Shown here in pieces: positions 1 through 64,000 of a stretch of 64,000 nucleotides of DNA; the stretch's first letter is position 1, and each line of letters begins with the position of its first letter. The notes under the pieces are model-generated. The model ran no database searches, was not told the origin of the DNA, and was given only the letters and a program-made list of their open reading frames with translations. The DNA is taken from the NCBI RefSeq assembly GCF_016862915.1, contig NZ_BONW01000005.1, positions 310,001 to 374,000 of the forward strand, given 5' to 3'. The stretch is from Plantactinospora endophytica (GTDB lineage: Bacteria; Actinomycetota; Actinomycetes; Mycobacteriales; Micromonosporaceae). The translations under genes were made by a program, and so were the position numbers.

Positions 1-371
1 CGGGTTCGACCGGTGACCACGCACGGGCGTTCGCCGCGCTCGGTCCACTGATGCGCGGGCCGTCACCGGCCGCGCGCGGGATGGGCTCGCTCACCGACCC
101 CGACCGGATCCACGAGATCCTCGGCGCGGCGGGATTCGTCGACGTGTCGATCGTGCCGGTCGAGGTCCCCGTGGTCTGGGGCCGGGACGCCAGCGACGCG
201 GTCGAGTTCTACTTCGCCACCGGCCCCGTCCGGCACAACCTCGCCGACGTCGCCCCGGCCACCGTCGAGGAGGTCCGGAACGACGTACGGGCGGCACTGC
301 GCGGGTACGAGACCCCGGGCGGAGTACTGCTGCGCGGCGGCATCTGGCTGGTCACCGCCACCCGTCCGTGA
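1..371 (+). CDS. SAM-dependent methyltransferase, C-terminal fragment (5' end outside window)
   Basis: The reading frame is open from the first bases of the window and ends at a TGA at 369-371, so only about the last 123 residues are present. The fragment resembles the C-terminal part of class I SAM-dependent methyltransferases (UbiE/Methyltransf_25 type): the segment LTDPDRIHEILGAAGF is the usual 'aspect of the substrate-binding cap' seen after the Rossmann core, and the protein ends in a beta strand with WLVTATRP. The SAM-binding glycine-rich motif would lie upstream of the window, so substrate and reaction cannot be read. A possible internal ATG at 51 lies inside the domain and is not a likely start. 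The gene converges on the TAP-like peptidase with only 25 bp between them. Confidence 0.6.
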   Translation, partial: GSTGDHARAFAALGPLMRGPSPAARGMGSLTDPDRIHEILGAAGFVDVSIVPVEVPVVWGRDASDAVEFYFATGPVRHNLADVAPATVEEVRNDVRAALRGYETPGGVLLRGGIWLVTATRP

Positions 372-396
372 CGGACCGTCCGATCGCGGGGCCGGG

Positions 397-1962
397 TCAG
401 CGGGCCGGGCAGGTGGTGCCGGCGGTCGGCGGCTTGAGGTCGATCAGGTAGGCGTCGACCGCGTTGCTGATGCAGCGGGTCTGCGGGTAGGCCGTGTGCC
501 CCTCGCCCTGCCAGGTCAGCACCACGCCGACGTCGAGCATCTCGGCCAGTTTCGGCGTCTGCTCGTAGGGTGTCGCCGGGTCGCCGGTGGTGCCGACGAC
601 CACGATCGGCGGGGCGCCGGTCGCCGGGCCGGTCGGGTACGGGTCGCGCTGGCCGGGCCAGAACTCGCAGCTCAACATGCCCACCGCGAGCGGGGCACCG
701 AACAGCGGGTACTTCCTGCGCCACTCCGACTGCAACGAGCGGATCCGGTCCAGGCCGACCTTGCTCTCCTCGTCGGCGCAGTTCACCGAGAGGTTGGCGT
801 CGAAGAGGTTGGTGTAGCCGCCGTCCTCGGACCGCTCGGCGTACGAGTCGGCGAGTTCGAAGACCTCCTTCGGATCGCCGTCGGCGAGCGAGTCGATCGC
901 CCCGGCGAGCTTCTGCCAGCCGGACTCCGTGTAGAGGGAGGAGATCACCGCGTAGAAGATCCAGCCGGCGGTCGCCTCCCGGCCGCCCTCGCCGCGTACC
1001 GGGGAGACCCGGGCCTTCTCCATCGCGTCGGTCACCGCGCCCCGGGCGTCCGAGGCGATGGGGCAGCGGCCCGGGTTGTCCCCGCACCAGTCGGTGAAGT
1101 TGGTGAACGCCCGTTCGAAGCCCTTGGCCTGGCTCTCCGAGCCGGCCACGATGTCCTGCTTCGGGTCGACGGCGCCGTCCAGCACCAGCGCCCGGACGTT
1201 GCGCGGAAAGAGCTGGGCGTACGTCGCGCCGAGCAGGGTGCCGTAGGAGTAGCCGAGGTAGCTCAGCTTCTCGTCGCCGACGGCGGTCCGGATCGCGTCC
1301 ATGTCGTGCGCCGCCTGCTCGGTGGAGAAGAGCCGTAGCCGCTCGCCGTACTTGGCGCCGCAGGCGTCGCCGATCTTCCGGTTCAGCGCCACCAGCTCGT
1401 CGAACTCGGCCTGGCTCTGCGGGTCCGGCTCGAAGCCGAAGGTGCCGTCCAGGTCGGCGTCGGAGACGCACTTGACCGGGGAGGAGCGGGAGACGCCCCG
1501 AGGGTCGAAACCGATGATGTCGAAGCGCCGGGTCACCTCGTCCGGCAGCCCGCCGAAGCTGGCCCCGAACGACAGGTAGACCGCCGAGTCGACGCCGGAC
1601 CCGCCCGGCCCGCCCGGGTTGACCAGCAGCGAGCCGATCCGGTCCCGCTGCTTGCTGGAACGGATCCGGAGCAGCGAGATCTCCAGCTTGTCGCCGCCCG
1701 CGCCGGGGTTGCGCCAGTCCGCGGGTACGGAGATGGTGGCGCAGTCGTACCGCATGTTGGCCGCCGGCCGGCCGACGAGCTGGCGCGGCACCTCCGGGCA
1801 GGGCTTCCAGTTCGCGGCGCCCGCGCTGTTCTGCGGTGCTGCGGTGCCGCCGCCCCCGTCCTCCTGGTCCGGCCGGAACATCGGGATGGTGCAGCCGGCG
1901 ACCAGCATCACGACGGCCAGGAGACCGGCCAGGGGCAGTCGGCGAAGGTGCGAGCGGGCCAA
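397..1962 (-). CDS. Secreted alpha/beta-hydrolase lipoprotein, tripeptidyl-aminopeptidase (TAP-like) family
   Basis: 521-residue exported alpha/beta hydrolase of the Streptomyces SlpD/SlpE and tripeptidyl aminopeptidase type, expected to trim N-terminal peptides outside the cell. A lipoprotein signal with lipobox VAGC puts the acylated cysteine at about residue 24. The oxyanion region reads NPGGPGGSG (115-123), the nucleophile elbow GYSYG puts the catalytic Ser at about 239, and the C-terminal TAP-like domain supplies Asp461 (GTTGDP) and His489 (GEGHTAYP). All three catalytic residues are present and the length is normal. The start codon is TTG at 1962, chosen because GGAGG sits about 8 bases upstream and the signal peptide begins there. 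It follows the DNA ligase gene by 33 bp on the same strand, so co-transcription is likely. Physiological substrate is unknown. Confidence 0.85.
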   Translation of the reverse strand: MARSHLRRLPLAGLLAVVMLVAGCTIPMFRPDQEDGGGGTAAPQNSAGAANWKPCPEVPRQLVGRPAANMRYDCATISVPADWRNPGAGGDKLEISLLRIRSSKQRDRIGSLLVNPGGPGGSGVDSAVYLSFGASFGGLPDEVTRRFDIIGFDPRGVSRSSPVKCVSDADLDGTFGFEPDPQSQAEFDELVALNRKIGDACGAKYGERLRLFSTEQAAHDMDAIRTAVGDEKLSYLGYSYGTLLGATYAQLFPRNVRALVLDGAVDPKQDIVAGSESQAKGFERAFTNFTDWCGDNPGRCPIASDARGAVTDAMEKARVSPVRGEGGREATAGWIFYAVISSLYTESGWQKLAGAIDSLADGDPKEVFELADSYAERSEDGGYTNLFDANLSVNCADEESKVGLDRIRSLQSEWRRKYPLFGAPLAVGMLSCEFWPGQRDPYPTGPATGAPPIVVVGTTGDPATPYEQTPKLAEMLDVGVVLTWQGEGHTAYPQTRCISNAVDAYLIDLKPPTAGTTCPAR

Positions 1963-1995
1963 GAGAGATCCTCCGTGATCGTATCGACGGTCAGG

Positions 1996-3090
1996 CTACG
2001 CGCCGGGGGCGAGCGGGTCGCCCCGGAGCACCTGGTCGACGTCGAACCGGATCGGGCGGTCGAGTTGGTCGTACCCGCAGGAGGCCGGCTCCCGGTCCGG
2101 CCGCCAGCGGACGAACTGGGCGGTGTGCCGGAACCGGTCCCCCTCCATCGCGTCGTAGCCGACCTCGACCACCAGCTCCGGCCGGAGCGGCACCCACTCC
2201 AGGCTCTTGGTGCCGGTCCACCGGCTCGGCCCGCCCGGGATGCGCTGCCCGGCGGTGTGGTCGCCGTGCACCCACGGGTGCTCCGTGACCCCCTCGCGGT
2301 ATGGCGCCAGCTCCTCCAGCAGTTCGGCGCGGCGGGCGGCGGTGAACGACGCCGACACGCCGACGTGGTGCAGCGTGCCCGCCTCGTCGTAGAGCCCGAG
2401 CAGCAGCGAGCCGACCACCGGGCCGGACTTGTGCCAGCGGAAGCCGGCGACCACCACGTCGGCGGTGCGGGTGTGCTTCACCTTGAACATGAGCCGCTTC
2501 CCCGGCTCGTACGGGATGTCGGCCGGCTTGGCGACCAGCCCGTCCAGCCCCGCCCCCTCGAAGATCTCGAACCACCGGGCCGCCGTCCCCGGGTCGGTGG
2601 TGGTCTGGGTGATGTGTACCGGCGGGACGACGCCGCGCAACTCCTCGACGAGCCGAGCGCGACGCTGCTCGTACGGCTGGTCGAGCAGGGACTCGTCGCC
2701 GATGGCGAGCAGGTCGAAGGCGACCAGGTCGGCCGGGGTCGTCTCGGCCAGCATGTTCACCCGGGACGCGGCCGGGTGGATGCGCTGGCTGAGCAGCTCG
2801 AAGTCGAGCTTCGGCTCGCCGTCGGGGCCGTCCCGGCGGATCACGATCAGCTCGCCGTCGACCGCGCACCGGGTCGGCAACTGGGCGCGGGCCTGCGCGA
2901 CGACCTCGGGGAAGTAGCGGGTCAGTGTCTTGCCGCCCCGGCTGGCCAACTCGACCTCGTCGCCGTCGCGGAAGACGATGCAGCGGAAGCCGTCCCACTT
3001 CGGCTCGTAGCTCATCCCCGGGCCGGTGGGGATCTTCGGCACGCTCTTCGCCAGCATCGGCTCGACCGGCGGGTTGATCGGCAGGTCCAC
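1996..3090 (-). CDS. ligC: ATP-dependent DNA ligase, LigC type
   Basis: 364-residue ATP-dependent DNA ligase that would seal nicks through a lysyl-AMP intermediate. The nucleotidyl-transfer motif KWDGFR places the adenylated Lys at residue 31, followed by the motif around ASRGGKTL and the usual adenylation core; the C-terminal third (from about residue 210) fits the OB-fold domain with the conserved HPWVHGDHT and KSLEWVPLRPELVVEV segments. The size and lack of polymerase or nuclease domains match the stand-alone LigC enzymes of mycobacteria and other actinomycetes, which act as accessory repair ligases beside the NAD-dependent LigA. The start is GTG at 3090, immediately before the conserved PPVEPMLAK segment. 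It appears to head a two-gene unit with the secreted peptidase downstream, with no obvious functional link. Confidence 0.9.
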   Translation of the reverse strand: MDLPINPPVEPMLAKSVPKIPTGPGMSYEPKWDGFRCIVFRDGDEVELASRGGKTLTRYFPEVVAQARAQLPTRCAVDGELIVIRRDGPDGEPKLDFELLSQRIHPAASRVNMLAETTPADLVAFDLLAIGDESLLDQPYEQRRARLVEELRGVVPPVHITQTTTDPGTAARWFEIFEGAGLDGLVAKPADIPYEPGKRLMFKVKHTRTADVVVAGFRWHKSGPVVGSLLLGLYDEAGTLHHVGVSASFTAARRAELLEELAPYREGVTEHPWVHGDHTAGQRIPGGPSRWTGTKSLEWVPLRPELVVEVGYDAMEGDRFRHTAQFVRWRPDREPASCGYDQLDRPIRFDVDQVLRGDPLAPGA

Positions 3091-3231
3091 CCGGCCAAGT
3101 CAACCAGATGGACGACGTGCCGGTGTGCCCCGCGCCCGCCCGTTGCGCCCCACTGGCCCCAACCGGCTCTACAGTCCCGCCGCGAGGCCCGTACTCGAAA
3201 GGTTTTCGCAGGTCAGAGCTATCTTCGCCGG

Positions 3232-3456
3232 ATGCGGGGCTGGGTGTGCGTCTGCTGCGGGCGGTGGCAGGTGAGTGTCGAGCGGATCGCCGGGAGGTAC
3301 CTCTACCGGCTGGCGTACCGCTATCACGGGGACGTCGGCGGGGTGGACGTACTCGGTGAGGTGGGCACGATCGCGGCGCTGGAGCGGCTGCTGCTGGCGC
3401 GTACCCCGGTGACCCTGGCCGACCTCCGCGAACGTCCGGCCGGCCGGGCCTCGTGA
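3232..3456 (+). CDS. Small conserved-looking hypothetical protein
   Basis: 74-residue protein starting at ATG 3232, divergent from the ligase gene. The N-terminus carries a CVCCGRW cluster, followed by a basic YRLAYRYHG stretch and a helical Leu/Ala-rich end (IAALERLLLARTPVTLADLRE). The reading frame has the G/C third-position bias expected of a real gene, and the product has balanced amino-acid composition, unlike the Arg/Pro-rich shadow translations around it. No Shine-Dalgarno sequence is clear: the 40 bases upstream are relatively AT-rich (TTTTCGCAGGTCAGAGCTATC) and could hold the promoter of a leaderless message. The cysteine pair may bind metal but this is inference only. I do not recognise the family. 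Confidence 0.5.
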   Translation: MRGWVCVCCGRWQVSVERIAGRYLYRLAYRYHGDVGGVDVLGEVGTIAALERLLLARTPVTLADLRERPAGRAS

Positions 3457-3488
3457 ACCGAATTCGTCTATCGGGGTTGCTGCGTTAT

Positions 3489-3692
3489 TCAGAGCGCCTT
3501 TGCGATCTCGGCCAGAACGTCGGCCGGCACCTCCACCGCGGTTTCGTGCGCCGGGATGTCGAGCTGGGCCAGGGCCTCCGGGTCGGAGACGCGCCAGCCC
3601 TGCACGATGAAGGTGTCACGGTCGGTGCGGTACAGCGACGGGCAGTTGTTGACCTGGGACTGCGCGGTCTTACGAATGAAAGTGAGCTTCAC
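3489..3692 (-). CDS. Small conserved-looking hypothetical protein
   Basis: 67-residue soluble acidic protein beginning MKLTFIRKTAQSQVNNCPS (GTG start at 3692). AAAGGAG lies about a dozen bases upstream of that GTG, and the frame extending further upstream to 3755 adds an implausible N-terminus, so the shorter form is chosen. The middle segment (YRTDRDTFIVQGWRV) looks like paired beta strands and the end (VPADVLAEIAKAL) like a helix. No transmembrane segment, signal or metal site is visible. Its flanks (3690-3870) are clearly less GC-rich than neighbouring genes, which suits a promoter region or a recently acquired small gene. Small proteins of this look are common in actinomycete genomes, often near helix-turn-helix regulators; none is adjacent here. 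Function unknown. Confidence 0.6.
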   Translation of the reverse strand: MKLTFIRKTAQSQVNNCPSLYRTDRDTFIVQGWRVSDPEALAQLDIPAHETAVEVPADVLAEIAKAL

Positions 3693-3866
3693 GTTCGGGC
3701 CTTTCGCTCCTTTTATGCCGCTTTGGGCCGGATGCCCCTGCGTTCTGTGTTGCATTATGCGGCTAATCAGGACGTTCGGGCACGGATCACGGCATCGTGG
3801 TGGCGTGAATGTAGGTGAATGGCCGATTCATCTCGCGTGGGATACGTGGCTTTTTCTGGTATTGGT

Positions 3867-3882
3867 CCGCCGCTGGCGGCGG
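3867..3882 (-). terminator. Short hairpin just after the monooxygenase stop
   Basis: CCGCCG-CTGG-CGGCGG forms a 6-bp stem with a 4-base loop directly after the stop codon of the monooxygenase gene. On the minus strand it has no T-run, as is usual for terminators of high-GC actinomycetes. The stem is short, so this is tentative. Confidence 0.3.
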
Positions 3883-3883
3883 C

Positions 3884-5059
3884 TCAGTCGGGAAGGTCGG
3901 CGGGCGGTCGCCAGTCCGCGTACCGGGCCATCGAGCGGAGCGCGACCCGGGGCGGGGTCAGTCGAATCATCACGTTCCGTAGCGCCACCGCCAGCGGGTT
4001 ACGCAACTGCTGGCCGATCCGGCCGATCTGGTAGGAGGCCCGGGCCACCTGCTGGCTGCGCGGGCGGCGCTCCGCGTCGTACCGGGCCAGGCCGGCGGCC
4101 ACGTCGGTGCCCGGCTTCAGGCACAACCCGAGCAGTACGGCGTCCTCGACGGCCTGCGCGGCGCCCTGGCCCAGGTACGGCGTCATCGCGTGCGCGGCGT
4201 CGCCGAGCAGCGCCACCGCCCCGGTCACGTAGCTGTGCAGCGGGGTGCCGAGATGGTAGAGGTCGTTCCGGAGCACCGCCTGCGGGTCGGTCGCGGCCAG
4301 CAGCGCCGGAATCGGCGCGTGCCAGGACCCGAAGTGCTCCCGGGCCGCCGTCATCTCGTCCGGCGCCCGCTGCCCGACCGGGGCGTTCACCGCGCCGTAC
4401 CAGTAGACCCGGCCGTCGCCGAGCGGCACCATGCCGAACTCGGCGCCCGGTGCCCAGGTGATCCCCACCAGCAGCTCACCGGTCCACGGCTGCTTCGTCA
4501 CGCCGCGCCAGGCGGTCGCACCGACGTACACCGGGTCGGGAGTGTCCGGCCACAACTGCCGGCGTACGACGCTGCGCAGCCCGTCCGCCCCGACCACCAG
4601 ATCCGCCCGGAGCGTCGTACGGGCGCCGCCGGAGACGTACGTGACCTCGGCCGGCGGGCCGGCGACCACCTCGACCACCTCGGCCCCGGTGACCGTGGTG
4701 GTGCCCTCCGGCAGTGCGGCGAGCAGGATCTCGTGCAGGGTCGCCCGGTGGATGCCCAGCGACTCGGTGCCGAGTTCGTCGACCAGGTCGGCGGCGTCCA
4801 GCCGGGACAGCCACCGGCCGTCCGGGGTACGGGTGCCGCCGGGTGCCTCCACCTGGCCGGCCGCCCGGATCTGCGCGTCGACGCCGAGCGCCGCCAGCCC
4901 GGTCAGCGCGTTGGAGAACAGCGCGATGCCCGCGCCGACCGCGCCGAACGCGGGCGCCCGTTCCAGGATCGTCACCTGCCAGCCCTGCCGGCGTAGTGCC
5001 AGCCCGGCACAGAGCCCGCCGATTCCGGCGCCGACCACCACCGCCGTCCGGTCCACCAT
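3884..5059 (-). CDS. FAD-dependent monooxygenase (PHBH-fold, salicylate/6-hydroxynicotinate hydroxylase-like)
   Basis: 391-residue class A flavoprotein monooxygenase that would use NAD(P)H and O2 to hydroxylate an aromatic or related substrate. The N-terminal Rossmann motif reads VVGAGIGGLCAGLAL (residues 7-21), the DG motif is VVGADGLRS in the middle, and the second FAD motif is GDAAHAMTPYLGQGAAQAVEDA. These three fingerprints in order define the PHBH fold, and length is normal. ATG 5059 is chosen because the Rossmann strand starts right after it and because the longer frame would run through the operator. The gene is divergent from a TetR-family regulator, and a 41-bp inverted repeat lies between them, so TetR repression released by the substrate or a related compound is the likely control. 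The substrate cannot be read from the sequence. Confidence 0.85.
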   Translation of the reverse strand: MVDRTAVVVGAGIGGLCAGLALRRQGWQVTILERAPAFGAVGAGIALFSNALTGLAALGVDAQIRAAGQVEAPGGTRTPDGRWLSRLDAADLVDELGTESLGIHRATLHEILLAALPEGTTTVTGAEVVEVVAGPPAEVTYVSGGARTTLRADLVVGADGLRSVVRRQLWPDTPDPVYVGATAWRGVTKQPWTGELLVGITWAPGAEFGMVPLGDGRVYWYGAVNAPVGQRAPDEMTAAREHFGSWHAPIPALLAATDPQAVLRNDLYHLGTPLHSYVTGAVALLGDAAHAMTPYLGQGAAQAVEDAVLLGLCLKPGTDVAAGLARYDAERRPRSQQVARASYQIGRIGQQLRNPLAVALRNVMIRLTPPRVALRSMARYADWRPPADLPD

Positions 5060-5081
5060 CACGCCCACCTCCGGAAACTGC

Positions 5082-5122
5082 TTTTCTACGCCTGTAGAAG
5101 GGCATACTACAGGCGTAGAAAA
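5082..5122. promoter_or_regulatory. Paired palindromic operator between monooxygenase and TetR genes
   Basis: TTTTCTACGCCTGTAG (5082-5097) and its exact reverse complement CTACAGGCGTAGAAAA (5107-5122) flank a 9-bp spacer, giving a perfect 16-bp inverted repeat. Each arm also contains a smaller palindrome: TTCTAC-GCCT-GTAGAA at 5084-5099 (perfect) and TACTAC-AGGC-GTAGAA at 5105-5120 (one mismatch). Their centres are 21 bp apart, two helical turns, which suits two TetR dimers bound on the same face of the DNA. It lies between divergent starts at 5059 and 5144. Confidence 0.8.
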
Positions 5123-5143
5123 GTGGACTGGAAGGAGTGCCGG

Positions 5144-6013
5144 GTGACCGCACGGCGGGACCGGTTCGCGGTCATCACCGACGCCGCGATCGAGCTGGTG
5201 GCGGAACTGGGCATGCGCGGGCTGACCCACCGGGCGGTGGACGCCCGCGCGGGACTGCCGCTCGGCTCCACGTCGGCGTACTTCCGGACCCGGAAGGCGC
5301 TCGTCGAGGCGGTCGTACGCCGGCTCGTCGACCTCGACCGGGCCGACCTCGAAGCCACCGAACTGCCCGTGGAACTGTTCGACAGGATGAGACGGGCCGA
5401 GGCGACGAAGCTGGCCGAGGCGGCAGGGCAGGCCGATGCAACAGGGCTGCCCGATGGTGCGGGACTGCCTGACGGGACGGGGCTACCTGACGGGGCGGGA
5501 CTGGCCGACGGGGCGGGGCTGCCGGATGCGGCGGAGCCGGCCGACGGGGTTGCCGGCGGGGCGGGCGCCGGGCCGGCGGTTCCGCCCGTCGGGGGCGGAC
5601 CACTCGGGCCTCCGGAACTCGACCAACTCGCCCGGGGCATCGCCGGCGTGCTCGACCGCTGGCTGACCACCGGGCGTACCCGGACACTGGCCCGGTACGC
5701 CTGCCTGCTGGAGGCAACCCACCACCCCGAGCTGCGGGAGATCCTGGCGCACGGCGTCGTGTTCCGGGCCCAGGCCCGCGCGCTGCTCGCCCAGACCGGC
5801 GCGGCGGATCCGGAGCGCGGCGGCAGCCATTTCGTCGCCTACGTGGACGGGCTGCTCTTCGACCGCCTGGTCGGGGCCGGTTCACTCAGCGCGCCACCCC
5901 CGGGTAGTGAGCAGAGCCGGCAGGACCTCTACCAGGCCGTCCGGACCGTGCTGTTCGCACTGGCCGGCGCCGGTGCCTCGGAGATCGGCGCCCCGGACAC
6001 CGGCAAACCCTGA
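5144..6013 (+). CDS. TetR-family transcriptional regulator with an in-frame hexapeptide repeat
   Basis: 289-residue TetR repressor. The N-terminal helix-turn-helix spans about residues 5-50 (AAIELVAELGMRGLTHRAVDA, then AGLPLGSTSAYFRTRKALVEAV), and the rest is the ligand-binding dimerisation domain. GTG 5144 is chosen over GTG 5123 because AAGGAG ends six bases before it and because 5123 lies against the operator. It probably represses itself and the divergent monooxygenase gene through the palindromes at 5082-5122. An unusual feature is six to seven tandem 18-bp units (5433-5558) coding for (P/A)DGAGL-like hexapeptides between residues about 97 and 138; these lengthen the protein beyond the usual 190-220 residues and are probably a flexible loop in the ligand domain. 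The ligand is unknown. Confidence 0.85.
   Translation: MTARRDRFAVITDAAIELVAELGMRGLTHRAVDARAGLPLGSTSAYFRTRKALVEAVVRRLVDLDRADLEATELPVELFDRMRRAEATKLAEAAGQADATGLPDGAGLPDGTGLPDGAGLADGAGLPDAAEPADGVAGGAGAGPAVPPVGGGPLGPPELDQLARGIAGVLDRWLTTGRTRTLARYACLLEATHHPELREILAHGVVFRAQARALLAQTGAADPERGGSHFVAYVDGLLFDRLVGAGSLSAPPPGSEQSRQDLYQAVRTVLFALAGAGASEIGAPDTGKP
5433..5558 (+). repeat. 18-bp tandem repeat inside the TetR gene
   Basis: About seven imperfect copies of an 18-bp unit such as CTGACGGGGCGGGACTGG, all in frame and coding for a hexapeptide of the form (P/A)-D-(G/A)-(A/T)-G-L. The unit length being a multiple of three preserves the protein when copy number changes. Confidence 0.8.
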
Positions 6014-6131
6014 CCGGCCCGTCGCGCCCGCCCCGAGCAGTCACGCCCGGCCCGGCCCGGATCGGTCGGTCGGTCCGTCAGGGCCGGATCCGCCGACGGG
6101 CGGCACGGCGAGGCCGGCTGGACGGGTCAGG

Positions 6132-6248
6132 TCAGCGGCGGCGGGTGCATCGACGTGCCGTGTCGGCCCGCCGCCCGGCGAGGATCGCCGCCGCGCAGGT
6201 GCCGAGCACGATGCCGACGAACGGCAGGAACTTCGTCGCCGCCCTCAT
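6132..6248 (-). CDS. 38-aa single-span membrane peptide, end of formate dehydrogenase operon
   Basis: ATG at 6248 overlaps the TGA of the nrfD-like gene (ATGA, 6245-6248), so translation is probably coupled. The 38-residue product begins MRAATKFLPFVGIVLGTC, has one hydrophobic segment (about residues 7-25, FLPFVGIVLGTCAAAILAG) and ends in a strongly basic tail (RRADTARRCTRRR), which by the positive-inside rule predicts a cytoplasmic C-terminus. It resembles the tiny accessory subunits that stabilise membrane oxidoreductases, but I do not know a named family for it. It sits as the last gene of the alpha - Fe-S - NrfD order. Coding is supported by the overlap, the sensible membrane topology and the G/C bias at third positions; the product itself is not proven. 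Confidence 0.6.
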   Translation of the reverse strand: MRAATKFLPFVGIVLGTCAAAILAGRRADTARRCTRRR

Positions 6249-7303
6249 GGTCGCCGCCCCCGCCGACCGGTCCGGGCCTCAAGCCGTTGCCGCTGCGGCT
6301 CCACTGTGTACTTCGGATCGCGCGCCGACACCACCCCGGCCTCGAAGATCCCGAGCCGCAGGCAGATCGAGCCGGCCAGCATCGCCGCCGCACCGGCCAC
6401 CGTCACCGCCTGCCCGCCGCCTGATCGCTGCCGTGCCCGGCCGCCCGGCCCGCCGCCGACCGCCACCGCCAACGCACCGCCGGCGCTGAGCAGCCGGCCG
6501 GCCCGCAACAACCCGCCGGCCAGGCCCTGCCGCATCGGCTCGGCCACCATGCCGAGCCGGCGCTCCATCCGCCGCGCCGCCGCCAACTCGGTTGCGGCGC
6601 CGAGCAACACGGCGCGGCGGGCCGGCGCCGCCTCCGGACCGGGCGCGGCGAGCAGGCCCAACGCGCCCGCCGAGGCCGCCGCCGAGCCCACGAAGAGCAC
6701 CGGAAGTTCCCGGTACGCCTGGTGCCAGGCCGGCACGGCGGTGTCCGCGAAGAGCGCTCCGGTGTACGAGGCGACGGCCGGCCCGAGCACGGCGGCGCCC
6801 AGCGTGCCGAGCCGGCCGAGCCGGGGCAGCCGACCGGTCACCGCGCTCCCGGCGGCGAGCACCGCCAGCGGCCCGTACCCGGCGAGCAGCCAGGAGCCGA
6901 TGCTCATCGGCGAGGTCACCTTGACCACCCGCAGCATGTTCAGGAACCGCTCCGGTCGACCGAGGTCGTGCACCAGGGAGTAGAGCGACCCGGCCAGCGC
7001 CACCGCCGCACCGGCCTTGAGCCCTCGGGCGAGCTGCGGCCGGCCGGTGAGTTCGGCGGTGGCGGCCAGCGTGGACGAGGCGCCGGCCAGTCCGCCGAGG
7101 AACAGGTAGCCGCCGATGTCCGCCGCCTCCCAGGTCGGCGGCTTCAGCACCGGCCGGCCGTAGTACGACCGGAACTCGGCCCTCGGCACCATCAGCCGCT
7201 CGCCGCGCTGCCGCCGCCCGGGGCGACCGGACGAGCCGATCAGGGCGTCCCGCTCGACCGGCAGGTCGGCCGCGGTGTCGAGCCGTACGTCGGTGTGCGT
7301 CAT
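6245..7303 (-). CDS. nrfD: NrfD/PsrC-type integral membrane subunit of formate dehydrogenase
   Basis: 352-residue polytopic membrane protein of the NrfD/PsrC family, which docks an Fe-S subunit to the membrane and passes electrons to the quinone pool without haem. The soluble start is followed by the family signature YYGRPVLKPPTWEAADIGGYLFLGGLAG-like region (written here in pieces: YYGRPVLKPPTWE, then GGYLFLGGLAGAS), then about eight hydrophobic helices; LGRPERFLNMLRVVK and SPMSIGSWLLAGYG are the conserved loop and quinone-site segments. Start ATG 7303 has GGAG about 8 bases upstream; a second Met at residue 38 (MVPRAEF) is an alternative. It follows the Fe-S subunit by 61 bp and overlaps the 38-aa peptide gene by 4 bp. 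In this operon it replaces the cytochrome b subunit (FdnI) used by E. coli FDH-N. Confidence 0.85.
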   Translation of the reverse strand: MTHTDVRLDTAADLPVERDALIGSSGRPGRRQRGERLMVPRAEFRSYYGRPVLKPPTWEAADIGGYLFLGGLAGASSTLAATAELTGRPQLARGLKAGAAVALAGSLYSLVHDLGRPERFLNMLRVVKVTSPMSIGSWLLAGYGPLAVLAAGSAVTGRLPRLGRLGTLGAAVLGPAVASYTGALFADTAVPAWHQAYRELPVLFVGSAAASAGALGLLAAPGPEAAPARRAVLLGAATELAAARRMERRLGMVAEPMRQGLAGGLLRAGRLLSAGGALAVAVGGGPGGRARQRSGGGQAVTVAGAAAMLAGSICLRLGIFEAGVVSARDPKYTVEPQRQRLEARTGRRGRRP

Positions 7304-7364
7304 CGACGTGCTCCGGAGGTGGTGTCGGACGGGACGGCGGACGGGTTCAATGCCCGCCGGCGGG

Positions 7365-8336
7365 TCATCGGCGGGCTCCGGGAAGTGCGACGGCGACCAG
7401 GGCGACCAGCAGTCCGGCGGCGGCCAGCCCGGCCCGGCGCCACATCGCGGGCAGGTCCCGGGTGGTGACCACCGGGTCGGGCGGCAGGCCGTACACCTCG
7501 GGCTCGTCGAGCAGCAGGAAGAACGCGCCGGTGCCGCCGACCCCGTCGTACGGGTCGGCGCCGTAGAGCCGGGCGTCGGTCACCCCGGCGTCGTGCAGGT
7601 CCGACACCCGGGCGGCGGCCCGGCTCCGCAGCTCGGACAGCTCGCCGAACTGGATCGAGTCGGTCGGGCAGCTCTTGGCGCAGGCCGGTTCCTGGCCGAC
7701 CGAGAGCCGGTCGTAGCAGAGGGTGCACTTCCAGACCCGGCCGTCGTCCTCGCGCTTGTCGATCACCCCGTACGGGCAGGCCGGTACGCAGTAGCCGCAG
7801 CCGTTGCAGACGTCCTCCTGCACCACCACCGTGCCGAACTCGGTGCGGAACAGCGAACCGGTGGGGCAGACGTCCAGGCAGGCCGCGTGGGTGCAGTGCT
7901 TGCACACGTCGGAGGACATCAGCCAGCGGAAGTCCATCCCGGGTACCGTGCTGACGTGCCCGTCCGGCGGTGCCGAGCCGGGCATCCCGAGCGAGACGGC
8001 GGTCCGGCCACCGGCCGCGCGGCGCAACTCGGCGGGTACCCCGGCCGGGGCCAGGTGGCTCTCCTGCCGGCCGAGCCGGCGCGGCTGCTCGACGAAGGCC
8101 ACGTGCCGCCAGGTGTTCGCGTCGAGCTGGCCGGTGTTGTCGTACGACATGCCGGTGAAGTTCAGCCCGTCCTCGGGTACCGCGTTCCACTCCTTGCAGG
8201 CCACCTCGCACGCCTTGCAGCCGATGCAGACGCTGGTGTCGGTGAAGAAGCCGACCCGTTCCGGCGGTGCGGCGTACCCGCCGACGGTCGCCGGGTCCCG
8301 CCGGTCCACGGTCGTCTCGCGCAGGTCGGGAGCCAT
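7365..8336 (-). CDS. Formate dehydrogenase iron-sulfur (beta) subunit with C-terminal membrane anchor
   Basis: 323-residue electron-transfer subunit expected to carry four [4Fe-4S] clusters. Cysteine groups appear in order as CIGCKACEVAC (37-47), CKHCTHAACLDVC, CNGCGYCVPAC and CTLCYDRLSVGQEPACAKSC, the pattern of FdnH/HybA proteins. The C-terminus ends with a hydrophobic helix (AGLAAAGLLVALVAVALPG) and Arg-Arg, a membrane anchor like that of FdnH. ATG 8336 is chosen because GGAGGT lies just before it, inside the last codons of the alpha gene; the two genes are 4 bp apart. There is no signal peptide, in keeping with an enzyme that either stays in the cytoplasm or depends on the alpha subunit for export. 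It would link the molybdenum site of alpha to NrfD. Confidence 0.88.
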   Translation of the reverse strand: MAPDLRETTVDRRDPATVGGYAAPPERVGFFTDTSVCIGCKACEVACKEWNAVPEDGLNFTGMSYDNTGQLDANTWRHVAFVEQPRRLGRQESHLAPAGVPAELRRAAGGRTAVSLGMPGSAPPDGHVSTVPGMDFRWLMSSDVCKHCTHAACLDVCPTGSLFRTEFGTVVVQEDVCNGCGYCVPACPYGVIDKREDDGRVWKCTLCYDRLSVGQEPACAKSCPTDSIQFGELSELRSRAAARVSDLHDAGVTDARLYGADPYDGVGGTGAFFLLLDEPEVYGLPPDPVVTTRDLPAMWRRAGLAAAGLLVALVAVALPGARR

Positions 8337-8340
8337 CCGT

Positions 8341-11300
8341 TCACACCTCCGTTCCGGTTCCGGTGGTGATCCCGGCACGGCGCTGGTAGTCCCGGACCAT
8401 GGCCACCCGCTCCGGCCCGCGCGGTCGCCGGCCCGGCCGGATGTCGGCCGAGAACGCCTTGCTCTCCTGGATGTGCGAGTTCGGGTCCAGCGAGATCGAG
8501 GTGAGTTCGTTGGCCGCGTCGCCCCGGCTGTAGCCGTTCGGTCCCCAGTGGAACGGCAGCCCGATCTGGTGCACCACCCGCCCGTCGACGTGCAGCGGCG
8601 CGATCCGTTCGGTGACCAGCACCCGGGCTTCGATCGCGCTGCGGGCGGTGACGATGGTGGCCCAACCGCAGTGCACCAGCCCGCGTTCGGCGGCCAGCTC
8701 CGGCGAGATCTCGCAGAAGAACTCCGGCTGCAACTCGGCCAGGTACGGGGTGTGCCGCGTCATCCCACCGGCGGTGAAGTGCTCGGTCAGCCGGTACGTG
8801 GTCACCACGTACGGGAAGGTCTGGGCGCCGCGCTGCGAGCCGTTCGGGTGGTACCGGTTCTGCTCGTGCGGCCGGAGCAGTCGGGCCGGGTTGCGCTGCT
8901 GGCCGTAGAGCAGGTTGTCCACAGGGGAGTCCTGCGGCTCGTAGTGGGTCGGCAGCGGCCCGTCGATCACCCCGGTCGGCGCGAAGAGCCAGCCGAGCCC
9001 GTCGGCCTGCATGATGAACGCGTCGGTGCCGCTCAGCGCGGCGACCCCCTTGGCGTTCTTCGGCGGCACGTGGTCCGGCGGCTTGGTCGGCTCGAAGTCC
9101 GGTACGTCGTACCCGGTCCACCGGCCCGCGTCGGCGTCCCACCAGACGTACCTCTTGCGCTCGCTCCACGGCCGCCCGTCCGGTCGGGCCGAGGCCCGGT
9201 TGTAGAGCATCCGCCGGTTCGCCGGCCAGGCCCAGGCCCACTCCGGGGAGACCCAGTGCTGCTCCTCGGCCGGCTTGCGCCGGGCGGCCTGGTTGACCCC
9301 GTCCTTGTACACGCCGCAGTAGATCCAGCAGCCGCAGACCGTCGACCCGTCGTCGGCGAGTTCGGTGTACGTCGACAGTGGCCGGCCGTCCGCGTCCCAG
9401 CCGTTGATCTCGGCGAGTACCGCCTCGGCGTCCGGCTCGGCGGTCCGGCCCATCGTCGGGTAGTCCCAGGTCAGGTCGAGGATCGGCCGGTCCTTCGGAT
9501 CGGTCGAGCCGGCCAGCTTCTGCCGGATGATCCGACCCAGGTGGTACATGAACCAGAGGTCGCTGCGTCGGTCGTCGGCCGGCTCGACCGCCTGGTGGTG
9601 CCACTGGAGCAGCCGGTTGGTGTTGGTGAAGCTGCCGTCCTTCTCGGTGTGCGCCGCGGCCGGCAGCACGAAGACCTCGGTGCCGATCCGCTCGGTCTCC
9701 AACTCGCCGGAGGCGATCTCCGGCCCGTCCTTCCACCAGGTGGCGCTCTCGATCATCGTCAGGTCCCGGACGACCAACCAGTCCAGCTTGGCCATGCCGA
9801 GCCGCTGCATCCGGGCGTTCGACGAGCCGACCGCCGGGTTCTCGCCGAGCAGGAAGTAGCCCTTGCAGACGCCGTCGAGCTGCTCGATCACGGTGTCGTA
9901 GTGCGAGTGGCTGCCGGTCAGCCGGGGCAGGTAGCCGAAGCAGAAGTCGTTCTCCGGCGTCGCCGCCGCGCCCCACCACGCCTTGAGCAGGCTGACGGTG
10001 TAGGAGCGCATGTTCGCCCAGAAGCCCTTGCGGGCGGCGTCGGCCAGGATGAAGTCGTCCAGGGTCTGGGTCTTGTGCGCGTGCGGCATCGGGATGTAGC
10101 CGGGCAGCAGGTTGAACAGGGTCGGCACGTCGGTGGAGCCCTGGATGCTGGCGTGCCCACGCAACGCCTGGATGCCCCCGCCGGGCCGGCCGATGTTGCC
10201 GAGCAGCAGTTGCAGGATGCTGGCGGAGCGGATCAACTGCGAGCCGTCGGTGTGCTGGGTCCAGCCGACCGCGTAGACGAACTCGCTGGTCCGCTCCGGG
10301 CCGGAGTTGTCGACCAGGTGCCGGCACACCTCGGCGAAGACCTCCGGCGGGATGCCGCAGATCCGTTCCACCATCTCCGGGGTGTACCGGGAGAAGTGCC
10401 GCTTGAGGATCTGGTAGACGCAGCGCGGGTCGGTCAGCGTCAGGTCCCGGCGGGGATGGCCGTCCAGGGCCGCGCTGCCGGAGCCGAACTTCTCACCCCG
10501 GCCGGCGCCGTGCCCGTCGCGCTCCGCCGCCCGCTCCGCGTCGTCCTTGAGGCCCCGCCCGGCCGCCACCCGCGCCTCGAACTGGCTGTCCCGCTCGCCG
10601 GTGGCCGAGACCAGTTGCACGCCCTCGTACTGCCAGCTCTCCTCGCGGTAGGTGTGGCTCTCCGCGTCGAACCCGGAGAAGAGCCCGTCCAGGTCCTCGG
10701 TGTCCCGGAACCGCTCGTCGACGATGGTCGCGGCGTTCGTGTACGCCAGCACGTACTCCCGGAAGTCCTTCCCCTCGGTGAGTACGTGGTTGATGATCCC
10801 GCCGAGGAAGGCGATGTCGGTGCCGGCCCGGATCGGCACGTACAGGTCGGCCAGCGCGCTGGTCCGGGTGAACCGGGGATCGACGTGGATCACCGTGGCG
10901 CCCCGGGCCTTGGCCGCCAGCACCCACTGGAAGCCCACCGGGTGCGCCTCGGCGAAGTTGGAGCCCTCGATCACGATGCAGTCGGCGTGTTGCAGGTCCT
11001 GCATGAAGGTGGTCGCGCCGCCCCGCCCGAACGACGTGCCCAGCCCGATCACCGTGGAGCTGTGGCAGACCCGGGCCTGGTTCTCGACCTGCACCACGCC
11101 GAGGGCGGTGAGCAGCTTCTTGATCAGGTAGTTCTCCTCGTTGTCCAGGGTCGCTCCGCCGAGGCTGGCGATTCCCATCGTGCGGGCCACCCGGGTTCCC
11201 TCGTGGTGCTCCTGCCAGGTGTCCCGGCGGGTCCGGATCACCCGCTCGGCGATCATCTCCATCGCGGTGTCGAGGTCGAGGTCCTGCCAGTCGGTGGCGT

Positions 11301-11628
11301 ACGGCGGGCGGTAACGGACCTTGTCCAGCCGCCGCGAGTCGGTGGTCAGTTGCAGCGAGGCAGCACCCTTCGGGCAGAGCCGGCCCCGGCTCACCGGTGA
11401 GTCGGGATCACCCTCGATCTGCACCACCTGCTCGTCCCGGACGTAGACGTTCTGCGCGCAGCCGACGGCGCAGTACGGGCAGATCGACTTGACCACCCTG
11501 TCGGCTTCGGCGGTACGGGCGTGCAGTTCGGCGCTCTGCCGTGACTTCACCGAGGCAGCCCGGCCGGTCCGGTCGGGCCCGGTGAGCTGGCGCCAGACCG
11601 GCCACGAGCCGATCGGTAGACCCCGCAC
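8341..11628 (-). CDS. Formate dehydrogenase alpha subunit (FDH-N-like), cysteine variant, no Tat signal
   Basis: 1095-residue molybdopterin oxidoreductase that would oxidise formate to CO2. The N-terminal [4Fe-4S] site is C50-x2-C53-x3-C57 and C85. The active-site segment RVCHSSTVIGLGTSFGRGG aligns with the E. coli FdnG segment that carries selenocysteine; here the codon is TGC (11065-11067), giving Cys188 next to His189. Much of the rest tracks FdnG closely (EAHPVGFQWV, SRYTPEMVERICG, GWTQHTDGSQ, ALRGHASIQG), with an extra roughly 35-residue hydrophilic insertion near residues 435-470. The start is GTG 11628, five bases after AGGAGG. No twin-arginine signal is visible before the Fe-S cysteines, unlike FdnG, so the catalytic side may face the cytoplasm. 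The gene leads directly into the Fe-S subunit gene. Confidence 0.92.
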   Translation of the reverse strand: MRGLPIGSWPVWRQLTGPDRTGRAASVKSRQSAELHARTAEADRVVKSICPYCAVGCAQNVYVRDEQVVQIEGDPDSPVSRGRLCPKGAASLQLTTDSRRLDKVRYRPPYATDWQDLDLDTAMEMIAERVIRTRRDTWQEHHEGTRVARTMGIASLGGATLDNEENYLIKKLLTALGVVQVENQARVCHSSTVIGLGTSFGRGGATTFMQDLQHADCIVIEGSNFAEAHPVGFQWVLAAKARGATVIHVDPRFTRTSALADLYVPIRAGTDIAFLGGIINHVLTEGKDFREYVLAYTNAATIVDERFRDTEDLDGLFSGFDAESHTYREESWQYEGVQLVSATGERDSQFEARVAAGRGLKDDAERAAERDGHGAGRGEKFGSGSAALDGHPRRDLTLTDPRCVYQILKRHFSRYTPEMVERICGIPPEVFAEVCRHLVDNSGPERTSEFVYAVGWTQHTDGSQLIRSASILQLLLGNIGRPGGGIQALRGHASIQGSTDVPTLFNLLPGYIPMPHAHKTQTLDDFILADAARKGFWANMRSYTVSLLKAWWGAAATPENDFCFGYLPRLTGSHSHYDTVIEQLDGVCKGYFLLGENPAVGSSNARMQRLGMAKLDWLVVRDLTMIESATWWKDGPEIASGELETERIGTEVFVLPAAAHTEKDGSFTNTNRLLQWHHQAVEPADDRRSDLWFMYHLGRIIRQKLAGSTDPKDRPILDLTWDYPTMGRTAEPDAEAVLAEINGWDADGRPLSTYTELADDGSTVCGCWIYCGVYKDGVNQAARRKPAEEQHWVSPEWAWAWPANRRMLYNRASARPDGRPWSERKRYVWWDADAGRWTGYDVPDFEPTKPPDHVPPKNAKGVAALSGTDAFIMQADGLGWLFAPTGVIDGPLPTHYEPQDSPVDNLLYGQQRNPARLLRPHEQNRYHPNGSQRGAQTFPYVVTTYRLTEHFTAGGMTRHTPYLAELQPEFFCEISPELAAERGLVHCGWATIVTARSAIEARVLVTERIAPLHVDGRVVHQIGLPFHWGPNGYSRGDAANELTSISLDPNSHIQESKAFSADIRPGRRPRGPERVAMVRDYQRRAGITTGTGTEV

Positions 11629-11690
11629 CTGCGCCTCCTGTCGTCGATGCCCCGTCCCGCCGGCAGTACGCCGGGCTGGCGGCCCGCTCG

Positions 11691-11981
11691 CTACCGGTCG
11701 GTTCGGGCCAGCCCGTCGGCGTGGGCCCGGTCGCGCATCCAGTCCCGCACCTGTGGCGACGAGGTCGGGTTCACCTCGCGCGGGTTGACCAGTGCCTGGG
11801 TGCGGGACGGCAGCACGCCGGGGCGCTGCCGCTGCGCCCGGGTCACCGTGCCGCCGCCGTCGGCCGGGATCCCGGTGCCGACCAGGTACGCCTGTCCGGC
11901 GGGGATGCCCAGCTCCGCGCCGATCTCCTGATAGCTCCGGCCCAGGCCGACCAGGTGCAGCACCGCTGCCTTGCTCGCCAT
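11691..11981 (-). CDS. Small helix-turn-helix-like protein upstream of formate dehydrogenase
   Basis: 96-residue protein starting at ATG 11981 (a TTG at 12011 would add ten residues). Residues 1-40 read like a DNA-binding or sigma-region-4-like helix-turn-helix: KAAVLHLVGLGRSYQEIGAELGIPAGQAYL in pieces (VLHLVGLGRSYQEIG, then AELGIPAGQAYLV). The second half, with ALVNPREVNPTSSPQVRDWM, is polar and ends in basic residues. It lies 62 bp upstream of the alpha gene on the same strand, so it may be the first gene of the formate dehydrogenase operon and a candidate regulator or assembly factor. The sequence does not decide between these roles. I do not know a characterised homologue. Confidence 0.6.
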   Translation of the reverse strand: MASKAAVLHLVGLGRSYQEIGAELGIPAGQAYLVGTGIPADGGGTVTRAQRQRPGVLPSRTQALVNPREVNPTSSPQVRDWMRDRAHADGLARTDR

Positions 11982-12065
11982 GCCGACCCCGATCCCCGTA
12001 CCGACCGTCAACTACCGACAAGCCTCTCATTCCGCTCATGTCGCCGGAGCCGGTTTCCCAGGCCG

Positions 12066-12159
12066 GGCCGCGATCCGAGCCGAGGCAGGGCTCGGCCGCG
12101 ATCCGAGCCGAGGCAGGCTTCGAGCCGGGGCAGGTCTGGGCCGGGGCAGGTCTGGGCCG
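12066..12159. repeat. Two short tandem repeats in an intergenic region
   Basis: GGCCGCGATCCGAGCCGAGG plus CAGG recurs at 12066-12089 and 12094-12117 (28-bp period), followed by two copies of GGGGCAGGTCTGGGCC (16-bp period) at 12127-12158. The roughly 325-bp gap between 11982 and 12306 holds these repeats and the hairpin at 12258-12294; I see no gene in it. Confidence 0.7.
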
Positions 12160-12257
12160 CGGTCGGAGCCGAGCCGAGCGGACCGTGGCCGCAGATGCGG
12201 GTGGAGCGGGCCGTGCTGTGAGCCGGCACGAGTTCGACGGCGGCCGGAGATGCGGAA

Positions 12258-12294
12258 GGGCCGCTTCCGGTCGGTGTCGGATCGGAAGCGGCCC
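12258..12294 (-). terminator. Hairpin downstream of the GST-family gene
   Basis: GGGCCGCTTCCG (12258-12269) and CGGAAGCGGCCC (12283-12294) form a perfect 12-bp stem with a 13-base loop, 12 bp past the stop of the GST-family gene. No T-run follows, as is usual in high-GC actinomycetes. Confidence 0.65.
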
Positions 12295-12306
12295 CTGCGG
12301 AACGGG

Positions 12307-13365
<1,059 letters not shown>

Positions 13366-13390
13366 GCCGCTATCGTTCCCCATCCTCCGC

Positions 13391-13486
13391 CCCGATCCAC
13401 CGCCGGAACGCCCCGAACCCGCCCCGATCCATCGCCGGAACGCCCTGAACCCGTCCCGGTCCATCGCCGGAACGCCCCGGACCCGC
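13391..13486. repeat. Three tandem 32-bp repeats
   Basis: Copies start at 13391, 13423 and 13455, each of the form CCCGATCCAYCGCCGGAACG followed by CCCYGAACCCG. They are directly adjacent with no unique spacers, so this is a minisatellite and not a CRISPR array. It lies between the GST-family gene and the PEP-mutase-family gene. Confidence 0.85.
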
Positions 13487-13516
13487 CCCGGCGACCCGGT
13501 CCCGTCCCCCGAACCC

Positions 13517-13550
13517 GTCCCCCGAACCCGGAATCCGGAATCCGGGGGAC
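13517..13550 (-). terminator. Hairpin downstream of the PEP mutase-family gene
   Basis: GTCCCCCG (13517-13524) pairs with CGGGGGAC (13543-13550) around an 18-base loop that is itself partly self-complementary (GGAATCCGGAATCC). It is 33 bp after the stop of the minus-strand gene ending at 13583. Confidence 0.45.
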
Positions 13551-13582
13551 GTCGGTCGGGGTCGGTGGCCCAGGGCCGGGAG

Positions 13583-14401
13583 TCAGCGGCGCATCAGCTC
13601 GTTGACCGTTCCGTAGTCCAGGGCGTCGGCCAGGCTGCCGTAGCCGCCCGGACCGAACGCCTCCTCGGCGGCCCGTCGGACCACCGCGTACGCCGCCTCC
13701 GCCACGGCGCTGCCGAGGCTGACCCGGGCCACCCCGAGCCGGGCGAGTTCGGGCACGGTCGGTGCACCGGGGCCGGCCATGATGTTGACCGGGGCCGGGA
13801 TACCCGCGACGAGTGCCGCCACCGTCTCCGGGTCGACCACCCCGGGTACGAATATCCCGTCGGCACCGGCCTCCAGGAAGGCGGCCGCCCGGTCCAGGGT
13901 CTCCGGCAGGCCACCGGCGCCGCGCAGGAAGGTGTCGATCCGGGCGTTGACGTACACCGGCACTCCGACCTCGGCACCGGCGGACCGGGCGGCGGCCAGC
14001 CGGGCGCACTGGTCGGCGACCTCCCGCAGCCCCGGACCGCCGTCCGGCGCCGCGTCCTCCAGGTTCACCCCGACCGCGCCGGCCGCCAGCACCGCGCGGA
14101 CGGTCTCGGCGACCTGCTCGGGGGTACTCCCGAAGCCGGACTCGATGTCGGCGGTGACCGGCACCGAGACGGCGCCGACGACCCGCCCGACGAGTTCGGT
14201 GGCCAGGTCCCGGCCGAGGACGTCGCCGTCCGGCGCGCCGAGGCTCCACGCCACTCCGGCGCTGGTCGTCGCGACGGCGTGTGCACCGGCGTCCTCGACG
14301 ATCCGGGCACTCGCCGCGTCCCACGCGTTCACCAGGACGATCGGGGCGGAGGGGACGTGCAGGGAACGGAAAAGCTCGGCACGGCTGTGTTGATCACTCA
14401 T
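13583..14401 (-). CDS. Isocitrate lyase/phosphoenolpyruvate mutase family protein
   Basis: 272-residue TIM-barrel protein of the PEP mutase/isocitrate lyase superfamily, whose members make or break C-C or P-C bonds next to a carboxylate with Mg2+. The N-terminal strand (VLVNAWDAASARIVEDAG), the metal-binding region VTADIESGFGST and the segment VGVNLEDA fit the short oxaloacetate-decarboxylase/carboxyphosphonoenolpyruvate-mutase-like branch. VYVNARIDTFLRG and IFVPGVVDPETV complete the barrel. Length is typical of the short branch and the protein lacks the extra domains of true isocitrate lyase. ATG 14401 follows a GGAG sequence 11 bases upstream. It is divergent from an ArsR-like regulator with a 111-bp gap, so that regulator may control it. 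The precise reaction cannot be assigned. Confidence 0.82.
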   Translation of the reverse strand: MSDQHSRAELFRSLHVPSAPIVLVNAWDAASARIVEDAGAHAVATTSAGVAWSLGAPDGDVLGRDLATELVGRVVGAVSVPVTADIESGFGSTPEQVAETVRAVLAAGAVGVNLEDAAPDGGPGLREVADQCARLAAARSAGAEVGVPVYVNARIDTFLRGAGGLPETLDRAAAFLEAGADGIFVPGVVDPETVAALVAGIPAPVNIMAGPGAPTVPELARLGVARVSLGSAVAEAAYAVVRRAAEEAFGPGGYGSLADALDYGTVNELMRR

Positions 14402-14512
14402 GCCCGCCAGTCTCCGCCGCCCGCGCGTCGCCGCCGTACTCTTGCAGTCCTGCCTAAAACGAGCCGGCGCCGACTGGAACCGGACGGCTCTGTCCAGCAC
14501 GGGAAGGTCGAC

Positions 14513-15637
14513 GTGGTTTCCATCGGTCTGCCGGGCGGTGCCGTCGCCCGGATCCGGTTCGCGGTCTCCTGCCTGTGGGAGGTCGCGACCAGCGTCCGGG
14601 TGCTGCGCGACACCGGTGACCACGCCGTGCACCTGCCCTGGGTGACCCGGGTAGGCCCCCGACTGGTCGACGCCGGCCTGCTGCCCGCCGACGGCACCGG
14701 AGCGGCCGGTGGCGTCGGGGTGGCCGGTGCCGCTCGGGCGGCCGGCGGTGCGGGGACGGCCGGTGGCGCTCGGCCCGGCAGCGGTGCGGGGACGGCCGGT
14801 GGCGTTCGGCCGGGCGGCGGTGTCCGGGCGGCCGGTGGTGGCCTGCTCTGGCAACTTATCCCGGCCGGGCCGCACTACCTGCCGGACTTCCTCACCCCGG
14901 CGCCGGACGGGCTGGTCCCGGATCTCGACGCCGAACTCGCGGTGCTCCGGTCCACCCCACCCGAGGTGGTCCGGGCGGATCTCGACGTCTACCCCGGCCG
15001 GCACGCCCCGGCCGTCCGCGCCCTGTACGCCGATCCGGCCGAGGGGTTGCGCCGGCTCGCCGACGAGATCGCCGAATACTGGCGGCTCGCGCTCGCCCCG
15101 GACTGGGCCCGGATCCGGCTGCTGCTCGACGCCGAGGTGCACTACCGGGCCCGCCGGCTGGCCGCCGACGGCGCCGCCGGCCTGCTCAACGACCTGCACC
15201 GGCAGGTCCGCTGGGAGGGGGAGACGCTGGCGATCGCCCAGCGGCACTGCACCGCCGCCGACGTGCCGGACGGGGAGGGGCTGGTGCTGATCCCGTCGGT
15301 CTTCGTCTGGCCCGCCGTGCTCAGCGTCGCCACCGGCCCGGCGCCGCAGCTCGGGTACCCGGCCCGGGGCATCGCCACGCTGTGGGAGGCGCCCCGACGG
15401 GCGTCGGACAGCCTGGCCGCGGTGCTCGGCCGGGGCCGGGCCCGGGTACTCGCCGAGATGGCGGCGCCGGCCTCCACCACCGAGCTGGCCCGGCGTACCG
15501 GGCTCACCGCCGGGGGAGTCTCGCAGCACCTCGCCGTGCTCCGGGCCGCCGGGCTGGTGGCCACGCACCGGACCGGCCGGACGGTGCTGAACAGCCGTAC
15601 CACGGTCGCCGAAGCTCTGCTCTCGGTGGCCGGCTGA
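14513..15637 (+). CDS. ArsR-type winged-helix regulator with long N-terminal domain (DUF5937-like)
   Basis: 374-residue regulator with its DNA-binding domain at the C-terminus: RARVLAEMAAPASTTELARR, then TGLTAGGVSQHLAVLRAAGLV, is a clear ArsR winged helix. The preceding domain (about residues 110-310) matches in style the DUF5937 proteins common in Streptomyces and Micromonospora, whose role is unknown. GTG 14513 is chosen because GGGAAGG lies about six bases upstream. Between residues about 65 and 112 there are eight tandem hexapeptides rich in Ala and Gly, coded by 18-bp repeats (14705-14848); relatives would be expected to lack them. It is divergent from the PEP mutase-family gene and may regulate it. 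No metal-binding cysteines typical of ArsR sensors are visible in the winged helix. Confidence 0.8.
   Translation: MVSIGLPGGAVARIRFAVSCLWEVATSVRVLRDTGDHAVHLPWVTRVGPRLVDAGLLPADGTGAAGGVGVAGAARAAGGAGTAGGARPGSGAGTAGGVRPGGGVRAAGGGLLWQLIPAGPHYLPDFLTPAPDGLVPDLDAELAVLRSTPPEVVRADLDVYPGRHAPAVRALYADPAEGLRRLADEIAEYWRLALAPDWARIRLLLDAEVHYRARRLAADGAAGLLNDLHRQVRWEGETLAIAQRHCTAADVPDGEGLVLIPSVFVWPAVLSVATGPAPQLGYPARGIATLWEAPRRASDSLAAVLGRGRARVLAEMAAPASTTELARRTGLTAGGVSQHLAVLRAAGLVATHRTGRTVLNSRTTVAEALLSVAG
14705..14848 (+). repeat. 18-bp tandem repeat inside the ArsR-like gene
   Basis: Eight imperfect 18-bp units begin at 14705, 14723, 14741, 14759, 14777, 14795, 14813 and 14831 (type GCCGGTGGCGTTCGGCCG). They code in frame for A-G-G-(V/A)-(R/G)-x hexapeptides. 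Confidence 0.85.
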
Positions 15638-15638
15638 C

Positions 15639-15654
15639 CGACCGTCGCCGGTCG
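15639..15654 (+). terminator. Short hairpin after the ArsR-like gene
   Basis: CGACCG-TCGC-CGGTCG forms a 6-bp stem with a tetraloop directly after the stop codon. It is short and unaided by a T-run. Confidence 0.35.
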
Positions 15655-15700
15655 TCATCTGTCCACTGTGCACTGTCTCCGGTCGGGCGACGCTGCTCGG

Positions 15701-16276
15701 TCACCCACCCGCCCGGCTGCGGTACTTCTCCAGATAGACCAGTCCGGGGCCGGTGTCGAGCGGCCGGTGCGCGTAGTCGAGGTACCCGTGCCGGCGGTAG
15801 AGCCGCAGGTTGTCCGCGCTGTCGGCGCCGGTGAACAGCTCGAACCGGCGTACCCGGTCCGGACAGGCGGCCTCGACCGCGCGGAGCAGGTGGCTGCCGA
15901 CGCCCCGTCCCTGGAGGTCGGGGGCGACCGCGAGCCGGCCGACCCGTGCGGTGCCGCCGTCGAATCCGGCCCGGACCGCGCCGACGATCCGGGTACCGAG
16001 CCGGGCGACCAGCACGACACCGGTCTCCGGCACCCCGGCCAGGACGGCCCGGATCTCCGTCAGGGTCTCGGTCAGCGGCGGCAGCATCGGATCCCGGTAG
16101 CGCTGCGCCTCGCTCAGGTAGGCCGCCCGCTGCACGGTCAGGATCTCGCCGGGATCGTCGACCCCGGCCGGGCCCACGGTCAGGATCTCGCCGGGATCGT
16201 CGACCCCGGCCGGGCTCACGGTCAGCGGCTCGATGGTCGGTGGTACGCCGGTCAGGTCGGTGGGCGGTACGGACAT
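15701..16276 (-). CDS. GNAT-family N-acetyltransferase with a duplicated N-terminal segment
   Basis: 191-residue GCN5-related acetyltransferase that would transfer acetyl from acetyl-CoA to an amine. The acetyl-CoA pyrophosphate loop is seen as VGRLAVAPDLQGRGVGSHLL (motif A, Q/RxxGxG/A), and motif B as YRRHGYLDYAHRP near the C-terminus. The N-terminal strand-helix that normally reads like PAGVDDPGEILTVQRAAY occurs twice over its first 14 residues (SPAGVDDPGEILTV, GPAGVDDPGEILTV) because of a 42-bp tandem duplication in the DNA. ATG 16276 is chosen; a GTG-like extension to 16300 adds nothing recognisable. Substrate is unknown. The gene stands alone between convergent and divergent neighbours. 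Confidence 0.85.
   Translation of the reverse strand: MSVPPTDLTGVPPTIEPLTVSPAGVDDPGEILTVGPAGVDDPGEILTVQRAAYLSEAQRYRDPMLPPLTETLTEIRAVLAGVPETGVVLVARLGTRIVGAVRAGFDGGTARVGRLAVAPDLQGRGVGSHLLRAVEAACPDRVRRFELFTGADSADNLRLYRRHGYLDYAHRPLDTGPGLVYLEKYRSRAGG
16133..16224 (-). repeat. 42-bp tandem duplication within the GNAT gene
   Basis: CACGGTCAGGATCTCGCCGG begins at 16133 and again at 16175, with a partial third start (CACGGTCAG) at 16217. The two full 42-bp copies differ at about one base, implying a recent duplication. It adds 14 residues to the first strand-helix of the acetyltransferase fold. Confidence 0.9.
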
Positions 16277-16409
16277 GACGCCAGGCAACCAGGCCCGCAC
16301 CGGCCCCGCGGCCAGCGGCCGGGCGGCATCCCAGCAGTTAGGCTGCCGGACGGAGTCGACGCCGGACCGGTGGCCGTCGGCGGGTACTTTCCCGAGGGGG
16401 CGCCAGGCG

Positions 16410-16910
16410 ATGCCCGGACTGACCTACGCCGAGGTGGGCGCCACCCGTACCGGTGCGCTGCCGGCCGGATACCGGCACCTGCGGTACCGGGCCGCCCTGC
16501 CGTCGGACGGGTTCACCCGGGCGGGTGAGGCGGTGCTCTCCTGGCAGATGCACCGGGCCATGGGAGTCCGGATCGAGGCCAGCGCGCCCCGGGCCGAGCC
16601 GGGCGGCACGGTCACCGCCGGGCTCGGGCTCGGCCGGCTCCGGCTGGCCGCGCCCTGCGAGGTGGTCTGGACCGTACGCGACGAGCGGCGGGCCGGCTTC
16701 GGCTACGGCACCCTGCCCGGGCACCCGATGCGGGGCGAGGAGGCGTTCCTGGTCGAAGTCGCCGACGACGGTCGGGTGTGGTTCACCGTCACCGCCTTCA
16801 GCCGCCCGGCCAGCCCGCTGACCCGGCTCGCCGGGCCGCTGGTGCCGCTCTTCCAACGCGGCTACGCCTGGCGCTGCGCGTCCGTGCTCCGTCGGCTGGC
16901 CGCCGGCTGA
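16410..16910 (+). CDS. DUF1990 family protein
   Basis: 166-residue cytoplasmic protein of the DUF1990 family (actinomycete and plant proteins of unknown role, with a START-like or lipocalin-like beta fold proposed). Recognisable segments are LTYAEVGATR at the start, LPAGYRHLRYRAAL, the central W-x-MHRAMGVRIEAS and GFGYGTLPGHPMRGEEAFLVE, and the ending PLFQRGYAWRCASVLRRLA. Length agrees with the family. ATG 16410 is preceded by GAGGGGG nine bases upstream; the open frame extends further but without family similarity. It faces the GNAT gene divergently (133 bp apart) and converges on the glycosylase gene. Confidence 0.8.
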   Translation: MPGLTYAEVGATRTGALPAGYRHLRYRAALPSDGFTRAGEAVLSWQMHRAMGVRIEASAPRAEPGGTVTAGLGLGRLRLAAPCEVVWTVRDERRAGFGYGTLPGHPMRGEEAFLVEVADDGRVWFTVTAFSRPASPLTRLAGPLVPLFQRGYAWRCASVLRRLAAG

Positions 16911-17142
16911 CGGCACGCCCGGTGGGCGACGCCCGCCGCTGCGTCGGCGTCCGGCCGGGCAGCTCGGTCGTCGGCTCCTTGGCCGACGTGTCGGCCTCGC
17001 CGACCCCGCCCGCCGGTGCCGCCGCCTCCGAGCCGCCTCCGAACCGGCTGCGGTCCACCGCGACTCGGCGTCCGGACGGAGGCGGACGGCGTGGGCGAGC
17101 CGGCCGCCGCCCGGGGCCGCATCGGTTCGGTGCCGTGGACGG

Positions 17143-18063
17143 TCAGAACCGGGCGAAGGAGCGGATCGGCATCCGTGGACCGAACCGGGGTGCGTGGTGA
17201 CCGCCGGCCTCCAGCAGCACGCAGACCCGACCCCGATGACCCCGGAACGGCTCCAGCAGGGCCAGCATCCGGGCGTCGTCGCCGCGTACCTCGCCGGCCA
17301 GTGCCCAGGCGACCATGTTGGGGATGTGGTAGTCGCCGACGCTCACCGCGTCCGGGTCACCGAAGGCGATCCGGACCACCTCGGCGGCGGTCCACGGGCC
17401 GATCCCCGCAATCGCGGTGAGCCGGCCTGTCGCCTCGACCGGATCGGCGCACCGCTCCAGCCGGTCCGCCTCGGCCGCCGCCCGGCGCAGCGTCTCCGCC
17501 CGCCGCTGCTCCACGCCGAACGGGTGGAACACCCAGTACGGCGTGCTGGCGATCACCGCCGGCTCGGGCGGGGTCCAGAGTCCGGTCAGCGGGCCGGGGG
17601 CGGGGGCGCCGAACCGGCGTACCGTCGCCGCGTACGCCCGGAACGCCTCCTTGCCGGTGACCTTCTGCTCCAGGATCGCCCGGAGCAGCCGGGGGAAGAC
17701 CTGCCCGGTGGCGGGTAGCCGGAGTCCTCGGTGGGTACGGGCCAACCGGTCCACCAGCGGGTGACCGGCGGCGAGCCGGTCGAAGTCGGTGAGGTCGTCG
17801 CGAAGCCCCGCCACTGCGTCGGCCCGGTCCAGCGCCCAGTCGGCGCCCGGGCCGTAGCCGTCGGCGACCAGGTCGGCGCCGGAACGGCGCAGCGCCAGGG
17901 TCGCCGGTCCGGCCGGGGTGCGGGTGGCCCACCAGAACGTGCCGTCGACGAACCGGGCGCAGGGGTCGTGCGCTCCCATCGCCAGCGACCGGAGCGAGCC
18001 GCCGAGGTGGTAGCGCTCCGGCGGGCGCAGCACCCGGCTCGCGGCCGGCCCGGTATCGGTCAC
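17143..18063 (-). CDS. DNA-3-methyladenine glycosylase II-like protein (HhH-GPD family)
   Basis: 306-residue base-excision-repair glycosylase of the AlkA branch. The helix-hairpin-helix is LTAIAGIGPWTAAEVVRIAF (215-234), followed by the catalytic-loop segment DPDAVSVGDYHIPN in which Asp244 is the expected catalytic acid. An N-terminal mixed alpha/beta domain precedes it, as in AlkA, and the Q-K-V-T-G-K segment (ILEQKVTGKEA, about 130-140) is the usual helix of the fold. No C-terminal Fe-S cysteines are present, which agrees with AlkA and not with endonuclease III. The start is placed at GTG 18063, because the upstream extension to 18141 runs into a strong hairpin; the ribosome-binding site is weak. 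It would remove alkylated purines from DNA. Confidence 0.85.
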   Translation of the reverse strand: MTDTGPAASRVLRPPERYHLGGSLRSLAMGAHDPCARFVDGTFWWATRTPAGPATLALRRSGADLVADGYGPGADWALDRADAVAGLRDDLTDFDRLAAGHPLVDRLARTHRGLRLPATGQVFPRLLRAILEQKVTGKEAFRAYAATVRRFGAPAPGPLTGLWTPPEPAVIASTPYWVFHPFGVEQRRAETLRRAAAEADRLERCADPVEATGRLTAIAGIGPWTAAEVVRIAFGDPDAVSVGDYHIPNMVAWALAGEVRGDDARMLALLEPFRGHRGRVCVLLEAGGHHAPRFGPRMPIRSFARF

Positions 18064-18136
18064 CCGAACACTCTGCCACGCCGACCCGGGCTGCGACGGT
18101 ACGACCACCTTGGCCGACCCGGGAATACGACGGGAC

Positions 18137-18168
18137 GGCACCGGAACGCCCGTGCGCGTTCCGGTGCC
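18137..18168. terminator. Perfect 13-bp hairpin between exported-protein gene and glycosylase gene
   Basis: GGCACCGGAACGC (18137-18149) and GCGTTCCGGTGCC (18156-18168) form a perfect stem around a 6-base loop. It lies 183 bp past the stop of the minus-strand exported-protein gene and 74 bp before the glycosylase start, so a terminator separating two same-strand genes is the simplest reading. Confidence 0.6.
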
Positions 18169-18350
18169 GTCCGGCCTGTAGCGGTTCAGGTGCGGTCCGA
18201 CCCGGTCTCCTCCTTCCGGACTTCTCGTCGTCGGACTTCCCTGGCGGCGGCGGGGGGTTGGGGACCGGTTGCCGCCGGTGGTGCGGGTGTGGCGGGAGCG
18301 TTCAACCGCTCAGGCCGCCGGCCGGCCGGGGGGACCGCCGACCGGGTGGA

Positions 18351-19331
18351 TCACCGTACGGTGATCCGGACTACGTCGAAGGCCGGCACCTGGTTGGCGC
18401 GGGTCATCATCGGGATCCGGTGCGAGCCGTCGCCGGCCCAGACCGCACACTGCGCGGTACCCCGCTGGGTGAGCCCGGGCACGGTCACCGTGACGGTGTC
18501 CGGCTGGGCACCGCCCCGACCGTCCTCGGTCGCCACGAAGAACGCCGGGACCGGCGCCGGGTCCGGCGCGGCGCGGTTGCTGGTCAGCATCCGGCAGGCC
18601 GAGTGGAAGTGGCCGCGGACCAGGCCCTCGTCGGTGAGGAAGGAGCTCTCCAGGTAGTAGCCGCCCTGACCGGCCGGCAGGAACCGGTCTCGGACCAGGT
18701 TGCGGGTGCTGACCCGCAGGGTGAACTGCTGGTTCACCCGGACCGAGTTCGGCGCCTGGGTGATCAGCAGCGTCGGGTTCTGCTCCGGGGCGCCGACCTC
18801 ACCGAACGCGGTGCCGACGCAGCGGGGCCCGTTCTGGAAGCCGTCGTGTGCCTGCAGGTCGCTGCCCGAGCAGTTCGCGCCCAGCGGTTCGAGGGCGGCC
18901 GGGTTACCCGGTGCGGCCGAGCTGGACGTACCCGGGCTGGGGGTGCAGTTGGCGCCGCCGCTGTTGGGGCGACCGCGCAGCGGGGCGCCGCCCTCCTGCC
19001 CGTCACCGGGGTGCTGCACGGCACCGTGGTCGTGGTACGACCGGGTCTGCGGCTTCGCCGCCGTGCCCGGGCCCTCGGCGGCGGCCGACGAGGACGGGTT
19101 CGGCGTGCCCGGGGCGCCGGTCGGGTTGCCCGTGGGCGCGTTGGTGGCCGGGGTGGTCGCGCACGGCTTGGCGGCGCTCGGCCGGTTGCGACCGAAGGTG
19201 CCGGCGTTCGAGATCTGGGTCACCGTGACGATCGCGCCGAACACGCCCAGCGTGGCCAGCACGGCGATCAGGCGCTTGTTGCGTGGCGGTCGGTTCGAGC
19301 GCCGCCGTGAGGAGCGGACGGGGGTGTTCAC
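18351..19331 (-). CDS. Membrane-anchored exported protein, unknown function
   Basis: 326-residue protein with a basic N-terminus (RSSRRRSNRPPRNKR), one hydrophobic segment (about residues 21-38, LIAVLATLGVFGAIVTVTQI), a long Ser/Thr/Pro/Ala-rich linker to about residue 150, and a C-terminal domain of about 170 residues. That domain contains the cysteines and motifs LQAHDGFQNGPRC, GGYYLESSFLTDEGLVRGHFHSAC and TAQCAVWAGDGSHRIPM. Four cysteines in an exported domain suggest disulfides; HFHSAC and the SYHDHGAVQHPG segment (about residue 98) could bind metal but that is inference. Proteins of this outline are common in Streptomyces and Micromonospora with no known function. The RBS is AGGAAGAGG near 19340. 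Confidence 0.7.
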   Translation of the reverse strand: MNTPVRSSRRRSNRPPRNKRLIAVLATLGVFGAIVTVTQISNAGTFGRNRPSAAKPCATTPATNAPTGNPTGAPGTPNPSSSAAAEGPGTAAKPQTRSYHDHGAVQHPGDGQEGGAPLRGRPNSGGANCTPSPGTSSSAAPGNPAALEPLGANCSGSDLQAHDGFQNGPRCVGTAFGEVGAPEQNPTLLITQAPNSVRVNQQFTLRVSTRNLVRDRFLPAGQGGYYLESSFLTDEGLVRGHFHSACRMLTSNRAAPDPAPVPAFFVATEDGRGGAQPDTVTVTVPGLTQRGTAQCAVWAGDGSHRIPMMTRANQVPAFDVVRITVR

Positions 19332-20012
19332 GTGGTGCCACCTCTTCCTTAGAGGGTTCGGTCAGCGAGGTCGAGTTCAGCGGGACCAGGCTGGTGGTGC
19401 CGACGACCAGCAGATCGTCAGCCGGGGCGGAATGCTGGGGCGGGCCGACACGGGCCCGGGTGCCGGCGATCGGCGCGCTGTCGGCCCGGCGGGGGTCACC
19501 GGGCGCGGCGCTGGCCACGGAGAACGCCGGAGCGGATGACGATCGTAGTCGCCAGGTGGCAACCCGTATATCGTCTCCATCTTCCTGCCTTTCCGATTAT
19601 TCAGCCGGTAACGCGACGAAAAAACCGTACGGAATTCGTTGCCTGAGAGTCAAACCGTGGTAGAGAAGATAGGGATCTCTTGAGGCCCACTTAAAAGGAA
19701 TTTATGTTTCGGGAGGCGAACCATCGGCAGCGGCTCCCGGACGGCCGGCGGAATGCTGGTCACGGCCCTGTGACCGTCCTCTGTGGTCGGTCCAGCCGAC
19801 CCCGGAACCCTCCTCGCCACCGGCCCCGAGAGCGCCGCCCGCGCCGGCTGCCCCGGGCAGGCCGCGACGCCGGCCCCGAGCAGGGCCGGCGTCGCAGCCG
19901 GAGAGCGGTCGTTGCCGCGCGCCGCTTCCGGGATCATGACGGCGACCGACCGCGCCTACCCTGGCTACGGCCGGCCGCCGGGTCTGTGGGGCAGTACCCG
20001 TGCCGTGGACCC
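19332..20012. other. 681-bp gap with an AT-richer island, no convincing gene
   Basis: No reading frame here has both balanced composition and third-position G/C bias along its length. Bases about 19560-19720 are much less GC-rich than any other stretch in the window (for instance CGATTATTCAGCC and CACTTAAAAGGAATTTATG). A minus-strand frame at 19650-19937 and a plus-strand ATG at 19704 with AAAGGAA upstream were considered and not accepted. The island could hold promoters, a small RNA, or a decayed gene. Confidence 0.5.
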
Positions 20013-20666
20013 TCAGTAGCTGAGCCCGCCCTGCTCCTCTTCCTCCGCTTCGGCCGGTGGCGGCGCGACCGGCTTCGGCGTACCGGTCGGCAGGCAGCTC
20101 AGGTTCTTGGTGCCGGTGGGGGTCACCACGAACCAGGTACCGCCGACGCCCTGGCCCTTCCACTGGCCGGCCTTCTTGTCGCCGATGTAGCGGTACACGG
20201 GCCAGCCGCCGATGGTGATCTGCCTGGTGCCGTCCGGCCGGGTGACCGTGCCGACCTTGTCGGCGGCGACGCCCTTGAGGTCGGGCGTGCTGTTGGTGAG
20301 CGCCGGCGGCCACACCCGGGCACACTCGCCGGCACAGGTCGTCGTCGGCGGCTTCGCCGAGTCCCGGTCGAACCGGTAGAGCACGAAGCCCTTGTCGTCG
20401 GTCACCACCTGGCCCATCCGGGGGACGCGTTTGCCGACCAGGCCGGCGGTGACGTCCACATCGGCCACCTCGACCGGTTTCGGAGCCGCCGGGGCGCTCG
20501 GTTCGGCGGTGGGGTCGGCTGCGGCGTTCGCCGCCGGCTGCGCGTTGCCGGCGTTCTGCGGGTTGCCGGCGGCGTTGTTCGGAGTGGTTCCTGCGGGTGC
20601 GCAGGCCGTCATCGCGGCCAGCGCCACACCGGCGACGACGACGCCGGTCCGCTTTCTGGGTGCCAC
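20013..20666 (-). CDS. Secreted-repeat lipoprotein (PF03640, Lipoprotein_15 type)
   Basis: 217-residue lipoprotein with signal VVVAGVALAAMTAC and the acylated cysteine at about residue 22, followed by an Ala/Asn/Pro-rich linker to about residue 70. Two copies of the short 'secreted repeat' follow: GKRVPRMGQVVTDDKGFVLYRFDRDS with CAGECARVWPP, and VGTVTRPDGTRQITIGGWPVYRYIGDKK with GQGVGGTWFVVTPTG. The W-P-P and G-W-P-x-Y-x-Y signatures are typical of PF03640. Start GTG 20666 lies close behind GAGGAGGGG. It is the third gene after an ECF sigma and its anti-sigma on the same strand, a pairing seen in other actinomycetes, though 308 bp separate it from the anti-sigma gene and it may have its own promoter in that gap. 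The Ala/Glu tail (AEAEEEEQGGLSY) is unusual. Function unknown. Confidence 0.85.
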   Translation of the reverse strand: MAPRKRTGVVVAGVALAAMTACAPAGTTPNNAAGNPQNAGNAQPAANAAADPTAEPSAPAAPKPVEVADVDVTAGLVGKRVPRMGQVVTDDKGFVLYRFDRDSAKPPTTTCAGECARVWPPALTNSTPDLKGVAADKVGTVTRPDGTRQITIGGWPVYRYIGDKKAGQWKGQGVGGTWFVVTPTGTKNLSCLPTGTPKPVAPPPAEAEEEEQGGLSY

Positions 20667-20974
20667 GTCCCCTCCTCTGTTGGACAGGTTGCCGGGAAGT
20701 ACGGCCGCTCGGGCCGCCCGGATGAGGCAATTCGCAGTGGACAATTTCACAGCGGGACGTTGAACCGTTGCGCCGCGTGGTACGTACAAATCAGGAACGG
20801 GTGCGGCCGGGTGTATTCCGTGCCCGTCGGCAAAGCTGTCGCGGCGGGCCGGTGGCCCACCTTTGGCGCACAATTATCCGAGCGGTGGTGGGCCGGGAAC
20901 GGTGCGTGTTTCCGGGCCGACCCGTCCGCCGTACCCGCCGTCTCCGGTGCGGGGGAGCGGGCCGGCGGGACGGG
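20667..20974 (-). promoter_or_regulatory. 308-bp gap upstream of the lipoprotein gene, probable promoter region
   Basis: No gene is seen. The segment around 20740-20830 is less GC-rich than its surroundings (GCAGTGGACAATTTCACAGC, GTACGTACAAATCAGG), consistent with a promoter for the lipoprotein gene. I could not match a consensus for the neighbouring ECF sigma factor with confidence. Confidence 0.4.
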
Positions 20975-21712
20975 TCAGGCCCGTACGGTCACCAACGGAT
21001 CCACGTCACCGTCGTCGTCGATCACCTGCACCTGGAGCTGGCCGATGTCGTCCGAGTCGGTGGACGTGGCGGTCTCCAGCGGCAGCGGGTTGGGCTGGGC
21101 CTTCGTGCCGTAGCCCTCCGGTGGCACCTTCCAGCTCGACAGGGGCTCGACGTCCCCGTTCTTGTGGATCAGCACCAGCCGGCACGTCTTCGGACCGGAC
21201 AACCCGCTCAACGCGTACGAGATCCGGGTGCCCCAGGGGGTGGAACCCAGGACCACCTCCATGGTCACCCCGCTGGTCGAGTCGGTCGCGGTCAGCCGCT
21301 GGCCGGCGGGGGCGGGCCGGCCGGTGGCACTCGGGCCGGTGCCGGGCGGCTGGGCGGTGGTCGCCGGATCGGCGAGCTGGGTCCCGGCGAACAGCGCCGC
21401 ACCGCTCAGCGTCGCCACCAGGACGAACCCGGCCGCGAGACTGTAGAGCCGTCGGCTGCGGGCCCGGCGCCGGTCCGCACCGACCGCTGCGACGACCCGC
21501 TCGAAGAGCATGCCGTCGGTCTCCGAACGCTCGGCCACCACCAGGTCGTGGCCGTCGACCTCGGCCAGCACGTCCACCACCGGGAGCAGTGACTCCAGCT
21601 CCAGCCCGCACTGTGCGCAGCCCGCCAGGTGCTCCTCGAAGCGCAGGGTGTCGCGTTCGTCGAGAACGCCGAGCGCGTACGACGCGACGTCCCAGTGGAT
21701 CTCGGCGTTCAC
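20975..21712 (-). CDS. Anti-sigma factor with zinc-finger (ZAS/HC2) domain
   Basis: 245-residue membrane anti-sigma factor. The cytoplasmic N-terminus carries the zinc-binding H-x3-C-x2-C motif (HLAGCAQC, about residues 28-35) preceded by the WDVASYALGVLDERD helix typical of sigma-binding anti-sigma domains. One transmembrane segment follows (YSLAAGFVLVATLSGAALFAG, about 90-110), then an exported domain of about 110 residues (DUF4349/RskA-C-like) with TPWGTRISYALSGL and CRLVLIHKNGDVEPLSSW. The architecture matches RskA/RslA-type proteins that release their sigma factor after regulated proteolysis. GTG 21712 overlaps the TGA of the sigma gene (GTGA), so the two are made in balance. It would hold the upstream sigma factor inactive at the membrane. 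Confidence 0.9.
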   Translation of the reverse strand: MNAEIHWDVASYALGVLDERDTLRFEEHLAGCAQCGLELESLLPVVDVLAEVDGHDLVVAERSETDGMLFERVVAAVGADRRRARSRRLYSLAAGFVLVATLSGAALFAGTQLADPATTAQPPGTGPSATGRPAPAGQRLTATDSTSGVTMEVVLGSTPWGTRISYALSGLSGPKTCRLVLIHKNGDVEPLSSWKVPPEGYGTKAQPNPLPLETATSTDSDDIGQLQVQVIDDDGDVDPLVTVRA

Positions 21713-22269
21713 TCGGTCACCCCCCGCTCCAGCAGAGCCGCGCGGAGCGCCCGGAGCGCGTAGTAGACCCGGGACTTCGCGGTGCCGAGCGGCAACCCGA
21801 GTTCCTCGGCCGCCTCCGGCACGGTGCGTCCCTGGAAGTACGTCGCCACCAGCACCTCCCGGTGCGGCTGGCTCAGTGTGCGCAGGGCGTCGGTGATGGT
21901 CATCATCCGCAGCACCCGGTCCGTGTCGTCCGACTCGGAGAACCCTTCGAGGTCCCGGTCGTACGTCTCGGCGGGTCGGGCCTGCTCGCTGCGGTGGTCG
22001 TCGATCACGATCCGCCGGGCCACGGTGACGAGCCAGGGGCGCAGTGACGACTGGCCCTGGGTGCCGAGTCGGTGTGCGTTGCGCCAGGCGCGTAGCAACG
22101 TCTCCTGTACGACGTCCTCGGCGCGCTGGCGGTCGCCGCCGGTGAGCCGCAGGACGAACATCAACAGAGGTTTGGCATGTTCCTCGTAGAGCACTCGGAC
22201 GAGTTCGTCGGAGTGCCTCGTCTCGGCGGGGGTCGAATTATGGCGGCCGGCAGCCGGTCGCGGTGTCAC
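21709..22269 (-). CDS. ECF RNA polymerase sigma factor
   Basis: 186-residue group 4 sigma factor. Region 2 (LLMFVLRLTGGDRQRAEDVV, QETLLRAWRNAHRL, PWLVTVARRIVIDDHRSEQA) and region 4 (LRTLSQPHREVLVATYFQGR, TVPEAAEELGLPLGTAKSRV) are both clear, with no region 3, as expected. GTG 22269 is chosen because region 2 begins at about residue 25 from there; the much longer upstream frame has no sigma similarity and runs through the promoter region. The ribosome-binding site is weak. The partner anti-sigma gene overlaps its stop. The domain order and the lipoprotein gene downstream resemble the SigK/SigL-type loci of actinomycetes. The signal sensed is unknown. Confidence 0.9.
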   Translation of the reverse strand: MTPRPAAGRHNSTPAETRHSDELVRVLYEEHAKPLLMFVLRLTGGDRQRAEDVVQETLLRAWRNAHRLGTQGQSSLRPWLVTVARRIVIDDHRSEQARPAETYDRDLEGFSESDDTDRVLRMMTITDALRTLSQPHREVLVATYFQGRTVPEAAEELGLPLGTAKSRVYYALRALRAALLERGVTE

Positions 22270-22754
22270 CGGCCCATCATTCCGTTCGACGGGCCGCGCG
22301 TCGAGACTTTTCCGGTACCGAATTGACCGGCGTTGCGAGGTGGCGCACATTCGCCCCGGCATGACCGTGTCGCCATACCATCCGCTGGCTACCGCCTGCA
22401 TCGCACCCATACCTCCGCGTCGACGCGCACGACCCCCCGGCCCCGTGCCGGGCACTGTCGAGCCGCCGACGAGAGGTACGGATTCCGACCGGGCCCGGAT
22501 CAACGGACATCGGAGAAGTTCTGTGCGAACCCGCAGGTCCGGCGCCGGTGCATCCCGGTCTGTCCGTCTAGATGACGATGTCTGGCCGACCGGACGACGG
22601 CGCCCACCCGACGAAACAGCGACGCCTGCCCGACAGGGCAACGGCGCTTCCCGACGGACCACGGACGGAACAGCGGCGCCCGCCCGACAAGGCAGCGTTG
22701 CCTCCCCGACGGAACAGCGGCGCCGTGCCTGAGGGAACGGCGGCGCCGGTCCGG
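22270..22754. other. 485-bp gap holding the sigma promoter region and degenerate repeats
   Basis: No gene is supported. The part next to the sigma start (22290-22340) contains the AT-richer CGAGACTTTTCCGGTACCG and GAATTGACCGGCGTTGCG, a plausible promoter. From about 22610 to 22754 there are two to three degenerate copies of a unit resembling CGACGGAACAGCGGCGCC. These give misleading open frames on both strands. Confidence 0.5.
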
Positions 22755-23612
22755 CTAGATGGCGATGTGGAAGCTGCCCGGCGGAGGTGGTGTGGACGGC
22801 CGGGCGGCGCTGTCGGTGACCACCCGGGCACCGTCGGCGAAGCGGTCCAGGTCGGGGCCGGTCAGCACCCGGCCGGGAAACCAGTCCCCGGCGGTACGCC
22901 GGACCAGGTCCGGGATCGGCAGTTCGGCACGGCTGGCGGCCAGCACCAGGTTGCCGTACCGGCGACCGCGCAGCACCGCCGAGTCGGCGATCAGGCAGAC
23001 CTCGGGCAGTACCGCGCGCAACGTGGCGACCTGGGCGCGGGCGTACTTCAACGGCGGGCCGTCCGCGACGTTGACCACGTGCACGCCGCCGGAGCGCAGT
23101 ACCCGGGCCGCCTCGGCGGCGAACTCCACAGAGGACAGATGGGCCGGGGTACGGGCACCGGCGAAGACGTCGGCCACCACCACGTCGTAGCTGCCGTCCG
23201 GTGCCGTGCCGAGCACCTCCCGGGCGTCGCCGACCCGGACCCGCAGCCGGGGGTCGGCCGGCCAGGGCAGCTTCTGCCGGACCAGGTCCACCAGGGCCGC
23301 GTCGACTTCGACCACCCGCTGCGGCGAGCCGGGCCGGGTGGTCGAGACGTACCGGGGCAGGGTCAGCGCTCCGCCGCCGAGGTGCAGGACCCGCAGCGGT
23401 TCACCGGCCGGCGCGACGAGGTCCAGCACGATGGCGATCCGGCGGACGTACTCGAATTCCAGGTGTGTCGGGTCGGTGAGGTCGACGTGCGACTGCGGCG
23501 CCCCGTCGACCAGCAGGGTGTACGAGTTCGGCCGGTCCGGGTCCGGGCGCAGTTCCGCGAGACCGCCGGCCACCTTCACCGCGATCGCGTCACTGCGCCG
23601 TTTCCGCCCCAC
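22755..23612 (-). CDS. Spermidine synthase-like methyltransferase-fold protein
   Basis: 285-residue protein of the spermidine synthase-like family. The SAM/dcSAM-binding fold is seen as LRVLHLGGGALTLPRYV (motif I, about residues 74-90), VVEVDAALVDLVRQKL (acidic residue at the end of strand 2), VRVGDAREVLG and YDVVVADVFAG. The N-terminal beta domain (SYTLLVDGAPQSHVDLTDP, HLEFEYVRRI) is the tetramerisation domain of such enzymes. The D-x-F-A-G in place of the polyamine-binding aspartates of true spermidine synthase suggests another, unknown substrate. It starts at GTG 23612, 19 bp behind the NurA-like gene, so it appears to be the last gene of the HerA-Mre11-Rad50 operon. Whether it takes part in DNA processing is an open question; it may simply be co-transcribed. 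Confidence 0.8.
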   Translation of the reverse strand: MGRKRRSDAIAVKVAGGLAELRPDPDRPNSYTLLVDGAPQSHVDLTDPTHLEFEYVRRIAIVLDLVAPAGEPLRVLHLGGGALTLPRYVSTTRPGSPQRVVEVDAALVDLVRQKLPWPADPRLRVRVGDAREVLGTAPDGSYDVVVADVFAGARTPAHLSSVEFAAEAARVLRSGGVHVVNVADGPPLKYARAQVATLRAVLPEVCLIADSAVLRGRRYGNLVLAASRAELPIPDLVRRTAGDWFPGRVLTGPDLDRFADGARVVTDSAARPSTPPPPGSFHIAI

Positions 23613-23631
23613 CGTCGAAGTATTCCCTGGT

Positions 23632-24603
23632 TCAGCGGGTGTAGGCCGGCGGGGCGGCCCGGGTGGTGGCGAGGGTGAGGGCGCGGTGCAGCAGCCGGCC
23701 GTCGCCGAGCCGGGCCCGCAGCCGGCGTTCCAGCCCGGCGATCGGGATCAAATTCTGCGGGGCCCGCGGGTCCTTGTAGGGGGTGGAGGCGAACTTCGGC
23801 AGGGTGACCAGGGAGAGGTTGGCCAGCTCGACCGCCTGCTGCTCGGCCAGTTCGGCCGAGCACTCGACCCGGACGATCCCGGCCCACGGGCCGCGCCCCG
23901 AGCCGGGCAGCCGCAGATACCACGAGTAGCCGCCCCAGGCCGTACCGAGCCGGAACACCGGGGAGCGTTCCCGGGCGCGCAGCCCGGTGACGAGCGCGGT
24001 GTGCCGGGCGTCGAGGTATTGGCTGTGCTGGGTCTTGATGTAGCCGAGGGTGCGCGGCAGTTGCCGCCGGCTGCGCAGCGGGCCGTCCACCACCAGCAGG
24101 TCGCCGTCGTCGCGGACCGCGCCGGAGACCTTCACTTCGAGCGCGGTCAGCGGCCCCTGCACCGCCGCCGGCAGCTTGCTCAACTCGCCGGTCCCGCTGA
24201 GCCGGTGTACGGCGTACCGGATCTGCCCCGCGACCACGTCCTGCGCGGACGGGCTGGCGGTGAAGAGTCCCCGCTCCACCTCGGCACCGGCCAGTTCCGC
24301 CGCGCCCCGGCGCAGGTCGCACCGGACCACCCCGGCGGCGTACGAGGCGGCCAGGCCGGGGTACGAGGTGCCGTCCGGCTCCTCCGTCCAGACGCTGGCG
24401 TCGATCCGGCGTACCCCGTCGACCAGCAACACCACGTCCGGCGGCTCGACGGAGTCCGGGGCGGTGAGCGGGCGCCACTCGTCGGCGGGCAGCTCGACGT
24501 CGGTCTGCACCTGGGCACTGCTCGGTGCCGCCGGTCCACCGGGTGCCTCGAACGAGGCGCCGTAGGCCGGATCCCAGGCGTCGACGAAGAGCCGGGCGTT
24601 CAC
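23632..24603 (-). CDS. NurA-like nuclease-domain protein of the HerA-Mre11-Rad50 operon
   Basis: 323-residue protein I assign tentatively to the NurA nuclease family. Conserved-looking acidic points fall where NurA has them: LLVDGVRRID (Asp62), an internal TALEV (Glu155), LLVVDGPLRSR (Asp173) with GYIKTQHSQYL after it, and a C-terminal DPRAPQNLIPIAGLERRLRA segment close to the family's end motif. In NurA these residues bind Mn2+ for 5'-3' exonuclease and endonuclease activity in complex with HerA. GTG 24603 overlaps the TGA of the SbcC/Rad50 gene by four bases, and HerA and Mre11 genes lie upstream, so the context strongly supports the assignment. Similarity is too low to be sure by eye; a hypothetical protein of the same operon is the alternative. 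Confidence 0.65.
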   Translation of the reverse strand: MNARLFVDAWDPAYGASFEAPGGPAAPSSAQVQTDVELPADEWRPLTAPDSVEPPDVVLLVDGVRRIDASVWTEEPDGTSYPGLAASYAAGVVRCDLRRGAAELAGAEVERGLFTASPSAQDVVAGQIRYAVHRLSGTGELSKLPAAVQGPLTALEVKVSGAVRDDGDLLVVDGPLRSRRQLPRTLGYIKTQHSQYLDARHTALVTGLRARERSPVFRLGTAWGGYSWYLRLPGSGRGPWAGIVRVECSAELAEQQAVELANLSLVTLPKFASTPYKDPRAPQNLIPIAGLERRLRARLGDGRLLHRALTLATTRAAPPAYTR

Positions 24604-27083
24604 CGGCCGGTCCGTTCCACCCGGGAGCTGCGGGCGTCCTTGCGTACCTCGAACCGGACCGGGATCCGTTCGGCCAGCGCCGGTACGTGGGTGACCACCC
24701 CGACCATCCGGTCGCCCCGGGCGGCCAGGTTTTCCAGCGTGGCGGCGACGGTGTCCAGAGTGGACGCGTCCAGGGTGCCGAAGCCCTCGTCGAGGACGAT
24801 CGACTCCAGGCTGGCGGTGGTGGTCGACAGTCCGGCGAGCTGTTCGGAGAGGGCCAGCGCCAGTGCCAGCGACGCCTGGAAGGTCTCGCCGCCCGACAGC
24901 GTCCGTACCGCCCGGCGCAGCCCGGCGTCGTGGTGGTCGAGTACGAAGAACTCGCCCTTGTCGTGGGTCAGGTCGTATTGACCGTCGGTCAGTTCGCGCA
25001 GGATCCGGGAGGCGCCGTCGACCAGCAGGTCGAGCGCCTCGGCGAGCAGCCAACGTTCGAAGTTGTTGGCCCGCAGGTGCCCGGCGAGCGCCTTGGCGAC
25101 CCGGGACTCGCGCTCGTGCCCGGCCCGCTGTTCGCGCAGCTCCCGGGCCTGCTCACGGCGTTCGACCAGCCGCCGGTGCTCGGCCTCGGCCCGCTCGACG
25201 GCGACCACGGCCAGTCGTACCGGGTCGGCCTCGGCGGCCGGACGGTCGTGCCCGGCGGCGGTGAAGAGCGCGGCGACCCGTTCCGTCACGGCGTCGACGG
25301 TGTGCCGCGCCTCGGTCACCGCCGAGGCGGCGTCGGCCCGCTTCGCGCGGCGCTCCTCGGTGGCCCGGGCCGCCCAGTCGGCGAGCCCGGCCCAGGCGGC
25401 GGTCACGTCGGCCCGGTCGGCGGCGGGCGGGCCGAGCCGGGCCACCCCGTCCCGGACGGTGTCGAAGGCGTGCCAGGCGCCGCGCAGCCGCTCCTCGGCC
25501 GCCTCCACGCCGGCCCGGGCCCGGCGGGCGGTCTCCCGGGCCGCGCGCACCGCGCCGCCGGCCGTCTCCAGGTCGCGGCGGAGCTTGGCGAGCGTGTCGA
25601 GCTGCTCGCGCAGCGCGGCCGGGCCGGGCGAGTCGGCGAGTCGGGCGTCGAGGTCGGCCAGTCGGGCGGTGAGTTGCTCGTGCCGGGCGCGGGCCTGGTC
25701 GAGGGTGCGTTCCAGATCGCGGGCGGCCCGGTCCCGCTCGGCCACCAGCCGGTCGGCGGCGTCGGCGGCTGCCCTGGCTGCCTCGCCGGCCTTCTTCGCG
25801 GCGGCCACCGCCGAGCCCGTCGGCAGCGCCGGCACCTCGGTCACCGGCTGCGCGCAGACCGGGCAGGGCGCCCCGGCGTGCAGGTGGGCCCGCAGTGCCG
25901 CCGCCCGGTCGGCGGTCTGCGCCTCCTGGTAGGCGGTCCGGGCCGCTTCCAACTCCGCGCCGGCCCGCGCGGCGGCGGCCCGGGCCGATTCGAGCGCGGC
26001 CACCGCCGCGTCGTGGTCGGCGCCGGCCGAGTCCAGCGCGCCGGCCAGCGTCGCCGCCTCGCCGGCCACCTGCTTGCGCTCGGTGTGCGCCTGTTGCAAC
26101 AGCCGCAGCGCCGCCGGGTCGCCGGCACCGGCCAGCTCGCCCCGGAGCTTCTCCTCGCGTTCCTCGGCCACCGTCACCGCCGCCGACGCCTCGATGGCCT
26201 CCGCCCGCGCGCCCGCGACCGCCTCGGCGACCACCGCCAGATCCCGGGGCGGCCGGACCCGGGCGAGTTCGGCGAGTTCGGCGTCGAGCGCGGCCAGCCC
26301 GCGTTCCGCCTCGGTCGCGGCGGTACGGGCGGCCCGGAGTTCGGGTACGGCCGCGTCGACCCCGCCGGCCAGTTCCCGCATCGCGTCAACCCGGGCGGTG
26401 GCGGTGGCCAGGGCGTCGTCGTCGATCCCGGTCAGCCCGTCGAGTACCCGGGCGACGGTCTCCAGCGCGGCGTCGGCCCGGCCGGCCCGGGCGGTGGCCC
26501 GCTTCTGCACCTCCTCGTAGACGCCGAGGCCGAGCAGGTTGACCAGGATCTGCTGCCGGGTCGCCGGTTTGGCGTGCAGGAAGTCCGCGAACTGCCCCTG
26601 CGGCAGCAACACGCAGCTGGTGAACTGCTCGTACGGCAGCCCGACCGCCTCCAGCACCGCCTCGTCCATCTCGGCCGGGGTGCCGGCGACCACCTCGCCG
26701 AGGTCGTCCGGGCTCAGCCCGGTGTCAAGTTTGGTCACGTCGAAGCCGGCCGGCATCAGTTGCAGGCCGGCGTTGCCGGTCTTGACGTTGCCCCGGCCGT
26801 CCCGCCGGACCACCCGGGTCGCCACGTAGCGGGCGCCGGCCGACTCGAAGACCAGTCGGACCCGGGCCTCGGCGGCCGACGGTGCCAGCGCGTTGGCGAT
26901 GCCCCGGGCGCCGCCCCAGCGCGGTGCGGTGCCGTAGAGGGCGAAGCAGATCGCGTCGAGCACGCTGGACTTGCCCGACCCGGTCGGCCCGACCAGGGCG
27001 AAGAAGTCCGCGTCGGTGAAGTCGACGGTGGTGGCCTCCCGGAAGGCGGTGAAGCCGGCCAGGTCGAGCCGGAGCGGACGCAC
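24600..27083 (-). CDS. sbcC: SbcC/Rad50-type SMC-family ATPase
   Basis: 827-residue ATPase of DNA double-strand-end processing. The N-terminal Walker A is GPTGSGKSS (32-40), Q-loop segment CVLLPQGQFADFLHAKP near 157-173, then a long coiled coil. The zinc hook CPVC is at 407-410, almost exactly mid-protein. The second coil leads to the ABC signature LSGGETFQASLALALALSEQ and Walker B SIVLDEGFGTLD with the D-loop. All motifs are intact. It is shorter than E. coli SbcC (about 1050) and typical of actinomycete forms. GTG 27083 has GAGGAGG about 11 bases upstream. It starts 22 bp after the SbcD gene and its stop overlaps the NurA-like start. With SbcD it forms an ATP-dependent nuclease that opens hairpins and blocked ends. 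Confidence 0.93.
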   Translation of the reverse strand: MRPLRLDLAGFTAFREATTVDFTDADFFALVGPTGSGKSSVLDAICFALYGTAPRWGGARGIANALAPSAAEARVRLVFESAGARYVATRVVRRDGRGNVKTGNAGLQLMPAGFDVTKLDTGLSPDDLGEVVAGTPAEMDEAVLEAVGLPYEQFTSCVLLPQGQFADFLHAKPATRQQILVNLLGLGVYEEVQKRATARAGRADAALETVARVLDGLTGIDDDALATATARVDAMRELAGGVDAAVPELRAARTAATEAERGLAALDAELAELARVRPPRDLAVVAEAVAGARAEAIEASAAVTVAEEREEKLRGELAGAGDPAALRLLQQAHTERKQVAGEAATLAGALDSAGADHDAAVAALESARAAAARAGAELEAARTAYQEAQTADRAAALRAHLHAGAPCPVCAQPVTEVPALPTGSAVAAAKKAGEAARAAADAADRLVAERDRAARDLERTLDQARARHEQLTARLADLDARLADSPGPAALREQLDTLAKLRRDLETAGGAVRAARETARRARAGVEAAEERLRGAWHAFDTVRDGVARLGPPAADRADVTAAWAGLADWAARATEERRAKRADAASAVTEARHTVDAVTERVAALFTAAGHDRPAAEADPVRLAVVAVERAEAEHRRLVERREQARELREQRAGHERESRVAKALAGHLRANNFERWLLAEALDLLVDGASRILRELTDGQYDLTHDKGEFFVLDHHDAGLRRAVRTLSGGETFQASLALALALSEQLAGLSTTTASLESIVLDEGFGTLDASTLDTVAATLENLAARGDRMVGVVTHVPALAERIPVRFEVRKDARSSRVERTGR

Positions 27084-27105
27084 TATTAGGTCGCCTCCTC
27101 GTCCA

Positions 27106-28254
27106 TCACGGTTTCGACGCCTCCTCGTAGAGTTCGTCGAAGAGTTCGCGTACCCCGTCGTCGGCCTGGCCCCGGCTGGTCAGGTAGTCGCCGAACAGCT
27201 CTCTCGGGGAACGGCCGGCCCGCTGGGCGGCCCGGGTCGCACCGGAGTTGGGCAGCAGTTCCGGGTCGATCCGGATCTCCAGGGCCCGGGGCAGCAACTC
27301 CTGCACCTCCTCACGCAGCCCGGCCCGGGGCGCCTCCCGGACGAGGACCCGCAGCCAGGCCGTGGAGTCGTCGATCCTGGCGAGTTCGGCCAGCGTGCCG
27401 CGTACGGTGCGCAGCGGCGCCGCCGCCGTGATCGGGACCTCCCGGACCCGGGCGGCGGTCCGGGTGGTCACCTCGACGATGCTGACCGAGGGCCGGTTCT
27501 CCTCCTCGCCGAAGTCGATCGGCAGCGGGCTGCCGCTGTAGCGGACGTGACACGGCCCGAGCACCTGCTGGGCCCGGTGCAGGTGACCCAGTGCCACGTA
27601 GTGCGCGCCGCCCGGAAAGACCGAGGCCGGTACGGCGTAGTTGAGCACCGTGTGCGCCTCCCGTTCACCGCCGCCGGTGCGGGCGCCGACCACCGTCATG
27701 TGCCCGGTGACCAGGTGCACCCGGTCGGGGGAGTCGAAGCCCTCGGTCAGCCGGGCGAGCACCCGCCCCACGTGGTCGGCGTACGTCTGCACCGCCTCGG
27801 CGGCGGTCAGCTCGTACATCTCGACGGCGCGGACCGCGTACCGCTGGGAGAGGAACGGCAGCGCGACCAGCCGCCACGCCTCGCCCCCGGCGGTGGTGCC
27901 GTCGATGATGTGCTCGGCCGGGTTGTCCCGGACGCTGCCCCGCAGCGCGATGCCGGCGGCCTCGGCCCACGGGCGCAGCGCGTCCAGGGCCGGGCCGTTG
28001 TCGTGGTTGCCGCCGATCGCGACGACCTGGGCCCCGGTGTTGCGCAGCGCGGAGAGGGCCCGGGTGACCAGCCGGGTCGCCTCCGGGGTCGGCGCCGCGG
28101 TGTCGTAGAGGTCACCGGCGACGATCACCAGGTCGGGGGACTCGGCCTTGGCGACCTCGACGAGCTGGGCGAGGGCGTCCCGGTGCTCGCCGATCCGGGA
28201 CTGTCCCTTGAGGACCTTACCGACGTGCCAGTCGGAGGTGTGCAGGATCTTCAC
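27106..28254 (-). CDS. sbcD: SbcD/Mre11-type exonuclease subunit
   Basis: 382-residue calcineurin-like phosphoesterase that provides the Mn2+-dependent nuclease of the SbcCD/Mre11-Rad50 complex. Metal-binding motifs are in order DWHVG (Asp8, His10), VAGDLYDTAAP, IGGNHDNGPAL, LVTGHMTVVG and ALGHLHRAQQ. The capping domain and a C-terminal Rad50-binding helix region (about 320-382, ending RELFDELYEEASKP) follow. ATG 28254 lies 15 bp after the HerA stop. All metal ligands are present, so the enzyme should be active. Gene order HerA, SbcD, SbcC, NurA-like on one transcript suggests the four products work together on DNA ends. Confidence 0.93.
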   Translation of the reverse strand: MKILHTSDWHVGKVLKGQSRIGEHRDALAQLVEVAKAESPDLVIVAGDLYDTAAPTPEATRLVTRALSALRNTGAQVVAIGGNHDNGPALDALRPWAEAAGIALRGSVRDNPAEHIIDGTTAGGEAWRLVALPFLSQRYAVRAVEMYELTAAEAVQTYADHVGRVLARLTEGFDSPDRVHLVTGHMTVVGARTGGGEREAHTVLNYAVPASVFPGGAHYVALGHLHRAQQVLGPCHVRYSGSPLPIDFGEEENRPSVSIVEVTTRTAARVREVPITAAAPLRTVRGTLAELARIDDSTAWLRVLVREAPRAGLREEVQELLPRALEIRIDPELLPNSGATRAAQRAGRSPRELFGDYLTSRGQADDGVRELFDELYEEASKP

Positions 28255-28269
28255 GGGCCGCCCGTAACT

Positions 28270-30027
28270 CTAGAAGGGGATGTCGTCGTCGGAGAGCGTT
28301 CCGGCCCGCCCGCCGACCACCGCGAACGGGTCGGCGGCCTGGGTGATCGAGCGGAGCGTCCCGGACGGGGCGGCGCCGGCCTCGGAGACCCGGGTCGCCC
28401 AGGCCGGGAAGGGGAAGTCCAGGCAGAGCGGTACCGGGATGTCCGGCTGGTTGACGAACATGGTGCCGGGCTTGGCGAGCAGCGCCCGCTGCCGCTGCGC
28501 GGCGGGGAGGAAGCCGTACTCCGGGCGGGACGCCTCGGCCGGGTCGAGCCGGCCCACCACCCGGATCGCCGAGTTGGTGACGATCCGCCGCTCCACCTCG
28601 CTGGCGGTCTGCTGCGCGCCGATCAGGATCACCCCGAGCGAGCGGCCCCGCTCGGCGATGTCCAGCAGCACCTCCTTGATCGGCGAGGACCCCTCCCGAG
28701 GGGCGTACTTGTTCAGCTCGTCGAGGACGACGAAGAGCAGCGGCTTGGCGGTGCCGGCCTTCTCCTTGCGCTCGAACTCGGTCTTCAGGGTCACCCCGAC
28801 CACGAACCGCTGCGCCCGGTCCGGCAGGTTGTGCAGGTCGACCACGGTCACCTGCGCGCTCTCGCTGGTGTTCACGCTGTGCGGTCGGCGAGTGGCCAGA
28901 TCTCCCCTGATCAGCCGGGCCAGGTCCTTCTTGCTGCCGATCAGCCGGCGGGCGAACGCGTTGACGGTGCCCATGTTGACCGCGCTGCCGGCCCACTCCG
29001 AGCGGGTCTCGTCGTCGGTGAGCTGCTCGACGACGTGGTCGACCAGGTCGGGGTAGGAGTTGATGCGTACCCCGTCGACGCTGACCCCGCCGTCGGCGGG
29101 CTGGGCGTACCGGGCCAGGTGGGCGGCGACCGAGTGCACGACCATGGTGTATTGCTGGCGCTCGTCGTCGGCGTCGGCGAAGACGTACGGCAGCAGGCGG
29201 TCGGCGCAGAACTCGGTGAGCGTCCAGTAGAAGCTGTCCACTCCGGAGAGTCGGCTGCTCACGTCCGGGGTGCCGGAGGAGTCGCCGGCCCGGGGCGGCG
29301 CGTAGACCCGGACGTCCGGGAACGCCCCGGCGTCCAGCCCCAACTTGGCGTACGTCTCGGTGGTGGGCCCGTCCAGCCGGCTGTTGGGGTGGTCGAGGAA
29401 GAGCAGGTCCTCGCCCTTGACGTTGAAGATCAGTGCCTTGGCGTTCACCGCGTCGCCGCCGAGCACCCCGGAGCGGAAGACCGAGTAGAGCAGGAAGGTG
29501 GCGAAGCTGGTCTTGGTGGCCACCCCGGAGATGCCGGAGATCGACACGTGTGCGCCCCGGGAGCCGTCCAGGAAGTCGGCGTTGAGGAAGACGGGTACGC
29601 CGTCCCGGCCGATCCCCATCGGCACCCGGCGTTCCATCCGGTCGAAGTGCAACGCCGCCGACCGGGCCTCGCCCTCGGCCCGGTAGACCACCGCGCCGGG
29701 CGACGGCGGCACGTAGAACTCCGGGTCGACCCGGGTGGTGGTGATCTCGGCCGCCTCCTGGACCATCGCCGGCAGGGTGCCGTCGGCGATGGCGAAGACG
29801 TCGGAGTCGAACTGTGCGCCCTCGTGCCGGGCCCGGACCTGGGTGACCACTCCGGCGATGGTGACCGGCTCCCGGTCGGGCAGCTCGCGCCGGGTCACCA
29901 CCACGTCGTCGAGCTGGAGGTAGCTGCCCGGGTGGACGGCCGTCCAGAACTGCAACGGGGTGGCGTCGGCGGTGCCGAGCACCCGGCCGACCTCGGTGCC
30001 CGGACCCTCGGGTGGGCTGTCGGTCAC
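28270..30027 (-). CDS. herA: HerA-type hexameric DNA-translocating ATPase
   Basis: 585-residue ATPase of the FtsK-HerA superfamily. The N-terminal about 60 residues (GRVLGTADATPLQFWTAV, then GSYLQLDDVVVTRRE) fit the HAS-barrel domain that binds NurA and DNA in archaeal HerA. The Walker A is a variant, GISGVATKTS (165-174), found in the bacterial branch; Walker B is LLFVVLDELNKYAP with Asp436-Glu437. The late segment VERRIVTNSAIRVVGRLDPAE is the region with the sensor and arginine finger. The start is GTG 30027. It is the first gene of a five-gene minus-strand operon and is divergent from the phosphodiesterase gene, with the promoter expected in 30028-30273. In archaea HerA threads DNA into NurA with help of Mre11-Rad50; the same partners follow here. 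Confidence 0.88.
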   Translation of the reverse strand: MTDSPPEGPGTEVGRVLGTADATPLQFWTAVHPGSYLQLDDVVVTRRELPDREPVTIAGVVTQVRARHEGAQFDSDVFAIADGTLPAMVQEAAEITTTRVDPEFYVPPSPGAVVYRAEGEARSAALHFDRMERRVPMGIGRDGVPVFLNADFLDGSRGAHVSISGISGVATKTSFATFLLYSVFRSGVLGGDAVNAKALIFNVKGEDLLFLDHPNSRLDGPTTETYAKLGLDAGAFPDVRVYAPPRAGDSSGTPDVSSRLSGVDSFYWTLTEFCADRLLPYVFADADDERQQYTMVVHSVAAHLARYAQPADGGVSVDGVRINSYPDLVDHVVEQLTDDETRSEWAGSAVNMGTVNAFARRLIGSKKDLARLIRGDLATRRPHSVNTSESAQVTVVDLHNLPDRAQRFVVGVTLKTEFERKEKAGTAKPLLFVVLDELNKYAPREGSSPIKEVLLDIAERGRSLGVILIGAQQTASEVERRIVTNSAIRVVGRLDPAEASRPEYGFLPAAQRQRALLAKPGTMFVNQPDIPVPLCLDFPFPAWATRVSEAGAAPSGTLRSITQAADPFAVVGGRAGTLSDDDIPF

Positions 30028-30273
30028 CGCGCGACTCCGGTCGGTGTCGCCCCGGTCGCCGTCGGCCCGGTCAGGGTAGGAATCTGGTCAAGACACACGA
30101 GTCGCATCCTGCCTCACTAGTACGACACCGTGCCACGCGGCGCGGCGGGAACGCCCGAGGGAGCATCCCGTGGCCGCCGGGTTCGTCCCGTGGTCGGTCG
30201 TACACGGCTGCTTTGCGCCACCTTAACCAGATCTTGGCGGTCCGCTCCCGGTGTCCGGCTAGCCTCCTGCGCC

Positions 30274-31752
30274 ATGATGACCCTCAATCCGCCCACCGGC
30301 CGGGGCAACACGCCGGCACCGGTCCCGCGCGCCACCGGCCGGCGCCGGCGTACCCCGGCCGTCGTGGCCCTGCTGCTGGCCGTGGCCGCCGGTGCCGGAA
30401 GTGCCGTCACCGCCGAGCCCGCTCCGGCCGCCGCCGAGCCGGGCCGGGTGCACGTCTCGGCGAACTTCGACAACGGCGCGCTGCCGGCCGGCTGGCGGGC
30501 GGTCGACGGCACCTGGCGGGTGCAGAACGGCCGGCTGTACGGCACCTCGGCCAGCTCCAGCCAGAACAACAAGATCACATTTGGGGCGTACCTGGAGCAC
30601 TTCCGCTTCGAGGCGACCGTACGCTTCGAGTCCGTGACCGCGAGCACCCGCTGGGCCGCGCTCGGCCTCGACGTACCGGCCACCGGGGCGACCCCGTGGT
30701 GGATCGCCACCATGCGCAGCGGCAGCACCGCCGCCAACGGGCTGGAGTTCGCCGAGCGCACCACCGGCAACGCCTGGAACGTGACGAACACCGCCGCCGC
30801 GCCGACCGCCGCCGGCACCGGCCGGGACGTCCGGGTCGCCATCGAGGTCTACGGCAGCCAGGCCCGGTGGTCCTTCGACGGCCGGGAGATCCTCCGGACC
30901 GGCAGCCTGCGCCGCTCCGGCACGGCCGGTCAGGCGCTCTTCGTCAACGGCGCCACCGTCTCCTTCGACGACGTCCGGATCACCGAGCTGGCCCCGAGCC
31001 CCCTGCTCCGGCGGCCGGGCGGCCCGGTCGCGGTGATCGCCCACCGGGGCGCCTCGGCGGCGGCGCCGGAGAACACCCTGGTCGCCCAGGATCTGGCCCG
31101 CCGGGGCGGCGCGGACTGGATCGAGAACGACGTGCAGCCGAGCAGCGACGGCGTCCCGTTCGTGCTGCACGACTCGACGGTGGACCGCACCACCGACGGC
31201 ACCGGCGCGATCCGCTCGCTGACCAGTACCCGGCTCAAGACGCTGGACGCCGGCTCCTGGTTCGCCCCGCAGTTCGCCGGGACCCGGATGCCGACCCTGG
31301 CCGAGCAGTTGGCGGATCTGCGTACCAAGGGCGGTCGGCTGGTGCTGGAGATCAAGGGCGCGCACAGCCGGGCCGAGGTGTCCCGGATCGTCCAGGTGGT
31401 CCGCGAGCAGCAGATGACCGAGCGGGTACTGGTGCAGAGCTTCGAGGTGGACGTGCTGCGGTACACCCGCGAACTCGCCCCGGAGCTGCCGCTCGGGCTG
31501 CTCCGCAGCACCCTGGACGCGGATCCGGTGGCCATCTCGGCGTCGCTCGGCCTGGCCACCTACAACCCGTCGTCGGCGGCCCTGCTCAGCCGGCCGGCGA
31601 TCGTCGGCAACCTGCACCGGGCCGGGATCGCGCTGATGGTCTGGACGGTGGACACCCCGACCGGCTGGCGGCAGCTCGACGACCTGGGCGTGGACGGGAT
31701 CATCACCAACCGCCCGGCCGAACTCGTCACCTGGAACGCCGGCCAGAACTAG
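30274..31752 (+). CDS. Secreted glycerophosphodiester phosphodiesterase with N-terminal beta-sandwich domain
   Basis: 492-residue exported enzyme. A signal peptide with several arginines (RATGRRRRTPAVVALLLAVA) spans about residues 19-50 and ends near AEPAPAAAEPG. Residues about 58-230 form a LamG/DUF1080-like sandwich (VSANFDNGALPAGWRAVDGT, WRVQNGRLYGTSAS), and 245-490 form the GDPD barrel. The catalytic region reads VIAHRGASAAAPENTL (His and Arg of the HRG motif, Glu of PENT), followed by WIENDVQPSSDGVPFVLHD with the metal-binding Glu-Asn-Asp and the second catalytic His, and DRTTDGTG. It would release glycerol-3-phosphate from phospholipid head groups or teichoic acids outside the cell, feeding phosphate scavenging. 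ATG 30274 is used; ATG 30277 is next to it. No clear RBS. A strong hairpin ends it. Confidence 0.88.
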   Translation: MMTLNPPTGRGNTPAPVPRATGRRRRTPAVVALLLAVAAGAGSAVTAEPAPAAAEPGRVHVSANFDNGALPAGWRAVDGTWRVQNGRLYGTSASSSQNNKITFGAYLEHFRFEATVRFESVTASTRWAALGLDVPATGATPWWIATMRSGSTAANGLEFAERTTGNAWNVTNTAAAPTAAGTGRDVRVAIEVYGSQARWSFDGREILRTGSLRRSGTAGQALFVNGATVSFDDVRITELAPSPLLRRPGGPVAVIAHRGASAAAPENTLVAQDLARRGGADWIENDVQPSSDGVPFVLHDSTVDRTTDGTGAIRSLTSTRLKTLDAGSWFAPQFAGTRMPTLAEQLADLRTKGGRLVLEIKGAHSRAEVSRIVQVVREQQMTERVLVQSFEVDVLRYTRELAPELPLGLLRSTLDADPVAISASLGLATYNPSSAALLSRPAIVGNLHRAGIALMVWTVDTPTGWRQLDDLGVDGIITNRPAELVTWNAGQN

Positions 31753-31758
31753 GCCCGT

Positions 31759-31804
31759 CCGGCGGGCGCCCCGGCGGTCACGCACCAGCCGGGGCACCCG
31801 CCGG
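31759..31804. terminator. Bidirectional terminator hairpin
   Basis: CCGGCGGGCGCCCCGGC (31759-31775) and GCCGGGGCACCCGCCGG (31788-31804) pair at 16 of 17 positions around a 12-base loop. It lies between the stops of the convergent phosphodiesterase and reductase genes. Confidence 0.75.
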
Positions 31805-31859
31805 AGGCTCGCGGCAACGGACGACCGGTCCGGACCGGCAGCCGGCGCCGGCCGGAGGC

Positions 31860-32603
31860 TCAGCTTCGGGCGTACCGGAGCAGCAGCTCGTCCCCGGCGG
31901 CCAGGACGTGCCGCAGCGACATCCCGTGCGGTGTGGTGGTCGGCCCGGCGGTGATCCGCCCGGCGCCCGGACCCGTCAGCATCGGCGCGACCGTCAGGCA
32001 GACCTCGTCGACCAGCCCGGCGGCGGTCAGCGAGCCGAACAGGTGTGGGCCGCCCTCGCTGAGCAGTTGCCGGTGCCCCCGGCGGTGCAGCTCGGCCAGC
32101 CCGGCGGCCAGGTCGACCTGCTCGTCACCCCGGCGCACCAGGTCGGCGACGTCGGCGAGCCCCGGCGGGGCCTCGGCCCGCTCGGCGGTCACCACCACCG
32201 GCCGGACCGGGGCGTCCGCGAAGGCCGCCGAGGACGGGTCGAGGTTCAGTGCCCGGGAGACCACGACCAGGGTCGGGTACTCGGCCAGCCCGTGCTCCCG
32301 GCGCCAGGCGCGGCGCCGCTCGTCCAGTTTCAGCGCCCGGTACGCCTCGTGCCGCAGCGTGCCGGCGCCGACCAGCAGCGCGTCGCAGACCATCCGGAGC
32401 AGTCCGAAGACACGCTTGTCCGGCGCGCTGGACAGCCCGGCGGAGTGGCCGTCCAGTTCCACCGCACCGTCGATGCTGGCGACGAAGTTCATCCGCAGGT
32501 GTGGCCGCTCGACCCGGGGATAGAGCGCGATCAGCGCCGGGTCGTCCAGGGCTGCCGCCACCGGGTCAGGCCACAACCGGGTTATTCCGACATTACCGGT
32601 CAT
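31860..32603 (-). CDS. RibD C-terminal domain (pyrimidine reductase/dihydrofolate-reductase-like) protein
   Basis: 247-residue protein of the RibD-C/pyrimidine reductase family. The fold starts HLRMNFVASIDGAVELDGHS, followed by LLRMVCDALLVGAGTLRHEAYR, the NADPH-binding strand region PTLVVVSRALNLD and the loop LLSEGGPHLFGSL. These segments match the free-standing reductase proteins of actinomycetes annotated as pyrimidine reductase, which resemble the riboflavin-pathway enzyme but often lie outside rib loci. No deaminase domain is attached and no riboflavin gene is near, so the role is uncertain. ATG 32603 overlaps the TGA of the upstream 39-aa Cys-rich gene (ATGA, 32600-32603), making this the second gene of a coupled pair. 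It converges on the phosphodiesterase gene. Confidence 0.82.
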   Translation of the reverse strand: MTGNVGITRLWPDPVAAALDDPALIALYPRVERPHLRMNFVASIDGAVELDGHSAGLSSAPDKRVFGLLRMVCDALLVGAGTLRHEAYRALKLDERRRAWRREHGLAEYPTLVVVSRALNLDPSSAAFADAPVRPVVVTAERAEAPPGLADVADLVRRGDEQVDLAAGLAELHRRGHRQLLSEGGPHLFGSLTAAGLVDEVCLTVAPMLTGPGAGRITAGPTTTPHGMSLRHVLAAGDELLLRYARS

Positions 32604-32719
32604 TCGCTGGCCGGACCGGTGACCGGAGGGACGGGTACGGGGGTACGGTGCTGGCAGTCGCACCAGTTGCGGCCCCGGCAGTCGTCGTGCCTGTCGTCCC
32701 GGCAGGCTCGGCAGATCAT
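32600..32719 (-). CDS. 39-aa cysteine-rich putative zinc peptide coupled to the reductase gene
   Basis: ATG 32719 to TGA 32600-32602, overlapping the reductase start by four bases (ATGA). The product begins MICRACRDDRHDDCRGRNWC and continues DCQHR, giving Cys at 3, 6, 14, 20 and 22 and His at 11 and 24, then a Pro/Val-rich tail to residue 39. The spacing C-x2-C, H, C, W-C-x-C-x-H looks like a small zinc or redox centre, and I recall similar very short peptides beside other actinomycete genes, though I cannot cite a name. Six metal-type ligands in 24 residues are very unlikely in a chance frame. It is divergent from the pRiA4b-ORF3 gene by 34 bp. Function unknown; a metal-binding partner of the reductase is one possibility. 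Confidence 0.65.
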   Translation of the reverse strand: MICRACRDDRHDDCRGRNWCDCQHRTPVPVPPVTGPASE

Positions 32720-32753
32720 GCCGGTAAGCCTATGCCGAGAGGGTGGGAGACCG

Positions 32754-33299
32754 ATGCGCCGTCAGATCTTCCAGCTCAAGGTGTCGCTCGCCGACGTCAC
32801 ACCGCCGGTCTGGCGGCGGGTGCTGGTGCCGGGCGGCTACACCCTGGACCGGGTGCACCGGGTGTTCCAGTCCGTACTGGGCTGGCAGAACTGCCACCTG
32901 CACTCGTTCGACATCGGCGGGGTCCAGTACGGCGTACCGGACCCGGAGGGGGAGCTGACGCTCCGCGACGAGCTGGACACCCGGCTGGACGCGGTGGCGA
33001 CCAAGGGCGGACGGTTCCTCTACACGTACGACTTCGGCGACTGGTGGGAACACGACGTGACCGTCGAGGACGTCTTCGGCGCCGATCCCGACGAGCGGTA
33101 TCCGGTCTGCTCCGCCGGGGCGGGTGCCTGCCCACCGGAGGACGTCGGCGGTCCGTTCGGCTACCGGCAGTTCCTCGTGGCGATGGCCGACCCGGGGCAT
33201 CCGGAGCACGAGTCGCTGCGGAACTGGCTCGGCCGGTCCTTCGATCCGTCGACTTTCGACCCGGGCCGGGCGAGCACCCTGGCCCGCTGGCTGAGCTGA
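32754..33299 (+). CDS. Plasmid pRiA4b ORF-3 family protein
   Basis: 181-residue cytoplasmic protein of the pRiA4b ORF-3 family (PF07929), widespread in bacterial chromosomes despite its plasmid name and without a proven function. The opening QLKVSLADVTPPVWRRVLVP, then GGYTLDRVHRVFQSVLGWQN-CHLHSFDIGG, FLYTYDFGDWWEHDVTVED and CPPEDVGGPFGYRQFL are the family's signature in order. ATG 32754 is chosen because GGGAG lies five bases upstream; another ATG at 32718 in frame shares its bases with the opposite-strand start. No inverted repeats or transposase lie nearby, so it is not counted as part of a mobile element here. Confidence 0.88.
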   Translation: MRRQIFQLKVSLADVTPPVWRRVLVPGGYTLDRVHRVFQSVLGWQNCHLHSFDIGGVQYGVPDPEGELTLRDELDTRLDAVATKGGRFLYTYDFGDWWEHDVTVEDVFGADPDERYPVCSAGAGACPPEDVGGPFGYRQFLVAMADPGHPEHESLRNWLGRSFDPSTFDPGRASTLARWLS

Positions 33300-33545
33300 C
33301 CCGGGTACGCCCCGGGCGGTAGCCGGTCCCCGATCACAGGTCCCCGGCGGCGGGCCGGGTGGGATCCCGGAAATCGCCGGTCGGGGTCCCTGGAACCACT
33401 GTGGATCGGCCGGTCGCCGACCGTCTTCCCGTACGATCTCGGGCCGGTCCGGCCACCCGCCGGTCGGCCGGAGGTTGGCGCGCTCGTTACCTCGGGGATA
33501 ACGCCCGCTTTGCGGGTGAGTGACCCAGCGCCGACGGTAACGAAA

Positions 33546-33559
33546 TGGGAACGCTCCCA
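33546..33559. promoter_or_regulatory. CebR-type operator 1 upstream of cebE
   Basis: TGGGAACGCTCCCA differs at one base from TGGGAGCGCTCCCA, the 14-bp palindrome recognised by CebR in Streptomyces and Thermobifida. It lies 282 bp upstream of cebE. Confidence 0.85.
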
Positions 33560-33598
33560 TCCGCCCATTGACACCCCCGAAACGCCCCGGCAATCTCA

Positions 33599-33612
33599 TG
33601 GGAGCGCTCCCG
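33599..33612. promoter_or_regulatory. CebR-type operator 2 upstream of cebE
   Basis: TGGGAGCGCTCCCG matches the CebR palindrome at 13 of 14 positions. Its centre is 53 bp from operator 1, about five helical turns, allowing bound repressors on the same face. Confidence 0.85.
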
Positions 33613-33670
33613 GCGATTTGTGGCCCAGGCCACAGAACCGCCGCTGGAGCCGTCGGACCGAATCCCCATC

Positions 33671-33703
33671 GACCGGCGCCGGGCCGACCGCCCGGCGCCG
33701 GTC
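33671..33703 (+). promoter_or_regulatory. Perfect 14-bp hairpin in the cebE leader
   Basis: GACCGGCGCCGGGC (33671-33684) pairs perfectly with GCCCGGCGCCGGTC (33690-33703) around the loop CGACC. It lies downstream of both operators and 124 bp before cebE, so it should be in the 5' leader of the message. It may act as an attenuator, roadblock or 5' stabiliser. Confidence 0.6.
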
Positions 33704-33827
33704 GGCGGGCGGAAACACCCGCACCAGAGACCGGAACACCGGGGCACCCACCACCAGCAGCACCGTTCGGACACACGAATCTCCGCCACCACCACACCAC
33801 GAGTTACCCACCTGAGAGGGGTCAGGG

Positions 33828-35138
33828 ATGAGCGTCATCAGGCGCCGGCTCCGCACCGTCGCGGTCGCCGCGCTCGCCGCGGGCGTGGCTCTCGGCAGCA
33901 CGGCGTGCAGCAAGAGCGACAACGAGGGGTCCACCGGCGAAGGGGGACAGGTCAAGCTGGTTCTGCAGACCTTCTCGAACTTCGGTTACGACCAGGCGAT
34001 CAAGGACTTCGAGGCCGCCAACCCGAACATCAAGGTCGAGCACCAGAAGATGGGCGAGCTGCGCGACTTCCAGCCGAAGCTGGTGCAGTGGCTCGCGGCG
34101 GGCAGCGGCGCGGGCGACGTGGTCGGGCTCGAAGAGGGCGTGCTGCTGGGGTACGTGCAGAACCACGACAAGTTCGCCAACCTGCTCGACCTCGGGGCCA
34201 GCGACCTGAAGAGCGGCTTCCCGGAGTGGAAGTGGAACAACGCCCTCACCCCGGACGGCAAGAAGCTGATCGGGCTCGGCACCGACGTGGGCGGCCTGGC
34301 CATGTGCTACCGCAAGGACCTCTTCCAGCAGGCCGGTCTGCCGACCGACCGCACCGAGGTGTCGAAGCGGATGAGCACCTGGCAGGACTACATCGCGCTG
34401 GGCAAGGAGTTCAAGGCCAGCGGCAAGGCCAAGGCCGCCTGGCTGGACAGCGCCACCAGCCTGATGCAGCCGCACGTCATGCAGAACTCCGAGACGTTCT
34501 TCTTCGACAAGGACAACAAGTTCATCGGCGAGACCAACCCGATCGTCAAGCAGACCTGGGACATGGGCCTGCAGATGGCGGCCGACGGCCTGACCGCCAA
34601 GGCGCAGCGCTGGAGCGCCGACTGGGACGCCGCCTTCAAGAACTCGGCGTTCGCCACCATCCCGTGCCCGTCCTGGATGACCGAGGGTGTGATCGCCCCG
34701 AAGTCCGGCCCGGCGAACTCCGGCAAGTGGGACATCGCCAACATCCCCGGCGGTGGCGGTAACTGGGGCGGCTCCTACCTGGCGGTGCCGGCGCAGACCA
34801 AGCACCCGAAGGAGGCGTACCTGCTGGCCAAGTACCTGACCAGCAAGGAGGGCCACCTGGCCGCGTTCAAGGAGGCCGGGGCCATGCCGTCCGACATCGC
34901 GGGCATCGAGGACCCGGCGTTCAAGGACAAGAAGAGCGAGTACTTCAGCGGCGCGCCGACCGGGCAGATCTTCGGCGACAGCGTCAAGAACATGAAGCCG
35001 GTCTTCCTCGGCGCCAAGCACCAGCAGATCTGGGAGACGGTGGTCGAGCCGCAGATGCAGGCGGCCGAGCGGGGCCAGGTCAGCTCCGACGCCGGCTGGA
35101 AGAAGGCGATGGACGAGGCCAAGAAGCTGACCAGCTGA
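33828..35138 (+). CDS. cebE: Cellobiose/cellotriose ABC transporter substrate-binding lipoprotein
   Basis: 436-residue extracellular sugar-binding lipoprotein. The signal RRRLRTVAVAALAAGVALGS ends in lipobox STAC with the acylated Cys at 27. The rest fits cluster-B (family 1) binding proteins: VKLVLQTFSNFGYDQAIKDF, NPNIKVEHQKMG, VGLEEGVLLGYV, IGLGTDVGGLAMCYRKDLF and the C-terminal AAFKEAGAMPSD. These match CebE of Streptomyces, which binds cellobiose and cellotriose and feeds a transporter powered by the shared ATPase MsiK (not encoded in this window). ATG 33828 has GAGAGGGG upstream. It is first in cebEFG-bglC, controlled by the two CebR operators upstream, and is followed by two hairpins that probably keep its message more abundant than that of the permeases. 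Confidence 0.93.
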   Translation: MSVIRRRLRTVAVAALAAGVALGSTACSKSDNEGSTGEGGQVKLVLQTFSNFGYDQAIKDFEAANPNIKVEHQKMGELRDFQPKLVQWLAAGSGAGDVVGLEEGVLLGYVQNHDKFANLLDLGASDLKSGFPEWKWNNALTPDGKKLIGLGTDVGGLAMCYRKDLFQQAGLPTDRTEVSKRMSTWQDYIALGKEFKASGKAKAAWLDSATSLMQPHVMQNSETFFFDKDNKFIGETNPIVKQTWDMGLQMAADGLTAKAQRWSADWDAAFKNSAFATIPCPSWMTEGVIAPKSGPANSGKWDIANIPGGGGNWGGSYLAVPAQTKHPKEAYLLAKYLTSKEGHLAAFKEAGAMPSDIAGIEDPAFKDKKSEYFSGAPTGQIFGDSVKNMKPVFLGAKHQQIWETVVEPQMQAAERGQVSSDAGWKKAMDEAKKLTS

Positions 35139-35159
35139 GTCGACCGGTGACCTGCCGTT

Positions 35160-35228
35160 CCCACGGGCGAGCAGTGCCCGTGGGCCGGCGGCGGTGCCCA
35201 CACCCGAGGAGGGTGTGGGCACCGCCGC
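35160..35228 (+). terminator. Two tandem hairpins between cebE and cebF
   Basis: The first hairpin is CCCACGGGC (35160-35168) with GCCCGTGGG (35176-35184), loop 7. The second is a perfect 18-bp stem, GCGGCGGTGCCCACACCC (35188-35205) with GGGTGTGGGCACCGCCGC (35211-35228), loop GAGGA. Such intercistronic structures after binding-protein genes commonly cause partial termination or protect the upstream message; neither has a T-run. Confidence 0.8.
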
Positions 35229-35268
35229 GAGGTCACCGGCTGGCCCACCTCCCCGGAAGGACCCCGCA

Positions 35269-36252
35269 ATGAGCTCTGCTGTCGGCGCGGCACCACCACG
35301 GCACGCTGCCACGCCACCCACCCCGGAACCCACGCACCGCCGCCGGTCGTACCGGCTCGGTCGGTGGGACATCAAGTACTCCCCGTACCTCTACGTCGCC
35401 CCGTTCTTCATCCTCTTCGGGGTCTTCGGCCTCTTCCCGGTCCTCTACACGGTCTACGTCTCGCTCTTCGAGTACGACCTGCTCAGCGGCACCAAGGAGT
35501 ACGTCGGGCTGGAGAACTACCGGGTCCTGCTGGACGACGCCCAGTTCTGGAACGCCGCCTACAACACCTTCGGCATGTTCGTGCTCAGCACCGTGCCGCA
35601 GCTCGTCGTGGCGCTGATGATCGCCAACCTGCTGAACCGGCAGATGCGGGCCCGCACGCTGTTCCGGATGGGAATCCTGATCCCCAACATCACCTCGGTG
35701 GCCGCGGTCGGCATCATCTTCGCGCTGATCTTCGCCGACCGGTACGGCCTGGTGAACTGGCTGCTCGGCACCGTCGGCATCGACCCGGTCGCCTGGCGGG
35801 ACAACCGGTACGCCTCCTGGTTCGCGATCGCCTTCATGGTCGACTGGCGGTGGACCGGCTACAACGCGCTGATCTACCTGGGTGCGATGCAGGCGATTCC
35901 CCGGGACCTCTACGAGTCGGCGTCGCTGGACGGCGCCTCCACCTGGCGGCAGTTTTGGAAGATCACGGTTCCGCTGATCCGGCCGACCATCCTCTTCACG
36001 ATCATCATCTCGACCATCGGTGGCCTACAGATCTTCACCGAGCCCCTGATGTACGGCTTCGGGCTGATCCGCGGCGGCGCCTCGAACGAGTTCCAGACGC
36101 TGGCGATGTACATCTACGAACGGACCTTCACCGGCAACTTCGAGTACGGGTCCGGCGCCGCGATGTCCTGGCTGCTCTTCCTGATGATCGTCGTCTTCGC
36201 CCTGATCAACTTCGCGATGGTCCGCCGCTCGGTCAAGGGGGAGCAGAAGTGA
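35269..36252 (+). CDS. cebF: Cellobiose ABC transporter permease CebF
   Basis: 327-residue inner-membrane permease of the MalF type with about six membrane helices after a 40-residue polar N-terminus ([21 protein letters not shown] first; [20 protein letters not shown]; last helix [18 protein letters not shown]). The cytoplasmic EAA loop that contacts the ATPase reads [28 protein letters not shown] 35269 has GGAAGG eight bases upstream; the longer frame back to 35194 enters the intercistronic hairpin. It pairs with CebG to form the channel for cellobiose. Its stop overlaps the CebG start (GTGA). Confidence 0.93.
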
Positions 36253-37154
36253 CCACCATGCAGACCCTGCCCCGTACGGTGACCCCGGCGCCACAGCCGC
36301 CCCGCCGACGCCGCCGGGCCGCGCCCGGAGCCCGGCTCTGGGAGGCCAGCCCGCTGACCTACCTCGCGCTGGTGATCGGTTCCATCCTGTCGGTCTTCCC
36401 GATCGTCTGGTCGTTCATCATCGCCTCCCGGGACAACAGCGCGGTCTACGAGATGCCGCCCACCCCGGGTGGAAAGCTCTTCGAGAACATCGACCGGATG
36501 CTGGCCAACGAGGACGCCGCGTTCCTCTACGGCCTGGTCAACTCGGCCGTGGTCTCCTCCGTGGTGACCATCTCGGTGATCTTCTTCTCCACCCTGGCCG
36601 GCTTCGCCTTCGCCAAGCTCAGGTTCCGGGGCAGCAACGCCCTGCTGCTGGTGATCATCCTGACCATGATGGTCCCGACCCAGCTCGGCATCATCCCGCT
36701 CTACCTGATGATGGTGGAGCTGGGCTGGACCGGCACCCTCCAGGCGGTCATCGTGCCGTTCCTGGTGCAGGGCTTCGGGGTCTTCATGATGCGCCAGTAC
36801 GCCATGTCCGCGGTCAGCGACGAGCTGATCGAGGCGGCCCGGCTCGACGGCTGCTCCACCTGGCGGGTCTACTGGAACGTGGTGCTGCCGGCACTGCGCC
36901 CGGCGGCGGCCGTACTCGGGCTGCTGACGTTCATGCAGACCTGGAACGAGTTCCTCTGGCCGTTCGTCGTGCTCACTCCCGACACGCCGACCGTGCAGTA
37001 CTCGTTGAAGATCCTTTCGTCCGGCCTCTACCAGACGGATTATGTAGCTCTGTTCGCCGGCACCGCGCTGGCGACCCTGCCGCTGCTGATCGTGTTCATC
37101 ATCTTCGGCCGCCAGATCATCGGCGGCATCATGGAAGGCGCCGTCAAGTCGTGA
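36249..37154 (+). CDS. cebG: Cellobiose ABC transporter permease CebG
   Basis: 301-residue permease of the MalG type, six helices, beginning after an Arg/Pro-rich N-terminus with [20 protein letters not shown]. The EAA loop is [26 protein letters not shown]. Final helices are [20 protein letters not shown] and the usual end [12 protein letters not shown] 36249 overlaps the CebF stop by four bases; ATG 36258 is an alternative. Its own TGA overlaps the bglC GTG (37151-37154), so cebF, cebG and bglC are translationally linked. It completes the membrane part of the cellobiose importer. Confidence 0.93.
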
Positions 37155-38584
37155 GCAACTCCACGAGCCCACAATCCATCCAACTGCTCGAGGAGGGTGA
37201 AGGCGCGACCTTTCCCCCCGGCTTCGTCTGGGGCGCGGCCACCGCGGCCTACCAGATCGAGGGGGCGGTGCACGAGGGCGGTCGAAGCGCATCGATCTGG
37301 GACACCTTCAGCCACACCCCGGGGCGGGTCCTGCACGGGCACACCGGGGACGTCGCCTGCGACCACTACCACCGGTACCGGGACGACGTGAAGCTGATGG
37401 CCGAGCTGGGGCTGAAGGCGTACCGGCTGTCGGTGGCCTGGCCCCGGATCCAGCCGGACGGGCACGGGCCGGGCAACCAGGCCGGGCTGGACTTCTACCG
37501 GCGGCTCGCCGACGAGCTGCTGGAACACGGCATCGAGCCGTGGGTCACCCTCTACCACTGGGACCTGCCGCAGGCGATCGAGGACGCCGGCGGCTGGCCC
37601 AACCGGGACACCGCCGCCCGGTTCGCCGAGTACGCCGAGCTCACCCACGCCGCCCTCGGCGACCGGGTACAACACTGGATCACCCTGAACGAGCCGTGGT
37701 GCTCGGCCTTCCTCGGCTACGGCTCCGGCGTGCACGCGCCGGGGCGTACCAATCCGGGCGAGGCGGTGCGGGCGGCGCACCACCTGATGCTCGGGCACGG
37801 CCTGGCGACCCGGGCCATCCGGGCGGCCCGGCCGGACGCCGAGGTCGGCATCACCCTCAACCTGTACGCGGTCTCCCCGCAGACCTCCTCGGACGGCGAC
37901 GCCGACGCGGCCCGCCGGATCGACGGGCTGGCCAACCGGATCTTCCTGGACCCGGTGCTGCGCGGCAGCTACCCGTCGGACGTCGTCGCCGACCTGGCGG
38001 CGGTGACCGATCTCGGTCACGTCCGGGACGGCGACCTGGAGACCATCTCCACCCCGATGTCGTTCCTCGGCATCAACTACTACAGCCGGCACGTGGTCGC
38101 CGCCCCGGTCGAGGGTGTCGAGCCGGAGCCGTACTGGCGGGCCCAGTCCTGCTGGCCCGGCAGCGAGCAGGTCCGGTTCGTCACCCGGGGTGTCCCGGTG
38201 ACCGACATGAACTGGGAGATCGACGCGCCCGGGCTCACCGAGACCCTCCAGCGGGTGCACCGGGACTACCCGGAACTGCCGCTCTACATCACCGAGAACG
38301 GTTCCGCCTTCGTCGACGAACTGGTGGACGGCCGGGTCGACGACGCCGACCGGCTGGGCTACTTCGAGGCGCACCTGCGGGCCTGCCACACGGCGATCGG
38401 CTCCGGAGTGCCGCTGCGGGGCTACTTCGCCTGGTCACTGCTTGACAACTACGAGTGGGCGTGGGGCTACACCAAGCGCTTCGGCATGGTCTACGTCGAC
38501 TACGAAAGCCAGCGCCGGATTCCCAAGTCAAGCGCCAGGTGGTATGCCGACGTGATCCGACGTAACGGTTTGGCCGCACAATAG
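37151..38584 (+). CDS. bglC: Beta-glucosidase, glycoside hydrolase family 1
   Basis: 477-residue cytoplasmic GH1 enzyme that splits imported cellobiose to glucose. The family start [20 protein letters not shown] (21-40) is present, the acid/base is Glu181 in [10 protein letters not shown] and the nucleophile Glu382 in LYITENGSA. Substrate-site residues of GH1 ([25 protein letters not shown]) are all there. No signal peptide, so it acts inside the cell. GTG 37151 overlaps the cebG stop by four bases. As in Streptomyces it is the last gene of cebEFG-bglC, and a long hairpin (38605-38647) follows. Glucose release would feed back through CebR, whose inducer is cellobiose. Confidence 0.95.
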
Positions 38585-38604
38585 GCGTGGTCAGCCAGTA
38601 TTGG

Positions 38605-38647
38605 GGGTGCCCGGCACCGACCCGCACGGGATCGGTGCCGGACACCC
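38605..38647 (+). terminator. Terminator hairpin after bglC
   Basis: GGGTGCCCGGCACCGA (38605-38620) and TCGGTGCCGGACACCC (38632-38647) pair at 15 of 16 positions with an 11-base loop. It lies 20 bp after bglC and 19 bp before the cebR start, so it could also limit read-through into the repressor gene. Confidence 0.75.
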
Positions 38648-38666
38648 GACGTCGGAGGGACAGACG

Positions 38667-39710
38667 ATGACAACCCAGCGCACCCGCTCGCTCGGGCGGC
38701 CCACCCTGGACGCGGTCGCCGCCCGCGCCGGAGTGGGGCGGGGCACCGTGTCCCGCGTCGTCAACGGTTCACCCCAGGTCAGCCCGGAAGCCCGGGCGGC
38801 GGTGCAGCGGGCCATCGCCGAGCTGGGCTACGTGCCCAACCGGGCGGCCCGGGCCCTGGTGACCCAGCGGACCGACTCGGTGGCTCTGGTGGTCTCCGAG
38901 TCGGAGGAGCGGGTCTTCGGCGAGCCGTTCTTCGCCGGCATCGTCCGGGGGATCAGCTCCGCACTGCTGGAGACGCCGATGCAGCTCTGGCTGGCGATGG
39001 CGCAGTCGCCGGCCGAGCGGGAGCGGGTCGAGCACCACCTGACGAACCAGCACGTGGACGGGGTACTCCTGCTCTCGCTGCACGACGCCGACCCGCTGCC
39101 CACCCTGCTGGAGCAGCGCGGGCTGCCGACCGTGCTCGGCGGCCGGCCGGCCCGGATGCTGGGCGACCCGGCCGGGGCGTACTTCGTCGACGTGGACAAC
39201 GCCGGCGGTGCCCGGCAGGCGGTCGAACACCTGGTCGGCCAGGGGCGCAAGCGGGTGGCGACCATCGCCGGCCCGCAGGACATGGGCGTCGGCGTGGCCC
39301 GGCTCACCGGCTACCAGGACGCGGTACGCGAGAGCGGCGGACACGTCAACGACGCCATGATCGCGTACGGCGACTTCAGCGAGACCAGCGGCGCGGCGGC
39401 GATGCGCCGGCTGCTGGACAGTTGCCCCGATCTCGACGCGGTCTTCGTCGCCTCGGACCTGATGGCCTGCGGCGCGTTGCGGGCGCTGCGCGACGCCGGT
39501 CGGCGGGTGCCCGAGGACGTGGCGGTGGTGGGCTTCGAGGACGCCCCGATCGCCCGGCAGACCGAGCCCCCGCTGACCACGGTCTTCCAGCCGATGGAGG
39601 AGATGGGCCGGCAGATGGCCCGGCTGCTCGTCGCGCGGATCCGGCGGGAGGAGCGCGAGGTGCCGTACGTGCTGCTCGACACCCACCTGGTGCACCGCCA
39701 CTCCGGCTGA
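38667..39710 (+). CDS. cebR: LacI-family repressor of cellobiose utilisation
   Basis: 347-residue LacI/GalR regulator. The helix-turn-helix is LDAVAARAGVGRGTVSRVVN with hinge helix SPEARAAVQRAIAELGYVPN just after it; the periplasmic-binding-like sensor domain follows from about residue 65 (DSVALVVSESEERVFGEPFF, VDGVLLLSLHDADPL, VAVVGFEDAPIARQTEPPLT). These agree with CebR of Streptomyces, which binds TGGGAGCGCTCCCA and lets go with cellobiose. ATG 38667 has CGGAGGGA upstream. It lies directly after bglC on the same strand, as in other actinomycetes. Likely targets in this window are operators at 33546, 33599 and 47212, with a weaker candidate at 54588. Confidence 0.93.
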   Translation: MTTQRTRSLGRPTLDAVAARAGVGRGTVSRVVNGSPQVSPEARAAVQRAIAELGYVPNRAARALVTQRTDSVALVVSESEERVFGEPFFAGIVRGISSALLETPMQLWLAMAQSPAERERVEHHLTNQHVDGVLLLSLHDADPLPTLLEQRGLPTVLGGRPARMLGDPAGAYFVDVDNAGGARQAVEHLVGQGRKRVATIAGPQDMGVGVARLTGYQDAVRESGGHVNDAMIAYGDFSETSGAAAMRRLLDSCPDLDAVFVASDLMACGALRALRDAGRRVPEDVAVVGFEDAPIARQTEPPLTTVFQPMEEMGRQMARLLVARIRREEREVPYVLLDTHLVHRHSG

Positions 39711-39721
39711 GCCGGTGGGGC

Positions 39722-39742
39722 GGCCGGGCTGCGGGCCCGGCC
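39722..39742 (+). terminator. Hairpin after cebR
   Basis: GGCCGGGC-TGCGG-GCCCGGCC forms a perfect 8-bp stem 12 bp after the cebR stop. Confidence 0.55.
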
Positions 39743-39829
39743 CTCCCGCCCCGCAGCGCCGTCCGTCGTCGCGCGGCGGAGGACGGCCGGATTCGGAGTC
39801 CCGCCCGCAGTGCGGGCCGGCCCGGCCGC

Positions 39830-39939
39830 ATCTCGTCGGCTGGTGTCTCAGTCGCCGGTCCAGCGTCGCGTCTCGTCCGGCCGCATCTCGTTCCGCTGCA
39901 TCTCGTCCGGCTGGAGTCTCAGTCGGCGGTCCAGCGCCG
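39830..39939. repeat. Partial 71-bp tandem duplication at the 3' end of the acyl-CoA dehydrogenase gene
   Basis: GTCTCAGTCGCCGGTCCAGC at 39845 recurs as GTCTCAGTCGGCGGTCCAGC at 39916, 71 bp away, together with the preceding GCATCTCGTC-type segment. The second copy contains the last codons and stop (39919-39921) of the dehydrogenase; the first is a decayed copy beyond it. Confidence 0.75.
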
Positions 39940-41154
39940 TAGTTCGCGGCGGGCCAGCGCGGCCCGGTGCACCTCGTCCGGACCGTCGGCCAGCCGCAGG
40001 GTACGGGCACCGGCCCAGAGCGCGGCCAGTGGCGTGTCCTGGCTGACCCCGGCCCCGCCGTGTGCCTGGATCGCCTTGTCGATCACCCACTCCGCCATTG
40101 CCGGAGTTACGATCTTGATCGCCTGGATCTCGGTGTGCGCCCCCTTGTTGCCGACCGTGTCCATCAACCAGGCCGTCTTGAGCACCAGAAGCCGGGCCTG
40201 CTCGATCCGGACCCGGGACTCGGCGATCCAGTCCTGCACCACGCCCTGCTCGGCCAGCGGCCGGCCGAACGCGACCCGCCCGGCCGTACGCCGGCAGAGC
40301 AGTTCGAGGGCGCGTTCGGCCATCCCGACCAGGCGCATGCAGTGGTGGATCCGGCCCGGCCCGAGCCGCGCCTGGGCGATCGCGAACCCGTCCCCGGGCC
40401 CGCCGATCAGATGGTCCGCCGGCACCCGTACGCCGTCGAAGCTCACCTCGGCGTGGCCGCCGTGCGCGCCGTCGGAGTAGCCGAAGACGGTCAGGCCCCG
40501 GTGCACCGTGACCCCCGGGGTGTCCCGGGGCACCAGCACCATGCTCTGCTGCCGGTGCCGGGGCGCGTCCGGATCGGTCTTGCCCATCACGATGAAGATC
40601 CCGCAGCGCGGGTCCATCGCCCCGGTCGACCACCATTTCCGGCCGGTGACGACGTACTCGTCGCCGTCCCGTTCGATCCGGGTGGCGATGTTGGTGGCGT
40701 CGGAGGAGGCGACCTCCGGCTCGGTCATGCAGAACGCCGAACGCAGTTCGCCGTCGAGCAGCGGGCGCAGCCAGCGGTCCTGCTGCGCCGGGCTGCCGAA
40801 GTCGACGAGCAGCTCCATGTTGCCGGTGTCCGGGGCGGCGCAGTTGAGCGCCTCCGGGGCCAGGTGCGGGCTGCGGCCGGTCAGCTCGGCCAGCGGCGCG
40901 TACTGGAGGTTGGTCAGGCCGGCGCCGTACTCGGGATGCGGCAGGAAGAGGTTCCACAGGCCGCGTTGCCGGGCCTCGGCCTTCAACTTGCCCACGACCG
41001 GCGGACGGTGCCACGGACCGGTACCGGTCGCCGGGTCGGCCGCGGCGGCGACCTGCTCGGCGTACACGGCCTCGGCCGGCAGGATCCGGTCGGTCAGGAA
41101 GTCGTGCAGCGCCTCGTGCAGCTCGGCGGTGCGCGCGTCGAACCCGAAGTCCAT
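39919..41154 (-). CDS. Acyl-CoA dehydrogenase family protein
   Basis: 411-residue flavoprotein of the acyl-CoA dehydrogenase family, of the long ACAD10/11-like branch. The N-terminal helical domain is followed by the FAD/substrate segment [20 protein letters not shown] and [11 protein letters not shown], and the C-terminal domain carries [20 protein letters not shown] and [15 protein letters not shown]. The position that holds the catalytic base in most family members falls in this last region ([13 protein letters not shown]), where ACAD10/11-type enzymes differ. ATG 41154 is chosen because GAGGAG lies close upstream; the frame upstream of it only reads through a 9-bp repeat. The phosphotransferase-like gene next to it (116 bp upstream on the same strand) is the usual companion, in animals as the fused ACAD10/ACAD11. 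The pair probably breaks down 4-hydroxy or branched acyl-CoAs. Confidence 0.88.
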
Positions 41155-41179
41155 CGATGCTCCTCGGCGGTTCAGCTCG

Positions 41180-41233
41180 GCGGTGTCAGCGGTGTCTGCG
41201 CTATCTGCGGTGTCAGCGATGTCGGCGGTGGGC
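41180..41233 (-). repeat. 9-bp repeat array in the leader of the acyl-CoA dehydrogenase gene
   Basis: Six adjoining 9-bp units (GCGGTGTCA, GCGGTGTCT, GCGCTATCT, GCGGTGTCA, GCGATGTCG, GCGGTGGGC) fill 41180-41233, 25 bp upstream of the start codon and between the two genes of this pair. Confidence 0.85.
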
Positions 41234-41270
41234 ACGTCCGGTCGGCGCCGGTGCGGGGGACGGGCCGGGG

Positions 41271-42485
41271 TCAGACCCGGCGGAACGCGGCCAGCCCGTA
41301 CGCGACCAGCGGGTCGACCAGGGCGCCGATCCGGTCGAAACCCTCGCCGACGGTCTGCCCGAGGGTGTGCCGGTAGTGGATCCCCTCGCAGATCACGGCG
41401 AGCTTGAAGCAGCCCAGCGCCACGTGCCAGTCCAGCGGACCGACGTCGACGTCGCTGCGGGCCGCGTACCGGTCGAGCAGTTCGGCGCCGGTGGGGAAGC
41501 CGGCGCGCGGCCCGAGCCCGTCGGCGACCGGGTTGTCGTCGGCCGCGTCGGAGTCGCCGAGCACGTCCCAGTACGTCAGCAGCAGGCCGAGGTCCGCGAG
41601 CGGATCACCGAGGGTGGCCATCTCCCAGTCGAGTACCGCCCGGATCGCCACCGTGCCGGTTGCCGACCCGTCGGCCCCGGTCGGCAGCCGGTCGCCCTGG
41701 TTCGCCGGCCCGACGCCGCCCAGGCTCACCGCCACGGTGCCAATCTCCGGCCCGCCGTCCCGGGTCGGCGGCTCGCAGACGGCGATCAGGTTGTCCAGCC
41801 GGTAGTCGCCGTGCACGATCCGCCCGGCGTTGCGGCCGTCCGGCGCGGACGCGGCCAGCCGTTCGCGCAACTCGTCGATCCGGGGCAGCGGTCGGCTGCG
41901 GGACCGGTCGAGCTGGCCGCCCCAGCGGCGTACCTGCCGGGCCAGGAAGCCCTCCGGCCGGCCGAAGTCGGCCAGCCCGACGGCGGCCGGGTCGACGGTG
42001 TGCAGGGTGGCCAGCACGTCCATCATGACCAGCGCCAGCTCCCGGCGCTGGGCCGGCGTCAGCGGGTCCGTCTGGCTCCGGTTCCGGTAGACCACCCCGG
42101 GCACCCGTTCCATCAGATAGAACGGCGCTCCGAGTACCGTCTCGTCGGCGCAGTGCAGCAGGGTCGCCGGCACCGGCACCCCGGTCGGGGCCAGCGCGGA
42201 GATCACTTGGAACTCCCGGCCCATGTCGTGCGCGGTGGCCAGCACGTGCCCGAGCGGCGGCCGGCGGAGCACGAACTCCCGCTCTCCGGCCTGCACCAGA
42301 TAGGTGAGGTTGGACCTGCCGCCGGCGATCAACTCCGCCCGGAGCGGGCCGGTCAGCAGGTCGGGCCGGTGCGCCGCGAGGTGTCCGGCCAGCCGGTCGA
42401 GGTCGAGCCCGGACGGCGATCCGGAGGGTGGCTCAGGCCGGACGGCGGTGGCCGGCGGATCGGTCATCCGGACAGTTGATGGCAT
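41271..42485 (-). CDS. Phosphotransferase (APH) family protein, acyl-CoA dehydrogenase partner
   Basis: 404-residue kinase-like protein of the aminoglycoside phosphotransferase superfamily. The nucleotide-binding start is [20 protein letters not shown] with FVLRRPP, the catalytic loop is [12 protein letters not shown] with its Asp, and the metal-binding segment is [19 protein letters not shown]. Between the catalytic loop and that segment is an extra stretch of about 45 residues ([20 protein letters not shown] and on) that looks disordered. Actinomycete and animal relatives occur next to or fused with ACAD10/11-type dehydrogenases and phosphorylate 4-hydroxyacyl-CoA. ATG 42485 is used; an in-frame ATG at 42467 is equally possible because neither has a good RBS. 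Confidence 0.85.
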
Positions 42486-42827
42486 CTGGGTCGTCCAGTC
42501 AACCCCGGTCCGCGCCGGGCCGGTCCGGCCCCGAGCGAGTCAGGCGCACCCGGGCACAGGTCGGATCGGCTGGCGTTCGTGGTCCTGGCCGGTGCCCACG
42601 TCGCCGGGCAGGAGCGGATCGGGACTGACCGATCCGGGCAGGTCGAGGTAACGGTCGAGCGGCTGTCCTGCGGACGGCAACCGGGACAGCACGGTACGTC
42701 TTCCGGGTGAACACGGGTTGTTGCTGTCGGGACATGCTGCGGCAACAGGGGCGAAATGGTCATGCGGCAGCCTGGTTGACAGCTCGCCGGCGGAACGCGC
42801 GCCGGTCCGCCGACGGAGGGGACGGAC
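42486..42827. other. 342-bp divergent gap, promoter region of the ACT-domain gene
   Basis: No gene is seen. An inverted repeat TGTTGC (42719-42724) with GCAACA (42742-42747) around a 17-bp centre is a possible operator, and CCTGGTTGACAGC near 42771-42783 has a -35-like TTGACA. No matching -10 is clear. GGAGGGGACGG just before 42828 is the RBS of the next gene. Confidence 0.4.
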
Positions 42828-43778
42828 ATGTTGCTGAGGGTTCGGGTGACCCTGCCGGATCGACCCGGAACGCTCGGTCAGGTCGCCCGCACACTGGGCG
42901 TCGCAGGTGCCGACATCGTTCAGGTGGTGGTGTTGGAGCGGCTCGGCGGCCGGGCCGTGGACGACTTCACGGTGGTCTGGCCCGGCGCGTCCCGGGTCGA
43001 CCGGCTCTGTGCCGGGCTCGGCGCCATCCCCGGGGTACGGGTGAACGGCATGTGGCGGGCGATCGGCGCGCCGAACGGTGGGGGACAGGACGCCGAACTG
43101 CTCGCCCAGATCGCCGCGAACCCGGCCGACGGGCTGGCCACGCTTGTCGACGCGGTACCCGGGCTGCTGGCCGCCGACTGGGCCGCCGCTGCGGTCGTAC
43201 CGGCGGACTGGGCGGCCCGTACCGGGATGGGCGCGGGAACGGTCCGGGGCAGCGGCGCACCGGCGGTGGCGTACGCGAGCTGGCGGGCACCGAGCCCGCT
43301 CCAGCTTCCCGAGGTGACCCCGTTGCGGGCCCGGTCGCTGAACGGGCCGGCGGGCACCCACTACGCGGTCGCCCCGTTCGGCCGGGCCGGACTGGTGCTG
43401 ATGCTGGCCCGGGTGGACGGCGACGGGCTGAGTGCGGCCGGGTTCCACGTCACCGAGGTGGACCGGATCGCCCAACTGGTCCGGGCCGCCGCGACCATTC
43501 TCGGCGACCGGCTCGACCTGGTCAGTGCGCCTCCGGTGCCGCTCGATCCGGCGGCGGACGAACCGGCCCCGGTGACCTCACCGGTGGCGGTACCGGCCAC
43601 CACCGCCGCCACGGCGTCGACGTCCGGTCCGACGGCGGCGGCCCCGGCAACCGGCCCGGCCGGCGCGCCGGGGATGACCGTGGCGATGACCTCCGGAGCC
43701 GCCGTGGCTCCGGTACGTCCGTCGGCGCTCGGCCCGACGGCCGGGCGGCTGCCGGCGATCATGACCCGTCACGGCTGA
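42828..43778 (+). CDS. ACT-domain protein without acetyltransferase domain
   Basis: 316-residue soluble protein. An ACT domain opens it (LLRVRVTLPDRPGTLGQVAR, TLGVAGADIVQVVVLERLGG, RAVDDFTVVW), the amino-acid-sensing fold also present at the N-terminus of the next gene; the two share the layout D-R-P-G-x-L, then V-D-D-F. The middle part (about 95-230: AVPGLLAADWAAAAVVPADW, HYAVAPFGRAGLVLMLARVD) may be a degenerate GAF-like domain, and the last about 80 residues are Ala/Pro/Thr-rich and look disordered. No GNAT motif A is present. ATG 42828 has GGAGGGG upstream. It is 52 bp before the ACT-GNAT gene on the same strand, so a sensing partner or a paralogue that lost its enzyme domain is plausible. 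Ligand unknown. Confidence 0.7.
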   Translation: MLLRVRVTLPDRPGTLGQVARTLGVAGADIVQVVVLERLGGRAVDDFTVVWPGASRVDRLCAGLGAIPGVRVNGMWRAIGAPNGGGQDAELLAQIAANPADGLATLVDAVPGLLAADWAAAAVVPADWAARTGMGAGTVRGSGAPAVAYASWRAPSPLQLPEVTPLRARSLNGPAGTHYAVAPFGRAGLVLMLARVDGDGLSAAGFHVTEVDRIAQLVRAAATILGDRLDLVSAPPVPLDPAADEPAPVTSPVAVPATTAATASTSGPTAAAPATGPAGAPGMTVAMTSGAAVAPVRPSALGPTAGRLPAIMTRHG

Positions 43779-43830
43779 GCAACCGGCGGGTAACAGCGGA
43801 CGGGCAGGCTGGACCAGGGAAGGAGTTCAG

Positions 43831-44943
43831 ATGACACTGTGGCGGATCAGGGCGACGGTGGCCGACCGGCCGGGATTCCTCTCCGTGCTCACCGCGAGCC
43901 TGGCGCTGCGCGGGGTGAACATCCTCACCGTCCAGGTGCACACCACCGAGGCGGGGGCGGTCGACGACTTCCTGGTCGACGCGCCGGCCGAGTTGACCGC
44001 AACGGACCTGGTCGAGGCGGTGGAGCGCGGGCGTGGCCGGAACTGCTGGGTGGCCCGTAGCGAGGCGCAGGGGCTGGCCGACCAGCCGACCCGGGCGCTC
44101 GGCCTGGCCAGTCGGCTGGTGCGCGACCCGGACGCCCTCGGCGAGTCGCTGCGCAGCCTGCTCAACGCGGACGCGGTCACCTGGCGGCCGGTCGGCGCTC
44201 CGGACGGTGCCGGGCACGCCGAAAAGACGATGCGGCTGCCCGACCCGTCCGGCGGGTGCTTCGAGGTGTTCCGGACGGCCCCGACCTTCACCCCGGCCGA
44301 GTACGCCCGCGCCCAGGCGCTGGTCGACCTGGCCGGCGCGGTGGCCCGGCAGGCCGCCGACCGGGTGACCCTGGTGCTGCCGGACGGCGCCGAGCTGACC
44401 GTACGGCCGGCGGTGCCGCACGACCTGCCGCTGGTGGTGGCGATGCACGGGCGCTGTTCGGCGCGGAGCCTGCACCGGCGCTATCCGGCACGCGGCGGCG
44501 CCACGCCGGAGCGGCTCGGCCGGCTGCTCGCCCCGGCCCACGGGGTCACCCTGCTGGCGCTGGCCGCCGGCCCGGACGGTGAGCCCGAGCGGGTGGTGGC
44601 GATGGCGAACCTGGCCGCCGAGGGAGTGCTGGCCGAGTTCGCCCTGCTGGTCGAGGACGGCTGGCAGCGCCGTGGCCTGGGCAGCGCGCTGGTGCGCCGC
44701 CTGGTGGGGTACGCCACCCGGGCCGGCCACGCCGCGCTGCTCGCGCACACCGGAGCCGACAACGTGGGGATGCTGCGCATCCTGGACCGGCTGTACCGGC
44801 CGGGTGCGGTCGACCGGGACGGCAGCCTGCTGACCGTGACGGTGCCACTGGCCGATCGGCTGGCTGCCCCGGTTCCGCTGGCCGATCGGCAGGCCGCCCA
44901 GGCGTCCGGCCACGAGACTCCCGCCGCCGTCTTCGAGGCGTAG
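43831..44943 (+). CDS. ACT-GNAT protein acetyltransferase (AAPatA/MaKat-like)
   Basis: 370-residue fusion. The N-terminal ACT domain (about 1-70) reads TLWRIRATVADRPGFLSVLT and VNILTVQVHTTEAGAVDDFL. A linking helical region covers about 75-180. The GNAT domain (about 185-345) contains RPAVPHDLPLVVAMHGRCSA, LHRRYPARGG, and motif A as FALLVEDGWQRRGLGSALVR (Q/R-x-x-G-x-G/A), then AGHAALLAHTGADNVGMLRI. Micromonospora and Streptomyces proteins with the same order are lysine acetyltransferases switched by amino acids (Micau_1670 of M. aurantiaca responds to Cys and Arg and acetylates acetyl-CoA synthetase). This gene very likely codes for such an enzyme, but its ligand and targets are not shown by the sequence. 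It follows the ACT-only gene, and a clear terminator ends the unit. Confidence 0.85.
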   Translation: MTLWRIRATVADRPGFLSVLTASLALRGVNILTVQVHTTEAGAVDDFLVDAPAELTATDLVEAVERGRGRNCWVARSEAQGLADQPTRALGLASRLVRDPDALGESLRSLLNADAVTWRPVGAPDGAGHAEKTMRLPDPSGGCFEVFRTAPTFTPAEYARAQALVDLAGAVARQAADRVTLVLPDGAELTVRPAVPHDLPLVVAMHGRCSARSLHRRYPARGGATPERLGRLLAPAHGVTLLALAAGPDGEPERVVAMANLAAEGVLAEFALLVEDGWQRRGLGSALVRRLVGYATRAGHAALLAHTGADNVGMLRILDRLYRPGAVDRDGSLLTVTVPLADRLAAPVPLADRQAAQASGHETPAAVFEA

Positions 44944-45021
44944 CGGCGCGGCACAGACCCGGCGGTCCGGTCCTGGTTCGGGACCGGGCCCCGGAACCCG
45001 CCTGACTGGGGCGAGATGGGA

Positions 45022-45055
45022 GGGGTCCCTCCGGTAGGACGGCCGGAGGGGCCCC
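45022..45055 (+). terminator. Terminator after the ACT-GNAT gene
   Basis: GGGGTCCCTCCGG (45022-45034) pairs along all 13 positions, with one G-T wobble, with CCGGAGGGGCCCC (45043-45055); an 8-base loop separates them and TTT follows. This is the most canonical terminator in the window. Confidence 0.85.
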
Positions 45056-45149
45056 TTTCCCGTGCCGGTGCCGCCCGGTCGCCGATCCGGCCAGCCATCT
45101 GGTGGTCGGTCACCGGCCCGGCCATCGACCAGCAGTCCGGCGCCCGCTC

Positions 45150-45208
45150 AGCGAACCGGTGGCCGGCCGGCGGTCAGCGAACCGGCGGCCGGCCGATCGG
45201 CGGTCAGG
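45150..45208. repeat. Short tandem repeat at the end of the aldehyde dehydrogenase gene
   Basis: Two near-copies of a unit of about 27 bp, GTCAGCGAACCGGCGGCCGG and its preceding CTCAGCGAACCGGTGGCCGG, run up to the stop codon at 45204-45206. Confidence 0.6.
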
Positions 45209-46781
45209 TGGTCGGGTAGCTGTTGTAGTCCGGGAAGTTGCCGTACAGCCGGGGGGCGGCGGAGTTGACGGTGACCGCCTGCACCAGCAGGTCGCCGCCG
45301 ACGAAGGCACCCTTCCAGGAGGCGCCCCGGCCACCGAACGGCTCGTCCCGGTCGCCCCGGGAGCGGGGCTTGTTGATGCCCACCTTGAACGCCTGGAGGT
45401 CGACCGCGAGCTTGGCCGCCTCGTCCTCGTCGTCGCAGGCGAGGCTGGCCACCAGGGCGCCGTTGCTGGCGTTCATCGCGGCCAGCAGTTCGTCTTCGGT
45501 GTCCACCACCACGATGGTGTCGACCGGCCCGAACGGCTCGGTGTGCATCAGCCGGGACCGGCCGGGCGGGGCGAGCAGCACCGACGGGGCCACGTACGCC
45601 GAGGTGTCCTGCCCGTCGAGGAACGGTGCGCCGTCCAGCCGACCCCGGTAGAGCGGCACCGCGCCGCCCCGGACCGCCTCGTCCACCTTGCGGCGCAGTT
45701 CGTCGGCCTTGACGCCGCTGATCAGCGGGCCGAAGTCGAGTTCGGGCAGCGGGTCGCCCGAGGTCCAGCTCTCGTCCACGGCCAGCGGGTGCCCGAACCG
45801 GATCGAGCGGACCACCGGCAGGTACATGTCGAGGAACTGGTCGACCAGATCCCGCTGCACCACGAAGCGCGGGTACGCGGTACAGCGCTGCTTGCCGTAC
45901 TCGAAGCCCTTCCTGAGGTGCTTGGCGAGGTTGTCCCAGCCGGAGAAGTTCCAGATGCCCCAGGCGTTCAGCCCCTCCTGCTCGATCATGTGCCGCTTGT
46001 CGGTGTCGAGCAGTGCGGCGGCCACCTTGCCGCCGTTGGAGCGCCCGCCGACGAAGGCCACCGCGCCGATCTCGGGCGCCCGGACCAGCACCTCGGAGAG
46101 TTCCTCGCCGCTGCCGCTGAGCAGGGTGGCCGGCAGTCCGGCCCGGCGCATCAGCGCGTGCGCGACGGTGAGGCAGACGGCTCCGCCCTGGGACGGGGTC
46201 TTGGCGATCACCGCGTTGCCGGCGAGCAACTGCACCAGTTCGGCGTGCACCAGCACGCTCATCGGGTAGTTCCAGCTCGCGATGTTGCTGACCGGGCCGG
46301 GGAGTGGTCCCCGGCCGTCGGCCAACATCCGGTCGATCTCCTCGACGTACCACCGGACGCCGTCCAGGGCCCGGTCGACGTCCGCGCAGGCCAGTCGCCA
46401 CGGCTTGCCGATCTCCCAGACCAGCAGTAGGGCCAGCAGGTCGCGGTGCACGGTCAGTTCGTCGAGGGCGTCGACGACCCGGGCCTTGCGGTCGGCCAGC
46501 GGGGTGTCGGCCCAGTCCCGGTGCTCGGCGAGGGCGCTGGCGACCGCGGCGCGGGCCGCGTCCGCGTCCAGCCGGGGCAGGTTGACCAGTACGGTGTTGT
46601 CGACCGGGGTACGCACCGGAGTGGGCGTACCGGCCGACTGCCAGGCACCCTGCACCAGGTTGCGCAGTGTGACGGTGCTGTCGGGGCGGCTGGCGTCGAG
46701 GTCGAAGGCTTCGGGAACGGCGTCCACCGCGCGGGTCAGGATCTCCCGCCAGGCGGTGCCGTCGGCAAGGCGCAGTGCCAT
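45204..46781 (-). CDS. Aldehyde dehydrogenase family protein
   Basis: 525-residue NAD(P)-dependent aldehyde dehydrogenase. The catalytic Cys300 lies in YGKQRCTAYPR and the general-base Glu269 in MIEQEGLNAWGIW; the cofactor region has SNIASWNYPMSVLVHAELVQ and KTPSQGGAVCLT, with a GSGEELSEVL loop. The C-terminal part ends EPFGGRGASWKGAFVGGDLL and VNSAAPRLYGNFPDYNSYPTT. The catalytic Cys sits in the sequence QRCTAYPR in place of the more common Q-x-C, so this belongs to a less common ALDH branch and the substrate is not clear; it is not a plain betaine, succinate-semialdehyde or P5C dehydrogenase by sight. ATG 46781 is used. It stands alone, divergent from the cellulase gene. Confidence 0.82.
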   Translation of the reverse strand: MALRLADGTAWREILTRAVDAVPEAFDLDASRPDSTVTLRNLVQGAWQSAGTPTPVRTPVDNTVLVNLPRLDADAARAAVASALAEHRDWADTPLADRKARVVDALDELTVHRDLLALLLVWEIGKPWRLACADVDRALDGVRWYVEEIDRMLADGRGPLPGPVSNIASWNYPMSVLVHAELVQLLAGNAVIAKTPSQGGAVCLTVAHALMRRAGLPATLLSGSGEELSEVLVRAPEIGAVAFVGGRSNGGKVAAALLDTDKRHMIEQEGLNAWGIWNFSGWDNLAKHLRKGFEYGKQRCTAYPRFVVQRDLVDQFLDMYLPVVRSIRFGHPLAVDESWTSGDPLPELDFGPLISGVKADELRRKVDEAVRGGAVPLYRGRLDGAPFLDGQDTSAYVAPSVLLAPPGRSRLMHTEPFGPVDTIVVVDTEDELLAAMNASNGALVASLACDDEDEAAKLAVDLQAFKVGINKPRSRGDRDEPFGGRGASWKGAFVGGDLLVQAVTVNSAAPRLYGNFPDYNSYPTT

Positions 46782-47063
46782 CGCTGTCTCCTCGTGGTCT
46801 GCTGCCGGGGTGAGGCGTCGGCGTCGACGGCTCTTTCCCGGTCGGAACGAACAGCGTGCGGCGGCGTCGATGGCACCGCTGATCAGGGCTTATGTCTTCC
46901 CGATCTGGGCGTACTGTCTCCCGGGCCGCGTGGCGGCGGCAACCGTATGCTCGTATCCCAGGACGTGTGTTCCGCCTGGTGGCCCCGGTTTGTCGGCTGC
47001 TGACTCGCGGCTCAGCTCTGTGAGCTGGGGAAACGCCAACACCTGATTGACGTGACTGGATGA

Positions 47064-50399
<3,336 letters not shown>

Positions 50400-50422
50400 T
50401 CCGTCCCTCGGCCGGTCCCGCC

Positions 50423-50462
50423 GGGGCCGTCGGGCAGTTCCAGCAGGCTGCCCGACGGCCCC
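50423..50462 (+). terminator. Terminator after the GH9 cellulase gene
   Basis: GGGGCCGTCGGGCAG (50423-50437) and CTGCCCGACGGCCCC (50448-50462) form a perfect 15-bp stem with a 10-base loop, 23 bp after the stop. Confidence 0.85.
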
Positions 50463-50469
50463 GGTCCGC

Positions 50470-50571
50470 GCCCGGCCGTCATCCGTGCCCGGCCGCTACC
50501 ACTGTCCGGCCGTCACCAGTGTCGGGCTGTCACCCGCGCCCGGCGGTCACCGGTGTCCGGCCGTCACCCGT
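50470..50571. repeat. Six tandem 17-bp degenerate repeats
   Basis: Units start at 50470, 50487, 50504, 50521, 50538 and 50555 (type GTCCGGCCGTCACCCGT). The last copy contains the stop codon of the SUKH gene (50564-50566), so the array grows from that gene's 3' end. Confidence 0.8.
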
Positions 50572-51241
50572 GCAGTGGCTCCCGGGCCTTGGTGGTCGCC
50601 TCGTCGAGCCAGTCCAGATACCAGCGGGCGAAGCCGATCCGCTCGCCATGCCCACCGGCCAGCGGGCTGAAGCCGTCGTCGTCGACGGTGTCGTCGGCCC
50701 ACATGGTGCCGCGCTCCGGGCCGCTGACCACCAGCAGGTGCCGGTACGCACAGCCGAGGTGGCTCAGGTAGACGGTGCCGACGCTGTGCTTCGGGTCGTA
50801 CGCCACCTTGTCGTGCAGCTCCCAGTAGGCATCCTCGGCCGCGTTGAACTCCTCGACCGTGGCGAACTCCTCCTCGTCCGGCGGCTCCGGCAGCTCGGCG
50901 GCCGGGTTGAACGGGCCGGTGTGCGGGAACGGCTCGGCGAGGGTGTCCAGCCCGGTCAGGTCGGCGCCGTCACCCTCCCACCGCCAGCGGCCGTCCACCA
51001 CGCGCAGCGGAAAGAGTCCGTAGAACGGCCCCGCCCCGCCCCGGCCCACCTCCAGCAGGAAGCCGCGGTAGTCCTCCGGCAGCCGTACGCCGAGCTGCTC
51101 CTCCACCTCGGTCAGCTCGGCCGGAGTCAGTGGTGGTTCGAGTTGCCACGCGTGGGCGTTGGCGCCGAAGACCTTGCCGTCGGGGGTGCGGGAGAGTGCG
51201 GCCACCCGGTCGCGTACCCCGGACCAGTCGATGTTCGTCAC
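50564..51241 (-). CDS. SUKH (SMI1/KNR4) family protein
   Basis: 225-residue protein of the SMI1/KNR4 (SUKH) superfamily, many of which are immunity proteins for secreted polymorphic toxins, though others are stand-alone. The family core is LTPAELTEVEEQLGVRLPED with YRGFLLEVGRGGAGPFYGLF, then YLSHLGCAYRHLLVVSGPER and GTMWADDTVDDDG. GTG 51241 is the start; longer frames add residues without similarity. It is the third gene of a minus-strand group after a TPR protein and a membrane L7/L12-CTD-like protein. No toxin gene is in the window, so an immunity role is a possibility and not a claim. Confidence 0.8.
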   Translation of the reverse strand: MTNIDWSGVRDRVAALSRTPDGKVFGANAHAWQLEPPLTPAELTEVEEQLGVRLPEDYRGFLLEVGRGGAGPFYGLFPLRVVDGRWRWEGDGADLTGLDTLAEPFPHTGPFNPAAELPEPPDEEEFATVEEFNAAEDAYWELHDKVAYDPKHSVGTVYLSHLGCAYRHLLVVSGPERGTMWADDTVDDDGFSPLAGGHGERIGFARWYLDWLDEATTKAREPLHG

Positions 51242-51299
51242 GGGCCGGACCCTATCGGGCCGGTCCGACGGTCCGTGCGCGGTGACCGGGCCGAGCGGG

Positions 51300-51605
51300 T
51301 CAGAGCCCGCGCTGCTCCGCGAGCCGGTCGACCGCCTGCTTCGCCGCCAGCAGGCCATCGCCGGTCGCCTGCCGGTACGCCTTGACGGCCGCGACCTTCC
51401 GACCCTGCTCCAGGTGCGCCAGTATCTGCGGCAACGCCGGCTCGGAATCCGTCAGGCCGAGATGATCCAGCACGAGATCGAGCTTGCGTTCGACCCGCCG
51501 GATCCGGGCGGTGGACTCCCGGTGGCGTTGGGTGGCCGAGGCCGACTCGACCGTCAGCAGCACGAGCAGCAGGAGAACGACGACAGGGGCGACCCAAATG
51601 TCCAT
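51300..51605 (-). CDS. Membrane-anchored protein with ribosomal L7/L12 C-terminal-like domain
   Basis: 101-residue protein. Residues about 4-20 (WVAPVVVLLLLVLLTVESAS) form a membrane helix at the N-terminus; a basic coiled-coil-like stretch follows (HRESTARIRRVERKLDLVLD), and the C-terminus GRKVAAVKAYRQATGDGLLA-AKQAVDRLAEQ resembles the L7/L12 C-terminal domain (K-x-A-x-I/V-K-x-x-R-x-x-T-G-x-G-L-x-x-A-K). In ribosomes that domain contacts translation factors; a membrane-tethered copy has no established role. ATG 51605 lies 22 bp after the TPR gene stop on the same strand. Small proteins of this kind occur in other actinomycetes, annotated as ribosomal L7/L12-like. Confidence 0.75.
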   Translation of the reverse strand: MDIWVAPVVVLLLLVLLTVESASATQRHRESTARIRRVERKLDLVLDHLGLTDSEPALPQILAHLEQGRKVAAVKAYRQATGDGLLAAKQAVDRLAEQRGL

Positions 51606-51627
51606 AACGGGACATTCAACCAGGAGG

Positions 51628-52341
51628 TCAGGCCGGGTCCCGGCGGCTCGCCGCGAGGTTGGCGAGCGCGGCGACGGTGTGCGGATGCTCGTCGCCCAGG
51701 GCGTGCCGCAGCCCGTCGACCGCCTCCTCGTGCAGCCGCCGGGCCAGCGCGCGGTCACCTCGGGCGTCGGCGATCACGCCGAGGTTGTCCACCGCGACAA
51801 GCGTGTCGGGATCACCCGCACCGCGTACCTCCCTTGACAGCCGGACCGCCTCGTCGGCCAGCGCGTACGCGGCGTCGACCTCGCCGAGCCGGAACAGGCA
51901 CTGCGCCAGGTTGTCCATCGAGGTGAGCGTCTCCGGATGAGTCGTGCCGCGCAGTCGCCGGGCGGCGGCCAGTTCCCGTTCGTGCAGCTCGCGGGCCCGG
52001 GCCAGCTCGCCGGTGGCCTGGAGCACCAGGGCGAGGTTGTTGACCGCGTACCAGGTCATCGGGTGGTCGTCGCCGAGCACCCGGCCGGAGAGTTCGACCA
52101 CCCGTTCGCCCAGCTCGCGGGCTGCGGCCAGCTCGCCGAGCGCCCGGCGTAGGTCGACCAGGTTGCTGAGCAGCGCGATCGACTGCGGGTTCTCGTCGCC
52201 CCACTGCCGGCGGGCGAGCGCGACCGCGTCGTCCAGCGCCTCGGCGGCGGCGGTGAGCTGGCCCCGGGCCACGAGCGCACCGGCCCGCCGGCCGCGCCGG
52301 TGCACCCGGATCATGGTGGTCCAGTCCTGTAACCCCGCCAC
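51628..52341 (-). CDS. Tetratricopeptide (TPR_10/12, kinesin-light-chain-like) repeat protein
   Basis: 237-residue cytoplasmic repeat protein with about five TPR units of 42 residues: LDDAVALARRQWGDENPQSI, GERVVELSGRVLGDDHPMTW, HERELAAARRLRGTTHPETL, ADEAVRLSREVRGAGDPDTL and HEEAVDGLRHALGDEHPHTV. The G-x-x-H-P turn at the end of each unit is typical of kinesin-light-chain-like TPRs found in actinomycete signalling proteins. GTG 52341 is chosen because GGAGG lies seven bases upstream. It seems to be the first gene of a unit with the L7/L12-like and SUKH genes, for which it would be a protein-binding scaffold. Partner unknown. Confidence 0.82.
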   Translation of the reverse strand: MAGLQDWTTMIRVHRRGRRAGALVARGQLTAAAEALDDAVALARRQWGDENPQSIALLSNLVDLRRALGELAAARELGERVVELSGRVLGDDHPMTWYAVNNLALVLQATGELARARELHERELAAARRLRGTTHPETLTSMDNLAQCLFRLGEVDAAYALADEAVRLSREVRGAGDPDTLVAVDNLGVIADARGDRALARRLHEEAVDGLRHALGDEHPHTVAALANLAASRRDPA

Positions 52342-52430
52342 GGCCCACCTCCGGCCTCCGGGCAATCGACGCGGATAACTCTACGCGTATCCTCCGCCCC
52401 GATGGGGCGGACTCAGGTCCGATGTGGACG

Positions 52431-52473
52431 GCGTCGCCGCCGGTACCCGGGTTCCGGGCACCGGCGGCGACGC
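52431..52473 (-). terminator. Terminator of the GH3 gene
   Basis: GCGTCGCCGCCGGT (52431-52444) and ACCGGCGGCGACGC (52460-52473) form a perfect 14-bp stem with a 15-base loop, 13 bp after the stop of the minus-strand beta-glucosidase gene. Confidence 0.8.
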
Positions 52474-52486
52474 GTCGGTCAGCGTC

Positions 52487-54493
52487 TCAGCGGGTACGCA
52501 GCCCGTACCCGTACGGGAAGAGCGGGCGGTAGTTCCGGTCACCGACGTTGATCGGCACCTGCGCCTCGCTGGCCGGCCAGCTCACCGAGAGCTTGCCGGT
52601 GAACGGGCGCTTGCCGAACAGCACGTCGGCGACGCCGGCTCCCTCGCTGCCGGGCAGCCAGGAGGCGACCAGCGCGTCCATCTGACCGAGCTGGTCGGTG
52701 AGCACCTGCGGCCGGCCGGAGACGACGAGTACGACGCAGGTGTCGATCGCGCCGCAGACCTTGTCGACGACGGCCTTGTCGCCGGGCTGGAGGGAGAGCG
52801 ACTTCTCCTCCTGCTGCGGCGTGGTGCACCAGCCGCACTCCGGCCCGCCGACGTCACCGAACCCCTCGGTGTACGGCGTCTCGCCGACCACCACAACGGC
52901 GACGTCCGAGCCGGCGGTCGGGGCGGACCCGTCCGCGCTGAAGGTGACCTGCGCGCGCGGCGCCACCTCGCGGATGCCTTCCAGGATGGTGGTGCCGGGG
53001 ATGATGTCGCCGGAGGCGCCCTGCCAGGTGATGGTCCAGCCGCCGGCCTGGTTGCCGATGTCGTCGGCGTTACGGCCGGCGACGTAGATCTTGGCATCCT
53101 TGCGCAGCGGCAGTGCCCGGTCGCTGTTCTTCAGCAGTACCTGCGACTCGGCGACCGCACGCCGGGCCAGTGCCCGGTGCTCGGGGCTGCCGACCTCGTC
53201 GACGTCGTCGGCGGAGGCGTACGGGCGCTCGAAGAGGCCGATCTCGAACTTGGCCCGGAGGATCCGGCGTACCGCGTCGTCGATCCGGGCCTGGCTGACC
53301 CGGCCGGCCCGCACCTCGGCGAGCAGCAGGTCGATGAACTGCTTGGCGTTGTTCGGCACCATGAACATGTCGATGCCGGCGTTCACCGAGGTCCGTACCT
53401 TGTACGCGGTCAGCCCGGCCACGGTCGGCTCGTTCGGGTCGGGGATCTGGTGGATGCCCTCCCAGTCGGAGACGACGAAGCCCTTGAACCGCTGCGCGCC
53501 CTTGAGTACGTCGGTGAGCAGTTCCTTGTGCGCGTGCATCTTGAGCGGGTTGCCGACGCCGTCCTCGATCCAGTCCACGCTGGAGAACGACGGCATCACG
53601 CTGTCGACGTCGTGCCGGCGCAGCGCGGTCCAGAACGGTGCGAGGTTGGTCCGGGCGAAGTCCGCCCGGCTGGTCACCGTGACGCCCTGGTCGATGACGT
53701 ACCGCTGGGAGCCGGGCGGCAGGCTCTCGTTGGCGTCGGCGGCGGCCTGGTCGTACTCGGTGTCGCCGTCACCGGCGTAGTGCTTGACGGTGGCGAGCAC
53801 CCCGGCGTCGCGCAGTCCGTCGACGTAGCTGGTCATCTCGCTGACCAGCGCCGGCTCCTCGCTGAACGCCTCGTAGGCCCGACCCCAGCGCTCGTCGCGG
53901 GAGACGCAGAGGCAGGGGGCGAAGTTCCACGGTATGCCGGTGGCCTTCACCTCCTCGCCGGTGGCCTTGCCGATCTGCCGGACGAGTTCCGGGTTGCGGG
54001 TGGCGCCGAGGCCGATGTTGTGCGGAAAGACCGTGGCACCGTAGACGTTGGAGTGCCCGTGCACGGCGTCGACGCCGTAGATGATCGGGATGCCCAGCCG
54101 GGTGCTCAACGCCTGCCGCTGGAAGTTGTTGATCATCGACACCCAGGCTTCCGGGGTGTTCGGGGTCGGGATCGAGCCGCCGCCGGAGAGCAGCGAGCCG
54201 AGGCCCCACTGGGCGACCAGCGTCGGGTCGGCGTCCACCGCCAGCCGCTCGGCCTGGGCCATCTGGCCGACCTTCTCTTCCAGGGTCATCCGGCCGAGCA
54301 GGTCGGCGACCCGTCGGTCGATCGGCAGCCTGGCGTTGCGGTAGTCGGCGTTGCCGCCGTGCCGGGCGGTGCCGGAGTCGGCGGCGGTGGTGTCCGGGGC
54401 CGCCGCCGCGCTGCCGGCGGGCAGCAGCGAGACGACCAGTAGCCCGGTGAGCAGCGTTATCAGTGGTGTTCGGGATCGCGAGTGCGGACGCAT
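52487..54493 (-). CDS. Secreted glycoside hydrolase family 3 beta-glucosidase/exo-beta-glucanase
   Basis: 668-residue exported GH3 enzyme. A signal peptide (RTPLITLLTGLLVVSLLPAG, ending near SAAAAPDT) precedes the TIM-barrel domain, which holds LGRMTLEEKVGQMAQAERLA, IPIIYGVDAVHGHSNVYGAT, LATVKHYAGDG and the nucleophile Asp343 in FVVSDWEG. The alpha/beta sandwich follows (about 420-668) with ESQVLLKNSDRALPLRKDAK and the conserved ending DRNYRPLFPYGYGL. This layout is that of ExoP and plant-type exo-1,3/1,4-beta-glucanases, which trim glucose from oligo- or polysaccharide ends outside the cell. ATG 54493 has GGAGG six bases upstream. The LacI-type palindrome AGAGCGCTCT upstream ties it to the CebR regulon. 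It ends in a clear terminator. Confidence 0.92.
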   Translation of the reverse strand: MRPHSRSRTPLITLLTGLLVVSLLPAGSAAAAPDTTAADSGTARHGGNADYRNARLPIDRRVADLLGRMTLEEKVGQMAQAERLAVDADPTLVAQWGLGSLLSGGGSIPTPNTPEAWVSMINNFQRQALSTRLGIPIIYGVDAVHGHSNVYGATVFPHNIGLGATRNPELVRQIGKATGEEVKATGIPWNFAPCLCVSRDERWGRAYEAFSEEPALVSEMTSYVDGLRDAGVLATVKHYAGDGDTEYDQAAADANESLPPGSQRYVIDQGVTVTSRADFARTNLAPFWTALRRHDVDSVMPSFSSVDWIEDGVGNPLKMHAHKELLTDVLKGAQRFKGFVVSDWEGIHQIPDPNEPTVAGLTAYKVRTSVNAGIDMFMVPNNAKQFIDLLLAEVRAGRVSQARIDDAVRRILRAKFEIGLFERPYASADDVDEVGSPEHRALARRAVAESQVLLKNSDRALPLRKDAKIYVAGRNADDIGNQAGGWTITWQGASGDIIPGTTILEGIREVAPRAQVTFSADGSAPTAGSDVAVVVVGETPYTEGFGDVGGPECGWCTTPQQEEKSLSLQPGDKAVVDKVCGAIDTCVVLVVSGRPQVLTDQLGQMDALVASWLPGSEGAGVADVLFGKRPFTGKLSVSWPASEAQVPINVGDRNYRPLFPYGYGLRTR

Positions 54494-54868
54494 GTCGTGC
54501 CTCCAGAACGAGTCGGGGTGCGCGCCACGCCCGATCCTTCCGGTGACCATAAGACGACGTCAATATTGGACGGTAAAGGTTCCTTCGTGAGAGCGCTCTT
54601 TCCGGTGCTTTACGCCCGAGTTTGTGTGCACTTGAGAGGTGGCTTGCCGCCTTGCTCGATCCGATCCGGAATGGACGTTCCGAAGATGTCGGAACTCGCC
54701 CGGCACTGCTCGTCGGGACGATCGTCCGGCCCTCGTCGGCGGGCTGGCGGCTCGGCCCTACCCCGGCCGGGGGGTGGGGCTGGCTCGTGGGAGGGAGGTG
54801 CCGGGTCGGCGGGCCGGGGATCGTGAACCTCCGGGACGCCCGGACGGGCGGCCATCGAGGAGGACGGT
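54494..54868. other. 375-bp divergent gap upstream of the GH3 gene and an exported-protein gene
   Basis: No gene is seen. It holds the operator at 54588-54600, an AT-richer stretch (ACGTCAATATTGGACGGTAA, 54558-54577) suitable for the GH3 promoter, and GGAGGACGGT just before 54869 as the RBS of the plus-strand gene. Confidence 0.55.
54588..54600. promoter_or_regulatory. Candidate CebR/LacI-type operator upstream of the GH3 gene
   Basis: The core AGAGCGCTCT (54590-54599) is a perfect 10-bp palindrome and keeps the GAGCGCTC centre of CebR boxes, but the outer TGGG/CCCA bases are replaced (TGAGAGCGCTCTT). It is 95 bp upstream of the minus-strand start. Confidence 0.6.
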
Positions 54869-55480
54869 ATGAAGACATCGGTGCATCGGGTCGGCGCGGC
54901 GGCGGCAGCGGTCGCCATCCTGGTGAGCGGATCGGCGGCCTCGGCCGCGCCCGTCGACCGCGCCGGACCGGCGGCCCGGGTGACGGGCTCGGCGGACGTG
55001 CGGTTGACGTACTGGCCCGACCGTGACGTGCGGACGTTCACCTTCGACGCGGTCAGCCGACCGTACAGCCGGCCGATGCCGGGAGCGCCGGACGGGCTGC
55101 CCACCGACGCGACCGGCACCGTACGGATCGCGCACCAGGTGGCCGGGGAAGGCGTCACGGTGCGGTTCGCCGCGACGGTCGACTGCCTGGCGACCGGACC
55201 CGGCGTGGCGACCCTGACGGCGGTGGTCACCGAGGCGGACGCCCCGGTGGAGGAATGGGTCGGCAAGCGGCTCGGGTTCAGCGTGTACGACGCGGGCCGG
55301 CACGGTACCGACCGGATGGGCTTCTCCTGGTCGGTGGTGAACGCCGAGCAGGACGAGAGTGGCGAGTGGGGCGAGGCCGGCGTGGGCACCTGCATGGGCC
55401 CCGGCCCGTTCGCTCCGGTCACCCGGGGCGACTACACCGTCCGGCACCAGGACCTCACGGTCCCGCCGGCCGGGAACTGA
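54869..55480 (+). CDS. Exported hypothetical protein
   Basis: 203-residue secreted protein with a cleavable signal (KTSVHRVGAAAAAVAILVSG, cleavage near ASAAP). The mature part is beta-rich and begins with a segment ADVRLTYWPDRDVRTFTFDA, then GTVRIAHQVAGEGVTVRFAA-TVDCLATG and GFSVYDAGRHGTDRMGFSWS. Two cysteines (VDCLATG and VGTCMGPG) could form a disulfide in the exported domain. ATG 54869 is preceded by GGAGGACGGT. Composition and codon bias are those of a normal gene. It is followed by a membrane-protein gene 34 bp later on the same strand. I do not recognise a characterised family. Confidence 0.7.
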   Translation: MKTSVHRVGAAAAAVAILVSGSAASAAPVDRAGPAARVTGSADVRLTYWPDRDVRTFTFDAVSRPYSRPMPGAPDGLPTDATGTVRIAHQVAGEGVTVRFAATVDCLATGPGVATLTAVVTEADAPVEEWVGKRLGFSVYDAGRHGTDRMGFSWSVVNAEQDESGEWGEAGVGTCMGPGPFAPVTRGDYTVRHQDLTVPPAGN

Positions 55481-55514
55481 CGCTGCTCTGGCCGGCGGCG
55501 GCTACCATCGGCCG

Positions 55515-55940
55515 GTGATCTTCCCGGCCCGGTACGTCCGGCTTGTGGCCTTCGGGGCGGCGGTCGTCTTCCTGGCCGCCGCCCTGCTCCTCCGGGCCCT
55601 GGCCGACGGTGCCCTGGAACAGCACTCGGGCACGCTGCTCTACGGCTCGATGGTCCACGCCGGAGTGCTGTTCCTGTGGCCACGGACCGCGCCGGTCACG
55701 GCCGGTGCCGTCGCGGTCGGCTTCTGCTGGCTGGTCGAGATCGCACAACTGACCGGCGTACCCGCCGAACTCTCGGCCCGTAGCCTGCTGGCCCGGCTGG
55801 TCCTGGGCGTGCAGTTCGACCCGACGGACCTCGCCTGGTATCCGGTCGGCATCGTGCCGCTGGTCGCCCTGCACCGGCTGCTCTGCGCCCGGGCACAGGC
55901 CCGCAGCCGGGCGACCGGCGCCCCGCCGCACCCGGCCTGA
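55515..55940 (+). CDS. DUF2809-like small integral membrane protein
   Basis: 141-residue protein with about four membrane helices: LVAFGAAVVFLAAALLLRAL, LLYGSMVHAGVLFLWPRTAP, VTAGAVAVGFCWLVEIAQLT and WYPVGIVPLVALHRLLCARA. The motif GFCWLVEIAQLTGVP and the R-S-L-L-A-R-L-V-L-G-x-Q-F-D-P-T-D-L segment fit the DUF2809 family (VanZ-like), of unknown role. GTG 55515 is chosen because the first helix begins a few residues later. The C-terminal tail (QARSRATGAPPHPA) is basic. It is 34 bp after the exported protein gene. Confidence 0.75.
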   Translation: MIFPARYVRLVAFGAAVVFLAAALLLRALADGALEQHSGTLLYGSMVHAGVLFLWPRTAPVTAGAVAVGFCWLVEIAQLTGVPAELSARSLLARLVLGVQFDPTDLAWYPVGIVPLVALHRLLCARAQARSRATGAPPHPA

Positions 55941-55956
55941 CCGCCGGCCGTCCTGG

Positions 55957-56130
55957 CACCGGACCCGGAATCGAACGCCTCGCCGGCTGTCCCGGCCGGA
56001 CCCGGGTCGAATACCCCGCCGCTTTCCTGCCCGGACCCGGGTCGACTACCCCGCCGGCCTTCCTGCCCGGACCCGGGGGCGGGCGCCTCGCCGGCTGTCC
56101 CGGCCGGACCTGGGTCGAGCGCCCTGCCGG
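55957..56130. repeat. Five degenerate tandem repeats of 35-37 bp
   Basis: GGACCCGG starts recur at 55961, 55998, 56033, 56069 and (as GGACCTGG) 56106, each in a unit like CCGGACCCGGGTCGAATACC followed by CCGCCG and CTGCC. They give Gly/Pro-rich open frames on both strands that I do not treat as genes. The 482-bp gap 55941-56422 contains these repeats, the inverted repeat at 56143-56175 and no gene. Confidence 0.8.
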
Positions 56131-56142
56131 CCGATCGCGTCG

Positions 56143-56175
56143 CACTAAGGGGACGGTGTTCCGTCGCACTTAGTG
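56143..56175. promoter_or_regulatory. Inverted repeat CACTAAG-CTTAGTG with an inner palindrome
   Basis: CACTAAG (56143-56149) pairs with CTTAGTG (56169-56175), and inside it ACGG (56153-56156) pairs with CCGT (56161-56164). It sits 248 bp before the carboxypeptidase start and could be a terminator of the membrane-protein gene or an operator. Confidence 0.4.
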
Positions 56176-56422
56176 GATCGGCGGTTGACACCGCGTCGAT
56201 GCTCGATCAAGATCTACTTTGTGCGAAGCGCCTTTCTGACCAAGCGGGGTCACATCGACCTCCTGCGCGTCGCCAGCGCCGCCTGTCGACCGTCCCTCTG
56301 ACGCCGGGCTCCAGTTCCGTTCCGCCCTGCCGGCGACGTTTCCCGACCCGTGGGTCTCCGGCCCTGCGGTGGCGTACGCCCGCGCGGCAATTCCTCCTCT
56401 CCCGACAGGAGTACCCTTCTTC

Positions 56423-58879
56423 ATGCTCAGACGTCCCTATCCCCGGCTCGCCGCCGTGGCGGTCGCCGCCGCGCTGCTCGGCACGGCGGTCTGGACCGGA
56501 CCGGCGGTGGCGTCCGCGCTGCCGGCCGTACCGCCGCGCGCCGTCGACCTGCACGACATCTCGGGCTACCCCCGGCAGAACGTGCTGCCGGTCTGGCCGG
56601 ACAACCCGAACGACGCCTCGATCCCGATCGGCGTCACGCCGTACGACGAGATCGCGCCGAAGCTGAACGCGTTGCAGAAGGCCAGCGACCGGGTCTCCGC
56701 CCGGGTGGCCGGGAAGTCCTCCGGCGGTCACGACCTCTACGCGGTGACGGTCACCGCACCGGAGAGCCGCGCCGAGGCGCGGCAGCAGGAGGAGTGGAAG
56801 CGCCTGATCGAGGAGGAGCCGGTCAAGGCCCGCACCGACCGCCGCCTGCTCCGCGACTACAAGACCCCGCTCTTCGTGAACGCCAACATCCACGGCAACG
56901 AGTGGGAGGGCACCGACGCCGCGCTGCGGGTCATCGAGGAGTACGCCACCAGCACCGACCCGGCGATCGCCACCCTGCTGAAGCGCAACCGGCTGGTCTT
57001 CAACATCACCTCGAACCCCGATGGCCGGATCGCCGGCACCCGGCAGAACGCCAACGGCTACGACCTCAACCGCGACCTGACGATCGTGTCGCAGCCGGAG
57101 ACCAACCTGATCCGCGAACTGATCGTGGACAGCAAGCCGATCATCACGCTCGACCTGCACGGGTACGTCAACCCGACGCTGCTGCACCCCAGCACCCCAC
57201 CGCACAACGTCAACAACGAGTACGACCTCTACATCAAGCACGGTCTGCCGAACGCGCTGGCGATCGAGGAGGGGCTGCGCGCCCTCGGCTACCCGGAGAC
57301 CCAACGCGCCCGGATCCCGTTCCGGGACGACGAGCCGGGCGTCTGGGACGACTTCCCGCCGATCTACGTACCGTCGTTCGCGATGTTGCAGAGCAGCATC
57401 CCGTACACCATCGAGGCGCCGCTGAACCCGCGCGGCAACCTCACCCCCGAGGAGAAGGTCCGCCGCTCCGGCATCAACACCGACGTGCACGAGGTGGCGA
57501 TCAAGACCTCGCTGACGTACATCCAGGAACACCGTGACCAGGTGATCCACGACCAGGCCGAGGTCTACCGCCGGGGCTGGGCCGGTGAGCCGCTGCGCCA
57601 GCTCCCGGACGGGTACGTGCCGGGCTGGGGTCCGGAGGACGACTACCGCACCACCTTCCCCCGGGCGTACGTCATCCCGACCGGCCCCGGCCAGCACTCC
57701 GAGCCCGCCGCCGCCCGCCTGGTCGACCTGCTGATCGGCAGCGGCGGTCGGGTCTGGCAGGCGAAGAAGGACTTCCGGGCGAACGGCAGGTCCTACCGGG
57801 CCGGCTCGTACGTGGTCGACCTGCACCAGCCCAAGCGTGGCCTGGTCAACTCGCTGCTCGAACCCGGCATCGACCTCACCGGGCGGGTGGACGACCTCTA
57901 CGCCGGCCCGGCCGCCTGGAGCCAGGGGCTGACCTGGGGCGCCACCGTCGACACGCTGTGGGACCGGCTCCCCGACGTACGCCTGGAGCGGACCTACGAC
58001 GGCCGGGCCGAGGGCGACCTGCCGGCCGGCAACGGCGACCTGCGACTGGACATCCAGGACGGTGCCGACCTGCTCGCGGTCAACTCGCTGCTGGACAAGG
58101 GCGTCAAGGTCTACCGGCTGACCGACGGTTCGGTCGTGCTGCCCGGCACTCCGGGCAACCGCCGGCTGGCCCGGGACGAGGCGCGGGAACACGCGGTCAC
58201 CTTCACCCGCGCTCCGGCCCGCTGGCAGGGCACCCTGCTCGACGAAGTGGTCGTCGGCTACCTCGGTACCGTCGAGGAGCGGGACACCCTGCGGGAGATC
58301 GGCTTCGAGGCCCGTACGCTCACCGCGACGACCCTGGCCAGCACGCTGACCGCCGACGTCGACGTGGTGCTGGTGGCGAGCAACGTCAACCTGACGACCC
58401 TGACTGCGGAGAACCGTGCCGCGCTGGACGCGTTCCTCGCCCGGGGCGGCGGAGTGGTCGGGCTCGGCACCGCCGGGGCGGGCTTCGGCAACGCCACCGG
58501 ACTGTTGACTGTCACCGCGACCGCCGGGGCGAGCCTGGCCAGCGGGGTCGCCAACATCGTCAACCGGGGCGGCCCGGTGACCGCCGGCGCCACCCCGTAC
58601 GCGTTCATCAACGAGCCGGTCTGGTTCACCAACCTCGGCGCCGGGATCACGGTGGAGCAGTCGTACGCCGCCGATCCGCTGCTCTCCGGTTGGTGGGCGG
58701 CGAACGCGGCCGGCACCACCGGCCAGGCGGCGGCAGCCGGCCAGGCCAGCGTCGTCCGGGCGGTCAGCCCGGCCGGCAACGGTGTGGTGCTGTTCGGCAC
58801 CGACCCGACGTTCCGGCTGCACCCGAAGGGCCTGCACCCGCAGTTGGGTCGGGCACTGCTCTGGGCGGCGCGACGCTGA
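56423..58879 (+). CDS. Secreted M14-family zinc carboxypeptidase with extra C-terminal domains
   Basis: 818-residue exported metallocarboxypeptidase. The signal is YPRLAAVAVAAALLGTAVWT (about residues 6-25). Zn2+ ligands are His157 and Glu160 in NANIHGNEWEG and a later His in ITLDLHGYVN; NITSNPDGRIAGTRQNANGY and YDLNRD hold the substrate-site Asn-Arg, and the catalytic Glu is in IPYTIEAPLNP. This is the conserved M14 pattern in order. From about residue 440 the protein continues for almost 400 residues: a NodB/GATase-like region (RAYVIPTGPGQHSEPAAARL) and a beta-rich tail ending LHPQLGRALLWAARR. That is a larger protein than the basic 300-residue fold, and resembles actinomycete M14 proteins with a C-terminal glutamine-amidotransferase-like domain. 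ATG 56423 has AGGAG 12 bases upstream. Substrate unknown. Confidence 0.88.
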   Translation: MLRRPYPRLAAVAVAAALLGTAVWTGPAVASALPAVPPRAVDLHDISGYPRQNVLPVWPDNPNDASIPIGVTPYDEIAPKLNALQKASDRVSARVAGKSSGGHDLYAVTVTAPESRAEARQQEEWKRLIEEEPVKARTDRRLLRDYKTPLFVNANIHGNEWEGTDAALRVIEEYATSTDPAIATLLKRNRLVFNITSNPDGRIAGTRQNANGYDLNRDLTIVSQPETNLIRELIVDSKPIITLDLHGYVNPTLLHPSTPPHNVNNEYDLYIKHGLPNALAIEEGLRALGYPETQRARIPFRDDEPGVWDDFPPIYVPSFAMLQSSIPYTIEAPLNPRGNLTPEEKVRRSGINTDVHEVAIKTSLTYIQEHRDQVIHDQAEVYRRGWAGEPLRQLPDGYVPGWGPEDDYRTTFPRAYVIPTGPGQHSEPAAARLVDLLIGSGGRVWQAKKDFRANGRSYRAGSYVVDLHQPKRGLVNSLLEPGIDLTGRVDDLYAGPAAWSQGLTWGATVDTLWDRLPDVRLERTYDGRAEGDLPAGNGDLRLDIQDGADLLAVNSLLDKGVKVYRLTDGSVVLPGTPGNRRLARDEAREHAVTFTRAPARWQGTLLDEVVVGYLGTVEERDTLREIGFEARTLTATTLASTLTADVDVVLVASNVNLTTLTAENRAALDAFLARGGGVVGLGTAGAGFGNATGLLTVTATAGASLASGVANIVNRGGPVTAGATPYAFINEPVWFTNLGAGITVEQSYAADPLLSGWWAANAAGTTGQAAAAGQASVVRAVSPAGNGVVLFGTDPTFRLHPKGLHPQLGRALLWAARR

Positions 58880-59289
58880 CCCGAGCCGTGCTCGGATCGA
58901 CGAACAGATCGACCGCGCCGGGGTAGGCCGACGGAGGGACTGACCGGGCCGGCTCGACGGGGTGACGGTGGGGCTCGGGTGCGTGACCGCACCCGGGCCC
59001 CGTCCGCGTCCTCGGGGCGGAACGCGCCGGACCCGGTCGGCACCGGCGGGTCTGCCCCGCAGCTTCGCAGACCCGCCGGCCCCGGCCGGAGCCGGCAACG
59101 CCGTCCCGCCGTCCGACGTCCCGACGTCCCGCCGTCCGACGTCTCGCCGTCCGACGTCGTACCCTCGGCAAGGGCGGTCGTAGCCTCGGCAAGGGCGGTG
59201 GACTCCTCCGGCAAGTGAAGCGGACCGGGGCGCCGCCGGGACGGAAGCCGCGCCGCCGTGGCACGAAATCGGGAAAGGACGGCCGGGGC
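58880..59289. other. 410-bp gap with tandem repeats, no gene
   Basis: Three copies of GCCGTCCGACGTC (59108, 59131, 59146) and two of CCTCGGCAAGGGCGGT (59163, 59184) lie at 59102-59199. I see no gene. A GTG at 59215 could extend the next gene by 25 residues. Confidence 0.6.
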
Positions 59290-59682
59290 GTGAGGTCGAG
59301 ACTGCGTCGGCTGTACGCCCACGACCGGCAGTTCACCTGGACGGCGAAGATCACTCAGGTACGGACCGGGCAGGGCCTGCGTCGATGCATCCGGGTACGC
59401 GTCTGGGGTGCCGGCAAGAACAGCCGCGCCCTCCAGGTGGACCTGCTCTCCACGGCGCTCCGCTCGGCCTGGGGCGACCCTGCGGTGACCGACGGCGCAT
59501 ACCCCGAGCCGAAGCACGTCCGGGCGGTGCTCGACCACGCCCTCGCGCACGGCTGGCAGCCGGACGAGGTCGGCGGCACCTTCCTGCTGACCGGCGCCGG
59601 ACACGCCGAGGCGCTGCCGCTGCTCGGGTTCGTCGTCACCGACCTGCTGCTGCTCGCCGAGCGGGACACCTCCGGCGGATAA
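59290..59682 (+). CDS. Conserved-looking hypothetical protein
   Basis: 130-residue protein starting at GTG 59290; an upstream GTG at 59215 would add a basic 25-residue N-terminus. The fold looks mixed: RLYAHDRQFTWTAKITQVRT and CIRVRVWGAGKNSRALQVDL as beta strands, then helices KHVRAVLDHALAHGWQPDEV and a final strand-helix (GFVVTDLLLLAERD). The segment LDHALAHGWQPDEVGGTFLL, with a single tryptophan and a G-G turn, is probably the conserved heart of it. Short relatives are common in Streptomyces and Micromonospora as proteins of unknown function. It stands alone before the sigma gene, 61 bp upstream, on the same strand; co-transcription is possible. No signal or membrane segment. Confidence 0.65.
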   Translation: MRSRLRRLYAHDRQFTWTAKITQVRTGQGLRRCIRVRVWGAGKNSRALQVDLLSTALRSAWGDPAVTDGAYPEPKHVRAVLDHALAHGWQPDEVGGTFLLTGAGHAEALPLLGFVVTDLLLLAERDTSGG

Positions 59683-59743
59683 CCGACCCGGCACACCCAC
59701 CCGAACGGGCCGTACCGAGCGTGGTGATGGTCAGGAGGTGCGT

Positions 59744-60496
59744 GTGGATCCAGAGGAGTCGTTCCGGGAGTACGTCTCGGGTCGAGTCGCGGTGCTGTCC
59801 CGCGCCGCGTACCTGCTGACCGGCGACCGGCACCTGGCCGAGGATCTGGTGCAGGTCACCCTGATCCGGGTTGCCCGGCGGTGGGAGCGGCTGGTCTCCC
59901 GGGGCGACCCGGACGCGTACGTCCGGCGGACCCTCTACACCCAGCACGTCTCGATGTGGCGGCGCCGGTGGCGGGGGATCGAGTTGTACGCCGAACCGCC
60001 CGAGGTGTCAGCTCCGGACAGTACCGACGGGCTGGCCAGGGCACTGGTGGTGCGGGCCGCGCTGCGCCGCCTCGCGCCGAGGCAGCGTGCCGTGCTGGTG
60101 CTGCGGTACTTCGAGGACCTGACCGAGGCGGAGGCCGCCGACGCGCTCGGCTGCTCGATATCGACGGTCAAGAGCCAGACCCGGGACGCGCTGGCCCGGC
60201 TGCGGACGTTGGCTCCCGAACTGGCCGACCTGATCGGCTCCGGCGGCGACGACGGGCCGGGGCCGGCCGCCCGGGTGTCCGGTGCCCGGGACACCGCTGC
60301 CGGAACCCGCCCGACGCCGGCCGTGAACCTGTCGGCCGTGGACAGGGCAGCCGCGGACATGGCGGCCCCGAACCGGTCGGCTGTGGACACGTCGGGCGTG
60401 GAGTTGTCGACCGTGGAGTTGTCGACCGTGGAGTTGTCGATCGTGGACGTGGCGGCGGCGGACGGGTCGTCCCAGGACGGGGAGGCGAGAGGATGA
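59744..60496 (+). CDS. ECF sigma factor, SigE (SCO SigE-like) family, with a repetitive C-terminal tail
   Basis: 250-residue sigma factor of the actinomycete SigE family (ECF, RNA polymerase sigma-70 group 4). Region 2 reads REYVSGRVAVLSRAAYLLTG, DRHLAEDLVQVTLIRVARRW and DAYVRRTLYTQHVSMWRRRW, and region 4 ALRRLAPRQRAVLVLRYFED and LGCSISTVKSQTRDALARLR. The last about 80 residues are outside the sigma fold: Ala/Asp/Ser-rich, with VELSTVELSTVELSIVD coded by a 15-bp repeat (60398-60447). GTG 59744 is chosen because AGGAGG ends five bases before it; GTG 59738 is part of that RBS. Its stop overlaps the next gene (ATGA). The pair is a sigma factor and a membrane partner, typical of this family. Signal unknown. 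Confidence 0.88.
   Translation: MDPEESFREYVSGRVAVLSRAAYLLTGDRHLAEDLVQVTLIRVARRWERLVSRGDPDAYVRRTLYTQHVSMWRRRWRGIELYAEPPEVSAPDSTDGLARALVVRAALRRLAPRQRAVLVLRYFEDLTEAEAADALGCSISTVKSQTRDALARLRTLAPELADLIGSGGDDGPGPAARVSGARDTAAGTRPTPAVNLSAVDRAAADMAAPNRSAVDTSGVELSTVELSTVELSIVDVAAADGSSQDGEARG
60398..60447 (+). repeat. 15-bp repeat in the sigma factor tail
   Basis: Three copies of GTGGAGTTGTCGACC (60398, 60413, 60428, the last with one change) and part of a fourth code for VELST pentapeptides. Confidence 0.85.
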
Positions 60497-61941
60497 GCGG
60501 TGGACTGCGGACGGTACTGACCGAACTCGCCGACCAGATGCCGCCGGCATCCCCCGGGAACGTGTGGCAGGCCGGGCGGCGGATGCGTCGGCGCGACCGG
60601 CTCCGGCTGGTCACCCGGCTGGCCGTGGCGCTGGTGGTGCTGGCCTGCCTGGTACCCCCGGTGCTGCACTACCGGCCGCTGGCCGAGCCGGCCGGCGGTG
60701 CGGCGGCGGTGCCGGGGCGGGTGTGGACCCCGTGGATGTGGCAGGGCACGGTGGCACAGGATCCGACCGGTCCGGCGGCGCTGCTGTTCAGTGGCGACGG
60801 GCTCGGCCTGCGCGGCACCGACCTCGTCGACCACGAGGGCAAGGTGGCGGTGGTCGGGCGGGACGGGTCGTACCGGATGCTGCTCTACGGCGGGGCGGAG
60901 ACCGTCGCGGGGGAGGAGGTGCAGGTCTCCCCGGACGGCCGGTACGTAGTGCAGGGCCATCTCGCCGGGGCCGAGCAGGGCTGGCTGGTCCTCACCGACC
61001 TGGTCGACGGGCGCAGCCGTACGCTCGCCGGTCCGGACGGCCGGGCCTGCTGCGGCGTACCGGTGGCCTGGGCGCCCGACGGCGCGGCGGTGCTCGCGAT
61101 GGACATGCCGGAGATGCCGGTCGGCTTCGACCCGATGACCGGGATGGGAATCCTGCCCACCCGGTTGGTGCTGCACGACCTGACCACCGGGCAGAGTCGG
61201 GTACTCGTCGACGAACTGGGCGACCACGAGAAGTTGCGTACCGCGTCACTGGCCGCCTTCTCGCCGGACGGCCGCTGGATCGCGGTCAGCCAGGGCAGCC
61301 GGGTGAGTCTGCTCGGCCGGACCGGCGGGGTGGCCTGGACCCGGGACCTGGGCCCCGGACGCCATCTGGCCGGGCCGGGTGCGTTCACTCCGGACGGCCG
61401 GCAGATCGCCACGCTGACCCTGCACGGCTGCCGGGACGAGTGCGACACCGCCGCCCTGGCCGCCCGGAGCTGGCAGTTCGGCTATCTCGACGCCGCCACC
61501 GGCACGGACGGCACCGGACCGGGATTCGGGCCGGTCACCGCGATGGCGGTCCGGGTGCTCGGCTGGCGGCTCGGCACCGACCCGGTCGCGTTGACCTACC
61601 GGCCGGAGGACGGCGTTCGGAAGAGCCCGGAGCAGAGCTTCGACGACACCGGATGGTGGGAGGTCGGCGACGCCACCCTGGTCGCCCTGCGTCCCGGCGG
61701 CGGGGCGGAGGTGCTGGTCGACTCGCCGGGCGAGGTGCTGGCCATGGACGTACCGCGTGACCTGCTCGAATCCGGTCGGTTCGGTGGCCCGGCCCGGCCA
61801 CCGGCACCGTTCCCGGCCCGGCCGCTCGTCCTCGTCGCGGTGGTCCCGCTCGGCCTGCTGCTGATCGCCGTCGGCGTCCCGGTGGCCGTCGCGGTCGTAC
61901 GTCGACGGCGGCACCGGATCGACGACCTTCGGCACATGTGA
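60493..61941 (+). CDS. Membrane-anchored beta-propeller protein, probable sigma partner
   Basis: 482-residue protein with two membrane helices enclosing a large domain. Helix 1 (about 42-60, LVTRLAVALVVLACLVPPVL) follows a 40-residue cytoplasmic start, LRTVLTELADQMPPASPGNV, that is in the right place to bind the sigma factor; helix 2 (about 447-470, VLVAVVPLGLLLIAVGVPVA) precedes a basic end. The part between is exported and contains repeated blades, VSPDGRYVVQGHL, WAPDGAAVLAMDM, FSPDGRWIAVSQ and FTPDGRQIATLTL, the (S/T/A)PDGRxIA signature of WD40/TolB-like propellers. No zinc-binding HxxxCxxC is seen. ATG 60493 overlaps the sigma stop by four bases. It probably acts as the anti-sigma and sensor; the ligand of the propeller is unknown. 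Confidence 0.8.
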   Translation: MSGGLRTVLTELADQMPPASPGNVWQAGRRMRRRDRLRLVTRLAVALVVLACLVPPVLHYRPLAEPAGGAAAVPGRVWTPWMWQGTVAQDPTGPAALLFSGDGLGLRGTDLVDHEGKVAVVGRDGSYRMLLYGGAETVAGEEVQVSPDGRYVVQGHLAGAEQGWLVLTDLVDGRSRTLAGPDGRACCGVPVAWAPDGAAVLAMDMPEMPVGFDPMTGMGILPTRLVLHDLTTGQSRVLVDELGDHEKLRTASLAAFSPDGRWIAVSQGSRVSLLGRTGGVAWTRDLGPGRHLAGPGAFTPDGRQIATLTLHGCRDECDTAALAARSWQFGYLDAATGTDGTGPGFGPVTAMAVRVLGWRLGTDPVALTYRPEDGVRKSPEQSFDDTGWWEVGDATLVALRPGGGAEVLVDSPGEVLAMDVPRDLLESGRFGGPARPPAPFPARPLVLVAVVPLGLLLIAVGVPVAVAVVRRRRHRIDDLRHM

Positions 61942-62085
61942 TCGGCGACGACCGATTCGTTCCGGGGCCGTGCATGGCGCGGATCACAGTTGCCGTCGAA
62001 CCGCTTCGCGGGCTTGCCGTCGCGTGCGAGCATCGACGGGAGTTCACGTGGCCGCAGGGGGGCGACCACGGCCGGGGACCGGGCA

Positions 62086-64000
62086 GTGGGGGGCGTCTCC
62101 TTGGACGAGGAACGGCGTGACCAGTTCGGAGTTCTGCTTCGGACACTTCGTCGGCGTGGCAGCCTGACCCAGGAGGAGTTGGCGGAGCGCTCCGGCTCCA
62201 GTGTCCGGAGCATCCGGGAGCTGGAGCGGGGCCGGGTCCGGTCGCCGCAGCGCAGGACCGCCGCACTGCTCGCCGACGCGCTCGGCCTCGACGGGGCGGA
62301 CCGCGCCGAGTTCCTCGCCACGGCGCGAACCGTACGCCTCCCGCCGGTCCGGCCCGCCGCAGCCGAGCCGTCCGACGAGGCGACACCGCCGGCCAATGCG
62401 CAGCCGCCGCGCGGGGTGGTACCGGGTGAGCTGCCCGGCGCGGTGCGGGACCTGGCCGGCCGGTCCGGCGAACTGGCGCGGCTACGCCGGCTGGCCGACG
62501 AGGTCGCCGCAGGTCACGGCGACACCGCCGCGCTGGTGGTCCTGCACGGGCCACCAGGGACCGGCAAGACCAGCCTCACCGTGCTGGCCGGGCACCGGCT
62601 CAGCGGCAGCTTCCCCGATGGCCAGCTCTTCGTCGACCTGAGCGGTGCCCCGGCCAACGCCGATCCGATCTCGGGTGACTGGAACCGGGTGCCGGTCGAT
62701 CCCGGTCCGATCTCGGCAGGTGACTCCGACCGGGTGCCGGCCGACCCCGGTCCGATCCCGGACGACTGCAACCGGGCTGCGGTCGAGCCCGGTCCGACCC
62801 CGGACGAATCCGACCGGCTGGCGGTCGGTGCTGGTCCGGCCGCTGGGGACCCCGACCGGGCAGTGGTCGGCTCCGAGCCGGCACCGCTCGACACGCGGGC
62901 CGCGCCGGTGGCGGTTTCCGGTGGGGTACCGGCGTCCGGGCGGGTGGAGCCGGCCGAGGCGCTCGCCGGACTGCTGCGCTCACTCGGCCTGCCGGATGCC
63001 CGGGTACCGGTGTCGGCGGCCGAGCGGGCTGGCCTGTTCCGCACCCTCACCCGGGACCGCCGCCTGCTGCTGGTGCTGGACAACGCCGCCGACGAGGCAC
63101 AGGTACGTGCCCTGCTGCCGGCCGGGCGGCACTGCCTGGTCCTGGTCACCAGCCGGCGACCGCTGGCCGGGCTGGCCGGCGCCGTGCGGCTGCCGGTCGG
63201 GCTGCTGGACCCGGAGCCGGGGCGGGAACTGCTGGCCTCGATCGTCGGCGCCGAGCGGGTGGCCGCCGAGCCGGCCGCCGCCGAGCAACTCGTCCGGCTC
63301 TGCGGGCGGCTGCCGCTGGCGCTGCGGATCGCCGGCAACCGGCTGGCCAGCCGGCCACAGTGGAGTCTCGCCCGGCTGGTCGGCCAGTTGCGTGACCAGC
63401 GGCGCCGGCTGACCGTACTCACCGCCGGTGATCTCGGCGTCCGGGCCGCGTTCGAGGTCTCGTACCGGCAGCTCGACGCGGCGACGGCGACGGCGTTCCG
63501 GCGGGCGTCGCTGATTCCCGGCGCCGACTTCGACGCCTGCCTGGTGGCGGCCGCCGCCGGCTGCGACGAGGAGAGCGCCGCCCAGGCGGCCGAGGACCTG
63601 GTCGACGCCGGTCTGCTGCTCGCGCCCGGTGACCGCTACCGGTTCCATGATCTGGTACGTCTTTACGCGTACGAACGCCTGGTCGCGGACGAGCCGCCGG
63701 AGCAGCGGGCCGGGGCGCACGACCGGATGGTCGGCTGGCTGCTGCACCGGACCGAGCAGGCCGGCGAGATGTTCTCCCCGGGTGCCCGCCGGGCCGGGAA
63801 CCCGTTCGACGACCACCGGGAGGCGGGCGCCTGGCTGGACCGGGAATCCGGAAACTGGCCGGCGGCGCTGCGGGACGCGGCCCGGCAGGGCTGGCACGCG
63901 GACGTCGTACGGGTCGCCCGCGCGATGCACTGGTATTCCGACGCGGCCAGCCACCGGCACTCCTGGGACGAGGTCTTCTCGCTCGGCGTGACCGCCGCCC
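62086..64000 (+). CDS. XRE-NB-ARC regulator (AfsR/SARP-related STAND ATPase), 3' end outside window
   Basis: The frame is open from 62086 to the end of the window (638 codons), so the C-terminus is missing. Residues about 8-60 form a Cro/C1 helix-turn-helix (LRRRGSLTQEELAERSGSSV, RSIRELERGRVRSPQRRTAA). The NB-ARC ATPase follows: Walker A GPPGTGKTS (155-163), Walker B RLLLVLDNAAD with Asp332, then LVTSRRPLAGL and GRLPLALRIAGNRLASRPQW (the GLPLAL motif). LRAAFEVSYRQLDAATATAF and FHDLVRLYAYERLVADE are the winged-helix part; tetratricopeptides would be expected beyond the window. GTG 62086 is chosen with GGGGACC upstream; TTG 62101 is an alternative. Between residues about 197 and 267, inside the ATPase, a 42-bp tandem repeat adds about 70 residues. 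Confidence 0.85.
   Translation, partial: MGGVSLDEERRDQFGVLLRTLRRRGSLTQEELAERSGSSVRSIRELERGRVRSPQRRTAALLADALGLDGADRAEFLATARTVRLPPVRPAAAEPSDEATPPANAQPPRGVVPGELPGAVRDLAGRSGELARLRRLADEVAAGHGDTAALVVLHGPPGTGKTSLTVLAGHRLSGSFPDGQLFVDLSGAPANADPISGDWNRVPVDPGPISAGDSDRVPADPGPIPDDCNRAAVEPGPTPDESDRLAVGAGPAAGDPDRAVVGSEPAPLDTRAAPVAVSGGVPASGRVEPAEALAGLLRSLGLPDARVPVSAAERAGLFRTLTRDRRLLLVLDNAADEAQVRALLPAGRHCLVLVTSRRPLAGLAGAVRLPVGLLDPEPGRELLASIVGAERVAAEPAAAEQLVRLCGRLPLALRIAGNRLASRPQWSLARLVGQLRDQRRRLTVLTAGDLGVRAAFEVSYRQLDAATATAFRRASLIPGADFDACLVAAAAGCDEESAAQAAEDLVDAGLLLAPGDRYRFHDLVRLYAYERLVADEPPEQRAGAHDRMVGWLLHRTEQAGEMFSPGARRAGNPFDDHREAGAWLDRESGNWPAALRDAARQGWHADVVRVARAMHWYSDAASHRHSWDEVFSLGVTAA
62674..62886 (+). repeat. 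Five in-frame 42-45-bp repeats inside the NB-ARC domain
   Basis: Units begin GGTGACTGGAACCGGGTGCC, GGTGACTCCGACCGGGTGCC, GACGACTGCAACCGGGCTGC, GACGAATCCGACCGGCTGGC and GGGGACCCCGACCGGGCAGT, each ending in GGTCCG-type bases. They code for (G/D)D-x-(N/D)-R-x-x-V-x-P-G-P-x repeats of 14-15 residues between Walker A and Walker B. Confidence 0.85.

Follow-up and report, generated by a model that had tools for sequence, protein, structure and literature searches.

The window, a 64,000-nucleotide stretch of Plantactinospora endophytica contig NZ_BONW01000005.1, contains a complete herA-sbcD-sbcC-nurA set whose four intact-looking genes run consecutively on the minus strand from 30027 to 23632, with intergenic distances of 15, 22 and -4 bp, the last being an overlap (Table 1). 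Coordinates, strand, lengths and gaps all agree with the first-pass annotation, and its assignment of the products as HerA, SbcD/Mre11, SbcC/Rad50 and NurA was borne out by motifs and profile matches. Its parallel with the archaeal herA-mre11-rad50-nurA set also holds, the same four functions being adjacent on one strand here. In Sulfolobus these functions are likewise linked, the genes are co-transcribed in S. acidocaldarius and archaeal Mre11 interacts with HerA, as described in PMC2288612. The window NurA and HerA, however, are of the bacterial subfamily, with <20% identity to the archaeal proteins by the account in PMC9960219, and SbcCD is bacterial-type.

Table 1. Features of the herA-sbcD-sbcC-nurA locus (positions in the window).
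Feature	Position	Strand	Description
herA	28270..30027	-	585 aa; Deinococcus-type HerA/FtsK DNA translocase (predicted); HAS-barrel-like N-terminus; SSB-like C-terminal tip
Walker A GISGVATKTS codons of herA	29506..29535	-	G165, S167-S174 invariant in HerA alignment
DPF motif codons in HerA tail, upstream of tip	28324..28332	-	P567 invariant, D566/F568 nearly so (19 rows)
DDDIPF tip codons of herA	28273..28290	-	IPF kept 47/47; same letters as E. coli SSB tail
sbcD (Mre11 nuclease)	27106..28254	-	382 aa; NCBIfam TIGR00619 and phosphoesterase motifs
sbcC (Rad50 ATPase)	24600..27083	-	827 aa; CPVC zinc hook; PF13558
nurA nuclease (predicted)	23632..24603	-	323 aa; GTG start, 4-bp overlap with sbcC stop

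Judged from the short gaps, the four genes are a predicted transcription unit. The gene-order survey that had been proposed covered 20 regions; nurA matches occurred in 27 genomes, the window's own among them, and 20 of these supplied a region each. The order herA-sbcD-sbcC-nurA was kept in 19 of them, the twentieth (L046) being interrupted by a contig end, and the operon is therefore not a chance arrangement. Spacing differs between relatives, with herA and sbcD 0.95, 3.1 and 4.6 kb apart in three of the 20 regions (L039, L042 and L045). The neighbours are partly conserved: a ribD-like gene lies upstream in 14 of the 20 regions and an ECF sigma gene downstream in seven.

SbcD scored 177.4 bits against NCBIfam TIGR00619 (sbcd; cut-off 77.65) and carries the phosphoesterase motifs DWH, GDLYD, GNHD and GHLH. 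SbcC scored 43.4 bits against PF13558 (cut-off 27), with a GPTGSGKS Walker A, the CPVC hook and an LSGG signature, and fell under the cut-offs of the full-length SbcC models of NCBIfam. It is the only PF13558 match in the genome, and hence the only SbcC detected there.

The 323-aa product proved harder to place by single-sequence search. Alone it reached 13.1 bits against Pfam PF09376, under the cut-off of 21, and a whole-genome scan for PF09376 at E<=0.001 gave no match. Fifteen of the 19 NurA family members matched PF09376 at E<=1, the best at 3e-6. This sub-threshold score was resolved by comparing an alignment profile with PDB sequences: the family profile (19 rows) reached Deinococcus radiodurans NurA (drNurA; 7f6d_H) at E 1.1e-39 and Thermotoga maritima TM1739 (1zup) at E 2e-8, so that the profile search suggested earlier was positive at the level of the family profile. 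The protein contains the NurA motifs VDG, DGPL and RAPQN, and D62, D173, K190 and R280 are invariant in the 19-row alignment. By residue mapping, D62, K190 and R280 correspond to drNurA D53, K201 and R309, mutation of which abolished resection by drNurA-HerA (PMC9960219). The 323-aa protein is thus NurA, a predicted nuclease.

The HerA profile matched D. radiodurans HerA (drHerA; 7f6d/7wrw/7wrx) at E 1.7e-179, and its residues 5-551 could be aligned to drHerA. Both proteins have a Walker A without the canonical GK, which reads GISGVATKTS in the window HerA, where the motifs ATKTS and FVVLDE were found. K172/T173, D207 and D436/E437 correspond to drHerA K175/T176, D220 and D487/E488 (Walker A K/T; Walker B D/E), and R444 and R501 to the translocation arginines R495 and R552; mutation of R495, R552 or Walker B D487/E488 abolished drNurA-HerA resection (PMC9960219). 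The NurA-binding residues D78/E80/D81 of drHerA are D76/F78/A79 here. With D76 kept and F78 and A79 differing, the HerA-NurA interface appears only partly conserved; these residues align poorly in other bacteria, according to the same source. The window HerA belongs to the Deinococcus-type subfamily and is a predicted translocase. TerD Pfam matches on HerA (best 0.024) were set aside as chance or superfamily-level.

The D. radiodurans NurA-HerA complex (7f6d, 7wrw, 7wrx) described in PMC9960219 thus shares subfamilies, deviant Walker A, and catalytic and translocation residues with the window pair. Three Deinococcales MAG loci have the order nurA-herA, no sbcDC within the ~1-7 kb downstream flank and no acidic-PF tip, whereas the window locus has herA first, sbcDC in between and a tip present. 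The phylum of Deinococcus is described as without RecBCD/AddAB (PMC9960219), unlike the window genome with its AdnAB-like pair. Bacterial HerA is likewise linked to sbcD and sbcC at the Oceanithermus profundus hepA locus, where sbcDC follows hepA directly in the Thermales type (PMC5448004). Unlike the window HerA, those at the loci examined from Thermus, Meiothermus and Thermaceae have no acidic-PF tip.

Co-occurrence was analysed in 396 Actinomycetota genomes, with a strong herA defined by a best E of 2e-62 or lower (the next match being at 1.1e-26). Strong herA was found in 65, nurA in 64 and both in 63, so that NurA relatives do not regularly occur without herA. This count leaves aside the weaker HerA matches of 44 of the 109 matched genomes (by subtraction; best E 1.1e-26); part of them belong to one family code (f33) and are probably a more divergent HerA, and the others are short, lie in long frames and are probably EccC- or FtsK-like. 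All 57 nurA/herA pairs on one contig lie on the same strand; nurA-herA accounts for 30 of them and herA...nurA for 27. Two gene orders occur for the cassette. The view of the first-pass annotation that the combination is less common is right for bacteria at large but not for the host's family, in which nurA was present in all 25 genomes searched. Most of the Actinomycetota regions examined have sbcDC beside herA and nurA; most Deinococcota loci do not.

The last six residues of HerA, DDDIPF, which the earlier reading overlooked, are identical to the partner-binding C-terminal tip of E. coli SSB (PMC4137731). As in the SSB tip of PMC4137731 and PMC3000357, a variable linker leads to acidic residues and then to [hydrophobic or P]-P-F as the very last residues; the window tip sits on a dsDNA motor, whereas SSB is an OB-fold ssDNA-binding protein. 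All 47 Micromonosporaceae-type HerAs retain the IPF end, and in them the linker from an ATRxxE[AS]G motif to the end spans 28-37 residues. Its codons vary (ATC/ATT; CCG/CCC/CCT/CCA) and three stop codons are used. This variation, together with the presence of the tip at L039, L042 and L045, where 0.95-4.6 kb separate herA from sbcD, led us to reject chance or a DNA-level cause, such as the sbcD ribosome-binding site or another overlapping signal. A genome-wide search for DDDIPF followed by TAA/TGA gave no match and carries little weight, since the pattern excludes the window herA (stop TAG). A DPF motif stands at or near the C-terminus of many tip-less Actinomycetota HerAs.

An [ILMVAP]PF end terminates 63 of 157 HerAs, compared with 0 of 123 SbcD, 0 of 80 SbcC and 0 of 116 NurA proteins. 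With the tail left out of the HerA tree, six changes are needed to account for the tip, at least four of them forced by starred branches, and one to account for gene order; on this tree the tip would have been gained or lost several times. It is absent from 19 of the 66 HerAs sharing the window's gene order, and among those with the other order (order A) it occurs only at L138, the second system of genome G319, as SDDGMPF. No tip was found at the Deinococcota herA loci examined, though the Deinococcota SSBs seen end in EEDLPF. HerA-NurA can evidently do without the tip, since it is missing from many HerAs, including those at these loci. Deinococcus DdrB, whose motif was also compared, is an ssDNA-annealing protein, unlike HerA, and the motif is reported as dispensable for radioresistance (PMC3834827).

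The genome's own SSB ends in DDEPPF, differing from HerA. We compared SSB ends in 20 hand-chosen genomes, 15 with a HerA tip and five without: VPF or PPF closes the best-scoring SSB in all 15, and the ends in the five are EPF, EPF, APF, GGF, and LPF with GSF. Shared ancestry confounds this agreement, which we do not put forward as proof. A second SSB paralogue, where these genomes have one, mostly has no such end. RecO was found in the window genome. In Bacillus subtilis, localization of GFP-SbcC at forks needs the SSB C-terminus; in PMC3000357 this link comes from foci alone, with in vitro interaction given as ND and SbcC missing from the SSB Tap-tag. We infer that the HerA tip is the docking signal of SSB, borrowed to recruit RecO and/or SbcC.

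Our preferred reading, to which we assign a probability of roughly two in three, is that the locus encodes a HerA-NurA-SbcCD resection machine acting beside AdnAB, with the HerA tip docking on SSB-tip-pocket proteins, RecO and/or SbcC being the likeliest. As suggested by characterized homologues, SbcCD would open or clean blocked ends and hairpins, the HerA hexamer, with a NurA dimer on its HAS-barrel face, would pump duplex DNA into that dimer, and NurA would cut mainly the 5' strand, leaving a 3' tail for RecA. We propose that the flexible C-terminal tails of HerA imitate the SSB tip and may dock on SSB-tip-pocket proteins. If the partners are RecO, a RecA-loading mediator, and/or the operon's own SbcC, docking would tie resection either to the loading of RecA or to SbcCD, in a cell where RecJ was not detected. 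Against this reading stand the DDEPPF end of the genome's own SSB, the many tip-less HerAs, the cyanobacterial herA loci described below, the foci-only SbcC-SSB link, the altered NurA-binding residues of HerA, the modest or improved resistance of nurA/herA deletion strains and the negative search for promoter motifs just upstream of herA.

The same machine might instead use its tail internally, the acidic residues docking on NurA, on the DNA-entry side of HerA or on basic DNA-binding surfaces and so autoregulating loading. The tails of SSB are able to fold back onto SSB itself, the HerA tails are acidic and placed after the motor domain, and a DPF near the C-terminus is common to many tip-less HerAs. 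The last fourteen residues of D. radiodurans HerA are, moreover, disordered (PMC9960219). Such docking would by itself leave unexplained why several lineages converge on a terminal acidic-[h]PF, the signature by which SSB docks its partners, and we consider it unlikely.

Quite unlikely, in our view, is that this is a housekeeping SbcCD locus with which HerA-NurA is merely co-inherited and has a different task on DNA, for instance segregation-like translocation, with the tip as a lineage-specific dock for a different partner such as the sliding clamp. HerA is a relative of FtsK, many Deinococcota nurA-herA loci (L158-160, L163, L167-170 and others) have no sbcDC in the flank examined, and nine cyanobacterial herA loci (L172, L176, L179, L181, L184-186, L189, L191) have neither nurA nor sbcDC nearby. 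All four genes are nevertheless linked, in two orders, across Actinomycetota, Gemmatimonadetes MAGs, several cyanobacteria and a Chloroflexota plasmid. The sliding-clamp motif is QLxLF, and a motif of this type is absent from DDDIPF. Deletion phenotypes in Deinococcus are mild, which would suit co-inheritance; nurA/herA deletions in D. radiodurans or Thermus gave modest or improved resistance, and bacterial HerA-NurA, treated mainly from Deinococcus-Thermus, is presented in PMC9960219 as having an unclear job.

The second, independent route that had been suggested beside AdnAB or RecBCD is supported by the AdnAB-like gene pair in the genome. A RecJ_OB search of the genome gave no match, although the control was positive in 10 of 14 genomes. 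Regulatory motifs were searched with GAACNNNNGTTC, which we take to be the SOS-box consensus, and with a PafBC-type promoter motif likewise assumed. No SOS box (<=1 mismatch) lies just upstream of herA and no PafBC-type motif (<=3 mismatches) between 29440 and 31176. The closest SOS-like sequence, which has one mismatch, falls within herA at 29716.

The other role suggested at first pass, an anti-phage module, is unsupported for this copy, and we regard an anti-phage or anti-plasmid defence cassette as very improbable. PADLOC MADS models were matched by SbcC (1e-27) and HerA (2.6e-9), and plasmid copies of the cassette exist in Sphaerospermopsis, Aulosira and Chlorohelix as well as in Streptomyces sp. 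BB1-1-1, where the copy lies near JetA-/JetB-type (Wadjet) genes and an M78 peptidase. We judged the PADLOC matches of HerA, SbcC and SbcD to be superfamily-level or chance, and no PADLOC family matches NurA. The ubiquity of nurA in the family, the only detected SbcC and the partly conserved chromosomal neighbours also argue against defence. The Streptomyces plasmid does carry a mobile version that is defence-adjacent. In the window the cassette probably serves as a core resection system, even though it has plasmid-borne relatives.

More tentatively, and at somewhat less than even odds, bacterial HerA may have evolved an SSB-tip mimic more than once. A hexamer with up to six tails would then call SSB partners (RecO for RecA loading, the SbcC of its own operon) before SSB coats the DNA, so that end opening, resection and strand-exchange loading would be joined in a single machine beside AdnAB.

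These results point to HerA-NurA as a partner of SbcCD that is conserved in a large actinomycete family, with an AdnAB-like pair alongside, at least in this genome. The HerA tip offers a concrete hypothesis for how a cell without RecJ may hand resection over to SbcCD or to the loading of RecA. If true, an unrelated DNA motor would have repeatedly acquired the partner-recruiting signal of SSB.

The genes proposed by the first-pass annotation as a herA-sbcD-sbcC-nurA operon lie where it placed them, with intervals of 15, 22 and -4 bp, and all four products carry the expected motifs. Its assignment of the 323-aa protein to NurA was borne out by profile comparison: a profile of 19 NurAs matches Deinococcus radiodurans NurA (drNurA, PDB 7f6d_H; E 1.1e-39) and T. 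maritima TM1739 (E 2e-8), the only PDB sequences to reach E<=10. The window NurA scores 13.1 bits against the Pfam NurA model (cut-off 21), and 15 of 19 aligned relatives match that model at E<=1 (best 3e-6). The HerA profile matches D. radiodurans HerA (drHerA) at 1.7e-179, the next match being at 9e-4. Alignment mapping indicates that D53, K201 and R309 of drNurA, and K175, T176, D220, D487, E488, R495 and R552 of drHerA, are all conserved in the window proteins; their tested or structural roles come from D. radiodurans (PMC9960219). Within the acidic NurA-binding patch of drHerA, D76 is kept and F78 and A79 stand where drHerA has acids; because this patch is only partly kept, the NurA-HerA interface is putative in the window protein. 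In D. radiodurans, NurA cuts the 5' strand while HerA translocates dsDNA (PMC9960219), and by extension from Deinococcus the window HerA would pump dsDNA into NurA, which would cut the 5' strand during translocation.

Coordinates of the operon, neighbouring features and related loci
Feature	Location	Strand
herA	window 30027-28270	minus
sbcD	window 28254-27106	minus
sbcC	window 27083-24600	minus
nurA	window 24603-23632	minus
Spermidine-synthase-like, ECF sigma and zf-HC2 anti-sigma-like genes	window 20975-23612	
GAACNNNNGTTC, single perfect copy	window 1105-1116	
L138, order-A locus with HerA tip	G319:C1:329500-335000	
L154, Streptomyces sp. BB1-1-1 plasmid cassette	NZ_CP134205.1 412751-430376	
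L157, plasmid locus with ECF sigma/M78 block	2874-12188	
L259, plasmid locus with ECF sigma/M78 block	1522-10834	

Among 41 genomes, the organism's own and others of its genus, family and order, nurA occurs in 27, comprising 25/25 of the family and 2/16 from other families of the order. A survey of gene order, suggested at first pass for Micromonosporaceae, found herA-sbcD-sbcC-nurA in 19 of 20 family and order regions fetched from these 27 genomes; in the remaining one a contig end interrupts the cassette. The distance from herA to sbcD reaches 4.6, 3.1 and 0.95 kb in three regions (L039, L045 and L042), and in L043 sbcD and nurA each give matches in two frames, which may reflect sequencing error or decay. 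Co-occurrence also held across 396 evenly drawn Actinomycetota genomes: HerA matches were found in 109, and counting only the 65 strong ones (best E 2e-62 or lower; next 1.1e-26), 64 genomes have nurA and 63 have both. The two genes share a contig in 57 of the 63, always on the same strand, and lie on different contigs in 6; 30 of the pairs are nurA-herA, 0-192 bp apart, and 27 are herA...nurA, 3.5-18 kb apart. Many members of a single actinobacterial family (f33; locus L130 in G101) have a weaker match, at a best E of about 1e-15 to 1e-26, that is probably a more divergent HerA; an adjoining NurA-like gene was detected in G101 only.

Larger regions resolve into two standard cassettes, nurA-herA-sbcD-sbcC (order A) and herA-sbcD-sbcC-nurA (order B). 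Of 502 confirmed loci the best 80 were compared, and in these order A occurs in Trueperaceae, some Thermaceae MAGs and five cyanobacteria, and order B predominates in Micromonosporaceae, Acidimicrobiia and Gemmatimonadetes MAGs; some of their loci show no nurA, and many of these are truncated by a contig end. In the same set, three Deinococcales MAGs and nine Thermus/Meiothermus loci have nurA-herA with sbcDC not found in the covered flank (short in L159 and L174), and nine other cyanobacterial loci, of Pseudanabaena type (L172, L176, L179, L181, L184-186, L189, L191), have herA with no profile match to nurA or sbcDC nearby; the C-terminus of these HerAs is VKRL or closely similar. One genome, G319, holds two HerA-NurA systems in different gene orders.

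The window HerA ends in LSDDDIPF, and DDDIPF is the tail through which E. coli SSB binds more than a dozen proteins (PMC4137731). All 47 Micromonosporaceae-type HerAs (score over 1070) end in IPF and 36 in DDDIPF, over synonymously varying codons, with TAG (24), TGA (15) or TAA (8) stops and 28-37 residues between the ATRxxE[AS]G motif and the C-terminus. Elsewhere in order B or close kin the ends are GLPF, ELPF, DLPF, GMPF, LVPF and APF, and other lineages close with a DPFxGL-like end (both in part from the best 80 of 502 loci); Nonomuraea HerA ends in DDDIPPF. An [ILMVAP]PF end occurs in 63 of 157 distinct HerA C-termini, preceded by two or more acids in 62, and in 0/123 SbcD, 0/80 SbcC and 0/116 NurA. 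By gene order, the tip is found in 47/66 B, 1/51 A and 15/40 C-termini of unknown order, the DEPPY end of the Streptomyces plasmid HerA being scored as tip-less. On a quick tree of 139 HerAs built without the tail, with some long branches (L138 among them), gene order changes once among rows of known order and the tip requires six changes, as gains or losses, four of them forced by starred branches; L138 (end SDDGMPF) is the sole order-A row with a tip. In 20 selected genomes, the best-scoring SSB ends in VPF or PPF in the 15 with a HerA tip, and in EPF, EPF, APF, GGF, and LPF with GSF in the five without. Three cyanobacterial HerAs (L165, L177, L190) end in DDDIEF, DDDVEF or DEDIEF, with E for the P of the DDIPF or DEIPF end of the typical SSB, where found.

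Judged from these residues, the HerA tail is an imitation of the SSB tip, and it would dock SSB partners. RecO, present in this genome, is a binding partner of the E. coli SSB tail (PMC7913777) and belongs to the SSB C-terminal interactome of B. subtilis (PMC3000357), where SbcC foci depend on the SSB C-terminus (PMC3000357). Counting against a docking role, however, tip-less HerAs are common, and the example of DdrB, a Deinococcus ssDNA-annealing protein, indicates that an SSB-like motif can be dispensable (PMC3834827).

The genome encodes one SbcC (PF13558 search) and four PF12705 nuclease domains, two of them in adjacent UvrD-PDDEXK proteins (1298 and 1217 aa) that we read, by domain make-up, as a putative AdnAB-like pair; neither reached the cut-off of a curated NCBIfam model. 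RecJ_OB was not found in the genome, while the control was positive in 10/14 genomes. Across the 20 family and order regions, whose covered flanks differ, a ribD-like gene lies upstream in 14, and an ECF sigma gene (7) or spermidine-synthase-like gene (6) downstream. In the window, a spermidine-synthase-like gene follows nurA after 19 bp, then ECF sigma and zf-HC2 anti-sigma-like genes, all conserved in part of the family. Such partial conservation of neighbours speaks for a core locus that has been passed on vertically. The pattern GAACNNNNGTTC occurs 35 times in the window at up to one mismatch, against 17.6 expected, with no copy just upstream of herA.

Searching 72,556 plasmid records by tblastn returned 6 for HerA and 4 for NurA, the Nonomuraea match being a chromosome-like 11.85-Mb record. 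The Streptomyces sp. BB1-1-1 plasmid carries an order-B cassette whose HerA ends in DPWPDDTDDGAIDEPPY; genes for an M78 (IrrE-like) peptidase and a TIGR02680 protein lie near it, as do Wadjet genes of JetA/JetB type. A Chlorohelix plasmid has nurA-herA-sbcD-sbcC by profile matches; ahead of the cassette come an ECF sigma factor gene, an unknown gene and one for an M78 (IrrE-like) peptidase. The same block stands ahead of the HerA match on an Aulosira plasmid, whose neighbours we read as probably SbcD- and SbcC-type from annotation and size. The block is common to L157 and L259 (Chloroflexota and cyanobacterial plasmids), where one gene separates the peptidase from a HerA-type ATPase and SbcD/SbcC-type genes; it is perhaps a damage-regulated mobile repair cassette. 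The plasmid copies imply that the module moves.

A 2021 review (PMC8708640) gives NurA and HerA homologues in Actinobacteria and Cyanobacteria one sentence, and sbcD-sbcC has been described downstream of herA in Oceanithermus (PMC5448004); among the openly licensed papers listed by our searches, none was on an actinobacterial HerA-NurA-SbcCD cassette. The machine is of an established kind, in a four-gene form that is conserved in its bacterial group and hardly described in the literature searched, and, in contrast to its mobile relatives, the copy in the window has the look of core genes.
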